NCBI GenBank assembly: GCA_903813345.2
Contig: CAIIXF020000004.1
Span: 908,513 to 972,512, forward strand
Source of the DNA: Owenia fusiformis
Taxonomy: Eukaryota; Annelida; Polychaeta; Sabellida; Oweniidae
Direction: 5' to 3'
DNA: 64,000 bases
In this document: piece by piece, positions 1 through 64,000 of the stretch
How positions within the stretch are numbered: the stretch's first letter is position 1
Layout: each line of letters opens with the position of its first letter
Notes under the pieces: model-generated
What the model saw: only the letters and a program-made list of their open reading frames with translations
Databases searched by the model: none
Told to the model about the DNA's origin: nothing
Made by a program: the position numbers and the translations under genes

Positions 1-46
1 CGTTACCAAATGTTCCTTTTATACTGTTATGACTACCCAAGAAGAA
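1..46 (+). CDS. Candidate partial exon of the DEG/ENaC gene (uncertain)
   Basis: Read from base 2, the first 45 bases encode KCSFYTVMTTQEE after two residues and then meet a good donor (gtgag at 47). DEG/ENaC channels have a Cys-x-Phe motif just before the YGNCYT segment that the next exon encodes, so content and position fit. The phase does not: this exon would end on a full codon, while the exon at 1152 begins with one base that completes a codon. A small exon between them, a different donor or an assembly error could explain the mismatch. Bases 47-1151 otherwise look like intron, and I see no supported exon there. Confidence 0.25.
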
Positions 47-1151
47 GTGAGTAGTTTCCATAATACCATCATAGTCTATCGTATTCGGGGATTCCCCTTA
101 GCCATCCCTACAAGCCTAATATGGATCTATCACGATATTCAAAATGGCGGACAACGGTCAGTTGGATTAATCCTTTATAGTCAATGAGTACAAAATAGTT
201 GGAATTAATTAAAATTCTCTGGTCGTTCGTTACAATGTATATGAATGTGTAAGTGCCAATGGAAAGTACCAAGAATCGTCACAGAAAACAGCAAGAAAAA
301 TGTATTGTATTGTATGTAAAATGGGCGAATTTACTGAAAATGTCCCAGCCGGTCGTTCAGTAGCAATGTACTATCAATATGCTGCTTATAAGTGATATGT
401 GACATGAATATCATTCAGCTTTTTATATTGTAATAAAAAGTTACCATTATATATTTTTAGGACTACCAAGGTTATTTCGTACTCTTGCATTTTGTAATTT
501 CCCTGTAGTGTTTCTCTCTGTTTCCTTCTTTGGTTATTTTTCATAATACATTTAATCTATGTTAGTTTGCTCATTTAGTCGATTTTAGTGGGAAAATTTA
601 ATTGAGAATTGCTTCATGTTCAAAATAAACATTCCTGCTTTTTTCACACTTGTTAAGACTATAACCATAAAGTCCAATTTATAGATTTTTTGAAATATGG
701 CAGTGACATACTATCCCTAGCACAAAATAATGAACTTTTTGCTCTTGTTGCCAACTTTTCGATAAAGAACACATAACATTATAGTTATATTTCTCTATGG
801 GACCCTCCATGCAAGTATTACCTATTCCCACTACTCCCTCACTGAGACCATGACACATGAACCCAAGCCTGTCCAATTTCCCACCTTTTTACATATCTTG
901 CCCTTATGCTTCCCTGTTGCATACATTTACATTTGTACTTAATATGTTGTTCAGCTTAGCCTATAATGCCAGTAAGGCGATTGGCAAGCTACTATGTATG
1001 AAAATATTTATATGATGAAATAAATGGTTAATCTATAAAAAACAAAAAACATCCCTGCGATTCTTTCGAGTTCAGGTTCTGTTTTGTTCTCAGGGGCATC
1101 GACATGACCTTTATATCCTAATTTTTCTGTACTTTATCCTGTATATTTCAG

Positions 1152-4100
1152 CGACTGGAAGAAATTGTATAATAGTCAATATGGCAATTGTTATACGTGG
1201 AATTTTGGATATAATAACACCATAAAGTCAACAAGCAGATTCGGATCACGATATGGTAATTATGATTTTCGCTATTTAATATGTTCATGCGGTATCCGTC
1301 AATCGTATAATTACTAACGTCATCATACCATTATATTTTTGATTTGACATTCGGTTGTATGGGTATTTTATGCGAAAAAGCAAAGACACGTTTGATTTGT
1401 CCTACAGTGACTCCTTAGCACGTGCGTGAGCCATTGTCGATTCATCTTGATAGTAACGACGGCGACGTATTGAGGCTTGCAGGATCTGTCATTTGTGGGG
1501 GTTTTCACATAAACTTACCCCACACAGTCATTCTATACTAACAAACAGACAAATTATGAGTCAAAATGGGGTCAAAAACACAACACAATCTTCACAGATA
1601 TTTTTTGTCCATCTACCAGACAAATCATTAGGAATTTGTTATTACCAATTTTACACTACCCCCTTGGCCACGTGATGGTGTTAGCCCCAAAACGTCAACA
1701 ATTTTTCATAGTGTGTCTAAAATACTTATGAGCCATGTCATAACGTCTTTTTCGTTAGTGCTGACATTTTTTAGGACCCTCATATCCTCATTTCATTAAC
1801 TTTGAGATCTAACATTTGCCACGTTTGTTGTTTTGTGCTTTATAATGTTGCCATTTGTGATAATCAATAGGATTGAGACTGACACTGAATGCCCAGGCGG
1901 ATGAATACATAGGATTACTTTCACACACTGTGGGTGCACGGGTGACTGTTCACTCCCATAACGTCATGCCTTTTCCCGAAGACCAGGGCGTAAGTGCGTC
2001 AGTTGGTAGAAAGACGGGCATCGGCGTACAGATGGTAACATTTTACATAGTCTTCTTCGAATATTTCAGTCAATTAGTTCGATATAATGAATATCCTGTA
2101 TATCTTATAACTATAACTGTACTATACCATGTCATTTGAACACTTACTACATTCTTCTTCATAAGTTTGCATTTGATCAGCATATGAAAGCCTGCCAATG
2201 TTTAAATTTTAAAAACAAAACGTTTGGATTCTTTACGTGTAATAGGGACCGTCCCATGATTTATTTTGAAAATATCTATATTAGCAAAACATCAAACGCA
2301 AACCCTATCCCTTCCCTACAATTTGGGACCGTCTCATAAATTAATTTGAACATATCTATTTCAGCAAAACATCAAACGCAAACCTTATCCTTTCCCTACA
2401 ATTCGGGACCGTCTCATAAATTAATTTGAACATATCTATTTCAGCAAAACATCAAAGGCAAACCCTATCATTTCCCTACAAATTGGGACCGTCTCATAAT
2501 CTAATTTGAACATATCTATTTCAGCAAAACATCAAACGCAAACCCCATCCTTTCCCTACAAACTGTACATATGGGACACATTTACAATCAAACTACGAGG
2601 GCGACTACTCCGTTTTGGTAAATATTATATTATATATTATTATAAATTATAGATTCAATTAAAAAGTGTCTTTTGACTTTTGAGGGCATAATTTAAGCCC
2701 TTATAAAGCTTGTATGAAATGAGCATGCTGTATACTTTTAAGGTGTGTATTGACGCATATACAATGTTTTTGTCATTGCTTAAGCCATGTGTATTGACGT
2801 ATATATCAAATGTTTTTCTAATTGTTTAAGACATTGGTATTGACTTATTTGTTTTCAGTCCTGTATGATGTCCTGCCTCCAGAATAAGATCAAAACTAAT
2901 TGTAAATGCGTTGACAAGATCGTACACAATCAAACAGCATGTGACATCACAAACACAACTCAGGGTAAATATATACATATGTACAGGCTAGACCATTACA
3001 TAAATCAATATAATATAATTGTATAGACCATTAGAAAGATATATAGATGTGTAATTCAACACACATACATTGTAGATACAGTATTTGTATGTATTTTAGA
3101 GAAATGTAGACAAAGGATGTACCATTTGATTATATTGTAGAGAAATGTAGACAAAGGATGAACCATTTGTTTGTATTTTAGAAAAATGTAGACAACCATT
3201 TGATTATATTGTAGAGAAATGTAGACAAAGGATGTACCATTTGTTTGTATTTTAGAAAAATGTAGACAAAGGATGTACCATTTGATTATATTGTAGAGAA
3301 ATGTAGACAAAGGATGTACCATTTGTTTGTATTTTAGAAAAATGTAGACAAAGGATGTACCATTTGATTATATTGTAGAGAAATGTAGACAAAGGATGTA
3401 CCATTTGTTTGTATTTTAGAGAAATGTAGACAAAGGATGTACCATTTGATTATGTTGTAGAGAAATGTAGACAAAGGATGTACCATTTGTTTGTATTTTA
3501 GAGAAATGTAGACAAAGGATGTACCATTTGATTATGTTGTAGAGAAATGTAGACAAAGGATGTACCATTTGATTATGTTGTAGAGAAATGTAGACAAAGG
3601 ATATACCATTTGATTATGTTGTAGAGAAATGTAGACAAAGGATGTACCATTTGATTATGTTGTAGAGAAATGTAGACAAAGGATGTACCATTTGATTATG
3701 TTGTAGAGAAATGTAGACAAAGGATATACCATTTGATTATGTTGTAGAGAAATGTAGACAAAGGATGTACCATTTGATTATGTTGTAGAGAAATGTAGAC
3801 AAAGGATGTACCATTTGATTATGTTGTAGAGAAATGTAGACAAAGGATGTACCATTTGTTTGATGAGGCAAAACTGGGGTGCGATTGCCCACAAGCGTGT
3901 GAGTAAGTCACCTTTTTTATCATCGATGCATAATTTAGACTGGCAGGAATAAAGGTAAATTATTGATACCAGCGAAGAGCAAATAACAAATATTCTCTAT
4001 TGTTGAATTTCCAGACGGAAGATATTTTTAACTCACCGTTCAATGACTAATGTGTGCACTATTAACGAATTTAGAGTATCCAGGTGTTATACATGTAGGT

Positions 4101-6404
4101 TATTGTTGACAAATCTAAAAACGATTACTTGATTTCACATACAGCTTTTTCCATTTTAAGTATACGTGTAATAAAGTTTGATATGATTTCTTTAAACGTC
4201 CTATGATTTAATAAAGCATTTTAAAACCAAACAAAACAGACCGTTTACGTTTTGATCGATGGAGCCAGTCGCATGAGTTCAAGTAATTGAAATATTTTTA
4301 GAGAGTTAGTGTACGGTACAACAATCTCAGGGTCAGAGTGGCCAAGTAATCAATACAGTCCATATCTACTGCAGAAACTGGAAGGCGGATCACCAGTCAG
4401 TGATATCAAGTAAGTGTTGAGCCCTACCCGACCACAAATCCTGCCTTTTAACTCACACAAACACCGGGTGATTTAAATACATGTATGTGATTTCAAGAAA
4501 AAACTTAGTTCAATTCAATGTCAATTCAATTTGTTCAAAATTCCATCATACAATATTTCATATATAACATGAAAAAGACACTTGAAGGGGCGTATATATT
4601 CCATGGGTCATATTTTTAGTTGACTTTAAATTTCCTATCTATTCATTCCATTGAGTAAAATGCAATTTCTTTATTTTGGATTTCCTGTTTCGTTAATTAT
4701 TTGAGTCATTTCCCGTATTGCTTTCATAAAATCGTACGTACTCACTTTTATGGAATAACAATTATGACCATTTTCCATATAAATGGAAAAAGATGGCATC
4801 ATGGGTGTTGGTAGGGCTAGAAATGCCTAGAACACATGCCTAGATCACATAATGTCATGATCTAACAAGTAATTCCATTTGGATCAACTTAAAACACCAT
4901 TGGAATGTAACTATATGATATTACTGACACGTGGATTGTGATTTCACATTACAAGAGTACAAGAGTAAATGAACTTTTAAAGGTTTTTCAACATGTTAGC
5001 AATGGGGATTAAGCCCGACCTTTTTTAGACAACTAGAAAATATTTATAAGAATTTGAATAAAGGTAAATAACGGTGAGAATCAAAGTTGTTTCGATAGAA
5101 AATTACACAGAGAATTCAAATATGCCATCAGATAGAAGAAAATGTTAGTCTTCAATTGTTATAAATGCAGATCTCCTAAAATCTCATTAAAACGAGACTT
5201 AAACGAGATTTCAAAGGCATATGGAAAAGGACCTTTGACTTGCTTATTTAGTAAAAATCGACCATGAACTTGCACTTAGGGTGATTATGCATGAGAGAGG
5301 AGGATAAACGCACGGAAAATTTAACGATAGTCGAAGATTCTATGCGAGTACAACATTGATTCCTATGAACACTCCTATTACACATAAAGATTTATTCCAC
5401 GATTTGAAAAAATATTCCAAAATAGAGAGGTGCATTTATCGAAGTACCCCGAACAACAAATGGCTGGCCAATCGGGTGCCAAATATTCTAGTAAAGTAAA
5501 CAAATACGTATTCTATGTATTTATAGATGTCGTTAATGATGTTTTTCAGCTGCTACACTCAGAATGTCGATTTGCAATAAGAACGACAATCAATTTGAAT
5601 GAATCAATTGGTTCATTCATATTGATCAATCTCCATTTTATTTTCATTTGATGTTATTGCAGACAAAACCTAGTCCGAGTACATGTGTACTTTGAGACCC
5701 TCGCCGTCCACACCATCGAGGAAGTCCCTAGTTATACTGTAAGTACTTCCCATAACAATCGCATATTTTGGTGGCTTTTGGAGTTCTTCTTTTATCCAAT
5801 TACTGGAACTGCATTTTTATTTATTAAATTCAAAATTTTTGTCTCCAATTTTTTTTGTGGATCGTGTCTGGCAGATAGCGTTTGACGGTCGGGGGTGGGC
5901 ATCAACAAATGGCAGGTGCTGACATTTTGCACGTTAATGCCTTGTTGTTATATATATATTGGGACAATATTTTATCGTTAGGGTCCATCGTTAGGATTTT
6001 TACTTATTTCAGTCATTGATTTCCGACCTAATGAAATAGGAACACGATTGAGATTCAAGTTAACAGGCTCTCAAGGCTCAACATACGTCCAAAACTTAAA
6101 ATCTTACTTTAATATTGAGATTAAAACTGTGTCCATTTATGGATCTTAATTTGGTTTCTTTATTACAATAGTTTGTAAAATGAGAAATTGGATGGCTTCT
6201 TTGCCATTCTGATGGAGTTGAGTGTTATGCCCCATTTTTCTGTTACAGTGGGACAACTTGCTAGCCGACATTGGTGGAACGATGGGAATGTTCATAGGTA
6301 TATCTATATGTACTGCCTTTGAGATCGTCGAACTCTTAATGGAGATTGGGAAACTTGTTGTCGGTAAAATGACCAACAAAAATAAAGTGACATCATTAAA
6401 ATGA
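1152..6404 (+). CDS. DEG/ENaC-family sodium channel (amiloride-sensitive/FMRFamide-gated type), 3' half
   Basis: Seven exons join in phase: 1152-1255, 1871-2034, 2859-2964, 3830-3902, 4302-4409, 5663-5738 and 6249-6404, giving about 261 C-terminal residues. The family hallmarks come in order. Exon 1 has QYGNCYTWNFG. Exon 2 has GLRLTLNA, then a GARVTVHSH...PFPEDQG stretch and GRKTGIG. Exons 3 and 4 carry the extracellular cysteines, ending GCDCPQACE. Exon 5 has the SEWPSNQYSP motif and exon 6 VRVHVYFETL. Exon 7 has LLADIGG followed by the second membrane segment with the selectivity-filter type motif GIS and the FE after it. The protein should be a plasma-membrane trimer subunit passing sodium. 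Which ligand gates it (peptide, acid or mechanical) cannot be read from this half. The N-terminal cytoplasmic part, first membrane segment and finger region lie upstream of the window. Introns are 0.4-0.9 kb, except for a 1.4-kb one, and several hold minisatellites. Confidence 0.9.
2245..2570 (+). repeat. 80-bp minisatellite in a DEG/ENaC intron, four copies
   Basis: Copies begin with gggaccgtc at about 2245, 2325, 2405 and 2485, each 80 bp later. Each contains tatttcagcaaaacatcaaa or a close variant. The first copy is the most diverged (gtcccatga, ttagcaaaac). Every unit holds a tttcag or attag string that could act as a weak splice acceptor, but none leads into a useful reading frame. The array sits between the exons at 1871-2034 and 2859-2964. 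Confidence 0.85.
3092..3860 (+). repeat. 41-bp minisatellite duplicating a splice acceptor and the start of its exon
   Basis: About 19 copies of a 41-bp unit run from about 3092 into the exon at 3830-3902; one copy near 3181 is shortened. Two variants alternate at the left end: the 5' part reads gtttgtattttag, while the 3' part is mostly gattatgttgtag. All units continue (a/g)aaatgtagacaaagg. The last unit is the real one: its tag is the acceptor and the following bases are exon. A few copies read gatataccat instead of gatgtaccat. The array therefore multiplies a functional exon border inside the intron. Confidence 0.9.
3830..3902 (+). CDS. DEG/ENaC exon built from the last unit of the 41-bp array
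   Basis: The previous exon ends with one spare g. Joined to ag it gives Glu, then KCRQRMYHLFDEAKLGCDCP and QACE. The donor is ga|gtaagt, and the next exon supplies a final a to make Glu. I chose this acceptor (tag at 3827-3829) because it is the only nearby one that gives both the right phase and the conserved C-x-C-P-x-x-C pattern. The nearer tag at 3837-3839 gives the wrong phase. The first ten or so codons lie inside the repeat unit. Confidence 0.8.
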
Positions 6405-6965
6405 CCAACAAAAATAAAGTGATTTCATTAAAATGACCAACAAAAATAAAGTGATATCATTAAAATGACGAACAAGAATAAAGTGATTTCATTAAAATGA
6501 CCAACAAAAATAAAGTGATATCATTAAAATGACGAACAAGAATAAAGTGATATCATTAAAATGGCGGACAAGAATAAAGTGATTTCATTAAAATGACCAA
6601 CAAAAATAAAGTGATATCATTAAAATGACGAACAAGAATAAAGTGATTTCATTAAAATGACCAACAAAAATAAAGTGATATCATTAAAGTGATTTCATTA
6701 AAATGACGGACAAGAATAAAGTGATATCATTAAAATTACGAACAAGAATAAATGATATAATTAAAATGACCAACAAAAATAAAGTGATATCATTAAAATG
6801 ACGAACAAGAATGAAGTGATATCATTAAAATGACGAACAGAATGAAGTGATACCATTGAAGTGACGAAGAGGATTAAAGTGATACCATTAAAATGATGAA
6901 CATAATTAAAGTGATTCCATTAAAATGTTGAACAGGAATAAAGTGATTCCATTAAAATGTCGAAT
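6365..6965 (+). repeat. 32-bp minisatellite starting inside the DEG/ENaC coding sequence
   Basis: The unit reads about aaaatgaccaacaaaaataa followed by agtgatatcatt, 32 bp, in about 18 copies that decay to the right (gaacataattaaag, gttgaacagg). The first unit encodes the last residues of the channel (MTNKNKVTSLK) and the stop codon at 6402-6404. Most units contain AATAAA, so the array gives a series of possible polyadenylation signals. The first, at 6381-6386, lies just before the stop. Confidence 0.9.
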
Positions 6966-7514
6966 TAAACTATCATAGCGATGTGATATCATTCGGGAGC
7001 AATTTTAACTATTACAAGGAGGGCGGTTACATTCCTGCATTAATCTGAAATAATACATCCCTGAAATCTTGGTGTATTCCTTCAGTCCTATAAAGTACCT
7101 TGATGGACCGTGGTTAAAACGATCATTTGGAGGTTAAGCTTAATCTTCTGAAGCGAACGTGCCACGTGGACGTGTGGACGTGTGATATCATGAGCCCAGG
7201 GAGCCACTCTCGAAGTTTTTCAAGTGACCTTATTCAAGGTTTTTTCCTTATGCTTTTATAGTTAACTCGGTATTCAAATAGTATTTCGAAGTGGAGAGCT
7301 TTCCCTAGAAATCTATAAATCTACACACTCACGTAAAAATTTTCTTGAGCTTAATCCCACTTTTAAAAGACGAACAAAGACGTGACGTGGGGAATATTTG
7401 AGATTATAGGAGTTATTTGTGGACTTGGTGCTACAGCTCGTGAGAAAAGAATTACTGCACGACGATGTCTCTAATAAATAACTTGCAGAAAAAAGATTAC
7501 CTTTGTGACGTGTA
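6966..7514. other. Intergenic stretch, nothing recognised
   Basis: AT-rich single-copy-looking sequence between the DEG/ENaC 3' repeat and the 44-bp repeats. I see no exon with coding character on either strand. Confidence 0.5.
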
Positions 7515-7645
7515 GAAATGTACACTAGCAAACGACGAGGGACCAATCTAACATTTGGAAATATACAATAACAAATGACGAGGGACCAATTTATCATTTG
7601 GAAATATACAATAGCAAACGAAGAGGAACCAATTTATTATTGCAG
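7515..7645 (-). repeat. Three copies of a 42-45-bp repeat
   Basis: Three units share agcaaacgacgagggaccaa or a close variant, then atttggaaatatacaata, starting near 7528, 7572 and 7614. On the - strand they lengthen the open frame of the GPCR-like fragment with repeated NW-L/F-CYCIFPN-LVPR segments, so that tail is probably not meaningful protein. Confidence 0.8.
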
Positions 7646-7890
7646 ATGATATCCTATCTTTGAAAATCCGACTGAGGGTATCAAATAAAATTGTAAAGCA
7701 TGTTTTAAAAGTCTTTCTAGACGTTTTACCAATCATCAAGGCAAGCGCATAGTAAATACCTGCATTTGTAAATACTGAAATCTGTCTTAATATTTTAAAA
7801 ACTATATATGTCGGCAGAAGCGTACGGTACTGAACTACTCGACAGAGTCGGTAAATATCATTGAAAACATCCACTTTATGTCTGAAAATA
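7627..7890 (-). pseudogene. GPCR-like terminal exon remnant (TM7 plus helix 8), uncertain
   Basis: Read on the - strand, an open frame begins after a possible acceptor (tattttcag, about 7883-7891). It encodes VDVFNDIYRLC, then LLPTYIVFKILRQISVFTNA, GIYYALAL and GKTSRKTFKTCF. This looks like a rhodopsin-type seventh membrane helix: NAGIY stands where NPxxY is usual, followed by a basic amphipathic helix 8 with a cysteine. No TM1-TM6 was found; the DNA further upstream on this strand is the repeat array at 8011-12956. It may be a displaced or dead exon of a receptor gene. The family call rests on pattern only and could be wrong. Confidence 0.25.
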
Positions 7891-8010
7891 CTTTTTATTT
7901 TGGATAAAAATAAATGACAATGTTTAATTTTGATTTCGTGAAAAAGTCTTGTGTCATTCAGCTATTGTCGAGAAATCTTAATTTCACTAATTCCTTTGCA
8001 CAATGCCCTT

Positions 8011-11000
8011 ATTAGACTCCAGATTGAAAATCTGGAGTCTATTGTTTTTGCCTGTTTTCTTATTATTCTTTTTCTTCTTCTTCTTCTTCTTCTTCTTCTT
8101 CTTCTTCTTCTTCTTCTTCTTCTTCTTCTTCTTCTTCTTCTTTCTTCCTCCTAACAGATTTTCTCTCCAACTATAACATCTTACTTCATCCAACCTACAT
8201 GGTTGACTAGGGAATGTATCTAGCTTTCTGGGAAATTAGGTCAAATTTTTATCTAGGTCAAAGGTCAAGAACTAGGTCACGTCCTACATTTTCAACATTC
8301 TGACATTTATCTTCCTACATCTTTCATCTAACTCCTTCATCTTACTTTCATTATGTAGCTTAGAAAAAGCCCTTTCATGAGTGTGCCATCAGATTTTTGA
8401 TTACTCTTACCGATTTTGAGATATGGCGTCCGGAAAGTAGGTCAGAACAAAAAGTTCTCCAAATTCAACATGTGAGTTATGAAATAAGTGTAGAATGATC
8501 TCAGGAATCCGAAACTGCAAACCAAATTTGGATCGGACTTCCGGTTCGGAAGTTATGGCGTTTTGAAAGCTCAAAAATCGCCAAATTTGGTGCCTATGTT
8601 AAGTCAATGGGAAAAAAGACTTTTTCGAAGTGTAAAATACAAGATATAGACTGAGTACAGCTTAACATAATGAATGCTTATAAAAGAAGGGGACCTCAAA
8701 AGCTACAGTAGCTTCAAAATTTGGACACCAAAATGCCTAGGTCAAAATCTAGGTCAAATTCATAGTTTTTCCTTATATTTACGATTCTGACACTACACTT
8801 TAATAATTTACTTCAAAATTTTGTATACAGGTAGCAAAGAGTGTGCTAATAGTGTTAGCCTTTTGCCGTCAGAAAGTATTTTGACCAACTTTTGAGATAT
8901 GGTGTCCGAAAAGTAGGTCAAAAAAAAAAGTTCTCCAAATTTAACATATGAGCTATGAATTTAGGGTAGAATTTTCCCAGGAATACGAATCTGCAAACCA
9001 AATTTCAATCCGATTCTCAGTTCCGAAGTTATGGCGTTTTGAAAGCTCAAAAATCGCTAAATTTGGTGCTTCGTGTTATGTCAATGAGAAAAAATATTTT
9101 TTTGAAGTGTAAAATAGCAGATATAAACTGAGAACAGCTTAACATTCTGAAAGCCTATAAAAGAAGGGGACCTCGAAGGCTATCTAGCTTTAAAATTTGG
9201 ACACCAAAATGCCTAGGTCAAAATCTAGGTCAAATTCATAGTTTTTCCTTATTTTTGCGAATCTGACATTACACTTTAATGATTTGCTTCGAAATTTTGT
9301 ATACAGGTAGCAAAGAGTGTGCTTATAGTGTTAGCCTTCTGCCGTCATAAAGTATTTGACCCACTTTTGAGATATGTAGTCTGAAAAGTAGGTCAAAATA
9401 AAAAGTTCTCCAAATTTAATGTATGAGTTATGAATTAAGGGTACAATTTTCTCAGGAATCAGAATCTTTAAACCAAATTTCGATCCAACTTCTGATTAGA
9501 TAGTTATAGCGGTTTGAAGTCTCGAAAAGTCAATATGATGATCGATATCCCCATGTTAAGCCAATGGAGTCGAAGATAACATTCTTAAGAGTTGTCTAAA
9601 TGTCTATATTCTAGCTGACTCAGCTTATGCTGAATGACTCAGCTTACAAGTATTTAGATGACTCAGCTTAAAAAAAGTCTGAAATCTGGAGTCTTAAATT
9701 GAACTTGTTCAATTTACATGTCTAGTTATTCTTCTTTTTTCTTTCTTTCTTTCTTTCTTTCTTCCTCCTAACAGATTTTCTCTCCAACTATAACATCTTA
9801 CTTAATCCAACCTACATGGTTGACAAGGGAATGTATCTGGCTTTCTGGGAAATTAGGTCAAATTTTTTATCTAGGTCATAGGTCAAGAACTAGGTCAAAT
9901 CTTGGATTTTCACTAATTCACCACTTTTCTCAGTCGTCTTTCAATATTTTCGCTCCAATTTTTTTTCATCATGTTCCTTGGAAAAAACGCTAATTCCGAA
10001 AGGCAAATCGTTTTTTGATTACTCTTACCGATTTTGAGATATTGCGTCCGAAAAGTAGGTCAGAACAAAAAGTTCTCCCAATTCAACATGTGAGTTATGA
10101 AATAAGTGTAGAATAATCTCAGGAATCCGAATCTGCAAACCAAATTTGGATCAGACTTCTGGTTCGGAAGTTATGGCGTTTTGAAAGCTCAAAAATCGCT
10201 AAATTTGGTGCCTATGTTAAGTCAATGGGAAAAAAGACTTTTTCGAAGTGTAAAATACAAGGTATAGACTGAGTACAGCTTAACATAATGAATGCTTATA
10301 AAACAAGGGGACCTCAAAAGCTACATAGCTTCAAAATTTGGACACCAAAATGCCTAGGTCAAAATCTAGGTCAAATTCATAGTTTTTCTTTATTTTTACG
10401 ATTCTGACACTACACTTCAATAATTTACTTAAAAATTTTGTATACAGGTAGCAAAGAGTGTGCTAATAGTGTTAGCTTTTTGCCGTCAGAAAGTATTTTG
10501 ACCCACTTTTGAGATATGGTGTCCGAAAAGTAGGTCAAAATAAAAAGTTCTCCAAATTTAACATATGAGCTATGAATTTAGGGTAGAATTTTCCCAGGAA
10601 TACGAATCTGCAAACCAAATTTCAATCCGATTCTCAGTTCCGAAGTTATGGCGTTTTGAAAGCTCAAAAATCGCTAAATTTGGTGCTTCGTGTTATGTCA
10701 ATGAGAAAAAATATTTTTTTGAAGTGTAAAATAGCAGATATAAACTGAGAACAGCTTAACATTCTGAAAGCCTATAAAAGAAGGGGACCTCGAAGGCTAT
10801 CTAGCTTTAAAATTTGGACACCAAAATGCCTAGGTCAAAATCTAGGTCAAATTCATAGTTTTTCCTTATTTTTGCGAATCTGACATTACACTTTAATGAT
10901 TTGCTTCGAAATTTTGTATACAGGTAGCAAAGAGTGTGCTTATAGTGTTAGCCTTCTGCCGTCATAAAGTATTTGACCCACTTTTGAGATATGTAGTCTG

Positions 11001-12956
11001 AAAAGTAGGTCAAAATAAAAAGTTCTCCAAATTTAATGTATGAGTTATGAATTAAGGGTACAATTTTCTCAGGAATCAGAATCTTTAAACCAAATTTCGA
11101 TCCAACTTCTGATTAGATAGTTATAGCGGTTTGAAGTCTCGAAAAGTCAATATGATGATCGATATCCCCATGTTAAGCCAATGGAGTCGAAGATAACATT
11201 CTTAAGAGTTGTCTAAATGTCTATATTCTAGCTGACTCAGCTTATGCTGAATGACTCAGCTTACAAGTATTTAGATGACTCAGCTTAAAAAAAGTCTGAA
11301 ATCTGGAGTCTTAAATTGAACTTGTTCAATTTACATGTCTAGTTATTCTTCTTTTTTCTTTCTTTCTTTCTTTCTTTCTTCCTCCTAACAGATTTTCTCT
11401 CCAACTATAACATCTTACTTAATCCAACCTACATGGTTGACAAGGGAATGTATCTGGCTTTCTGGGAAATTAGGTCAAATTTTTTATCTAGGTCATAGGT
11501 CAAGAACTAGGTCAAATCTTGGATTTTCACTAATTCACCACTTTTCTCAGTCGTCTTTCAATATTTTCGCTCCAATTTTTTTTCATCATGTTCCTTGGAA
11601 AAAACGCTAATTCCGAAAGGCAAATCGTTTTTTGATTACTCTTACCGATTTTGAGATATTGCGTCCGAAAAGTAGGTCAGAACAAAAAGTTCTCCCAATT
11701 CAACATGTGAGTTATGAAATAAGTGTAGAATAATCTCAGGAATCCGAATCTGCAAACCAAATTTGGATCAGACTTCTGGTTCGGAAGTTATGGCGTTTTG
11801 AAAGCTCAAAAATCGCTAAATTTGGTGCCTATGTTAAGTCAATGGGAAAAAAGACTTTTTCGAAGTGTAAAATACAAGGTATAGACTGAGTACAGCTTAA
11901 CATAATGAATGCTTATAAAACAAGGGGACCTCAAAAGCTACATAGCTTCAAAATTTGGACACCAAAATGCCTAGGTCAAAATCTAGGTCAAATTCATAGT
12001 TTTTCTTTATTTTTACGATTCTGACACTACACTTCAATAATTTACTTAAAAATTTTGTATACAGGTAGCAAAGAGTGTGCTAATAGTGTTAGCTTTTTGC
12101 CGTCAGAAAGTATTTTGACCCACTTTTGAGATATGGTGTCCGAAAAGTAGGTCAAAATAAAAAGTTCTCCAAATTTAACATATGAGCTATGAATTAAGGG
12201 TAGAATTTTTCCAGGAATCCGAATCTGCAAACCAAATTTCAATCATACTTTCGGTTCGGAAGTTATGGCATTTTGAAAGCTCAAAAATCGCTTAATTTGG
12301 TGCCCCATGTTATGTCAATGAGAAAAAAGATTTTTTTGAAGTGTAAAATACCATATATAAACTGAGTACAGCTTAACATTCTGGAAGCCTATAAAAGAAG
12401 GGGACCTCGAAGGCTATCTAGCTTTAAAATTTGGACACCAAAATGCCTAGGTCAAAATCTATGTCAAATTCATAGTTTTTCCTTATTTTTGCGATTCTGA
12501 CATTACACTTTAATGATTTGCTTCGAAATTTTGTATACAGGTAGCAAAGAGTGTGCTTATAGTGTTAGCCTTCTGCCGTCAGAAAGTATTTTGACCCACT
12601 TTTGAGATATGGTGTCTGAAAAGTAGGTCAAAATAAAAAATTCTCCAAATATAACGTATGAGTTATGAATTAAGGGTAGAATTTTCTCAGGAATCAGAAT
12701 CTTTAAACCAAATTTCGATCCAACTTCTGATAAGATAGTTATAGCGGTTTGAAGTCTCGAAAAGTCGATATGATGATATCCCCATGTTAAGCCAATGGAG
12801 TCAATGATAACATTCTTAAGAGTTGTCTAAATGTCTATATTCTAGCTGACTCAGCTTATTCTGAATGACTCAGCTTACAAGTATTTGGATGACTCAGCTT
12901 AAATAAAGTCTGAAATCTGGAGTCTTAAATTGAACTTGTTCAATTTACATGTCTAG
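8011..12956 (+). mobile_element. Tandem array of a Helentron/HINE-like non-autonomous element
   Basis: Three units end at about 9725, 11342 and 12956. The left edge has a perfect hairpin (arms of 12-13 bp, 8014-8040: agactccagatt...aatctggagtct). Each unit ends with one arm of it (aatctggagtct, for example 9683-9694), then a second hairpin with aaattgaac and gttcaattt as arms (9696-9715), then acatg and tctag. A 5' sub-terminal inverted repeat, a microsatellite ((CTT)n or (CTTT)n), internal tandem repeats and a 3' hairpin are the known layout of Helentron-associated elements such as DINE-1 or the bivalve pearl elements. Inside each unit a block of about 475 bp (for example starting at 10071, 10547 and 11022) repeats three times. 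No protein is encoded. Confidence 0.65.
8071..8142 (+). repeat. (CTT)n microsatellite
   Basis: Over 20 perfect CTT triplets near the left edge of the first element copy. The poly-Leu and poly-Lys open frames across it are artefacts. In the other two copies the same place holds a short (CTTT)n run. Confidence 0.95.
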
Positions 12957-14342
12957 TTATGCTTGCAGATTAGACGTTAAGTCTGAAATAAGACATTATG
13001 TCTTCATTGATCAGTATCACGAGAAGGCAACGTCCGTTACCTGGTTACCTTCTATTTCAAAATGGCGGACGGTAAATGTCCTTCAATACCATTCGAGTTC
13101 CTTTCACAATTTACTGGGATTTTGGAATGCCAACACAGGCCTTTAATGGGAGAGTACATTATTTTTTAGGTTTGTCCGTATGCTCAGAAATCACCCCTTC
13201 CTAATTGTGAGTCTTTAATTATTTTCAGGTACATACAACTCTTCCATACATGCTCTACATCTTTCAGTTTTTGGCAATCACGATAGATGAATACCTTGTT
13301 TAAGTTGATGTATATGTACACCTAGATGTGAAACTGGGCTCCAATTAGGAAGTCATTACAAGTTTCCGAACATAGGGGACTAATTTAAATGACAGAATAC
13401 CACATACATGTATACTAAAGAGCCGTCATTTAGATTACACAACACAGTTATTGTAAGATAAAATGATGTCTCAGAGTCCCTAGCCATTGGACTTTGCACA
13501 AACAACATAAAATGCATAATTAACACAAAATTTCATAAGTGGAGGTCAGATTTTATTGTTCAATGTTATTGCACTATTGTTAGGAGATACAGTGTTCCAA
13601 AACATGTAAAATTCAAACAGGTTTACATTTTTTCAGATATCGGTACCACAATTTTGCATCCAAAAGTTGTTAGGTTAATAGGAATATACTGTCAAGATTC
13701 TCGTTTTAAAACATAGTTTTCCAATGTCCTCAGTTGAGTAAGCTCAAAACCTGCTTTATCCTTTGCGTTTCCTTCCTGTGTGTGCGTGCGCAACTGCTTC
13801 CAGCGCAGACGACATCTCATTCCACAATATTCCGCATTTTAGACAGGCCCCACATTCCTATTTAAAAGTTGGAATATTGGCATCGCTGGAAATGTCCGTT
13901 TGATGCTTTGCAAAAGAGGGCATCAGAAAGTTTCAAATCTCACTCTCGCGATAGTTCATGAAAACGAGATTTGTATAATCAGGACTGATAAATATTCAAA
14001 CACAAACTATAATAGAAAAACACTACTGGATATTATAAACGCATATTACAACTAATTCAATCCAGAATGGAATAGAAAAGAATAATGTACAGTAATGACT
14101 CAAGAATTGATGGCCGTTTTCCGTCAGTCAATATCCACGTGTGAAAATATTCTCATAATTTCAGGAGGATGAAATTCACTGTTCAGTCCTAATGTACTCT
14201 ACATTCTATTTCAGCAGCACTTTACTAGTGTGTTATGCAAATACAACCAAGAATATTTAGCCGTCCTGAATACTGAGTTACCCAAATACACATCATATCG
14301 TCATAGTGGTGCTTGCGGCAGGTCTTTAATGCGCATGCGCAT
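12957..14342. other. Intergenic and 3'-flanking sequence of the light chain gene
   Basis: On the - strand this follows the light chain stop codon. Candidate polyadenylation signals read on the - strand are ATTAAA at 14330-14325, very close to the stop, and AATAAA at 13557-13552, about 0.8 kb beyond it. Nothing else was recognised. Confidence 0.4.
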
Positions 14343-17300
14343 TTAGTTGGCCTCTGGTGGGCCAGCCATGACTTTTTTGATAAATTCCTCGTATTTGACG
14401 TTGCCTTCCAAATCTTCACGTAGGTCGACGCACTTTATTATGATATCTACCTCGTCGTCTGTGAGTCTCTCGCCTGGAATATAAAAATGTCAATATAGTA
14501 TGGGTCAACTTATGGGTCAAATGACTGAATGACTTCTCATAAAAATTGATTACAGACACATGGTTAGATTATACTCCTCCTTTGCCCAGCATTAATGCAC
14601 ATGGTCAGGTGTCACGCGCAAATGATAAAAAAGAATGATGCATCAAATAATGAGTTTGAGTATTACGCGTTCCAGATTGGAAGACATATATATTGGATGC
14701 AGACAGGGGCATGATGCAAGACTAAGTAATATTGTTGTTGTACAGATTGTTGTACCATAAATATCAGCCAATGCACTATATCAAATACGTATTATGTGCA
14801 ATCTGAATAACATGTAAGTGTATATATTTTCCAGAGATACCATAACGTGTCATCATCATTAGAAGCTAAACATATGAATTGATTAAACATACAAGTATAT
14901 GCATCGCATCTGACACCATGTTTAACAGACAACAGAGCATGACAATCAAGTCTGTATTTCAAACTTAGCACATATGTGTATGTGTGGAACGAAATTAATA
15001 CATAATATTGTTACAGCACGTAGTTGTCTTGCTTACCTAAGGACGTTAGTACGTGTCTCATTTCAGCTGATGAGATAAAACCTTGTCCTTCTCTGTCGAA
15101 AGTTTTGAATGCTTCCATGAAGTCTGCATAGGTTCCTGTGTCTTTTTCTTTTGAGGCGGCGTGGTAAACTGGCAGGAACTCTTCGAATTTGTACTGTTTC
15201 TCACCTGCAGGGAATATTGCATGTATTGTATTTGTAAGAAAACATATTTTACACTACTCTCGAAAAGTGTGGAAACTTCAAACTCCCATACAAAACCTTA
15301 GATTTATCCAGTACTAGGACTATATCTATACTCCTGGAACTTGATAACCTTAAATAACATAAGCTTTAATAACCGTCCAATGGGGAGGGAGATGTGTGTA
15401 TGTGCGAGTACATATATTGTACAAGGAAGACTATATTAGTTACATTTCCGTGATTAATATATTGCATCATATACAATGCATCATTTAACCGAACGTTTTC
15501 TCACCTTCCTTTTTGGTTCCGCCATTTTTGATTACAATTTCATTGGTTGGGTTCATGCCGAGGCACCTGATCAGATCTGCACATTTGTAGGCGTCAATCA
15601 TTCCATCACGACCATCCCAGAAATCAAACAGGTCGAAGACTTCCTTCACATCTGAAAATACACAAGCAAATACATTAGTCAATCATTCATTTTATATACC
15701 ATAATGACATACTCAAAATCACAAAATTCCCAAACAGGCTCAAACGTTATTCCACTCCGACCACATTATGGTGGACCATGGTTAATTATGGATGCTGCAT
15801 ACGACGTATACCCTGGCATTGCATACTTTATTATCTATTCTACCAGGCCATTTCCCTTCTGGCGTCAGCATTAAACAAATAAATATATATACACTACAAA
15901 TACAGGTTTACAACTTAAATTCATTTCAATCTCTGAATAACATTTAACCTTCTAATATTTACAAGGTAATAGGTGCAAAACATTTGTGTTAACATAACAA
16001 TCTTAAATTGTCATTTTCTGATTGTAGCTTGCTGGATTGGCTTAGTTGGAAACTATTTATAAGTACGTCTTTACAGCTTTTACTGATTTATATAGAGGGA
16101 AGATATTTTGGCTATTCTAAGGTAATATATGGCCATTTTAGATAATCGCATAAGTTATATGCTACATGTACACATATCTACAGTACCTAACTACTCGTCT
16201 ATATCCAACTATATTCAGGTTAGGCCTCGTAAATAATATTGCGTAACCAAGATGGGCGATGTATGTTAGGAACATTTGGCATACACGCCCTGTGGGCTAT
16301 GCATAATAGCGGTTTTTATAGTTTAAACAAATTATACGAGACCAAATTCTATGCTGATTAAAGTTTCATATGACATGGTTTAATCTAACCTTTGTCAATA
16401 AGCAGGTTTTAAGTAGTAGAGCAACCTAGAAACACCAGATTTAACCCAATAAAGCAACGCTTCTAAGTCAAGAAATCATGGCCTTTTGGCATTAAACCTT
16501 CTAGAAACATACTGAAGTTGCAAAACAGAGATATAAGAGTATCAAAATAGAAGTACCTACACTCCGCTCAATAAGAATAACACGTAAGCCTATGGGGAAA
16601 AGGGTTACCAAGCTTATGAAGAAGAGTGTATGTTAACGTATATCTCCCAGCCGTGACCTGGTTTGATCAAGGTAATATTTCAATTAGTCTAGCATCAAAT
16701 CCTTTTGCAATTTGCCATTAGGGGATGGTCTCAACCAGAAGCACGATGAAATGCTGTAACTTTTAAAGGTAAAAGTAGTAGTGCTTGTTTCCATCAAATC
16801 CCTGGACACCTAGCCATCCCGTATACTTCCCCTGTGTCTAGGGGGAGGGTTTGAATCAAGCATTAGATATATGTTGCCAACTTTGAGTTGACCTAAAATA
16901 GTGTACGTTAGAAATAACTACGAAGACACCAGACCAGGCCATGTTGTATATTTTTACACGTATCTAAGTGCTACGCTTGTGCCAAATATGGAAGCCGCTT
17001 CTCGGAAATTTAGTGCTCATATACGTTATTTTTGGATGTGGTTTGCTTGCAAGTATGTAACTTAGACTTAGTCTTATTTACAGGTTTCTCTGTGTTGATG
17101 TAGAGCTTTCTACATGTAGAGCCTCTGAAGAAGACGAGTATAGCTACATGGTTTTCCGCAGTTAAGATAGATGTAATCATGTTACATGGATGTGTATATT
17201 CCATGCGATAACATCTTCATCATTGACAAAAATAGACACTTGGCATGTAAAACAGACATGTATCCGAGCAAGTACTCTATCAGAACAACAACCATGTCTC

Positions 17301-20300
17301 GTTTTATTATTTATTTACTATACCATTATCCATATCTTGGGGACAAAAAACTGTATGTATATCTCTATACTAGAAGGTTATCACATACATAAAGAAGGGA
17401 ATGGAATTATAAAAAGGATACATTATCGGTATTATTGATAACATTATGTAATTGAAGAAGAAAATGTATATAAGTCAGGTTCACTCTGCCTATGTAAAAA
17501 TTGAACACACGCATATCAAACGTAAAATCCAATGACTTAAATTATAATTTGACCCTTGCAAAATCCTATATTAATTACAGAAGCATGTCGTGCCATAAAC
17601 TGACCAATTATGCACATGCGTCCAAATTAACGTATATGCCCAAATCACCACGTATTCTGGTGTGATGAGAGAATTAACTGATAATATCAAAGTGGATGTT
17701 TGGAATGAAAAGATTTTATCATCATAAGTTCATTTTTTGCACGAAACAACGATTAATAATTGCTTTTTTTATTTATTTTGGGCAGGTGAAATAATGTAGA
17801 AAGTTTTAGTCACCAGACGTTTTTCTTTAACGGGGGCAATCTTGAAAATATGAGGGGACTATGATAACCAAGAGTATAATAATGCTGATTGATCAAAGTA
17901 TCTATTTATGTTGTAAAGAAATCAGAATGGCTTAGAGCAAAACAATTAGGTTTCCAAACGCTGAAAGCAATTCATGTAACCCCGGCCAGGTCATGTAAGT
18001 CCTAAGTCAATGAATCAAGGGTGGTTAGATATGCATAGGGTCCATGTTAACATGCTCATGTTTACAGAAGTATTTTATATAGTACTATAAAGCTTATTTC
18101 GGGCTCTTTGTAAATAATACGAGGTCTGAAGTTAAATAGCTCTTTTAGTCGTTCTTTAACACATAATTGTATGCCGGTTATTGGTAATATAGATTCACAA
18201 AGTATTGAAGATTGAAGTACTGAAGATTGATTTTTAAACCTAGAGTTAAAATCGTTCGGTTTCATATTGATATGAATTATAATGTAAGATGTCAGTTCCC
18301 AAAACTGTATTGTAAAAACTTCGTTTCTCTTTTTAAATGTTTTGACATGCAACTTGACTGTAATAGTTTAACAGTAAGCATTGTTCAGCCAAAACAAAGG
18401 ATTATAATTAGAAGAGTTCAGTTCATGCTAATGAGGGTACGCATTTGCAAATGGCATTGTTGCATGAGCATTTTGTTTGTTTTTTGGCATGGCTCTTCAA
18501 AGCGAAACATTACAATATTCATGGCATAATACACCGGGGCTGTAGTTCATAAAATTGAATTGAGTCGGTCTTTAACTTTTCAATTCTGCTGGGTTGAGCA
18601 TGTTCAATTTTCATAGAACCCTAAAATTCTTCAATTCTTTCTTAACTATTCTCGAGAGAGTAAAAAACCCAGACGTATCGATGGCGTATTACGATGACGT
18701 CAGAGGGAAAGATGCGGTTAACTGTAAAACGCATACCTCTTATGTTTGATAGGGAAGAAATAAAACATAATCTATATCAAACTAATTTGGCACATTCCTC
18801 CCTTTTCCCCAGGGGCCAGTTTCTAAGGTACAGTTACACAACTAGTAACACGTTACCAAGGGAACCAAATGTAATACATGCTATATTGACAGATTGGATT
18901 CCGTCTCCACCTTTTCGTTTCAAAATATTTATATTTCCAATAAACTCCAATTTTTGTTGTTGTATCCCTTGTAGATTTTTGATATAACTAAACATAATTG
19001 TTGATAGTCTCTGATTGGTTGTTCCCAACTCAAACATGATCGCTCCTTTTTAGAGGAAAATGTACTGACTATTGAGCTAAGGGTAAGTGGAATATTTCAC
19101 ATAGATGGAAGAGTAGGTAATAGTTATATTATGAGCAGTCTTATCTACGATCCCATTGAAAGAAAGCCGTCAGTAGTTAGATTTCAAGGGGAATTGGATC
19201 ACTCTTCTGTTGCATGGCTAAGGTAGTTCACCTTCGGTGCATTTTTTGCTTATGCTGAGGATGTTTTACTCAACACCATCATTTCCGTTACTATGGTAAC
19301 AATACCATGGTAACAGATAAAACGCCAGTGGTTAAAACCACACGATGCATTCATGCTGCTTGGATAGCTAAGGTAAGGAAATCACACTTGAAAATGAGTT
19401 CATGAATGATCCCCACTGTACGTTCTCGCTTACCAGTTTGATTTTCAATTACTTTATACCTTGGTAATGCAAGATGCGATACAGATTGGTGTATGAGAGC
19501 ATAATCTCAGTGACACTAAGCCTATTTCACACAACACCTATCACGGCTGGATCCTGTCACTTAAGGATGTTCCCTGGACGAAGTTGAAAACGATGAACAC
19601 CAACCCCTAATTTTTCTTTTCAAAATGTGAAGTACATAGCATAACTAAGTGTTTCTGTGAGTTTAAGAAAAAGTTAAATATTCAAAAGTGTGTTTTGGGG
19701 TGAAAACCTGATTTTTAACATGGGTTTCAATGAGAAAGTGCCACGCCCACTTTTGTCAAATATTGACACTTTAGAGGCCTCTTGCTCAGAAAAAAGCACA
19801 CTAACATATGGTTTTTAAAGTTTTAATATTCTTTGTTGCCCGTGAGAATCCCAGAAAACCATTTTTGAGAAAAAGTTAAATACTATTGAATATTTTCCTA
19901 TCTGACCAGGGAACATCCTTAACTATCTTTCTCATCTGAATCCGAATGGAGCCTTTGGTGCATCCTAACCTATTTCCTAATTTGATCTAATATTAAGAAG
20001 GACATTAAGGCTGATGCTAATACCCTTTCCCCCGAAATAAACCGAGTAGGTCTTTACATTTTTGGAAATATTAACTTTCGTACGCAAGATATAATTCTTT
20101 AGTCATTTCAAATGGAAACAGAACAGAATTTGCCATTGCAGTCCGTTATATTACACAAGACAGAAGATATTAGAATTTCACCTACTTATAACCGATGCGC
20201 CATATATCGGGTGTCCCCAAAAAAATGAGACACTTTTTGCCAAGTATTTTCTCGGCAACTAATAAACCAAATTCACTGAGAATTTGTACAAATTAGCCTG

Positions 20301-23300
20301 AGAGTATCATTAGCAAGTTGTAAAAATATAAAACAAATCAAGTAAATATTCTCCGAGTAATAAGAGATTCAAAATAGCATGTCAAATATCCCCATACCGG
20401 AGCTCTGCGATGAGACCTCTACAGTGTTTCTACCAGCTATCAGGTGATAGCATTTGTAAATAAGTCAAAATAGCTTGTCTGTGTGTCATGTCTACTTAAT
20501 TCATTTCATTCTTCCCAAATATCCAAAATCCATTCATTCTCAAAATTCATTTGAGGTGATATTGCTAAGAATAAATACGGAAAGGTATTTTACATGAAAA
20601 GGATTAATAAGTGAGATTTACATCGATATTGGTTATTTTTGCATACTGTTTTTAATTCAACAATACACACATAATATGAAGCCAATCTCTTACATATTTA
20701 TAGCACGAGCAGAAAATACCCTTAAGTGCCTCAAGTAAAGTTTTCAAATAATTTGGCTCATCTATTGCTGAGAAATACTTGTCTAATTCCTTCCCATTTT
20801 TGGTACAAACGCGATGAAAATTCTCATTGTATTGCTTTGGTATGGGACATTTTGACATGCTATCTTGAATTTCTTAATACTCGCATAAAATTTATCTGAT
20901 CTTTGTCATATTTCTGTACCTTGCTAACGATACTCCTGGGCTACTTTGTACAAATTTTCCAAAAATCTGGTTCATCAGTTGCCGAGAAAATACTTGGCAA
21001 AAAGTGTCTCATTTTTTTTGGGACACCCGATATGTTTAAACTCACATTTGAGCACTCTATCCAGTTATTTACCTTTTTGTCGCTCCTCTCTTACGGCATT
21101 GACGTAACTTGACGGCAATCCGAACGTCACTTTACGACTTGACGTAAACATCCTATGAAACTCACCAATAAAGATAGCAACTTAAGCAAAAATAAATTGA
21201 AATCTCTTTTATGCGCTGTGGACCTATATGTACGTTAAGTTTTTTTTTATTGTTTGTGATGTGACAAATTTGCTTTATAGTATGCTTTTGTAATTAGGTA
21301 ATCAATTGTTTATTTTCTGCCAAGTTTGATGACATCATGTGGCAAATTATCAAATTACAATTAGTTTTCGGTGACCAATACATATCATGATCTCTTTATT
21401 GCTATTTCGTACTTTTGGTATTGTTTCTAAAGGGAGCTTAAAGTAGTTAACATATAATTTTATGATTGTAATAAATAACTAATGAAAATGCAATTTTTTA
21501 CACATTTTGTGTTGATGTTTTCTCATTTTCATTGAAAACATAGTTCAAAAACAAAATACCTTGATCAAAAAGTTGAATGATATTGAAATGATATTTCTCA
21601 AACATATGTCGTGTTTATTTTTTGCTGAACCAGGCTTGCTACTTTATCTACACTGATAACTATACTCTGACACTGATGTTTGTACGTGTACCATGCATTT
21701 GATCACGATATATAAAGATAAGTCAGGTGGAAAATATTTTAGTTAAACTAATTAAAAACTCGATAAAACCATTCTGGTATTTTTCTTAATAGTTCTGATA
21801 GAGGCTACCGTTTTAAAAATAAGAAACTATTAAATGAACGCATTGACTTCTTGCATTTGGCTTTTTCGATTCACCTTTTACCAAAACCTGGTATAAAAGG
21901 AGAACAGAGGTTAATCCATAAAATTGACATTAAACCCAAAATAACCTCGATGTTATTACTTATAAACACAAGTTTTTACTTATATTTACGATGACAGTCG
22001 GAATCTTTCATTTGGCACACAGTTAAACTAGCTAATGTTAAATGCCGATGCAATAAACCTATTTAGTAAAGTTTATTAAATAGTATATTTTACATTTTTA
22101 ACTTGGCGACGAGACTAAACTTGGTAACAAAATTAAAAATGCTTCACCTCAAATGTATTGACCCTGAATATTGTAACTTTATTGAAAATCAATATTTGAT
22201 TATTTTCTCCATTATGACATCTTTATAATCAACTGGTTTAACAGCCTTCTCTTGCGTGTTTCGTACGGTATTTCCATATTCACCCCTACCCATGAAATTC
22301 TAACCTGCCAAACGAGCCAATTTACGTTGCACGCATCTGGTGAACTGTATCGCATACGTACATGTAAACTGTCACGCAAACATGTTATTGTAAAGTAGAT
22401 CTATTACTGTGGAATGTGATCGGGGAGTTACAAATTATTTTGGTAAAATATCTGACCAATACCCTTCTACAATAGCGTCATTATTGAATATGTCGTTTTC
22501 CGAACTTTTGTAATACTGGAACAAAGATACGATTCAAACATCAACATGCTTTAAAATATGCTATCCCATGAAAAGGTCCATTTGCTAAACTTATGGAGGG
22601 GAGTGTATTTTTGTAGAAAAGTATGGTCATTTCGTGCACTAATCTAAAACACAAGAAGGAACAGAAATATCTCATTCAATTCCAGCTTATACTCGGACTA
22701 CGACGAGACGTGTTGTTAATTCAGTGCAAATAATCTTTAGGGGGTTTCCTTATAAAAGGTAACACTTTTATTTAAATCGCTTAAATGCAAAATTGGAAAA
22801 TAAGCTTTATTACAATGAATAAAGCCGTCTTTTTAAAGAACAGGATTACGAATTCCATTCCAGAGTCATGCTGAGAAATTGAAATTTGAGAATATTAAAG
22901 GTCTATACCGAGCACAGAAAAGCAAAACAAGATTATGAAAAGTTTGGTATAAACAATGTTACAAACTCGAATTTCAATAGTTTTTGACATGCCGTTTTCA
23001 TCAAATATATGAGCAATTCGTGGCTACGGGTGTATATGCCTCAGCCAGTTGTTTAAATAACGAGACTTAAATTATAGGGTGTTATCTTTGAATACAGTCA
23101 AGGAGAATTCATTGAAACTAAATGATTCTTCAAGCACCTACGACTACTTTTCGGTTGTCCAGAACTTATCTTTTGATCAAAGTATCATTGCAAGTGAATA
23201 AAACAGATATAACACATAGCCTTGGCAGATCCCGGTTTCTTTAAAAAAGTGAAAAACGATGCTACACAATAAACTGTGAGTTAATCCAATTAGCAGATTC

Positions 23301-26300
23301 CATGCGTACTATCTTTAAGTGGATGTTGTACAGGGATTAAGGCAATATAGATAAGATATACGGCATCACTTTTAGAAAAGTAAGTTACTTGGTGTATTCC
23401 TTCTGCTATGTTCCCAATATATCAATCAATAGCTATGACTTGCATCAAGTTTAAATCCTTGAAGACTTATCTCCCAAAATGTACACCCCCATCAAAAGTT
23501 TGGCAACCATTTGATAGCATATTAAAGCCAGTTAATGAATCTCAATTTCTTTCCTTAATCACAATAAGCTCGGGATACATATCTTTCATAATGTTTTACC
23601 AAACAATAATGGATGGAATTTCATGCAATATTCTGATAAGATGAGGGTGTTTGGCTTACCAAACTTTTGGCGGGGATGTATACACCAGGACGGGGCATAT
23701 ATAAGGGTTATGTACTGGGAGGTTTTTGATCTAGGGTATATCCTGAGGTATATATTTATATCTCCCCTAGGGAATGTGATTAATGTTTTTCAGGACGTTT
23801 TCAAATATTTTAGATGTAGTTCGTCCTGTTATTCTGAGGCATAGAGTGGCAGTTGTGATTACTACGTTCTGAGTGAACATGACGCTCTCTTTTAAGGATC
23901 CATAATCAAATTGGAAATGATATCCTGGCCATGTACTTAGCTCGCCTTATCAGGGACACGTTTATTGTTGGTTTATCCAATGTGTTATGCACACACATGG
24001 AGATCATGACTAACTTTCTAAGCAAATATACACCCCCGCAATAAGTTTAGCATCCAGAATTTTTAATAGGACGAGAAATGAAAGTCTGTCAATGTCTGGA
24101 TCTTAATTTTATTTCTTAATTGCAATAGCTCGACATTTTATGACAAAATCGATTAAATTAATTTCCCTAAATCGGTATATAAAAATAAGTGATTCAAAAG
24201 GATACTTGCCGGTTTCCAAACTTTTTGAGGGAGTGTACACCACCATTCATACAGCAAGTGTCATGAACGCGTGAACGTTTAAATATTTCATACAATCCCA
24301 TGTTTTTATTGGGAAACGTCCGAGAAATCTGTTTCCAAATGGGAATAGGGGGAAGAGAGGTCGGTGACCCAGGTACATACTTTTTGGCAAGTCCTCTTTG
24401 TTGATATGACACCCAACCAAATCCCCAACATATTTTAGCGAGTGTCGAGTACTTCCATGCCCTTTTAAATCATTCATATACTCATCACATATTTTGTTTC
24501 ACTCAATATCTTAGGACTAAGAAGAAATGAAATGTCATGGTTTATCAGAATGCTTTTCAATAGTTTAATTTCGATTCTTTAACCTTAAATCCCACTTGCG
24601 TAGCAACACAATAGAATTTGCTGTGGTTTATTTTTAAGAATGTATGGTTTTATCAAAAGGAAAGTGCATTATTTTTCTATTGTTTTTAAAGAATGTACAC
24701 TTGGCAAGCTATCAAAAACAAGTGAGACATAAATGACCATTGACAGTTTTTGATAGTTTTCATTCCCTAAAAACAATATACAAAAATACATGTACCCTTC
24801 TCTTGTTACTGTGCATTCTTTAGAATAAAACAATTTATCAATTTTTGTTGCTATCTACATCATTGATCTTATCTTACTTACAAATATTCTGCTGCATTCA
24901 AATTCAATGTTCTGGACTGGACAGTCACCTGTAGTGCACTGACAGCTAGACTAATTATAGCCCACTCAGTCACTTACATCAACTCACACTCATGAGGTCA
25001 ATGCAACCAACTCTTTTTGTTGTTACAATTAATTGGCTATATAACAACAAATTTTAACCAATAAGAGCCAGGGTCATTGTGAGCCTGGTTGCAGTTTGCA
25101 AAATTCACAGTTTGAATAGTCAACACAAAAGATATAAAAATTTCCAGATTAGATCATTGACCATTTACCTGCAATATACCATTTACCTGTAATAAGAATG
25201 TGTGTGATTTAAGTAAGATAAAGCATTCGAATTCGATTTGATAAGAAATAATAACCTCAGGCCTTCGGCCTTCGGTGTATTATTTCTTATAAAATCTCAT
25301 TCTTATGCTTTATCCAGTACTGAAATAGCTTCATCAGTACGACTACCGTATAAAGGTTCTGGGCGTAATTAAGAATAACATTTCCCCAAAGCATTCAAAG
25401 CCAGAGCCCAATCTGATATCATCTTATCATCATGACATAAATACAAATGTTCATGTTGCTATCATAAAAATTGGTATTTTGATAAACTATGCAAAAGAAT
25501 GGGGGGGGGGATGCTACCAAAGATCACTGCATTTCGTATACGTTATACATTCCATCGAGAAACCCCCCTCGACTAATTGATATCTCTTAGATTAAATTGA
25601 AATCACTATGTTTTAAGACTGTAACCAATGTTTTTGTTTGGCTGTGTCGATTCTGCTGGGAGTTGTAATGTAAACTGATCCGTTGTTTAGGAAATGTTTT
25701 TGGGTATTATTTTAGAAAAGGGGAAATGGTTTATACATGAGATACGCCAGTGGCACTTTTATATGCTTGCAATGAAGTAACGGAGAATGTAATGGGGGCA
25801 TGCATGCAAATGCTATAACATGACTTTAAAATATGTGAAATTCCGAACATTATTTCGAATTTAAAGGTTTCGATGTGGAGCCCTTTATAATAGTTTTATA
25901 TAGCTCTTCAAAAACAGTTTCGACAAAAGTTATTGCTTCTACTGTTCAAGCCCAATGGTAGAGTCAAGGCTGATTTGGAACTAGAGTTTATTTGTATGGT
26001 TTACTATGTCACATTCAATCAACTAACACAAAAACACATTTGAAGCATGAGTGACATTATTTTTTATTTTGTATTGAACTGACGCTTATTCTCATTAACT
26101 CATCTGAATTTAAGAAGTGTTTTTTCTTACTTTCCATTTTTCTATATTACCCTTTTAACACCCGTTAAATGACTGCAATTAACAATATACCATACTGACA
26201 CTGAAAATACCTTAATCAACGCTGGATATAGTCCACCAACTAGACCATATTAACACGGAATAGACCATAATTAATTACGCTGAATACACCCTAATGAACG

Positions 26301-29300
26301 CCGAATGCACCATAATTTAGCACAACGTACACCATACTTAATTAATGCTTAATCAGTGAATATACCATACTAGAACTTAACCATTTCAATGCAGACTTGT
26401 TGACCATAATTAAGACCAATAATTGCACCATAGTTTTACCTACACTATACTAAAAACTGACTAGAATCTCTATTTCCCTGCCAAGTCCTGCCAAATGCAC
26501 CAAACTTATTCTAATGAGATACTTACCTTCTAATTCAATATCATCAGGATCTGTCATTTTGGTCTTTTGCTTTTGGACTAACTCGCGTACGTTCACACCT
26601 TCAACAGCGTCGTGACGTCAACCAACTGTAGCTAATACCCCGGCTAATACCTCGAAGAGCTAAAGCAAGTTCTACAAGACGCTTTGAAAGAGCTTAATCG
26701 TGACCTAAATTCCTCTATTATTGACACGTACAAATAAAACTCTAAAGCCCTTTATAACGGTGTTTTGTTGGTAAAGCTCTTCAAACATATACGTGGGAAA
26801 TCTTAACATCTACGCATGCGCACTTAAGTTAAGACACTGGTCAACAGGGGTCCCGAACTCACCCGAAAGTTTTGTCTTAGCATTTTCATTGCCTTAACAG
26901 CATGTTTTATCGTACCTTTTCACAATGGAATAACGTATTGGTTTTATAAACCGACATAAATGAAAATTCAATGAAAAGAACCATAATTTAGCTTAGAATA
27001 CAATGGAATCAGAACCATTCACCCCTCCACTGTCAAAATGTGAACTCTTCCAAAAAAGCAGACGATGAAAGTTGTATAAACCACAGACGGCAAAATGAAC
27101 AACATTCCTAGATATTCTGTCAAGAGGCGCGGCATTAAACCCTGAACATATGATAAGTTTTACAGCGTTCTTAATCGCAGCGAAGTGCTGAAATATTTTG
27201 GATCAAATCCAAAAGTCAATTTAACTAGTGCATAGGGGCTGTACATACATTTGCGCATAATCAACTTATGTCTATAATTCAATTGTATTGTTTACAATGA
27301 CGTAATACTGATTTGATTCTAATTAATGATTAATAGATTAATAAATAGCAAATTTCACAGACTACTCAATGCTTATTTAGATTCCGAGATAAGACCAAGG
27401 AAGAAATGTTGATTCTATATCAACTGACAAACTGAAAAACCAATCATGTCGTAAGATAGCGTTATGGATCAAGATGACCATTTAATAGGACACTGACGGA
27501 TAGTGGATTCCAGAATCCATCTCACAATTTTAATATATTTTGAATGAACAAAGTGATCAATTTAAACAAGGTTTTTGGACATGTAATAGTGTAACATGTG
27601 AAAATGAAATGAACAGACTTTTTGCTTACTTTGTTGAAGTTGACTTATTCACACGACGACTTTAAGCGACATCTATCATTGAGTAGCATAGCTGATTGAT
27701 ATGAACTCTACTTTCCTTGACAATAGATGGTGTAACCATATACTGAGATCAATTTATCTTTTACATTTCTGCTGAAATTCTCCATCAAGGTCTAGTCAGC
27801 AATTTCTTGTGCTTGGACCTACTGTGACACTCTGCTTTTCATTTTGAAATGCATGCCTCATTTTGAGAGTTTTCAATCCAGATTTGCCTATGATGACCTA
27901 CTATTACCTGATTTCCTATTACCTACCTATTACCTAATTTCCAAGCCTAATATTATCGTAAGGGTTACCCGATGTAGACATTAGGGAGGTTAAGATACAC
28001 TTTTTAAAACGTGTACGCGTAGTATAGCCCTCTATCCGGGATAAGTTCTCCCATTTGTAGTGTTTACTTGGCCGATTGAGTAAAAAGGCACATGGGAAAT
28101 AATTGTAATAAGGTCCCTGGAAAAATAAATAGAGGGGGGGGAGAGTTATTCCTGCGGGTCCAAATACGACACGCTGACGTACATGGTCCTTAAAATGTGT
28201 AACGTAACCTCCCTAATCCCTTCCCTCACACTAGTCATTGATCACGTTGAACACCCATCAGAAATACCATAAACTACATTCAATGGGATCCATCTGTTCA
28301 AAATTTTCTAATTATGAATTATGACTAATTCATGCAGTTTATAAGATGCTTCCAAAGACGCTCCCTTTGGATAGTTTGATATTGTTCCTTTAAAAGTGAT
28401 TTTCATCAACATATACAATATATTCATAGTACAGAACCCCCTACGTGCTGCTTGCTACCTTGTAATCCTGCCAAACAGGTAATCTACACAAACAGCTGGC
28501 CATGAGCACAGAGCTCTATCTTACAGGCAAATATCTTTGCAAATATGCACTTCCTCCCTGCCATGTACATTGCAACGCAGAATTCGAGCCCTTAAATAGT
28601 TTTTGGAGTAACTACTTGCAATAACAAATTTGAATTATAGATCATCGACAAATTCATAAAAGTTATCTATGATGAAATATTTCAAGGATTGCATATTTCA
28701 AAGCAAACGAGTTCTGAATCTTGTAGACTTTCTGATTTTGGAAGGAAGGCGCTATTTCAGTGTTTCCATGCTTATGCATCTAATTAGGTATTTTGCTAAA
28801 CGAATAATTAATCAGGCGTCTCAAGTTTCCACATTTTTGCTATTTCTGGCAATACAACCGACTTAAACTCACTCTTAACCTCTCTACATGTCTGAGTTCA
28901 GCTCTACCTCGTCAGATAAACATCTTCTAAGGCCAAACTAGTTAACTGTCTGTTTATTGGGATCATTTTTAAAAGTCGGAAAAGGCAACCAGGCGTTTTG
29001 ATTTTACCCCACTGTAGTTTATTGTATGTTATAAGTCCCAAAATCTCGAGAGAGGTTATAATGTTTGATACAACTGTCTAGATGGCCACGTAGATATAGA
29101 TTATGTGAAACTTAATTTCCAAATCTTGTACCCTAACTAATTATCATTTTATTTCAAAATATTTTGATTTCGATGAAACAATTAAGATTGAAAATTTTTA
29201 TGTGGTTTAGTTTAAAAAAAAACTTAATTATATAAGAAGTGTTTGTTTATTCATTCAATTCTTTATCCGTATTTTGTTCCATAGAGTATAGAATTCTGAC

Positions 29301-32300
29301 TAGATATTGCCCAAAAACGAAAATAAAATTTGTAATAATAACTGTAATTTGGCTTTCATTTAGAAAATTCTAATTCACACAGTGCAGCTTTTTTCATCGT
29401 GGACTCTGACTGACACATTGGAATTAACACAAACACAAGGTTACCATGCTTGAGAGGAAAAATAAATCAACTGTAAAGATAATTTGCATTGTGTTTACCT
29501 TTACTAACTCCTTTACTAACAGGTTCCTGATGGAAAACTCAAACTCGAGGGGAAAATCCAATTGATCGCTATTATTCTAACATTTGCGCAAAAATGTTAC
29601 AAGTTGCCCAAAAATGTAACAATTTGCGCAAAAATGTAATAATTTGCGCAAGGAGATGGTTAATTTCCAATTTGATCGCAATGGAACACTCTAATATTTC
29701 TATTAGAACTAAATAACTCTACCATTTTGAACGTTTACAAGTTCAGCAAAGCAACTTTGACCTCATTAAGACTCGGAATACCAACAGTTAACAACTTAGT
29801 GATACTAAAGATGAATTATTGGAGAATCATTGTGCAGTTTGTTAGCCTGAGAATAGTACAAGATTTTAGGTTACCTTGATGTAAGCATATGTTGGCGTTA
29901 CCATGGTTACCACTGTTTTCATCTGTTTTAAGGATAATCTATTGGAGAACAGGTAACCTGTAAATAGGCCATCATTCGACACTTTGAACCCCAGTGGTTT
30001 CCCAACTGTGCCGTAACAATTACATGATTATGAAGCTATATTCAAAAAACTGTAACCATTTGCGCAAAAATGTAACAATTTGCGCAAAAATACTGGATAT
30101 GGTTAATTTCAAAATTTGAATATTTTTGTTTTTCTATTATATCAGATCCAACCAAAATGATCTCATACTTTCTGTTTCACCCGAAACATCTCAGGGCTGA
30201 GAAGAAATGAGATGTCATGGTTTATCATGATGCAATGATCTTAACAATTTTCTATGAGTACAATTGCAGTCAGACCAGCATCGGATAAAGCAGATGAAGC
30301 TCGCTTTTGAAGGAGTAAGATCAAACTTAATGAAATGATAACTGTAACCTAGATTCACCCCACCACCCCTTCATTCAATTTGTACCATTTTGCAAAATGC
30401 ACCGGCAGACACTGTTATCTAAAAGTACATCCCTTTACAACAGGAGTATTTTCAATCAGACTTTTTAAATATATAGATGGGATACTGGTAAAGTACAGGG
30501 GATCGCATTCTCCTTATGCATAAGTCAATCCCTATGTCATAATCCCATACAGACCTCTGCGAGGAGAAGCTACTCGACGCAGGTAAGAAGATAGTGTTTC
30601 AGACTTGGTGCTATATATAGATGACGAGATGCGGAAGATGAAAGGCGAATATGTGTTATTATCATAAGCAATGTACAAGAAGATATATATGCAGAACATT
30701 GCCATATGTTACCCTTAGTGTTAAAGTCTTGTACATTATACAGATGAAGCTCCCTTTTGAAGAAGTTAAATCCAACTATTAAAAGGGTAGCCATATGTTT
30801 CGGGTATCAATAATATTTTATTCACGAAGCAAAACTCTCAAGTAGACGGAAACATACCATACATTGGATGATTTATAGGGCATTGACAAAAACAGAACAA
30901 AGGGGGTTATAGTCAAATGAAATCGACTCCATCTCTCTTGCTAATGTACGAAGAGTCTCGTATAACAAGAATGTGATTTCTTAAAAAGGGTAACTGAATC
31001 TAAAGTACATGAAAAGAGAAACCCCATTCCATAGAAATGAATCTATTTCTGTTTCGCCCATTTGAGCTATTCAGTCCATCCACGTGCTTTTAGCCTTTCT
31101 AATATTTTGCTTTGGCTTCTTGCATTGATGTAGGTATAATGACTGGACCCTGTTCCCTTATTTTACCAACTACTGACAAGATACAATTACAAATATTAAC
31201 TCAAAGTAGTCCTTTAGATATTTTAAAAAACATTAGACACTAAATTAAATTCGACTTTCAACGAGTAACTTTACTTTCAAAATTTGGGCCCAAATCTTGA
31301 TTTTAAGGGCCCAAATTTTTTTCCTGACACAAAATTTAATTTAATGAGATTTACATAATTTTCTCTTATTATTAATACAAAATGACATTTTTGGCACTTC
31401 ACACCATAAACACATTCCGAACAACATTTGTACCTGAACCTTTTCACAGCAGGATTATATTTTTGGATTACCTATTAAAAAGCGAAAATAACATCGCATG
31501 CTCAAAAGTAAAATAAGTCAGCAAAACCCTATTTCGCATTGTGGTTATCTCTAGTTAAAAGGAGGATATACCCAGAATTCCAAGCTCCAGCAAGATAGGT
31601 TCATCTTATCTATAAATTCTAGGTTATTCCGCCCTCTTTCTGAGGTGAAAACAACAGGAGATAACGGATAAACTGTATGCATGGTATGAGAATTACAGAA
31701 GTTTCATACATAGTTCTTAACTGATACAGAATCCATTGTCGGTTGATCCGCTTCTACAAAATCTCAGCAGAATTAGATAGACACTGGTGAACCAGATACA
31801 CAGAAGTTTTTGTTAAAGTTTGTTTTAGCATAAACAAAATCACGTGTTCCCCTCTCCCCCGTTATTGAGGAACAAAGGCTGTGACTTGACGCAAAACTAG
31901 TATTACAAATAACCATATGGAATTTTAAATTTAATTTTTTTATCAATAGTCAACGGTCTGACGTCAGAGAAACTTCCGCCGAAGTGAACTACTTAAGCAA
32001 AAAGGCAACGTTATGTAAATGTCAAGTAGATTTGTATAATAAACACCTTTTTAAGCGAATTCCCAAAACCTTAATCATACTCAGTTACAGTTCCTATTGG
32101 AAAGGAAATGTGGGTTTTATTACAAGGGGTCGATAACATAGAATAAGGAAGCTTTGAGAAGTAACATATCTCCGCGAAGTATTTTCAGTATTGAATTAGA
32201 GTTGATTTTATTGAAAGGAGCCGATACCGTTACGAAGGGAATTTAGAATGTGTTCGACCTACGTCACGTGATCTAGCCTAAATGTATTCCCAAGTTAACG

Positions 32301-35300
32301 GAAGAGGCCTAGATGCGTTATTTTCTTAGGTGTAATTAAAATTGACATTTGCATAACTATCAATGTAGGGGGTGTAAGAGCAGAACTCAAAATACATTTC
32401 CCTTCCAATTGTTTTGGTGTCAATTTGGTCACCAGTCACTAACAAATTCTAAATTCTCTATCTTCTTGCAGTAAGTGTACATGTTTGTATTTTGGAACAG
32501 GGGCTTAATGCATCTCTAAGTGAACCATGCATTGTCTATTTATACTCTCCTTTCTACTTCTACTAAACAACTGGCATGTCTGGTCCGAAGTTATCTCCCT
32601 AATAATGCTTCAACAGAAATATGAACAGATATCTTTAATATTTAGGTACTGCTATACAGTTAAGGACTATTCAACCTTTCTATCTAGCTTTTTAATCCAT
32701 TCTGATACTCATCTCTCTTGCATCGTAGATCTTGTCCTGGAGATTACAATGATATTCTAACATGGCCTTTCTTATTTGGACAAATAACCAAGTATACGAA
32801 GCATGGAACACGGATGCGTTGCATCTCTTAGATACCAAACGATGAATCCCAAATGAATTTATGAAATAAAGACCAGCATCTCGACATAATGATTTTTTGA
32901 TACAAGCTTAGTATTTATACGGATATTAAATGGTATATGAATATAATCATTTTGGGAGTTATGTTATAGTTTTTTAAAATATTCTTTTTTTGTTTGTAGC
33001 ATAAACAATGTACGGTATCGAGTTCTCTTTCAGAGGTGCGAAATCAAATTATTTGAAAGGCTTACAAAATACAAAGGGTTAACAGACTGCCTATTTGGCT
33101 TCTTCTTGTATTGCAAGGAAGACGATTCAGACCTGCGTCTATCTTTGTTTTACAAGGTAATGATTCAGTGGTATGGAATTCAATGCTAAATCTTAATATA
33201 ACTTCTTCACTAACATAGTATGAGCGAGATCCTGAAAGGCCCAGAAATTTTTATAAATGTCTCGAAAACCCGATTATAATTATCATTTATTATCAAGATC
33301 ATCAGTTAAACTTTTATTTCCTTTTAATATGAAATATATCAAGAGAAATAGTAAGTACTACACTAGAATTCGGTGAATTATTAAAGAGGTTTATGCAAGG
33401 GAAGGAATCATTTGAAATGTGATGATACTATTATTACAAGTTAATTCAATCTATTAACGATCTTTAAACACTATTCAATTGATAAATATTTAACCAAAAG
33501 AGAAACATGACTAATTTCTTTATGCGGGGTATCCCCATGACGCCATTACATCTTAAGTAAAAACATAAAAGTAGGTCCGGTTATGATTTTTACTCATGAC
33601 TTAGCAAGGCACATGATTAAATTAATTCAGCTGTGAAAAAGAGCAATTATTTTATGAACGTTTATGTATGGACTTATATTTCGTTTTACCTATTGTATAA
33701 CTAAGCCAAACATTTTGTGTAAAACGTAAGCAAAATGTGGGTTAATCCACGATCCCTAATATTAACACCACAGTTTCGTAATCGTTTTCAACATACTTAG
33801 CAAAGGATAAACGAAACACTCTGAGTCTAGGTTTGATATTATTAAAGATACGTCCAAGTGTTTTTATAAGTCTACTTGTAAAGTATTCAAGCCAAAATGG
33901 TTCAATTGAACGAACAATGTATATTGGAATTCCGATTTATAAAGTCTATGCGTATGAACGTGTAAAATACATTTGCACATATCTATTAAAATAACAAATT
34001 GGTATGCGAACAATTACTATACATTTGTTACACATGCCCAGCTTGGCCCAGCACGTCTCGATTCACAAAGTACTTGTTACAATCTAGAGGTAGTCTATCG
34101 TATCGTGTACTCACTTTTATTTGTGATTTTAACTTTGAACAAATTTCTATTTGTCACAACATCGAGGTTAATGTAACAAGCACGTTAAGGAAAACGACCC
34201 CCACTACTGAAACCCATTATTTTCTCTATTTTGAGGTTCCACGCAATATGACAATAGTAAATAATAAATAGATAGAGAATTTGTTTTTTTTGGAGTTATT
34301 AACATTCTGGAACAAAAATGACCTGGTAATACACATAATACATTGTTATGTAAGTCCTCAAAAGAGGCTTTGTATAATATATTTTGGTCTACATTTTGCA
34401 CCTATTACCCTATGAGGTGGAGGTTACACCCTATGAATAAATATGGCAAACTGTTACCACCTGGTATGGTATTGCTAATGTCTTGAAGAATGTAACAGTA
34501 TGTCACAGACAACAACCGCCAACACCGAACGCCGATCAAAATACTGTGGTTATATTCATATGACACAACTTTCTTGTAGTGACATAGTAATTATAAATGC
34601 AAAATGAAAATGTTGCATACGCACCTTCAATCTCATCTGCTGACATGTCCGACTGAAAAAATAATAAAACAATGTGTTAGATTTTGGTCATGTAGTGACT
34701 GGCATCTTGGAACTTTAAATTCAAAATGGCAGCCCATGGATGCATTCTTGAAGTGAATTCAGTTGTCTATGAGGCTGTTTAATGATTACCAATGGGTATT
34801 CGGATTCATAACTCGTTTAATATTATATCCCACTGCAAGCCCGTGTGTAATTACTCCACCCCTCCGCCCCTTCCCGTATAATATCATAACATTTGCAGTG
34901 AAGGGAAACACTTAAAGGGGCAACAAGGACTGTAGAGAGAAAATTCGAAATTTTTTATTTTTTCTAATTGTTGCATCTTTAATGAAAGAATCAGAGCTTA
35001 GTGCAAGACTTTGCTTAGGGCAAGTACAAGTCTTGCGCAAAGATTTTATGGAACTCGATAAGAAATTCCAAAAAATCTTACTGAGCAAAGAAACATATGA
35101 ATAGGGGTGGGGAGGGTGGAAGGTGTAGGATAAATCTTTTTCAGCAAACATGAGCCCATAAAATATTTCAGTTCCGCCAGGTACTGTACTGATAGGTAAA
35201 AGCGGAAAGGGAAAGGAGAAACACGAATGAGATAAAATGTAAATGTACTAAACAAGGGACTTGATTGACCTGAGCTATTTGTAAGTAGGGGGCTACATCA

Positions 35301-37537
35301 AGTGAATAGATTGACTGGAATGATAATCGTGAATCGCTTAAGAAAGCTGGTAAGTCAAATAATTTAAGATGATCAAACGCTTTGTTCTAATCCATGAACT
35401 TTCATCTATGCATTAATACAGGCAAAATATAATAAAATACTCAGCCCCTGTGTTGAGCCTTAATGCAAGGTAACTGGAAAAGGCAATGTTTCCATATTGA
35501 TAAGGCCAATTTTGAATACCAGTATGGGCAAGAGAGAAGCCAAGATATTTATTTACCCATAAATTTATGTTTACCATTTCCAAACCATATGGGGTCAGTT
35601 TATGTGAACTTGTATATACTATTCGTTTCTCGTAAACTTGTTTAGGATCCATGTCATCTGGTGTATCATTGCCAAGACTGATTGAACATATTGTCAATTG
35701 TGGCTTGCTTTACCTACTGATCAGGCTATCTGGCATCAAGTCTATTGTATTGGCCCTTACTCCCATTAAACATTAGTTTGAGGATAGGGAGGGGGATGGG
35801 GCAAGTTTATGGCCCACCCCCATCCCCCAACTTCATAATCCATTGCTTCATTTGAGGATGGGAACAGTAGCCGAAGTAATACATTTAATCATCTCAATGC
35901 TGGAGTGTTACTTGGCATTAATAAAGTTGTTATGGAAATATGAAATTTGGTCTATGTTTATCATTTTAATCATGGGCTTTCAATTAGTTGTTGTTTTAAT
36001 GAAGGGAATCTGTTAATTTCTGATTGCGGAATGGAGGTGCCTATATTTAGAAATACTACCAATGTATTCATGTGTAAGACGAACCATCCGCTGACTTAAT
36101 GACTTATTTATATCCACATTGACTTAATAAATCCCAGGATTATACTTAGATACGTATCATCTTTTATCTGACTTTCCCCTTTGATCCTTTCCTGAAATAG
36201 CCCTAACCGGATACATGTTAACATATCTATTAATCCATCAATCCATGTCATATATACGAACAACTGACCATATTCTTTATGAATATTGCTTCTTATATAT
36301 CATATTATATATTAAGCCATATGTATGAGTGTACAACTGATTTTCATACGTTTTATATTGTTTGTCAATGCTTCTTTGCTTTTCTATTGTTGCCCATTGC
36401 CCAGAATACGATAAGTTGAAATCGATATATTCTTGAACCCCTCCCATATATTCTTGACCACCTCCCATATATTCTTGACTACCTCCCATATATTCTTGAC
36501 CCCCTCCCATATATTCTTGACCCCCTCCCATATATTCTTGACCCCTCCCATATATTTTTGACCCCTCCCATGTATTCTTGACCCCCTCCCATATATTCTT
36601 GACCCCTCCCATTTATTCTTGACCACCTCCCATATATTCTTGACCATCTCCCATATATTCTTGACCCCTTCCCATATATTCTTGACCACCTTCCATATAT
36701 TCTTGACCACCTCCCATATATTCTTGACCCCTCCCATATATTCTTGATCACCTCCCATATATTCTTGACCACCTCCCATATATTCTTGACCACCTTCCAT
36801 TTATTCTTAACCCCCTCCGGCATATATTCTTCCCACATATTCTTGACCACCTTCCATTTATTCTTGACCCGCTCCCATATATTCTTGACCACCTTCCATT
36901 AATTCTTGACCCCCTCCCATATATTCTTGACCCCCTCCCATATAGCATTGAGGAAGGGGGGGGGGTTGATGGAGAGGGGTTGCTTGATCAATAAAATGTC
37001 ATTTCCCCGCAAGTTCTCAGTATTTTCATTAATTGTATGCCTACTATGGATAAATGGAAAAACGTGCATAAAACATTGTCACTTAATTTAAAGACCAGAA
37101 TAGGTTGATCCATTTTATTCTTCCAACACGATTCTGTGCATTTTCTTACAGGTTTTCCAAATGTATACTAATGCTGAGGGGGGGGGGTGCATGCCTATCT
37201 CATCTTGGTACCAATACAATAAGCTATATAATTAACACTGCGTTAAAAGTAAGTATTATCAATTTCAAACATACTTAGAATCGGACACTAGTGTTTAACT
37301 AATAATATAAAACAAATGAAAACATCCTTCACAGGTCGTTAAGAATATATCCCGTAAAAAAGCATCCCATCCATTGCCTTATCGTATTGGATTTCAGCAC
37401 CATATAAAACAAGCTAGACTACCTTACTCCTTAAGTCATACAATTTCAGTGTAAAAAATCACAGGAAAATTGCAAAAATTTTGTAGAATTGCAAATTGTA
37501 TACAAATGCTGTAAAATAACTAAGTTTCACTTACCAT
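14343..37537 (-). CDS. Myosin essential light chain (alkali light chain), two alternative 5' ends
   Basis: Shared exons on the - strand: 15651-15505, 15204-15037 and 14473-14343 (stop TAA at 14345-14343). Either first end joins them in phase: exon 26557-26527 (start [10 protein letters not shown]) or exons 37537-37535 plus 34652-34625 (start [10 protein letters not shown]). Both give 158 residues. The protein is a calmodulin-fold light chain that clamps the myosin lever arm. EF1 (residues 20-31) reads [11 protein letters not shown], matching the scallop essential light chain loop that holds the triggering calcium. EF3 (96-107, DREGQGFIS) and EF4 (about 132-143, [10 protein letters not shown]) are degenerate, as usual for the family. 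The C-terminal end [11 protein letters not shown] is typical of invertebrate essential light chains. Introns of 0.3, 0.3 and about 11 kb (19 kb from the distal start) hold MITEs and one orphan exon. Two N-terminal forms suggest muscle-type-specific promoters, which is inference. Confidence 0.93.
15652..19560. other. Light chain intron, nothing recognised
   Basis: The intron between the exon ending at 26527 and the exon starting at 15651 (read on the - strand). This part is AT-rich. A degraded end of a Tc1-type MITE (aagcttatgaagaagagtgt) lies near 16608. No other exon was seen. Confidence 0.5.
19565..19918. mobile_element. TTAA-target MITE (piggyBac- or Kolobok-like), 354 bp
   Basis: Terminal inverted repeats GGATGTTCCCTGG and CCAGGGAACATCC are bounded on both sides by TTAA (19561-19564 and 19919-19922). 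TTAA target duplications are made by piggyBac and Kolobok transposases. No coding capacity. The interior is unrelated to the other elements here. Confidence 0.8.
20207..21030. mobile_element. mariner-like non-autonomous element with long inverted repeats, 824 bp
   Basis: Ends are TCGGGTGTCCCC and its reverse complement, flanked by TA on each side (20205-20206, 21031-21032), as in Tc1/mariner insertions. The inverted repeats extend roughly 190 bp inwards with gaps (caatt/ttgtacaaatt, agcatgtcaaat). No transposase is seen; the 68-codon - strand frame at 20652-20858 overlaps the right arm and has no recognisable domain. Confidence 0.75.
21031..23481. other. Light chain intron
   Basis: AT-rich intron. 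A lone right end of the Tc1-type MITE (aaacttatggaggggagtgt) lies at about 22587-22606 without a clear left end. Nothing else recognised. Confidence 0.45.
23484..23678. mobile_element. Tc1-type MITE, 195 bp
   Basis: The left end CACCCCCATCAAAAGTTTGG and the right end, read inward CATCCCCGCCAAAAGTTTGG, are flanked by TA at 23482-23483 and 23679-23680. Length, ends and TA target match the copies at 24031 and 39084. The open frames over it are by chance. Confidence 0.75.
24031..24235. mobile_element. Tc1-type MITE, 205 bp
   Basis: The ends are CACCCCCGCAATAAGTTTAG and, read inward from the right, CACTCCCTCAAAAAGTTTGG, with TA on each side. The interior contains gtcaatgtctggatcttaat, a segment also recognisable in a degraded copy near 6146-6240 and beside the end of the satellite at 62.74 kb. 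Confidence 0.7.
24236..26526. other. Light chain intron with a hairpin and a degenerate repeat
   Basis: An imperfect inverted repeat surrounds aggccttcggccttcgg at about 25218-25315 (ataagaaataata against tattatttcttat). A G10 run lies near 25501. At about 26180-26460 there is a degenerate repeat of roughly 25-30 bp built on caccataatt and cgctgaata. No exon seen. Confidence 0.45.
26527..26557 (-). CDS. Light chain alternative first exon A (proximal)
   Basis: ATG at 26557-26555 encodes [10 protein letters not shown] plus the first base of Asp, then gtaagt. The Kozak context is ccaaaATG. The exon joins in phase to 15651. The acidic, short N-terminus replaces [10 protein letters not shown] of the other form, with exactly the same length. 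Confidence 0.85.
26751..26756 (-). promoter_or_regulatory. Candidate TATA box for exon A
   Basis: Read on the - strand, GTTATAAAGGG lies about 195 bases upstream of the ATG, with no other exon needed between. A start site about 30 bases downstream would give a 5' leader of about 165 nt. Position is reasonable, but a single motif is weak evidence. Confidence 0.3.
26800..33033. other. Intron between the two light chain 5' ends, no gene recognised
   Basis: A short repeat (tttgcgcaaaaatgtaa) occurs in about four copies at 29580-29655 and again twice at 30058-30095. A small palindrome of gggcccaaat and its complement lies near 31285-31318. Open frames at 28669, 30570 and 32527 show no domain, although the one at 32527 starts with a signal-peptide-like [16 protein letters not shown]. 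Confidence 0.4.
33034..33156 (+). CDS. Orphan exon candidate on the strand opposite the light chain gene
   Basis: A 123-base stretch is bounded by ctctttcag and gtaatg and is open in only one of the frames I checked, giving 41 codons beginning [16 protein letters not shown] and ending LRLSLFYK, with phase 0 at both ends. Good splice sites at both sides and no stop suggest a real or recently real exon. A hydrophobic start ([16 protein letters not shown]) lies 0.5 kb upstream at 32527, but its link is weak because a donor there would be poor. No family was recognised. It could be part of a nested gene, a transposon remnant or chance. Confidence 0.25.
33157..34624. other. Intron sequence, nothing recognised
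   Basis: AT-rich. A short stretch at about 34040-34086 has ag before and gt after and is open, but its pyrimidine tract is poor, so it is not called. Confidence 0.4.
34625..34652 (-). CDS. Light chain alternative exon B2
   Basis: A 28-base exon: acceptor tttttcag, then codons for SDMSADEIE plus one base, then gtgcgt. It joins to 15651 in the same phase as exon A. Upstream it joins to the three-base coding end of exon B1. An in-frame ATG inside it (34646-34644) could also start translation at MSADEIE. Confidence 0.8.
34653..36424. other. Intron between exons B1 and B2, left part
   Basis: AT-rich, with no coding exon recognised. The frames at 34912-35255 and 35413-35697 have no domain and no exon-like borders. 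Confidence 0.4.
36425..36945 (-). repeat. 20-21-bp minisatellite, about 25 copies
   Basis: Units read ctcccatatattcttgacca with small changes (cttccat, gacccc, gatcac). The array lies in the intron between exons B1 and B2 of the light chain gene. All three - strand frames stay open for over 100 codons with peptide repeats such as QEYMGG and VKNIWE, purely because the unit lacks stops on that strand. Confidence 0.95.
37535..37537 (-). CDS. Light chain alternative first exon B1 (coding part is the ATG only)
   Basis: cacatcaccATG is followed directly by gtaagt, so the exon contributes only Met and a 5' leader. Splicing to 34652 gives [11 protein letters not shown] near-CArG sequence (ccaaaatatg at 37574-37583, one mismatch to CC(A/T)6GG) lies about 40 bases upstream; such SRF sites are common in muscle promoters, but one mismatched site is weak evidence. 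The start of transcription cannot be placed. Confidence 0.7.
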
Positions 37538-37619
37538 GGTGATGTGTTAAGTTTTTAGCCTGCTCCGCAAACTCCAAAATATGACAGTATAGTGCTGGGA
37601 TTGTTTCCACGTTAACTGT

Positions 37620-39083
37620 GAATATTAGGTATCAACATGAACCCAATAGAGGTCGGCAGGTGGCGCATCAATCGGGCTGTCCAACTACAAAGGGGTGCTA
37701 GCATTAAAGACTTTACCCTAATACTCAGATTGTATGACCGATTTGATGTAATTGAGTTAGTTAGAATGATATTTGATATATCTATGATTTTTATAAGTGA
37801 AACATTGTATTTCTTTGTACCTGCATAATGAATTTTATGGTTTTTGAAATTTAGCCCACCCCTCAAGGTAGGATGGCCCAAAGCAGGCACGGAATGATGG
37901 TCGACGGTTTTAGCCCAATGGATGTATGAAAGTGGGAAATCCAGGGTGGTCATTTGATACCATACAAATTTAGCTCTTTCTACACCTGTGTTGGTGTCAC
38001 GCAGGGTACCATTATGGTAACTAGATTGTTGTCATAGCAACAGGAACTCTACAACTCGACCTGGACCGGCTACGGTGGTTAAGCCTTTTCTAAAGGCAGC
38101 AACCAAAAGAAAATCGTTACGATCTATTTTATTAAAATATAAATGTGAAAGTATCGAAAACAAGCAATACGGGGAAACACGGGGATAGAGATCTATGATG
38201 GTTTTGCGCAATGCTACACGATGCCGGCAATTGGCCAAGTTAGCGCACTGGTCTTACCTTATACGGAGCGCCAATGTAACCCAATCACTACCGAGAAGTA
38301 TCCATCCGCCAATAAGCTGGAGAGGCTTACAGCGATGATACAACTCAAAAGATAAGCCAGCGTCTTATAGGATTTAACAGCGCCTATGCGTACTCCTATT
38401 TAGCCTACCTAAATGTAGGTCTCTATATAATCTATAAGTTAAAATAAGTAAGGCCTCCGAAATTTATTATCCGGTTCCTCGGTATCAATATCGAGAAAAT
38501 CACCAGGTATCATTTGTATACACCGGTACTTCCAATACAAAGCGCTCTTTTATTTTACTCAAACATTAATAAATGCGAAACTGAAGGAAAGAAAATTTGA
38601 TTTTGATCAGGATGCACCGCTAAATTAAACGAACAATTAATTCGCAGATACCTCAACATAGTTTTCATGTGTATACACTGTATATAATATTTTCGGCGTA
38701 ATTAATCCCTACAAATATCTTACAACAATCTAGACCAGGCGACTTATCTTGATCCCAAAATATTGTTATCGTTAGAGAACACATTACCCTAACCTCCCCG
38801 AAATCCCGAATTTATTAACAGTTCAATTATTGATATTTTTCTTCCAAAAATTGAATGAACTTGTTAATTTTCTTGCATTTATGCATAATTTAGAGTGTTC
38901 ACTACATGCTTGATTACTTCAACTTGTATTCCTTGCTAATTCCCCTCATTTCCACTCTATGATTCTGTATTCTATTCTGAATAATGACCATAGCATTTCT
39001 CGGTTAATTTGATACTTAAGAACATGGATATGCTGCACAGGATGTTGCGCTTATTAATTTATGAATGATTAATTAAATAATTA
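37620..39083. other. Upstream flank of the light chain gene, no gene recognised
   Basis: Presumed promoter-side DNA of the distal light chain start. Open frames at 37612-37953 and 38032-38238 have no domain or splice context. Confidence 0.4.
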
Positions 39084-39308
39084 CACTCCCCTCCATAAGT
39101 TTGATTTTCAAAATTCATCAGATTTATCATCAATTTTCGACCTATTGTAATTGAGCATAAAATTGGGAAAATTTGGAGGGATTGGAAATGAAGCCAAGTT
39201 CCATTTTCATCAATATTATGATTATGTAAATAAAAATTGAAACACAAAGAGGCTTTATCACGTAGCTCAATGGGGGAGCTAAGGCTGCCAAACTTATGGA
39301 GGGGAGTG
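39084..39308. mobile_element. Tc1-type MITE, 225 bp (best preserved)
   Basis: The left end CACTCCCCTCCATAAGTTTG and the right end, read inward CACTCCCCTCCATAAGTTTG, are identical over 20 bases, flanked by TA (39082-39083 and 39309-39310). The left 20 bases differ in one base from the monomer of the satellite at 59.16-62.74 kb. The interior contains the family segment tattgtaattgagcataaaa. Confidence 0.85.
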
Positions 39309-39310
39309 TA

Positions 39311-40750
39311 TATTAATTATACCTGGCACCATTTTCTCAACATACTTTAACTGTTGCCTTATTAATGCAAGCTTTCAAAATAGAAACGTGTAATGCAATC
39401 TGTAATATTGGATTAAGTCTTCTTGCCACACAACCAATAAATTATTTTTAACCACATTGTTTACCCTTTGCATTCGTTTGACTTCACTTCTTAAAAGAGA
39501 GCTTCGTCTTCACTCTTTCAAACTAAAATAAACCTGTGAACTCACCGCGCCAATCAGTGTTCGTCGGCCAAATTTGACCGACGTTCTTTATATGGTCATT
39601 CCTTCTGACGTCATCGTTGAGCCCGGAATTGACCAATGACATGCGCATATTTAATTAGAACGCATTTGGCATATATGTTTCTTCAAGCTCGCTGATGGTG
39701 GAAGGTCAGCGCGTAGGTCAAAAGTGATTTACCCAAACTGTCACCGGTACCCGTCGTGGGGGCGGGGCTACTAAACTGTAATATGGTCTCTACTAGGCAG
39801 AGTGTAGTTTAACTAGACTCTGCTCGCAGGGTACACATTGTTGTACTCTGTTGTAAATTGCATGCTTTTCAATTGTTTGGTTTCTTTTCTTTTAAACGAT
39901 ACCGGGTTGTCAGAGCCAATGTAGATGAATCCCTCTTTTAAGGTCAAAATATTTCCCATGATGCAGTTCGCAGAGTAATAAATTTATACTTCCTCGTTTT
40001 CCCCCATAGGTTTAACATGGGGATTTTCACACCTATTTTTCAATCGATATATTCATTTTCCGGTTCGGGAGTACATAAAAATTATCAGAAACGATTTATC
40101 TCCTATTAATCACAGATGTCTTTTTCATTGTTTTGATTCATAGCGTGGTGAAAACGATGATTGAAAAGTGAGAAAATATTCCAGAAGAAAATGTCACGTG
40201 ACCAGTTGACTAGTCGCCATGTTGGAAAAAATAATTTCATTCGACTTTCAACACTTTCTACCGCACTACAAACTGCAACATCGATGCAACAACAGAATAA
40301 TAAGTAGTCATCTTCAAATTATAGAGTCACGTTGAAAACCCACAAACAACTGAGCAGTTGACCAAACTTGTTTTATTTAACCAAAATTGTTTTATTTAAC
40401 GTGCGGGTGTAAAAACAAAATTTCGTAATTAGTTTGATGTAGAACTTTCGGGTCACGCAAATAGCTGCGCGAAATGTATTGTTGGAAAATATATGCTATT
40501 TTGTTCCAACGAGGTTTGGAAAGACATTTTTATTTCATTCTCAAGAATTGGTAGAAAGGAGCAAAACGATTGCACTAAAAAACCAAAAAATGTTAACAAA
40601 AACAGTTATATAAAATATTTCTAAATAATTTTTGCATTAAATTGTTGTCAATCAGTCAACATTACATAAAATACCGTGTGTTTACAGAATGTTTTCAATG
40701 ACTGGTTTAAGAGAAAAACATTGTTGAATTCAGTTCTCCATATCGATACC
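39311..40750. other. Intergenic, nothing recognised
   Basis: Contains tagactctgctcgcagggta at about 39818, a 20-base string that recurs with one change near 45486; it may be part of an unnamed repeat. No gene seen. Confidence 0.4.
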
Positions 40751-40764
40751 ACTCCTTTAAGAAT

Positions 40765-41530
40765 AGTGCATTAAACGATATTGAGTTTGTTGATGAAATT
40801 AATTCTATCATCAGTAGTATAGATGGCAACATTGCAGATAATGCTCAGATAACATGGGACTGTTGTAAATCAAGAATCAAGTTATTTTCTATAGATTATG
40901 GTAAGAAAAAAGCAAAAGAAAACATATTGCAAATGTGCTTAGCAAAAAGTAAATTGGAACAAGTATGTAAAGAATTAAGTAAGCATCCAAACAATGCTGA
41001 GAATAATAACAAGGTAAATACATGTAAAAATAATTTTGATTATTATTATGTCAAAAGCAATGTATGCAGAACATGGGGAAAAAAGGAGTATATATTTTTG
41101 ATCACGCGAAAAGTGTAAATATAAAGATAAAATAATGAGTATACTACAACTGGATGATGGATCAGTGACAAGTGATCCTATGGTTATTAATTATGCATGA
41201 ATAGGCACAAACAGGGAGATCCACTGTCTGCTTTGATCTTGTAATATTCGTCAGAATAAAAATGTGATTTGTGTTAAGCTGCCGAATGATAGCGAATTGA
41301 AATTATTGCAAATAAAATGAGATTTTAAATCGTTTTAGAATTAAAGATTCATTTTGTGAAAATTGTAGTGTAATTGACAATGTTAAGCATAACTTTTATG
41401 AGTGTACAAAAATAAGAGATATATGGAAATCTTTTGATAACATCACTTTTGAACAAATTATAGGAATAAATAAGTATAAAAATTATAAAAAAGTTTTAAT
41501 AGCCAAGGAAAAACTGTATAGAAAGTAAAC
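40765..41530 (+). pseudogene. Decayed non-LTR retrotransposon ORF2 (L1/Tx1-like LINE)
   Basis: Broken frames in one direction give LINE pieces in the right order. First comes a linker between endonuclease and reverse transcriptase (NDIEFVDEINS, then CKSRIKLFSIDYGKKKAKEN). Next is LDDGSVTSDPMVIN, then the short RT-type motif QGDPLSAL near 41217, and finally a C-terminal Cys/His segment FCENCSVIDNVKHNFYEC ending at a stop near 41528. The 5' half is missing and there are internal deletions and stops. The family call is inference from motif order. Confidence 0.6.
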
Positions 41531-41644
41531 AATGTAACTAACAATGTAACAATGTATAATTGTATATATGTTTTATTCTTGAAATATAGTTTTTTTTAAA
41601 TGTTCGAACAATGAACTTATTAAAACTTTCAATAACCAATAATT

Positions 41645-41788
41645 GATTGTCTTGTTGTATCCATTGTAAATGGCCATAAAAATGGAGAAGACGTTGATGA
41701 CTATGTTAAAGTTGTACTCAAACCATTTTACTCGATTAGATACATTTATGCTATCTTACCATATGAAGGCCACAATTTACGATGGTGA
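41645..41788 (+). pseudogene. Unidentified open fragment next to the LINE
   Basis: An open frame encodes DCLVVSIVNGHKNGEDVDDY, then VKVVLKPFYS and a segment ending YAILPYEGHNLRW before a stop. The codon pattern looks protein-like, but no family was recognised and no splice acceptor is clear. It could be transduced by the LINE, or part of a dead gene. Confidence 0.2.
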
Positions 41789-42075
41789 ACCAACAACAAT
41801 TCCAAAAATTCATTTTATCATGAAATCGGGGATATAAAGTCAGCACATGTCTGTTTTCGCTGCAAAACTGATTTCATTTTCAGAGCAGACATTCTACGTC
41901 TCGTGACATGACGTGTGTGGTTGAATCAATTTGCCGCGAAATACAATTTTGTAAATAAAAATGACAAACTGGCTTTCAAAAACGAGTTATTTGCTCTTGT
42001 GTTGAGCCAATTATTGCATGATTGAGGCTATTCTCATCAATTTTGCGAAGGGTATAATATCACTTGCAATTGAGC

Positions 42076-43070
42076 GAGGGTTGATCATAAAGTTCTCATA
42101 ATATCTCTCTTATTTCTTTACTTTTCAATATTTTTCTATGAAATTTTCACAGAATGTGTAGCATGGAATGTTTTATTAATCCAGCAAAATAAGAAATGGT
42201 TGCCATAGTAACTTGAAATCAAGGCACCCGGGGCAAATAAAAAACTAGCTAGAATAGCCCCTATTAACCATGTTTAAATACATAATACGTTGTCAAATAA
42301 GCTGTCAAACACATTAAATTGTCAAATAATATGTGCTCTTGACTGTTGTGAACTATTATAATGGTCATGTGAATTGTGTGATCTCATAATGGATGATTTT
42401 TATGCTTCATTAAAAGTGACTGTTAGAACCCATGACTGTTTTGTCAAATATATCGAGGAAAATTGATTTTGCCCCTTTAGTTCATTTTTAACATGTACGG
42501 ACCACACACATGGTGTAATTTTGTTAATACCTTAGCAATATATTTGTTTTAGATCATGTTTAGTCTGACCAAAGGAACTTACAAACTTAACATAACATAT
42601 TATCAATATGAATTTTATTTTTCTGAAGATCTCTGCATCTATTGCATTCTCTTACACAGTCATTTCTGATCATTAGCTTTGAGTCTCAGACCCTGGTATC
42701 ACATCTAATGAAGCATGAAAGCATCCCCTATGACACCACACAATCCACATGATCAATTCTTTTAATAGTAAAAGCACTTAACAACATATTCAAGTTAACA
42801 TTTTAACGTGTTTGGTAATTTATGAGAGTTTATTATATGTGTTAAAATGGTTAATTAGAGCCATTCTCTCAATTACTTTTATTTGCCCCGGGTGCCTTGA
42901 TTTCCCGTTACTATGGCAACCATTTCTTATTTAATATTTTTGTTTAACTAAATATTTTTATCTGATTCAATAAGATATTCTATGCTGCACATTCTGTGAA
43001 AATTTCATTAGAATATATTGAAAAATATAGAAATTAGAGGGATATTATGAGAACTTTATGATCAACCCTC
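42076..43070. mobile_element. Fold-back element, about 1.0 kb
   Basis: The left arm starts CGAGGGTTGATCATAAAGTT at 42076 and the right arm ends with its near reverse complement at 43070. The arms, about 170-190 bp, match further inwards (cagaatgtgtagca, ggttgccatagtaac, cacccggggcaaataa). The right flank begins with TA, but the left one does not clearly, so a Tc1/mariner origin is only a guess. No protein encoded. Confidence 0.65.
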
Positions 43071-43071
43071 G

Positions 43072-43886
43072 TACAACAGCAAACCATTGCCAGTGTTTGG
43101 GGATTAAAACTTTTTAACCCGAATGTAGTGCTGTTAGGCCAAAATATAATTATTGGGTTAACATTTTCAGTTATCGATATACGGTTTAACGAATGCATTT
43201 TAATCGATTCCTTGTTTATATAATAAATAATATTGCAGTGCTCTTTCCACAGGAAATTCTTTTTGTGAAGTTAATCATTTAAAACTATTCATTTGGCTAT
43301 TGGAATGCATGCGAATGTGAAACTAATGTATACTTCTACTTTAGTTTAGCATTCGTAGTAGTTTGCAACAACAACTTTTCAATTTAGCGCCAGAATAACT
43401 TGCCACATGGTACGTCATGGTCAGGTGACCTCAAAAGTGCGCAAAAATAACAACGTTTCAGAGGTTGACAGTCTTATCTTAATAAAATGTTGTGCGGGGA
43501 AATATCACAAGCTTTGTAGTAAAAATAACAAAAGGGATGTTATTCGTGCTAAATACAAGATAATAAGAGATTATGAAATTGGTTTTAGACAACTTTAACC
43601 TGACAAAAGACTTCTTTAGAGGCATTTCACATCCTTATTGTGTATGTATTAATGCGATTACACAATTCTGCCAGGCATGTTGGTAGCCATTTGTTTATGT
43701 TATGTACTTTGTTTAAATAGGGCCAATGATATCTTATTAAAAAGTTAAACTATTATGTAAAACTTGTTTGCGGTAAAGATAATCAAGCCAGTTAAATAAC
43801 ATGTTTGGTTTTTCAAAATATTGATGTCCCGCTGCCCTAGTTGACACCCGGTTGGCTACGTCATACTTTGGTGACTCAAACAAACG
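43072..43886. other. Upstream flank of the peroxidase gene
   Basis: No gene recognised. The open frame at 43407-43598 has no domain. Confidence 0.4.
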
Positions 43887-43894
43887 TATATAGA
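43887..43894 (+). promoter_or_regulatory. Candidate TATA box of the peroxidase gene
   Basis: TATATAGA lies 51 bases before the ATG at 43945. A start site about 30 bases on would leave a leader of about 28 nt. Plausible spacing, single-motif evidence. Confidence 0.35.
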
Positions 43895-43944
43895 TATTAA
43901 AAGTCTTCGACAAAACAGAAACGCATTTACGAGTAGACTTCAAG

Positions 43945-46900
43945 ATGTTTAACAGAACGCTCGCTGTTTTGATCGGAGTGTTAGTAGGCGTTTTTATATT
44001 GATCGGTGGTGTTATACTTGGATTGTTTGTATCCGGAATCCTAAGAGGTACGTAAATTATCAGACGGAGCCAGACATGGAGCGAGCGAGGCAACTGCTAT
44101 TTTTTCCAGGAATATGTTTTTAGACTTTTTTTTACTAATAAGCCTCACCCACATTGCTCTTCGCGGGCGTACAGCGGCCGTAGCTTCACAAAATCAATAT
44201 AGAAAATCTACATTATCTTGACATTGTCATATGTAATTGATTTACGTTTATTTTTTCGAAACAACATTTTTGAAAAATTGCTATACCTGCCCATGTTATT
44301 TTCTGGTACAAAATAAAGTATGAAGGCATTTGTGTATTTCCTTGCCCTTTTCAGGAAAGTATAATTTCATTTTTTCTCTAAGTAAACCTAATAAGTGGTC
44401 AATGGAAATCCAATGTTATTGAGAAACTTGGAGAAAAGAATTGGAAAATTGAAAAGGCGGTCACACTTATGGAGGGGAGTGTCTGTGATTTCAATTACCA
44501 GTGAATATTCATATACCTGTACTCTGTTATATAGTTTATGCCTGGGTCACATTTTCTCCGATCCATCGGCCGGCTCGGGCGATTGAGTGTTTTGCTCAAT
44601 ATTGCATTCAATTTTGACCAAAATACCCAATCGGCCGGGCGCCGAAGTGAAAATCGGAGCAAATGAGACCAAGGCGTTACTAAAGCAGATTCTAAATCTA
44701 TTCATTTTTGTTTAGGAACTGGCTTTTTGACGAATGAAATGAATGCGACAACATCGGGTAACGTATAACAGTTTTATCATAATACGATCCCCGGGGAGTT
44801 CACTCCAAATAATTTGGGTAGGTATGCGCAGCACGGCCAATTTTGGCTTTGAGCGCATAACACATGGAAATTTGCCGATCTGAGAGAAAAAGGGAAAAAT
44901 TGTCTAAGAAAGTACCTTTTTAAGTCAAAATTCAGTTTTTCTCCAAAAAACTATATTAAATTTGTTAAATCAGTTGCTGAGGCCTTGAACAAATCACTAG
45001 AAAAGTTGATTTTTAGACAATTATAAGTCTTAGAGGAATTTAACGTGGAAACCTTCAATCTAGGAGGAAATTTAAATGGAAAAAATGCTCAAAAAGGGGT
45101 CTCTGGGGCAGCACATAGGTATTAAGTATATTGGAGTGAAAAACCCGGGATACGATCTGTCTCGTTTGCTAGATTTAAACCATCACTATTCAGTTTGGTT
45201 CCCCTTGTCTAATCGAACAGTAATAGTAATGTAGAATTCCAGACTGATCATCATAATCTTTAAAGCCTTTTCTGTGTTTTAATCAATAATTTTCATCGAT
45301 ACAATATTGCACTTAAATTTTTACCCAGGAGTGGATATCAGTATCTTCATTCTTCACGAGTGTGTTATTGATGCAAAACCAAAACAATATATGTGGTAAT
45401 ACAGACTTTAGGGGCTATTATTCAAATAATCTTTATTTTACAGCTCCCACAACTACTACAGCGACACCTACAGGTAATTATATCTAGACTCTGCACGCAG
45501 GGTATGTAATCTACGTCACAATTATTTATAATTTATAATTTATTTATTGGGTTTCCTTAAAGTTTTTAGTCACCCTTCCCTTTTGGCATTTGTGCTTATA
45601 TATTCAGATGCTGTGTCTTACGTATTCTTCATGAGGTATCGTTTTCATCAAATAGTCTCTATCAACTAGAGGAGAGAGTGAGTTATTTTTAGACGGTTGC
45701 TGATAATGCTAATATCTTCTGCTCTCCATCACTTATGCAAACAATTGTATAATTCATTATGAAAATAAAACAATACAAGAAAATGTTATTCATTCATTCA
45801 AAAATCATTTTGAGACTTTTTTGTTATTTGTGATAACGATAGAATAAATGTTTGTATAAATAAGAAAATAATTAATGTTTTTTGTAAAGATCCCTCAAAA
45901 TGGTGGCTGGAGACTCCCCCGAAGGATGCAATTGCTCTGGCGCTTTACCAACAGCACATACAGTCCAACAACATCATTAGCTCATACTCGCAAGATGAAG
46001 TTCCATCTAACCCTGCTGTATGTGGAGATCCTCGATTAGGTACTTTTAACCAAGGCAATATATTTCTATACTGGATGCACATGCATTGGCGGCGCTGAAC
46101 ACATACTCAACTTCTGTGCATGCACTCGCCATCTATACACGTACGCGCCTTCTATACACACACTCGCCTTCTGTGCACGCACTTGCCTTCTATGGACACA
46201 CTCGCCTGCTGTGTACGCACTCGCCTTCTATGCACACACTCGCCTTCTGTGCACGCACTCGCATTCTGTGCGCGCACTCGCATTCTATGCACGCACTCGT
46301 CTTCTGCGCCTATATTCCAAAGGACGCAACTCGACATTTTCCAAGAATGAAAATGTCAGAATGTCGTTATTTTCTGACATTTTAACTAACTATGAGTTCA
46401 TAGTCAATAGTCCCAAGGATTCAGATCAATATCTCGACCACTTCTTGTGAGTTTTCGAATTTTTGTTTAGAAATAATTCCTAAACTTCAAATTCTGAAGT
46501 GAACAAAATGGCGGCTCTAGTGCAGTGCATAGCGTATTACAATTGAATTGAGTTTAGGGTTAAAGTTTTTCTTTGCAGATGGGTGGCTATTGTGTAATTT
46601 AAATGTCTATTTAATACCAATAGAGTTACATCCACATTTGCGCCAGATGACATTGCTTTGAAATAAAACATATAACATCACTAGCCTTTGATATTAACAT
46701 ATTTTCAGCTGCCCGTACATTCAACTGTACCAACAACAGAGCTAGAACAATTGATGGGACCTGTAATGACTTGGACAATCCAGGCGTCGGTAGCAGATCG
46801 ACTAGATTTAACCGAAATGTACCATTGAACGAGACGGCTGCGGAAAACGAGACGCTCCAAGCAACACCAAACCCAAGACTCGTTAGTGAAAAGCTTCTCC

Positions 46901-49900
46901 AACGAAAAGAGTTCATTCCTGCTCCAAGTATTAACTTGTTTGTGGCTGCATGGATACAGTTTATGATACACGACTGGTTTGACCATGGCACAAATGATAA
47001 AACAAGGTAACTAATGACCCATTGTTCATGAGTCATGAAACGTCATTAGGAGAGGTTGAGCTGACAATATTTCCCGGGCAATATTTGAATCTGTTTTTGA
47101 TGTAAATAGTATTCATGTAATATGCTTATATGTGGTTCTTGGATTGAGACAATATCTAAAGTGTGGTACTCTTTAAATTTGTTCTTCACTGGCGATCCAC
47201 TCGATTACGCTAGAACCGTTTCGGTAACAAAATGTCGGAACGTCGAAGGTACGATTTTTCCTTATTTCACACGTTGTAGGCAGAATTCCCACGACATTTT
47301 TATTACAAACGTGTATCAGTATCATATGTCTAAGAAAATGTACACATTTGCGAACAAATAGTTCAGAAGACAGCGGAATCGTCGTTTATGTAACTTAAGT
47401 GAGGAATTAAATCGACGATTCTGTTGTCTTCTGAGCTATTTTGCCGCAACCATGTACATTTTCTAAAACATATAATACTGATACACGTTTGTGTGAAAAA
47501 ATATTGTGGGGATTCTGCCTACGACTCGTGAAATAAGGAAAAAAGAAAAATTGTACCTTCGACTTTCCGACATTTTGTCACCAAAACGAACTGTTTTGGT
47601 AACCAGCGTAATCGAGCGGATCACCAGTGTTCTTTCCCCATTTGACATTTGTCCTTTGATATGTTACATTAGTGGGCAACGTGTGCCCACTTCAAGGCAT
47701 GCTTCCAAAGTTAAGTGATAGCCGGAGTTAGAAAGTTTGTTCCCTTGAAACGGGTGTCGACTTTTGGGTTGCAACCGAAGATACCTCAAGAAAAGCAGGA
47801 GATTGCCGAAGATTTTCTTTGCAAACGAAGTTGGCCGAGGATACCACGAATGTGAAGAGGACGTCTCTAATTGGTCAAAAAGAGAGGCTCGGCATTCTCC
47901 GTCAGATTGAATCGGCAAAATTCGGTTGTATGGCTTACCTTCGGTTGTATGGCCTACTTTCGGCTGCATGGCCCAACCTTGATTGAATGGAAAAGATGCT
48001 GTCCCCCTTGAAACAAAACTAATGACCTTAAGCCCTAGGACCCCCTTTCACTTGTAATTTTGCTTAATATCTATTTAGTTCATTTATAATTTGGATTATT
48101 TCATTAGGAACATCCGTGTTAAAGTATCGGAAGATGACCCGTTGGGTAATTCTGAAAATGAAATCATAGTGGATCGAACAAGAAAGAATGACTGCAATAC
48201 TTCTAAATCCACGGACACGATGTTCCAAAATGACGTCACACACTGGTGGGACGCCTCCCAAATGTACGGATCCGATGCTAATAGAAACAAAGAGATTCGA
48301 TCATTCAAAGATGGAAAACTGATACTTGCTGAGAATGGTCGTCTCCCTCTTGAACCATCTAGTGGTTTGCCTATAACAGGTTGGTATATCATACATGTTT
48401 TAAACTCATCCTTTGTGTACGAAGCTCATACCGGAATACCCTGACAACGGTAAAGTCATATACCATTGTCACAAATGGCGGACATAACCGTCGCTTCAAC
48501 TCTTTAATCACTTGGTCCTCGTTTCATGGGACTTTGTCGTCGCTGATTCTGTGCATGTATTAAGCTCTTGTGATGATGTATAATATGAAATTCCAATTTC
48601 TATCAAATTGGGTGGTGAATTGCATCAATATAGCGTCTTCGATAGCAACAATATAGCGTGACATTTCAACCTTATCACATTAAATTAATTCACCTATGCA
48701 CTTGTGCCATCTATTCATCACTTACGAGATAGATTTAACTGTATGAATATCTAGTGATCTGAGCCAACTCCAAAACACATAAATATTTATGTATAAATCA
48801 TATTCTTGAGTAGGCCTATTTGTGAGCTCCTTACTTTTAAAATATTTTTAGAAATAGTAAGTGAAGTAAAATTTTCGTTTTCAGAGAACGAGTTTTTCAT
48901 TTTCATTATCCATATATAGTCGAAAATGTTATAAAATTATATTTGGTTTACGTCTACTTTTTTAAATAGAATATATGTGTCTCTTTTTGATCACCATGTA
49001 TTGAGAAAGATACACGAGAGGGATATACGTAGATGTGTCCTAGCCTATGACTTGTTAATGTTCCGTGTTAAACCCAATTTGTGGCTTCATACCTGCTCTT
49101 CTAAATATGATATTTTTTGTCCACCCTGTATTAAGACAGATTCACCATATCTATTAAAGAAGGGTATACGTAGATTTGACTTTGACTTGTTAATGTTTCA
49201 ATTTACAGGTTTCAATAAAAACTGGTGGGTTGGCTTAACGTTGATGCACGTTGTGTGGACGAAAGAACACAACGCTGTCTGTGATATGTTGTTGGGGAAT
49301 CATCCAGATTGGTAAGATAATAGCCTTGTCTGAATCGGTATTAGCTTGATTTTCAGTTAATACCAGAAATATTAAAATACGTCGACTTCGGGCAAGCCTA
49401 GTAAGATACGAGCAGAGACATGTAGGATTGGGAGGGGGGGTCATTTTCAGAAACTTCGCAAAGTTAAGAATGCCTTAGTTTATTATGACTATATCATTAT
49501 ATACATAAGTGTATTATGACTATATCATTATATACATAAGTGTATTATGACTATATCATTATATACATAAGTGTATTATGACTATATCATTATATACATA
49601 AGTGTATTATGACTATATCATTATATACATGTTCACAACATTAAGATCGATGTATTTTTAATTGTTAGTTGAAGGATTTTTTGTCAAATTATTTATTTAA
49701 CTTTACGATAAGGTTAATGCAACACGATGCAAATGCAGTTCGAGCTGCAATTAATTTTGTCAAAATACATGGTGTCCATAAAGTCTCTTTACATTTACAA
49801 GAATACAAAATTTGTGTAATATGAAACTTTGTGGTCACCCAGTATTTTATAAAATCTCATTGAAATACCATAGCTTAAATTGAATTACTTTAAATTATTC

Positions 49901-52900
49901 GACAAACGTCCCTCTACTTCAGGTCTGACGAGCAACTTTTCAGCACTGCACGGCTTATAATATCAGCCACCATAGCGAGAATACACACCCTCGAGTGGAC
50001 CTCTGCAATATTAGCTAACAGGGTTGTCAAATTAGCATTAAAATCGAACTGGTATGGTGTTAGTTTAATCGAGTCTACTAACGGGAATAAGGCTGTAGCA
50101 GATTACCTGGCAGGATTGTACCCAATGCTATCACAAGGAATACCTGGAGCAATAGGTAATAAAGCGGGTATTTGATGCATTGGCCTAAAGCCCGGTATAC
50201 ACCAATGGGGCAAGTTGGGACCTCCATAGACTTAACATTGCGTGGGACCTCGTGGGACCTTTTGGGATTTTGCCCCAGGAAGTCCGTGGGACTCCTTTGG
50301 ACTCCGTGGGATTTTGCCCCATCTTGCCTCATCGAGTCCCACGAGGTCCCATGAAGTCATCAAAGTCATCAAGGTCCAATGGGACTCCGTGGGATTTTGC
50401 CCCATCTTGCCTCATCGAGTCCCACGAGGTCCCATGAAGTCATCAAAGTCATCAAGGTCCAATGGGACTCCGTGGGATTTTGCCCCATCTTGCCTCATCG
50501 AGTCCCACGAGGTCCCATGAAGTCATCAAAGTCATCAAGGTCCAATGGGACTTCGTGGGATTCGATGGGGCAAATTGGGATTCGATGGGGCAAGATGGAA
50601 CTCGATGGGGCAAGTGGGATTTTGCCCCATTGGTGTATACCGGGCTTAAGTTACATATAGTACATTTAATACCCCATTTCTGACTTTAGACCACTTCGTT
50701 CCAGTTATTGTGACGTAGCATATCATATGAGAATATTGTTACTTTCGACCAATACCTGTGACGTATGGCGCTAGGGACCAAATTTGAAACACTTGCCCCC
50801 ATGGTGCCCCCCATGGGTTTACATATATTAAATGTATGTGTTCATATAGACACACCCCATTCTCTTATACGTCGTAACACCGGAAGCTTACGACGTATAC
50901 CCAATATTTTCGGCGGGAGATTTGAAAGTACTCATTTATTTCGACGTTTTGACAGAATATGGTTCTTTCCCTTTCGTAGAAACATTGACCATACCATGCA
51001 GATATACCTCTTGTATCACTGCGTCTCAATATTTCGTCTGAACACGGTCTAGAACTTCTCAAACCTTCTAGAAAGCACGACAAATTTTGGAAAGAAATGA
51101 TCATTTTTTTCACAAAAATGATCATAGTTTCTATAATTCTAACCCTATACTCTTGAAGTATTGATTAGATTAACAGTGCAATTTTTATACATCATTCAGA
51201 CACTTCAGTTTCTTAACCAATGAAAGAATTCCCACAGATTTTTCTATGAAGATATACGACGTTAAGGAGGTTTACGGCGTTTACCATGACATTGTTTCTT
51301 TATATTGTCTTGATCTTACCTCACTTAACACGTATTTAATAAGATTTACGTTGATTTAACATTAAACGTATTTACAAGATTATGGTAATATAATTTTTTT
51401 CTTTTAGTTGGGTCAGTATTAGGGTTTCCAGGCCATGGAGGCTTAAATTTTCCCTCGGAGCAAAAACAAAAAACAATAAATTTGAGAGGCTTTACTTCTC
51501 CCGAAATAGAATTTTGGTAAAGCTCGGTGATGCAATGTCCCTGATCCACTAAATTGTATTGTATTGTATTGTATTGTATTGTATTTTGTTTACCACCAAT
51601 GAAGGTGAGCAATACCTCTTGGGTTTATCCCGTATATATACGGTCGTAATTAACGTAATTAGCCTGGAAGATTTGAAGAGCCAGAAACCCCTCCTCAAAG
51701 GAACCCTGTGTTATTTTAAGTGCACCCATACATAGACATACAAATACACACCACAGCCTTTTGTACAAGTTGTGGACCACTCAGTCAAACACCCTGAAGT
51801 ACTTTAAAATTCTGAACGCCAGAAAAAACTCTTACTCAAAATGTTCCTACTATTTCATGATGTAAGATCATTCACAATCACGCCTAGCCATCGACAACGT
51901 ACAGTGACAAAATATACGGGTGTACACTTTAACTGTTTGCATCAAATACTTGTGATGTAGGTTTTAAATGATGTATCTAGGGAATATGATAAAGTTGTTC
52001 ATGTTTAATTCTATGTGCATGCTCCAGGCAAGACTTTAAACTTTTTAATTATGTTAACAGATTCTCAAACAGAGCACTAGTGTTTTCAAGGTAATTCCAC
52101 CCATGTCCATGTGAACATTTTCCAAACGGTCAATTATGTGGGTGGAATTGCCTAGAAAAAATTCGACCACTGCTCGAGAATCTTTTAACGTAATTAGAGA
52201 GTTAAAAGTCTTGCCAAGAGCATGCACATGAAATAAAAATGAAATTCTACTTCATATCCTTTAGATAATATTTTTAAAACCTACATCACAATTTTTAGCT
52301 TCAAACATTACAATGTACAGCTAAAGTGTACAATCGTATATTTCGTCACTGTACGTTGTCGATGGTTAGGCGTGACAATAATATATTACTATAAACTGGC
52401 TGGAGATCACATGATGAGTGCATTGATTGTGAAGAATGTGTTTCAACAATAGAACACAAATGGCTACATTTTGGAAACACATATAATCGAATCAATCAGT
52501 TTAATTGAGCAGTGTTTGATTCAAGGAAACTGATAATTTCTGTAAATTTGTGCTCTGTTAATTGATGCAACAAAAATTGGAAAAGCAGGAGGTTGAAAAT
52601 TAGGACAACATTTCAGAAAAAACATGTGGGTGGGTTGTTTGCATCTTCCCTGTCTCAAGCAAATTTGGCAACATCTAAGGACATTTAGCAGCATTTAAGT
52701 AGATTTAGCAACGTTTAAGCGAATTTGGCATACACTAAGCAAAAAGTAAATTTGCTTCCGCAAAAATTTGACGAAATACATGTAAGTATAGTGTTTGTTT
52801 GGTTGTTTTTACAAAAGTTGCATAAATTAATGTTTATAGATGTATGTATAGATAGAATAATGTGTGTATAAATCTGCTGATTTATTCTATCCTCATAGAG

Positions 52901-55900
52901 ATTTTCACAACCTACTTAAATCAGGGAATCAGGCAAAGCAAGAGAGATATGTTTACCAGTCCAAAATACTTTTTAATTAGGTTGGCATAGGCGAGTTAAG
53001 TTTATGGTACCCCCGGATTCAATTACGTGTTTCCTTAAACGGTTGTCTTTTGAAAGAATGAAAGTTGCGACTTCAACTCAATAGACGTATATGCTTACTG
53101 AGAATACTTTCTTTTTCGACGTGGTTAGGCTTTGGGGGTTGGAAACCCGATTGACTTTGATGATGAACGCATCCTTGGCCCAAGAGTTCTTCATTGCATT
53201 ACATGAGCTGCTATGAAATCAGTGAAGGACCGATCTTATAAAGGATGGTTGAACGTCGTACCTTCCTTAACGTCGTATATTTTCAAAGAAAAATTAATAT
53301 CTCGGAATTCTTTCATTAATTTGGGAAACTGGAGTGTCTGGATAATATATATGAATTGTATTGTTATTATCATCAATATTCCAAGATGATAGGGTTAAAA
53401 TTGTAGAAAGTATGATGGTTTTTGTGAAAAATTATCATTTTTTCCCAAAAATTGTCGTGCTGTCTAGAAGGTTTCAGAAGTTTCAGACCGTGTTCTGACA
53501 AAATTTTGAGACGTAGTGATACTAGAGATATATCTGCATGGTATGGTCAATGTTTCGACGAAAGGGAAAGGATCATATTCTGTCAAAACGTCGAAATAAA
53601 TGAGTACTTACAAATCTCCGGCCGAAAATATTGTGTGTACGTCGTAAGCTTCCGGTGTTACGACGTATAAGAGAATGGGGTGTGATAGAGGTTCCACTAT
53701 TCTACATCAAATTATAGGGAAGCAGTTTAATTACTTTCCGAGATATCAACGTCTACATGTATGTATTGTAACTCGATTGTACAGGGTGGTCAAAAAACGG
53801 AAACCCTGCATTTTCGTCATATCTTTGTCATTTAAAAAAATTACTCCCTGATATTTGACACATTTGTACTTCATTCAATTTCCTACCACCCTACCATATT
53901 CCATGATCATCAGACTGATAGTCACAATGTTACAGCACTTTGAACAACATGCAACAGGTGTGGCCATCAACGCTGTATAGGCAAACAACATGCAACAGGT
54001 GTGGCCATCAACACTGTATAGGCAAACAACATGCAACAGCTGTGGCCATCAATGCTGTATAGGCAAACAACATGCAACAGATGTGGTCATCAACGCTGTA
54101 TAGGCAAACAACTACAAATAACTTTGCACATTTGTACTTCATTCAATTTCATACCGGCCTACTATAGTTCATGACCATCAGACTGATAGTCACAATTTTA
54201 CAGCACTTTGAATAACATGCTTCAGGTTTGGCCATCATCGCGCTGTAGGCAAACCTGCACAGTTGTGAATGACCCGAATCCTGAATGACAAGGGTCATCT
54301 CACTTTTGAGGTTTGCAATTGTACTGAGGTCATTCTCATACTCTTTATCTCTGCCATATCCACACAGGTAGGAACATTTTGGACGTCGTGTGCAGGTTTC
54401 CCGACAGCGCAATAATAGCCACCGGAGCATGTTCTTTAAAGTGCTGTAACATTGTGACTATCAATCTGATGGTCATGAAATAGAGTAGACTGGTGGGAAA
54501 TTGAATGATGTACATATGTGAAAAGTATCAAGGAGTTATTTCGTAAAATGACAAAGATATGTGGAAAATAGTGTACGGGTTTCCATTTTGACCACCCAGT
54601 AATTCATTTATTAAGCAATGACAACGTGGGAACTCTATACATTACACATATACGAATATTATTTTGCAGGAAACCCCAAGGACACGAGGGGAGTTCCTTT
54701 TGCCTTATCAGAAGAATTCGTTGCAGTGTATCGGTTGCATCCGTTGGTACCAGACAACATAGAGATAAGACGCCACACGAATGGCACTCTTGGTAAGTTA
54801 TGTCCGATTGTATTTGGATGCTTATGTATAAATACATATAGACTAAATAATACTTTTGACAAGTATAACCCAGAAGAGGGGCTTTTCCGGCATATTTTCA
54901 ATAATCTTGTTCAATGAAACTACAGGATAAGGCCGATAGAAATATTTTTTAAACAAAGATGGCATGGTAATCGAGATGTGTTCATTTATTGGATTCTGCT
55001 AGTGCTGCCATCTTGGATGTATATCTAGCCAGAACCTATGAATGAAACTATGAAACTCTTTATAGCTTCTAGGTATAATTTGCCCGAAGTAATGTTCAAT
55101 AAGTCTGAGGAAGTACTGGATAACAACGACATTCGGGACGTTCTGTTCACTTTTGGAAATGCATATTCTGGCGCGATGAAGCTCCACAACTACCCGAACT
55201 TCCTTCGTAATCTTCAAATGCCGGAAGGAGGGCCGTCGATCGACTTGGGAATGATCGATTTGGTGCGTGATAGAGAACGAGGAATCGCAAGGTACATCTA
55301 CTTACAGGCCCGTAGCCAGGGGGGGGGGGCGAACCCCCCCCCCTGGCCAAAAATTCTTTCAAAATCATGCAGTTTTTCACCATTTTGAGCACTTTTCAAG
55401 TGATTTTAGCCATATTTAGGCCAAAATTGTCAAATGTGAACCACCCCTGGAAATTTTTGAAAACTGAACCCCCCCACCCCCCCTTGGCAAATCCTGGCTA
55501 CGGGCCTGACTTATCAACGATTTAATTTTCACAACAGCAAATGCAATTGAAAAACGATTATTTGGCTACAATAAGCATAGGAAATCCTTACTTTTTCCTT
55601 TGCTTATATAACTTTGCTTATACGATGTACTCTCTTACACCTGAACACGAAGCGTTTCATTCATTTAGCACCCGTCACTTTGTGCTCAAAAACCAGACAT
55701 ATAGAATATATCGATATACGATAGAATCTGTATCCATTCCTTCCCTAAATTCTGTTTACAGTTTAAAATGAAAAACTAAACGTACATAAATTGCAACTGC
55801 TTTTTAGATACAACAAATTCCGACGGTTGATGAACCTTCCACCTGTGAAAACGTTCGAAGAACTAAATCCCGATCCAGCGATTGTTGCTGCTCTGAAGGA

Positions 55901-56506
55901 AGTATATGACAATGATATCGATATGGTTGACCTTCTAGTTGGTGGATTAGCAGAGAGCGATGTGCCAGATGGATTTGGTTTTAGTGACACGATTTTCAGG
56001 TAGTGGAACGGATGTATGTAATTTTTGTCCCACATAATATGTCACGCTTGAGGAAATACCTTTACAGATAGGAAGAATTATGGTCCCACGGGTGCACTAC
56101 ATGTAGTTCCCCATCAAGTTTATAGTACTTATTCACCATAAACTAAAAAAGGAAATTTGTAATAAGACAACTATACGAATCAATTTAAAAACTGTACATG
56201 CGAGGATCCTACATTTAAAGCATTTTGAAAAGGTGGTTGCAGTTCACATTTGCTGAAACTGAAATTGCACAAATAAAATGAAGAATGTGTTTGCTTTTCA
56301 GGATTTTTGCCGTTGCTGCTCGCAGAAGGCTTGAAACTGACCGGTTCTTCACTGACGACTACACAGAAGAGTTCTACACGAAGGAGGGTTTGGAGTGGGT
56401 GGATAAGACGTTTTTTGGTGACGTTCTTGCCCGTCATTATCCCGAACTGGCTCCTCATCTGGCTAATAGCGACAATGCATTTGCACCATGGGGGAACACC
56501 TTCTAG
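43945..56506 (+). CDS. Membrane-anchored alpha-dioxygenase-like haem peroxidase (fatty-acid oxygenase candidate)
   Basis: Twelve exons join in phase into 669 residues: 43945-44047, 44716-44757, 45444-45473, 45890-46039, 46709-47006, 48108-48379, 49209-49311, 49923-50155, 54670-54792, 55033-55291, 55808-55999 and 56302-56506. Residues 1-9 are followed by one hydrophobic helix (about 7-33), then a Thr-rich linker (about 49-58), so a signal-anchored enzyme facing the lumen or cell exterior is likely. The catalytic domain has DGTCNDL, the distal motif QFMIHDWFDHG (His196, His201), WVGLTLMHVVWTKEHNAVCD and EEFVAVYRLHPLVPD. In the last, Tyr431 and His434 have the Tyr-x-x-His spacing of the radical-forming tyrosine and proximal haem histidine of cyclooxygenases and plant alpha-dioxygenases. 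RERGIARYNKFRR follows. This subgroup oxygenates fatty acids; substrate and product are not determined here. All junctions preserve frame, so the gene looks functional. Confidence 0.9.
44540..44675. mobile_element. Short inverted-repeat MITE, 136 bp
   Basis: GCCTGGGTCACATTTTCTCC at the left matches, with a few changes, the reverse complement of the right end (gagcaaatgagaccaaggc). The two halves almost fill the element, making a hairpin around ttgctcaatattgc. It lies in the first peroxidase intron. A target duplication was not resolved. Confidence 0.6.
46113..46318 (+). repeat. 19-bp GC-rich minisatellite
   Basis: About 11 copies of actcgccttctgtgcacgc with transitions (gcattctgtgcg, cttctatgcacac). 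It lies in a peroxidase intron, 75 bases after a donor site. All + strand frames stay open across it, giving artefactual proteins with THSPS or ARTRLL repeats. Confidence 0.9.
47187..47629. mobile_element. Fold-back MITE with CACTGG ends and 5-bp target duplication, 443 bp
   Basis: Ends are CACTGGCGATCCACTCGATT and, read inward from the right, CACTGGTGATCCGCTCGATT. The arms extend about 200 bp inwards with gaps (aaaatgtcggaacgtcgaag; tacacattt). TTCTT flanks both sides (47182-47186, 47630-47634). No coding. A 5-bp duplication with CAC ends fits Transib-type insertion, but CACTG ends also occur in CACTA-type elements, so the superfamily is open. Confidence 0.7.
49450..49630 (+). repeat. 31-bp minisatellite, about five copies
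   Basis: Near-perfect copies of gtattatgactatatcatta plus tatacataagt in the intron after the peroxidase exon 49209-49311. Confidence 0.9.
50189..50646. mobile_element. PIF/Harbinger-like MITE, 458 bp, GC-rich
   Basis: Perfect inverted ends of at least 25 bases (AGCCCGGTATACACCAATGG...), flanked by TAA on both sides (50186-50188 and 50647-50649), the 3-bp TWA target typical of Harbinger elements. The interior holds three copies of an 83-bp repeat (tccgtgggattttgccccat ... atcaaggtccaatgggac) and many small gggac/gtccc inverted repeats. It begins 33 bases after a donor site in the largest peroxidase intron. The frames over it are artefacts. Confidence 0.85.
51557..51591 (+). repeat. (GTATT)n microsatellite
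   Basis: Six to seven pentamer copies inside the fold-back element. Confidence 0.9.
51878..52375. mobile_element. Inner palindromic element nested in the fold-back element, 498 bp
   Basis: TCACGCCTAGCCATCGACAA at the left faces its near reverse complement at the right (ttgtcgatggttaggcgtga). The arms match nearly to the centre at about 52125 (tgtgatgtaggttttaaa, gcatgctc, agactttaaac). CAA stands on both outer sides and may be a 3-bp target duplication. No coding. Confidence 0.6.
53782..54599. mobile_element. mariner-like non-autonomous element, 818 bp
   Basis: Ends CAGGGTGGTCAAAAA and, read inward from the right, CTGGGTGGTCAAAAT, flanked by TA (53780-53781, 54600-54601). The arms extend over 150 bp with gaps (catatctttgtcatt; gatagtcacaatgttacagc). 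It contains four copies of a 41-bp repeat. The right edge lies 70 bases before the acceptor of the exon at 54670. Confidence 0.75.
53944..54110 (+). repeat. 41-bp tandem repeat inside the mariner-like element, four copies
   Basis: Units of about aacatgcaacaggtgtggcc plus atcaacgctgtataggcaaac. A diverged fifth copy lies at about 54214-54254 (catgcttcaggtttggcc). Confidence 0.9.
55305..55508. mobile_element. hAT-like MITE with 5-bp target duplication, 204 bp
   Basis: Ends CAGGCCCGTAGCCAGG and CCTGGCTACGGGCCTG, flanked by ACTTA (55300-55304, 55509-55513). Long G and C runs near the left (G11, then C12) form a second hairpin. CAGG-type ends suggest hAT; the 5-bp duplication is shorter than the usual 8, though some hAT groups make 5. 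It begins 13 bases after the donor at 55292. Confidence 0.7.
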
Positions 56507-59157
56507 TGATAATTAGACATTAGGACTGGTTATTTTATAGTACGAGCATGGACATGCAATAGAAAGCCCAAAGTACTTATATTTTCCAAGCCTGTTAAGG
56601 TCGATCAAAGCTAGGAACAGAGAAAAGTTTACAAATATATGTAAAGATATAACTACAGGAGAGTGTTTTAATTTTTACAAACTTACATTCAGATTTTCTC
56701 TGAAGGGCGTCATGTTGAATGAAATCGCGGCGATGAACATTAATTTTTGTACCGTCGACTGAGACCTGATTTGCCTGTGTGTCAATGATGAAAACGCGAT
56801 GAAGGGTATAATGAGATGTTAAAATCTTGAATACTGGATAATTCTTTATGATTTTGACCCCATTACAGTTTAATAGTTTTTTTCTGTAAAATTTTATCCA
56901 GACAAACGAAGTTAAATCCTTATAATATATATTCTGTGTGTCGATGAACAACTATTTGAAAGAAACGAATTAAAAACTATAGTTTGTGACTTATTGTTGT
57001 TTCAATACGAAATTAACTTAACAGTAAGCCAATCATTGTTGAAAGTAAGTGAAGTTACATCAAAGTCCAGAAAAATAGTTTCTGTCATACACAGATATAC
57101 AAATGCTGTTGTGGGGGGGGGGGGCGCAACAGAAGTGAGTTCAAAATAGAATAGCAAAACAATTTTACATTATAGCATGGTGGTATCTTACTCGCAATAA
57201 ACGGAGAGAGTCTGCTAGATCAGAGTCCACGCCAGCTCTGAGCACTTCTAATTATTACCCAACAGCGTTTACAAAAGTAATGTAAAAACTCTTAAAACAT
57301 GAAGATAAAGCCCCAAACACACCAGTGTAAAAGGGTAGGTGGTCCTATCAAATTTTGGTCCTACTCTCTATTGATTTATATGGTGACCTAATTACAATTA
57401 TTTTCCTTATTATTGATACACAGTCAGGGCCAGAAAGGGCCGTAAGTTACTCTACCGAGCTGACAGCTCTAGGGCGCTGGATTGAAAATTCTCAGAGGTG
57501 AAAAAATCGAGCCCACTTTGACTAAACGCTATGCTGAGTAGCGTTTATAATACACTATATATTTGAATCAATGCATAATTTATTTGTTGCTACCCTATTT
57601 TGATCCTTAAACAGTCTGTTGTTGTAGTAAATCAATGTTATATTAGACAACAAATCTTTTGAATTTAGATTGTAGCCATTTTAGGTCTCGCGAGATCTCT
57701 TGACTTTCGAAAGTAAAGAGTTGTTACAAAATAACTCGCGCTACAGTACAATGCGCATGTACACGCGTGCGCAAAAGTCTTACGAAATATGCATTTTTTT
57801 ATTTGATGGATTGACACTCGGATACAGTCATCTAGATAGCTAGACGTAGAATTATTGGTCTAGAAGGTAAACAGCCGACCTGATTCGTCCAACTGAGCAG
57901 GAAATGTGATCCCATTCCAATTCCAAACCCAAACCCTTCCCCTGATATATTCATGAGGCGTTATTTACTTTTGATATTACTGTAAAATGCGTGAAATATG
58001 TGAAAATGTTTTTTTTAATGTACACCTCAAGTGGTGACATATTGTTATGGTCTCTAGCTTTGTTGTGACGGTGGTTAGCGGTCGCCGTCTGGAACAAATT
58101 CTTACAATTTCCAATATATAACTTTAACAAATACTGTTTAGATTAATGACTTAATTTTTTCCAAAATCATTTACAAGTTCTCAGAAGTTAAAATCTGACT
58201 CAAATTTGAGATTTGATCTTCAATGACATTCTCGACAAGGTCAAAAAAGTTCAAAAAAGGTATCTTTCAACTTGCTTCAAATTGACCATTTTTTCAAAGA
58301 TCAGCTACGTGTTCTCAAAAGTTCAAATCTGACTTAAGGTTTAACTTATAATATTTTGAGCAACTAGGTGGTGACATTTTGTTTTGTTAAGTCTTGTAAG
58401 TAGAAACTATGATACGCTTTAAACGATTAAAATGCATTTTTGGTGTACATCGTTGCAATTTTACTATAATATGCATCATTTATGTATTCATTTTTAACGG
58501 CATAGTATTGCGATTAACTTGTTCTTGCGATCGAAATATTGTTAAAAGGTTTAACAATTCAATAAAAAGATGGCCTGTGAGAACAGTACCGTCCCTCAAA
58601 ACTTAAACGGTGGTCAAGCTTCACGTCAAGCTTTAAGATAATTTGTCAGTGAGTGTAGAATTATCGCCGTAATGGAATAGTTCTCCCTTCACAGTTTTTA
58701 CACGCCCAATTGCAAATTGATTGGAGCTAAAAGAATATAAGAAATAGTTGTAATTATGTCTTCAGAAATTAGAACATTACATACATCTGCCTGCTCTAGT
58801 GTATGAGGCTCTGATAAGAAAAAACATTTTCAGTAGTGGAATCCAACCCTCATATATAGGATGCAACTGTGGCGCATTCAATTGGTAAATAGCAATTCAA
58901 TTTCAACAAGCCACAGGGGAATAAAACAACAACAAACACTTCAAATAGATAGAATAATAGGTGTATTTGTAAACAGTAGACTAATCTATGCCTTTTCTCA
59001 GTCTTTACAGCAAATATGTATTTTCAATTTCGAAAGTTCTCATCACACAGCTTTCATCAATATCAATGACAGAATGCAGTATAGAAGTACAAATTCGAAA
59101 TAATAATTCGCCATGTGATAGCACGGTTTACTAATTTGTCATTGTGCCCATCAAAAC
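56507..59157. other. 3' flank of the peroxidase gene and intergenic DNA
   Basis: Possible polyadenylation signals are ATTAAA near 56968 and AATAAA at 57196-57201. A diverged duplication of about 140 bp (for example aagttctcagaagtt against tgttctcaaaagttc) lies at about 58030-58380. A G10-plus run is near 57111. Frames at 58409 and 58861 show no domain. Confidence 0.4.
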
Positions 59158-62100
59158 TACCCTCCCCTCCACAAGTTTGGCAACCCAATGTTTTCATTTG
59201 ATAACGTACACTCCCCTCCACAAGTTTGGCAACCCAATGTTTTCATTTGATAACGTACACTCCCCTCCACAAGTTTGGCAACCCAATGTTTTCATTTGAT
59301 AACGTACACTCCCCTCCACAAGTTTGGCAACCCAATGTTTTCATTTGATAACGTACTCTCCCCTCCACAAGTTTGGCAACCCAATGTTTTCATTTGATAA
59401 CGTACACTCCCCTCCACAAGTTTGGCAACCCAATGTTTTCATTTGATAACGTACACTCCCCTCCACAAGTTTGGCAACCCAATGTTTTCATTTGATAACG
59501 TACTCTCCCCTCCACAAGTTTGGCAACCCAATGTTTTCATTTGATAACGTACTCTCCCCTCCACAAGTTTGGCAACCCAATGTTTTCATTTGATAACGTA
59601 CACTCCCCTCCACAAGTTTGGCAACCCAATGTTTTCATATGATAACGAACACTCCCCTCCACAAGTTTGGCAACCCAATGTTTTCATTTGATAACGTACT
59701 CTCCCCTCCACAAGTTTGGCAACCCAATGTTTTCATTTGATAACGTACTCTCCCCTCCACAAGTTTGGCAACCCAATGTTTTCATATGATAACGTACTCT
59801 CCCCTCCACAAGTTTGGCAACCCAATGTTTTCATATGATAACGAACACTCCCCTCCACAAGTTTGGCAACCCAATGTTTTCATATGATAACGTACTCTCC
59901 CCTCCACAAGTTTGGCAACCCAATGTTTTCATTTGATAACGTACTCTCCCCTCCACAAGTTTGGCAACCCAATGTTTTCATTTGATAACGTACTCTCCCC
60001 TCCACAAGTTTGGCAACCCAATGTTTTCATTTGATAACGTACACTCCCCTCCACAAGTTTGGCAACCCAATGTTTTCATTTGATAACGTACTCTCCCCTC
60101 CACAAGTTTGGCAACCCAATGTTTTCATTTGATAACGTACTCTCCCCTTCACAAGTTTGGCAACCCAATGTTTTCATTTGATAACGTACTCTCCCCTCCA
60201 CAAGTTTGGCAACCCAATGTTTTCATTTGATAACGTACACTCCCCTCCACAAGTTTGGCAACCCAATAACCCAATGTTTTCATTTGATAACGTTCTCTCC
60301 CCTCCACAAGTTTGGCAACCCAATGTTTTAATTTGATAACGTACACTCCCCTCCACAAGTTTGGCAACCCAATGTTTTCATTTGATAACGTACTCTCCCC
60401 TCCACAAGTTTGGCAACCCAATGTTTTCATTTGATAACGTACTCTCCCCTCCACAAGTTTGGCAACCCAATGTTTTCATTTGATAACGTACTCTCCCCTC
60501 CACAAGTTTGGCAACCCAATGTTTTCATTTGATAACGTACTCTCCCCTCCACAAGTTTGGCAACCCAATGTTTTCATTTGATAACGTACACTCCCCTCCA
60601 CAAGTTTGGCAACCCAATGTTTTCATTTGATAACGTACACTCCCCTCCACAAGTTTGGCAACCTAATGTTTTCATTTGATAACGTACTCTCCCCTCCACA
60701 AGTTTGGCAACCCAATGTTTTCATTTGATAACGTACTCTCCCCTCCACAAGTTTGGCAACCCAATGTTTTCATTTGATAACGTACTCTCCCCTCCACAAG
60801 TTTGGCAACCCAATGTTTTCATTTGATAACGTACTCTCCCCTCCACAAGTTTGGCAACCCAATGTTTTCATTTGATAACGTACTCTCCCCTCCACAAGTT
60901 TGGCAACCCAATGTTTTCATATGATAACGTACACTCCCCTCCACAAGTTTGGCAACCCAATGTTTTCATTTGATAACGTACACTCCCCTCCACAAGTTTG
61001 GCAACCCAATGTTTTCATTTGATAACGTACACTCCCCTCCACAAGTTTGGCAACCCAATGTTTTCATTTGATAACGTACACTCCCCTCCACAAGTTTGCC
61101 AACCCAATGTTTTCATATGATAACGAACACTCCCCTCCACAAGTTTGGCAACCCAATGTTTTCATTTGATAACGTACTCTCCCCTTCACAAGTTTGGCAA
61201 CCCAATGTTTTCATTTGATAACGTACACTCCCCTCCACAAGTTTGGCAACCCAATGTTTTCATTTGATAACTTACTCTCCCCTCCACAAGTTTGGCAACC
61301 CAATGTTTTCATTTGATAACGTACTCTCCCCTCCACAAGTTTGGCAACCCAATGTTTTCATTTGATAACGTACTCTCCCCTCCACAAGTTTGGCAACCCA
61401 ATGTTTTCATATGATAACGTACACTCCCCTCCACAAGTTTGGCAACCCAATGTTTCCATTTGATAACGTACACTCCCCTCCACAAGTTTGGCAACCCAAT
61501 GTTTTCATTTGATAACGTACACTCCCCTCCACAAGTTTGGCAACCCAATGTTTTCATTTGATAACGTACTCTCCCCTCCACAAGTTTGGCAACCCAATGT
61601 TTTCATATGATAACGTACACTCCCCTCCACAAGTTTGGCAACCCAATGTTTTCATTTGATAACGTACACTCCCCTCCACAAGTTTGGCAACCCAATGTTT
61701 TCATTTGATAACGTACACTCCCCTCCACAAGTTTGGCAACCCAATGTTTTCATATGATAACGTACACTCCCCACCACAAGTTTGGCAACCCAATGTTTTC
61801 ATTTGATAACGTACTCTCCCCTCCACAAGTTTGGCAACCCAATGTTTTCATATGATAACGTACTCTCCCCTCCACAAGTTTGGCAACCCAATGTTTTCAT
61901 TTGATAACGTACTCTCCCCTCCACAAGTTTGGCAACCCAATGTTTTCATTTGATAACGTACACTCCCCTCCACAAGTTTGGCAGCCCAATGTTTTCATTT
62001 GATAACGTACACTCCCCTCCACAAGTTTGGCAACCCAATGTTTTCATTTGATAACGTACTCTCCCCTCCACAAGTTTGGCAACCCAATGTTTTCATTTGA

Positions 62101-62742
62101 TAACGTACACTCCCCTCCACAAGTTTGGCAACCCAATGTTTTCATATGATAACGTACACTCCCCTCCACAAGTTTGGCAACCCAATGTTTTCATTTGATA
62201 ACGTACACTCCCCTCCACAAGTTTGGCAACCCAATGTTTTCATTTGATAACGTACACTCCCCTCCACAAGTTTGGCAACCCAATGTTTTCATTTGATAAC
62301 GTACTCTCCCCTCCACAAGTTTGGCAACCCAATGTTTTCATTTGATAACGTACTCTCCCCTCCACAAGTTTGGCAACCCAATGTTTTCATTTGATAACGT
62401 ACACTCCCCTCCACAAGTTTGCCAACCCAATGTTTTCATATGATAACGAACACTCCCCTCCACAAGTTTGGCAACCCAATGTTTTCATTTGATAACGTAC
62501 TCTCCCCTCCACAAGTTTGGCAACCCAATGTTTTCATTTGATAACGTACTCTCCCCTCCACAAGTTTGGCAACCCAATGTTTTCATTTGATAACGTACTC
62601 TCCCCTCCACAAGTTTGGCAACCCAATGTTTTCATTTGATAACGTACACTCCCCTCCACAAGTTTGGCAACCCAATGTTTTCATATGATAACGTACACTC
62701 CCCTCCACAAGTTTGGCAACCCAATGTTTTCATTTGATAAAG
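59158..62742 (+). repeat. 49-bp satellite array, about 73 monomers, built from a Tc1-type MITE end
   Basis: The monomer is CACTCCCCTCCACAAGTTTG plus gcaacccaatgttttcattt plus gataacgta, 49 bp. It is very uniform; variable places are cac/ctc at the start, catttga/catatga, and cgtac/cgaac. One monomer near 60241-60290 carries an extra aacccaat block. The first 20 bases equal the dispersed MITE terminus, and the DNA just after the last monomer (gtcaatgtttgaatca) resembles the MITE interior. The open - strand frames with QMKTLGCQTCGG repeats are artefacts. Confidence 0.95.
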
Positions 62743-64000
62743 TATCAAATCCTGTCAATGTTTGAATCATCAAAAACCGATAAGGAGAGCTTTTTAGAAG
62801 GACACAACTATTTTATTCTGGAAGTGATCATCATGAAATTTTGACATACTTTTAGAAATGAGGTGAATTTATACATCCTGAAATATTTTCTTCGAATTAT
62901 TAACACGTGCGTTTGAAGAACGTTTTTTTTTGAAGCGATAAAATTCAATTTTCCATATTTAACCGTTACATTTTGAAATCAATTGAAAATCAATAACTTT
63001 CCCATTACTGTATGAGCAAAATAGAATGTGGCTAGGTAACATAATGAAGCAAAGTCTTAGTTTTCGTAAAGACATCGATGGGCGCTCCACCACAAATATA
63101 TCATAAGAATCTTACAACTGTGACACTTTGTCCCTATCCCATCAGGCCATACACGAATTTTAACCACAAATAAAGAGTCTAACCTTAAAAAACGAGTTCA
63201 TTGCCTTGCAAAAATGTTCTTGAAAAAGCAATTTTTATATCAAACAAGTTGTTTTTGGGAATATCTAAGATCACCTAATATCTAAGATCATCTCTGATGT
63301 AGTGTTAAACTTCCATGATGATCACATCCAGAATGAAAAACCAATGTCCTTTTTAAAAGCTCTCCTTATCGGGGGTTCTTTAAACAATTTAAATGGCCTT
63401 ATCTATACAGGCGTTGATAATTCATCCTTTATGAGGGGAGCGTATGCTACCTAAGCAACGAATACTATAGCGTTATCGCAATGATGGATTTCACATGTTT
63501 TAATCTTTCATAAACTGAAAACCCTATTTTCATTATCAAATTAAGAAACCGCGTCCACCAAAAAGGCTCCTATAGAGGTTACTGTTTTTCATTTCTCGTT
63601 ACATTTGAATATGACCTTGTAGCCATACAAAGTAAACAGTCTTTAAATGTTGAAATGAATTTCTTTGCATATAGTTAGGCAAAATAATGATATAAAAATA
63701 GAACGAAAAAATCAAAAAATAAATTTAATATGTCAGACAAACAATACTAAGTTTTACTACTGATGATATTCTGAAAACAAATTTTGATACATTTTTTCAT
63801 ACATGAAATTGGATTGATGCAGGATATGTGTAGGTAAAATGTTATTTCATGAAGAAAGTCATTGCTGAATACAAATTTCTTTAACAAGATTTTGGCCACT
63901 AAAATATTTGTAAAACCAATAGCATATAAGAGAATTGGGAAGAGAGAGTTCCAATCAAGAAGTCAATGGCCTTCCTTTTGAGGATAGAAACTTTTTACAG
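62743..64000. other. Intergenic, nothing recognised
   Basis: AT-rich single-copy-looking DNA with no exon or RNA gene seen. aaaccgataaggagagctt near 62775 recurs in inverse at about 63358-63372 (agctctccttatcgg), suggesting the arms of another inverted-repeat element of about 600 bp. Confidence 0.4.

Follow-up and report, generated by a model that had tools for sequence, protein, structure and literature searches.

Minisatellite-like duplications of intron-exon boundaries are described for the globin genes of amphioxus, where they carry the name mirages, taken from Adh3 (PMC3087553). According to that paper, unit lengths are 10-72 bp in Adh3, 150-160 bp in BflGb6, and 157 bp in BflGb9, and the BflGb6 mirage comprises six units in one haplotype and three in the other. 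The globin mirages bring possible cryptic sites and length instability, yet regular splicing was seen by RT-PCR (PMC3087553). PGBD5 and troponin C are listed as further mirage genes in a second report, in which the mirages of Adh and troponin C yield no aberrant mRNAs (PMC3902484). A literature search confined to open-licence papers found no multiplied acceptor outside amphioxus.

Two human minisatellites are related to splicing in other ways. The VNTR in intron 18 of ABCA7 has a 25-bp unit whose first two bases are the donor of exon 18. Retention of one unit amounted to 2 ± 1%, produced an out-of-frame transcript, and was unaffected by repeat length; exon 19 skipping increased with repeat length, and stop-bearing transcripts increased when translation was blocked (PMC5954066). 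For the 38-bp VNTR6-1 in intron 6 of TERT, repeat number is linked to splicing and to decay-prone isoforms. Some 3.5 kb separate this repeat from exon 7 downstream, and the authors attribute its action to a G-quadruplex (PMC11830802).

Here we describe a 41-bp array of 19 copies at a 3' splice boundary of a DEG/ENaC channel gene. It lies within a stretch of 64,000 nucleotides, the window, which was analyzed as a whole. The array is real and a further case of the mirage kind; any effect on gene output is hypothetical. As reported for BflGb6, tandem units bridge an intron end and the adjoining exon start, the genuine copy adjoins the exon, and AG is retained in many units; 19 copies are present here instead of six and three (PMC3087553). 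The unit length of 41 bp is inside the Adh3 range; at 80 bp, the unit of a second boundary array in this gene is intermediate between those of Adh3 and of the globin genes. Unlike the amphioxus mirages in the published sections available, these arrays reside in a channel gene that combines two boundary arrays with an array over its stop codon. The 41-bp unit resembles that of ABCA7 in including a splice site and in that use of a neighboring unit leads to a premature stop (through a frameshift in ABCA7), but it carries an acceptor rather than a donor (PMC5954066). It differs from TERT VNTR6-1, which is distant from the exon and for whose unit the accessible text mentions no splice site (PMC11830802).

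Results

The DEG/ENaC gene occupies the first 7 kb of the window (G+C content 35.5%) on the + strand, from at least position 1152 to a stop at 6404. Eight exons were followed (Table 1), and their joined protein of 292 amino acids has an open frame with no broken codon. The protein belongs to the DEG/ENaC family, as it matched PF00858 with an E value of 2.6e-62 and 211.8 bits against a curated cut-off of 23.6, covering profile positions 174-455 of 455. It also matched 30 distinct PDB sequences at E values up to 0.001, with ENaC beta and gamma ranking best, followed by ASIC1 and others. Three displayed alignments to solved ENaC/ASIC chains run across the exon at 3830 and its neighbors with small gaps. 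Thus, 3830 is likely the true exon start, and the Pfam match and these alignments bear out the initial annotation, which had placed the exon there. Given the open frame across the eight followed exons, the gene is without sign of decay. No Rfam match and no tRNA were found. Exact scans gave 0 hits for a 29-base piece of the repeat unit in viral_contigs and 0 for a 24-base piece of a 49-bp satellite of the window in genome_contigs, two collections that are not designed to cover animals.

Table 1. Positions of the arrays and exons of the channel gene within the window
Feature	Position	Strand	Remarks
Followed exons	1152-1255, 1871-2034, 2525-2617, 2859-2964, 3830-3902, 4302-4409, 5663-5738, 6249-6404	+	6249-6404 is the last coding part
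Second boundary minisatellite, 80 bp x 4	2245..2561	+	decoy exon starts 2285, 2365, 2445; genuine 2525
Genuine exon after 80-bp array	2525..2617	+	homology
Preceding exon	2859..2964	+	sets phase for exon 3830
TTTGTATG	3084..3091	+	7/8 bases like TTTGTTTG at 3855-3862; possible duplication end points (putative role)
41-bp minisatellite, 19 copies of 3' splice boundary (18 decoys and genuine)	3092..3858	+	TRF, anchor count
18 decoy acceptors	3100..3829	+	first exon-like base 3100, 3141, 3182 (33-bp unit), 3215, then each 41 bases up to 3789
Genuine exon after 41-bp array	3830..3902	+	entered with one carried-over codon base; donor GTAAGT
Last exon, coding part	6249..6404	+	TGA stop 6402-6404, inside 32-bp array
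32-bp array over C-terminus and stop codon	6365..6964	+	14 AATAAA

TRF assigned the array a period of 41, 18.9 copies, and 91% matches. The anchor ATGTAGACAA occurred 19 times, spaced by 41 bases in 17 of 18 intervals and by 33 in one, and TAG preceded the exon-like part in 19/19 copies. The proposal of a multiplied acceptor with about 18 upstream copies was thus confirmed as 18 decoys plus the genuine copy. The unit had been said to hold the first 28 bases of the exon. A unit spanning the boundary is real, but as cut by TRF it holds 29 exon bases (3830-3858), and five decoys, those whose exon-like part begins at 3141, 3215, 3297, 3379, and 3461, extend this part to 33 bases, with one substitution in that at 3141. 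On the best reading, the founder unit consisted of 8 intron bases (3092-3099) and 33 exon bases. Copies 1-11 alternate between two types, and copies 12-19 share a single type of acceptor stretch. Among 18 copies (copy 3 excluded), 8 of 41 columns vary and the TAG columns are invariant. With so few variable columns there is no sign of selection either way, and selection on the acceptor was dropped as a candidate, the number of such columns being too small to decide.

Entry from the donor after 2964 carries over one base (G), so the phase is indeed set by the previous exon. From 17 of the 18 decoys the message would read GAG and 12 further codons before reaching TAG, the following copy's own acceptor (stop at codon 14). 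Copy 3, whose 33-bp unit is divisible by 3, stops 11 codons later at codon 25. A stop is therefore reached from 18/18 decoys; the claim that the TAG of the next copy always supplies it is accurate except for copy 3. Copy 19 (3830) reads EKCRQRMYHLFDEAKLGCDCPQACE and alone continues into the channel, in agreement with the view that only the last copy makes full-length protein. A second AG lies two bases downstream in 16 of the 19 copies, the genuine one included, and its use would read GAA ATG TAG in 16/16. By an established rule, a message whose stop precedes further exon junctions is a target of nonsense-mediated decay. Introns follow downstream of 3902, 4409, and 5738, and a decoy message should therefore be such a target. 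The arrangement of poison splicing, a decoy stop upstream of later junctions, was accordingly found for both stop positions, codon 14 (17/18 decoys) and codon 25 (copy 3).

The stops were compared with a simulation that drew random units matching the window in composition, gave them TAG or CAG as acceptor and a phase chosen at random, and required the exon part to be open; 1442 of 3000 units of 41 bp were retained. In these arrays 94% of decoys stopped, 68% of arrays had a stop for all 18, and in 16% the in-frame stop was formed by the acceptor itself. With units of 39 and 42 bp, just 26% and 24% of decoys stopped. Over unit lengths of 30-90 bp, a mean of 71% of decoys stopped and all 18 did so in 58% of arrays; these figures are lower since a unit whose length is a multiple of 3 is often left without a stop. 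Thus, a decoy stop is expected whenever the unit length is not a multiple of 3. The "built-in stop" requires no design, and the use of the acceptor as stop is a mild coincidence. The stop is thus no special feature, which weakens the initial interpretation: apart from the simulation, decoys of the second array stop in 3/3 cases.

This second boundary array, the 80-bp one, went unmentioned in the initial annotation; it likewise runs in tandem across an intron-exon boundary and is unrelated in sequence to the 41-bp array. Its decoys all read QNIK onward and stop at codon 20, in the intron-derived half of the unit; its acceptors are CAG in three of four copies and TAG in the first. Two boundary arrays of unrelated sequence in one gene point to a general duplication process. 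The 32-bp array, whose start falls within the last coding exon, encodes the C-terminal residues together with the stop codon and contains 14 of the 86 AATAAA hexamers in the window. A fourth array, of 46 bp x 2.2 (2744-2844), stops 14 bases short of the exon at 2859; its sequence CTAAT, 38 bases ahead of that exon, resembles a branch point. Three of the four arrays of the gene cross an exon edge: an acceptor edge in two cases and, in the third, the last exon's end, placed at 6416 (its coding part stops at 6404). Random placement gave at least three crossings in 10339 of 20000 trials and therefore left no signal; a stricter count, which required an array to overlap a single exon but not to engulf it, gave at least three in 478 of 20000, under a criterion picked after the arrays had been seen. 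Crossing of exon edges beyond chance was dropped, as random placement matches it.

Acceptors were scored with a rough matrix rather than with a tool. By this matrix, the genuine copy is outscored by five of the 18 decoys, equaled by eight, and superior to five. Because most decoys match or exceed the genuine copy, the acceptor itself gives no reason for the last copy winning. In exon definition, closeness to the downstream donor matters. Decoy exons would span 114 to 803 bases versus 73 for the genuine exon, and such closeness may favor the last copies. A scan for the first AG from an upstream branch point is likewise an established idea and would favor the first copies. Neither for the genuine copy nor for the 18 decoys was a YTNAY branch-point-like motif with an AG-free path found 12-60 bases upstream. 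The search is a poor test, because two other genuine acceptors among the eight (4302 and 6249) fail it too. Leakage to the decoys could be large.

Folding of the array was also considered. The fold was better than that of plain shuffles (z -5.15, 20 shuffles). Against arrays of shuffled units, 116/200 were as good for one unit type and 13/200 for the other, and against shuffles of single units, 506/1000 and 46/1000 were as good for the two types. An RNA rod hiding the decoys was dropped as a candidate, the fold being unremarkable against shuffled-unit arrays and borderline for the second unit type.

Discussion

The array is probably a by-product of tandem duplication that the gene tolerates, a mirage as in amphioxus, with mis-spliced messages removed by decay. 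A 41-bp segment, the last 8 intron and first 33 exon bases of the DEG/ENaC gene, would have been duplicated in tandem, probably between the short similar sequences TTTGTATG and TTTGTTTG as we infer from their likeness, and would have grown to the 19-copy minisatellite through slippage or unequal exchange. At the genuine exon, the adjoining copy would still open the full-length message, presumably as the preferred acceptor and with low leakage. The 18 upstream copies would constitute extra acceptors of similar sequence; their mistaken use would lead to an in-frame stop, and nonsense-mediated decay would probably clear the message. Most likely, the array is neutral and tolerated and was not selected as a control device.

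Frequent decoy use might instead lower the output of the gene, as a defect or load rather than as regulation. Nineteen acceptors of nearly the same sequence follow one another, among which a first-AG scan would favor early copies, and by the rough matrix the acceptor score gives the last copy no advantage. Such a costly leak nevertheless appears unlikely, as the frame of the eight followed exons is open with no broken codon and published mirages are reported to splice normally (PMC3087553, PMC3902484).

Quite improbable in our estimation is a regulatory dial, in which the genuine acceptor faces competition from decoys that each end in a stop, so that copy number sets channel output. By the rough matrix 13 of 18 decoys equal or beat the genuine site, and each of the 18 reaches a stop; stops are, however, expected without selection, as the simulation indicated. 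The human studies tie repeat number to splicing in TERT (PMC11830802) and repeat length to exon 19 skipping in ABCA7, but in ABCA7 the use of the neighboring unit was independent of length (PMC5954066), and the published mirages are reported as not disturbing splicing (PMC3087553, PMC3902484). Judged by these nearest measured cases, a strong regulatory effect of copy number is unlikely. We give similarly little credence to the extended form of a heritable, perhaps somatically variable dial, to which each 41-bp unit would add a stop-bearing decoy and for which the 80-bp and 32-bp arrays would be two further controls. If it were true, allele length and cell-to-cell length changes would set the amount of this channel made.

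Long repeats are often mis-assembled. That the copy number is wrong, the array having collapsed or expanded in assembly, is nonetheless very improbable: although the globin paper describes an aberrantly assembled mirage (PMC3087553), the copies here differ in an ordered manner (alternating types in 1-11, one type in 12-19), and a simple copying error would not produce such an array.

The presence in a single gene of two boundary arrays and of one over the stop codon suggests that gene boundaries can give rise to such arrays repeatedly. Mirages would be more widespread than described in the papers cited if the host were not a lancelet. If the decoys are used, the locus offers competing acceptors of nearly the same sequence as a natural series, well suited to studying the choice of one among nineteen by the spliceosome.

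Tandem repeats also occur in the rest of the window. Pieces of an animal haem peroxidase gene lie at 46651-56503 on the + strand (PF03098 was matched by 7 of 10 open frames submitted) with several minisatellites among them; inspected by eye and without worked-out exon borders, none of the arrays near this gene was seen to cross an exon edge. At 8111-12964, tandem copies of about 1616 bp are 93-96% alike and contain inner repeats of about 475 bp. A 49-bp satellite of 73 copies with 97% matches (TRF) extends from 59158 to 62744.
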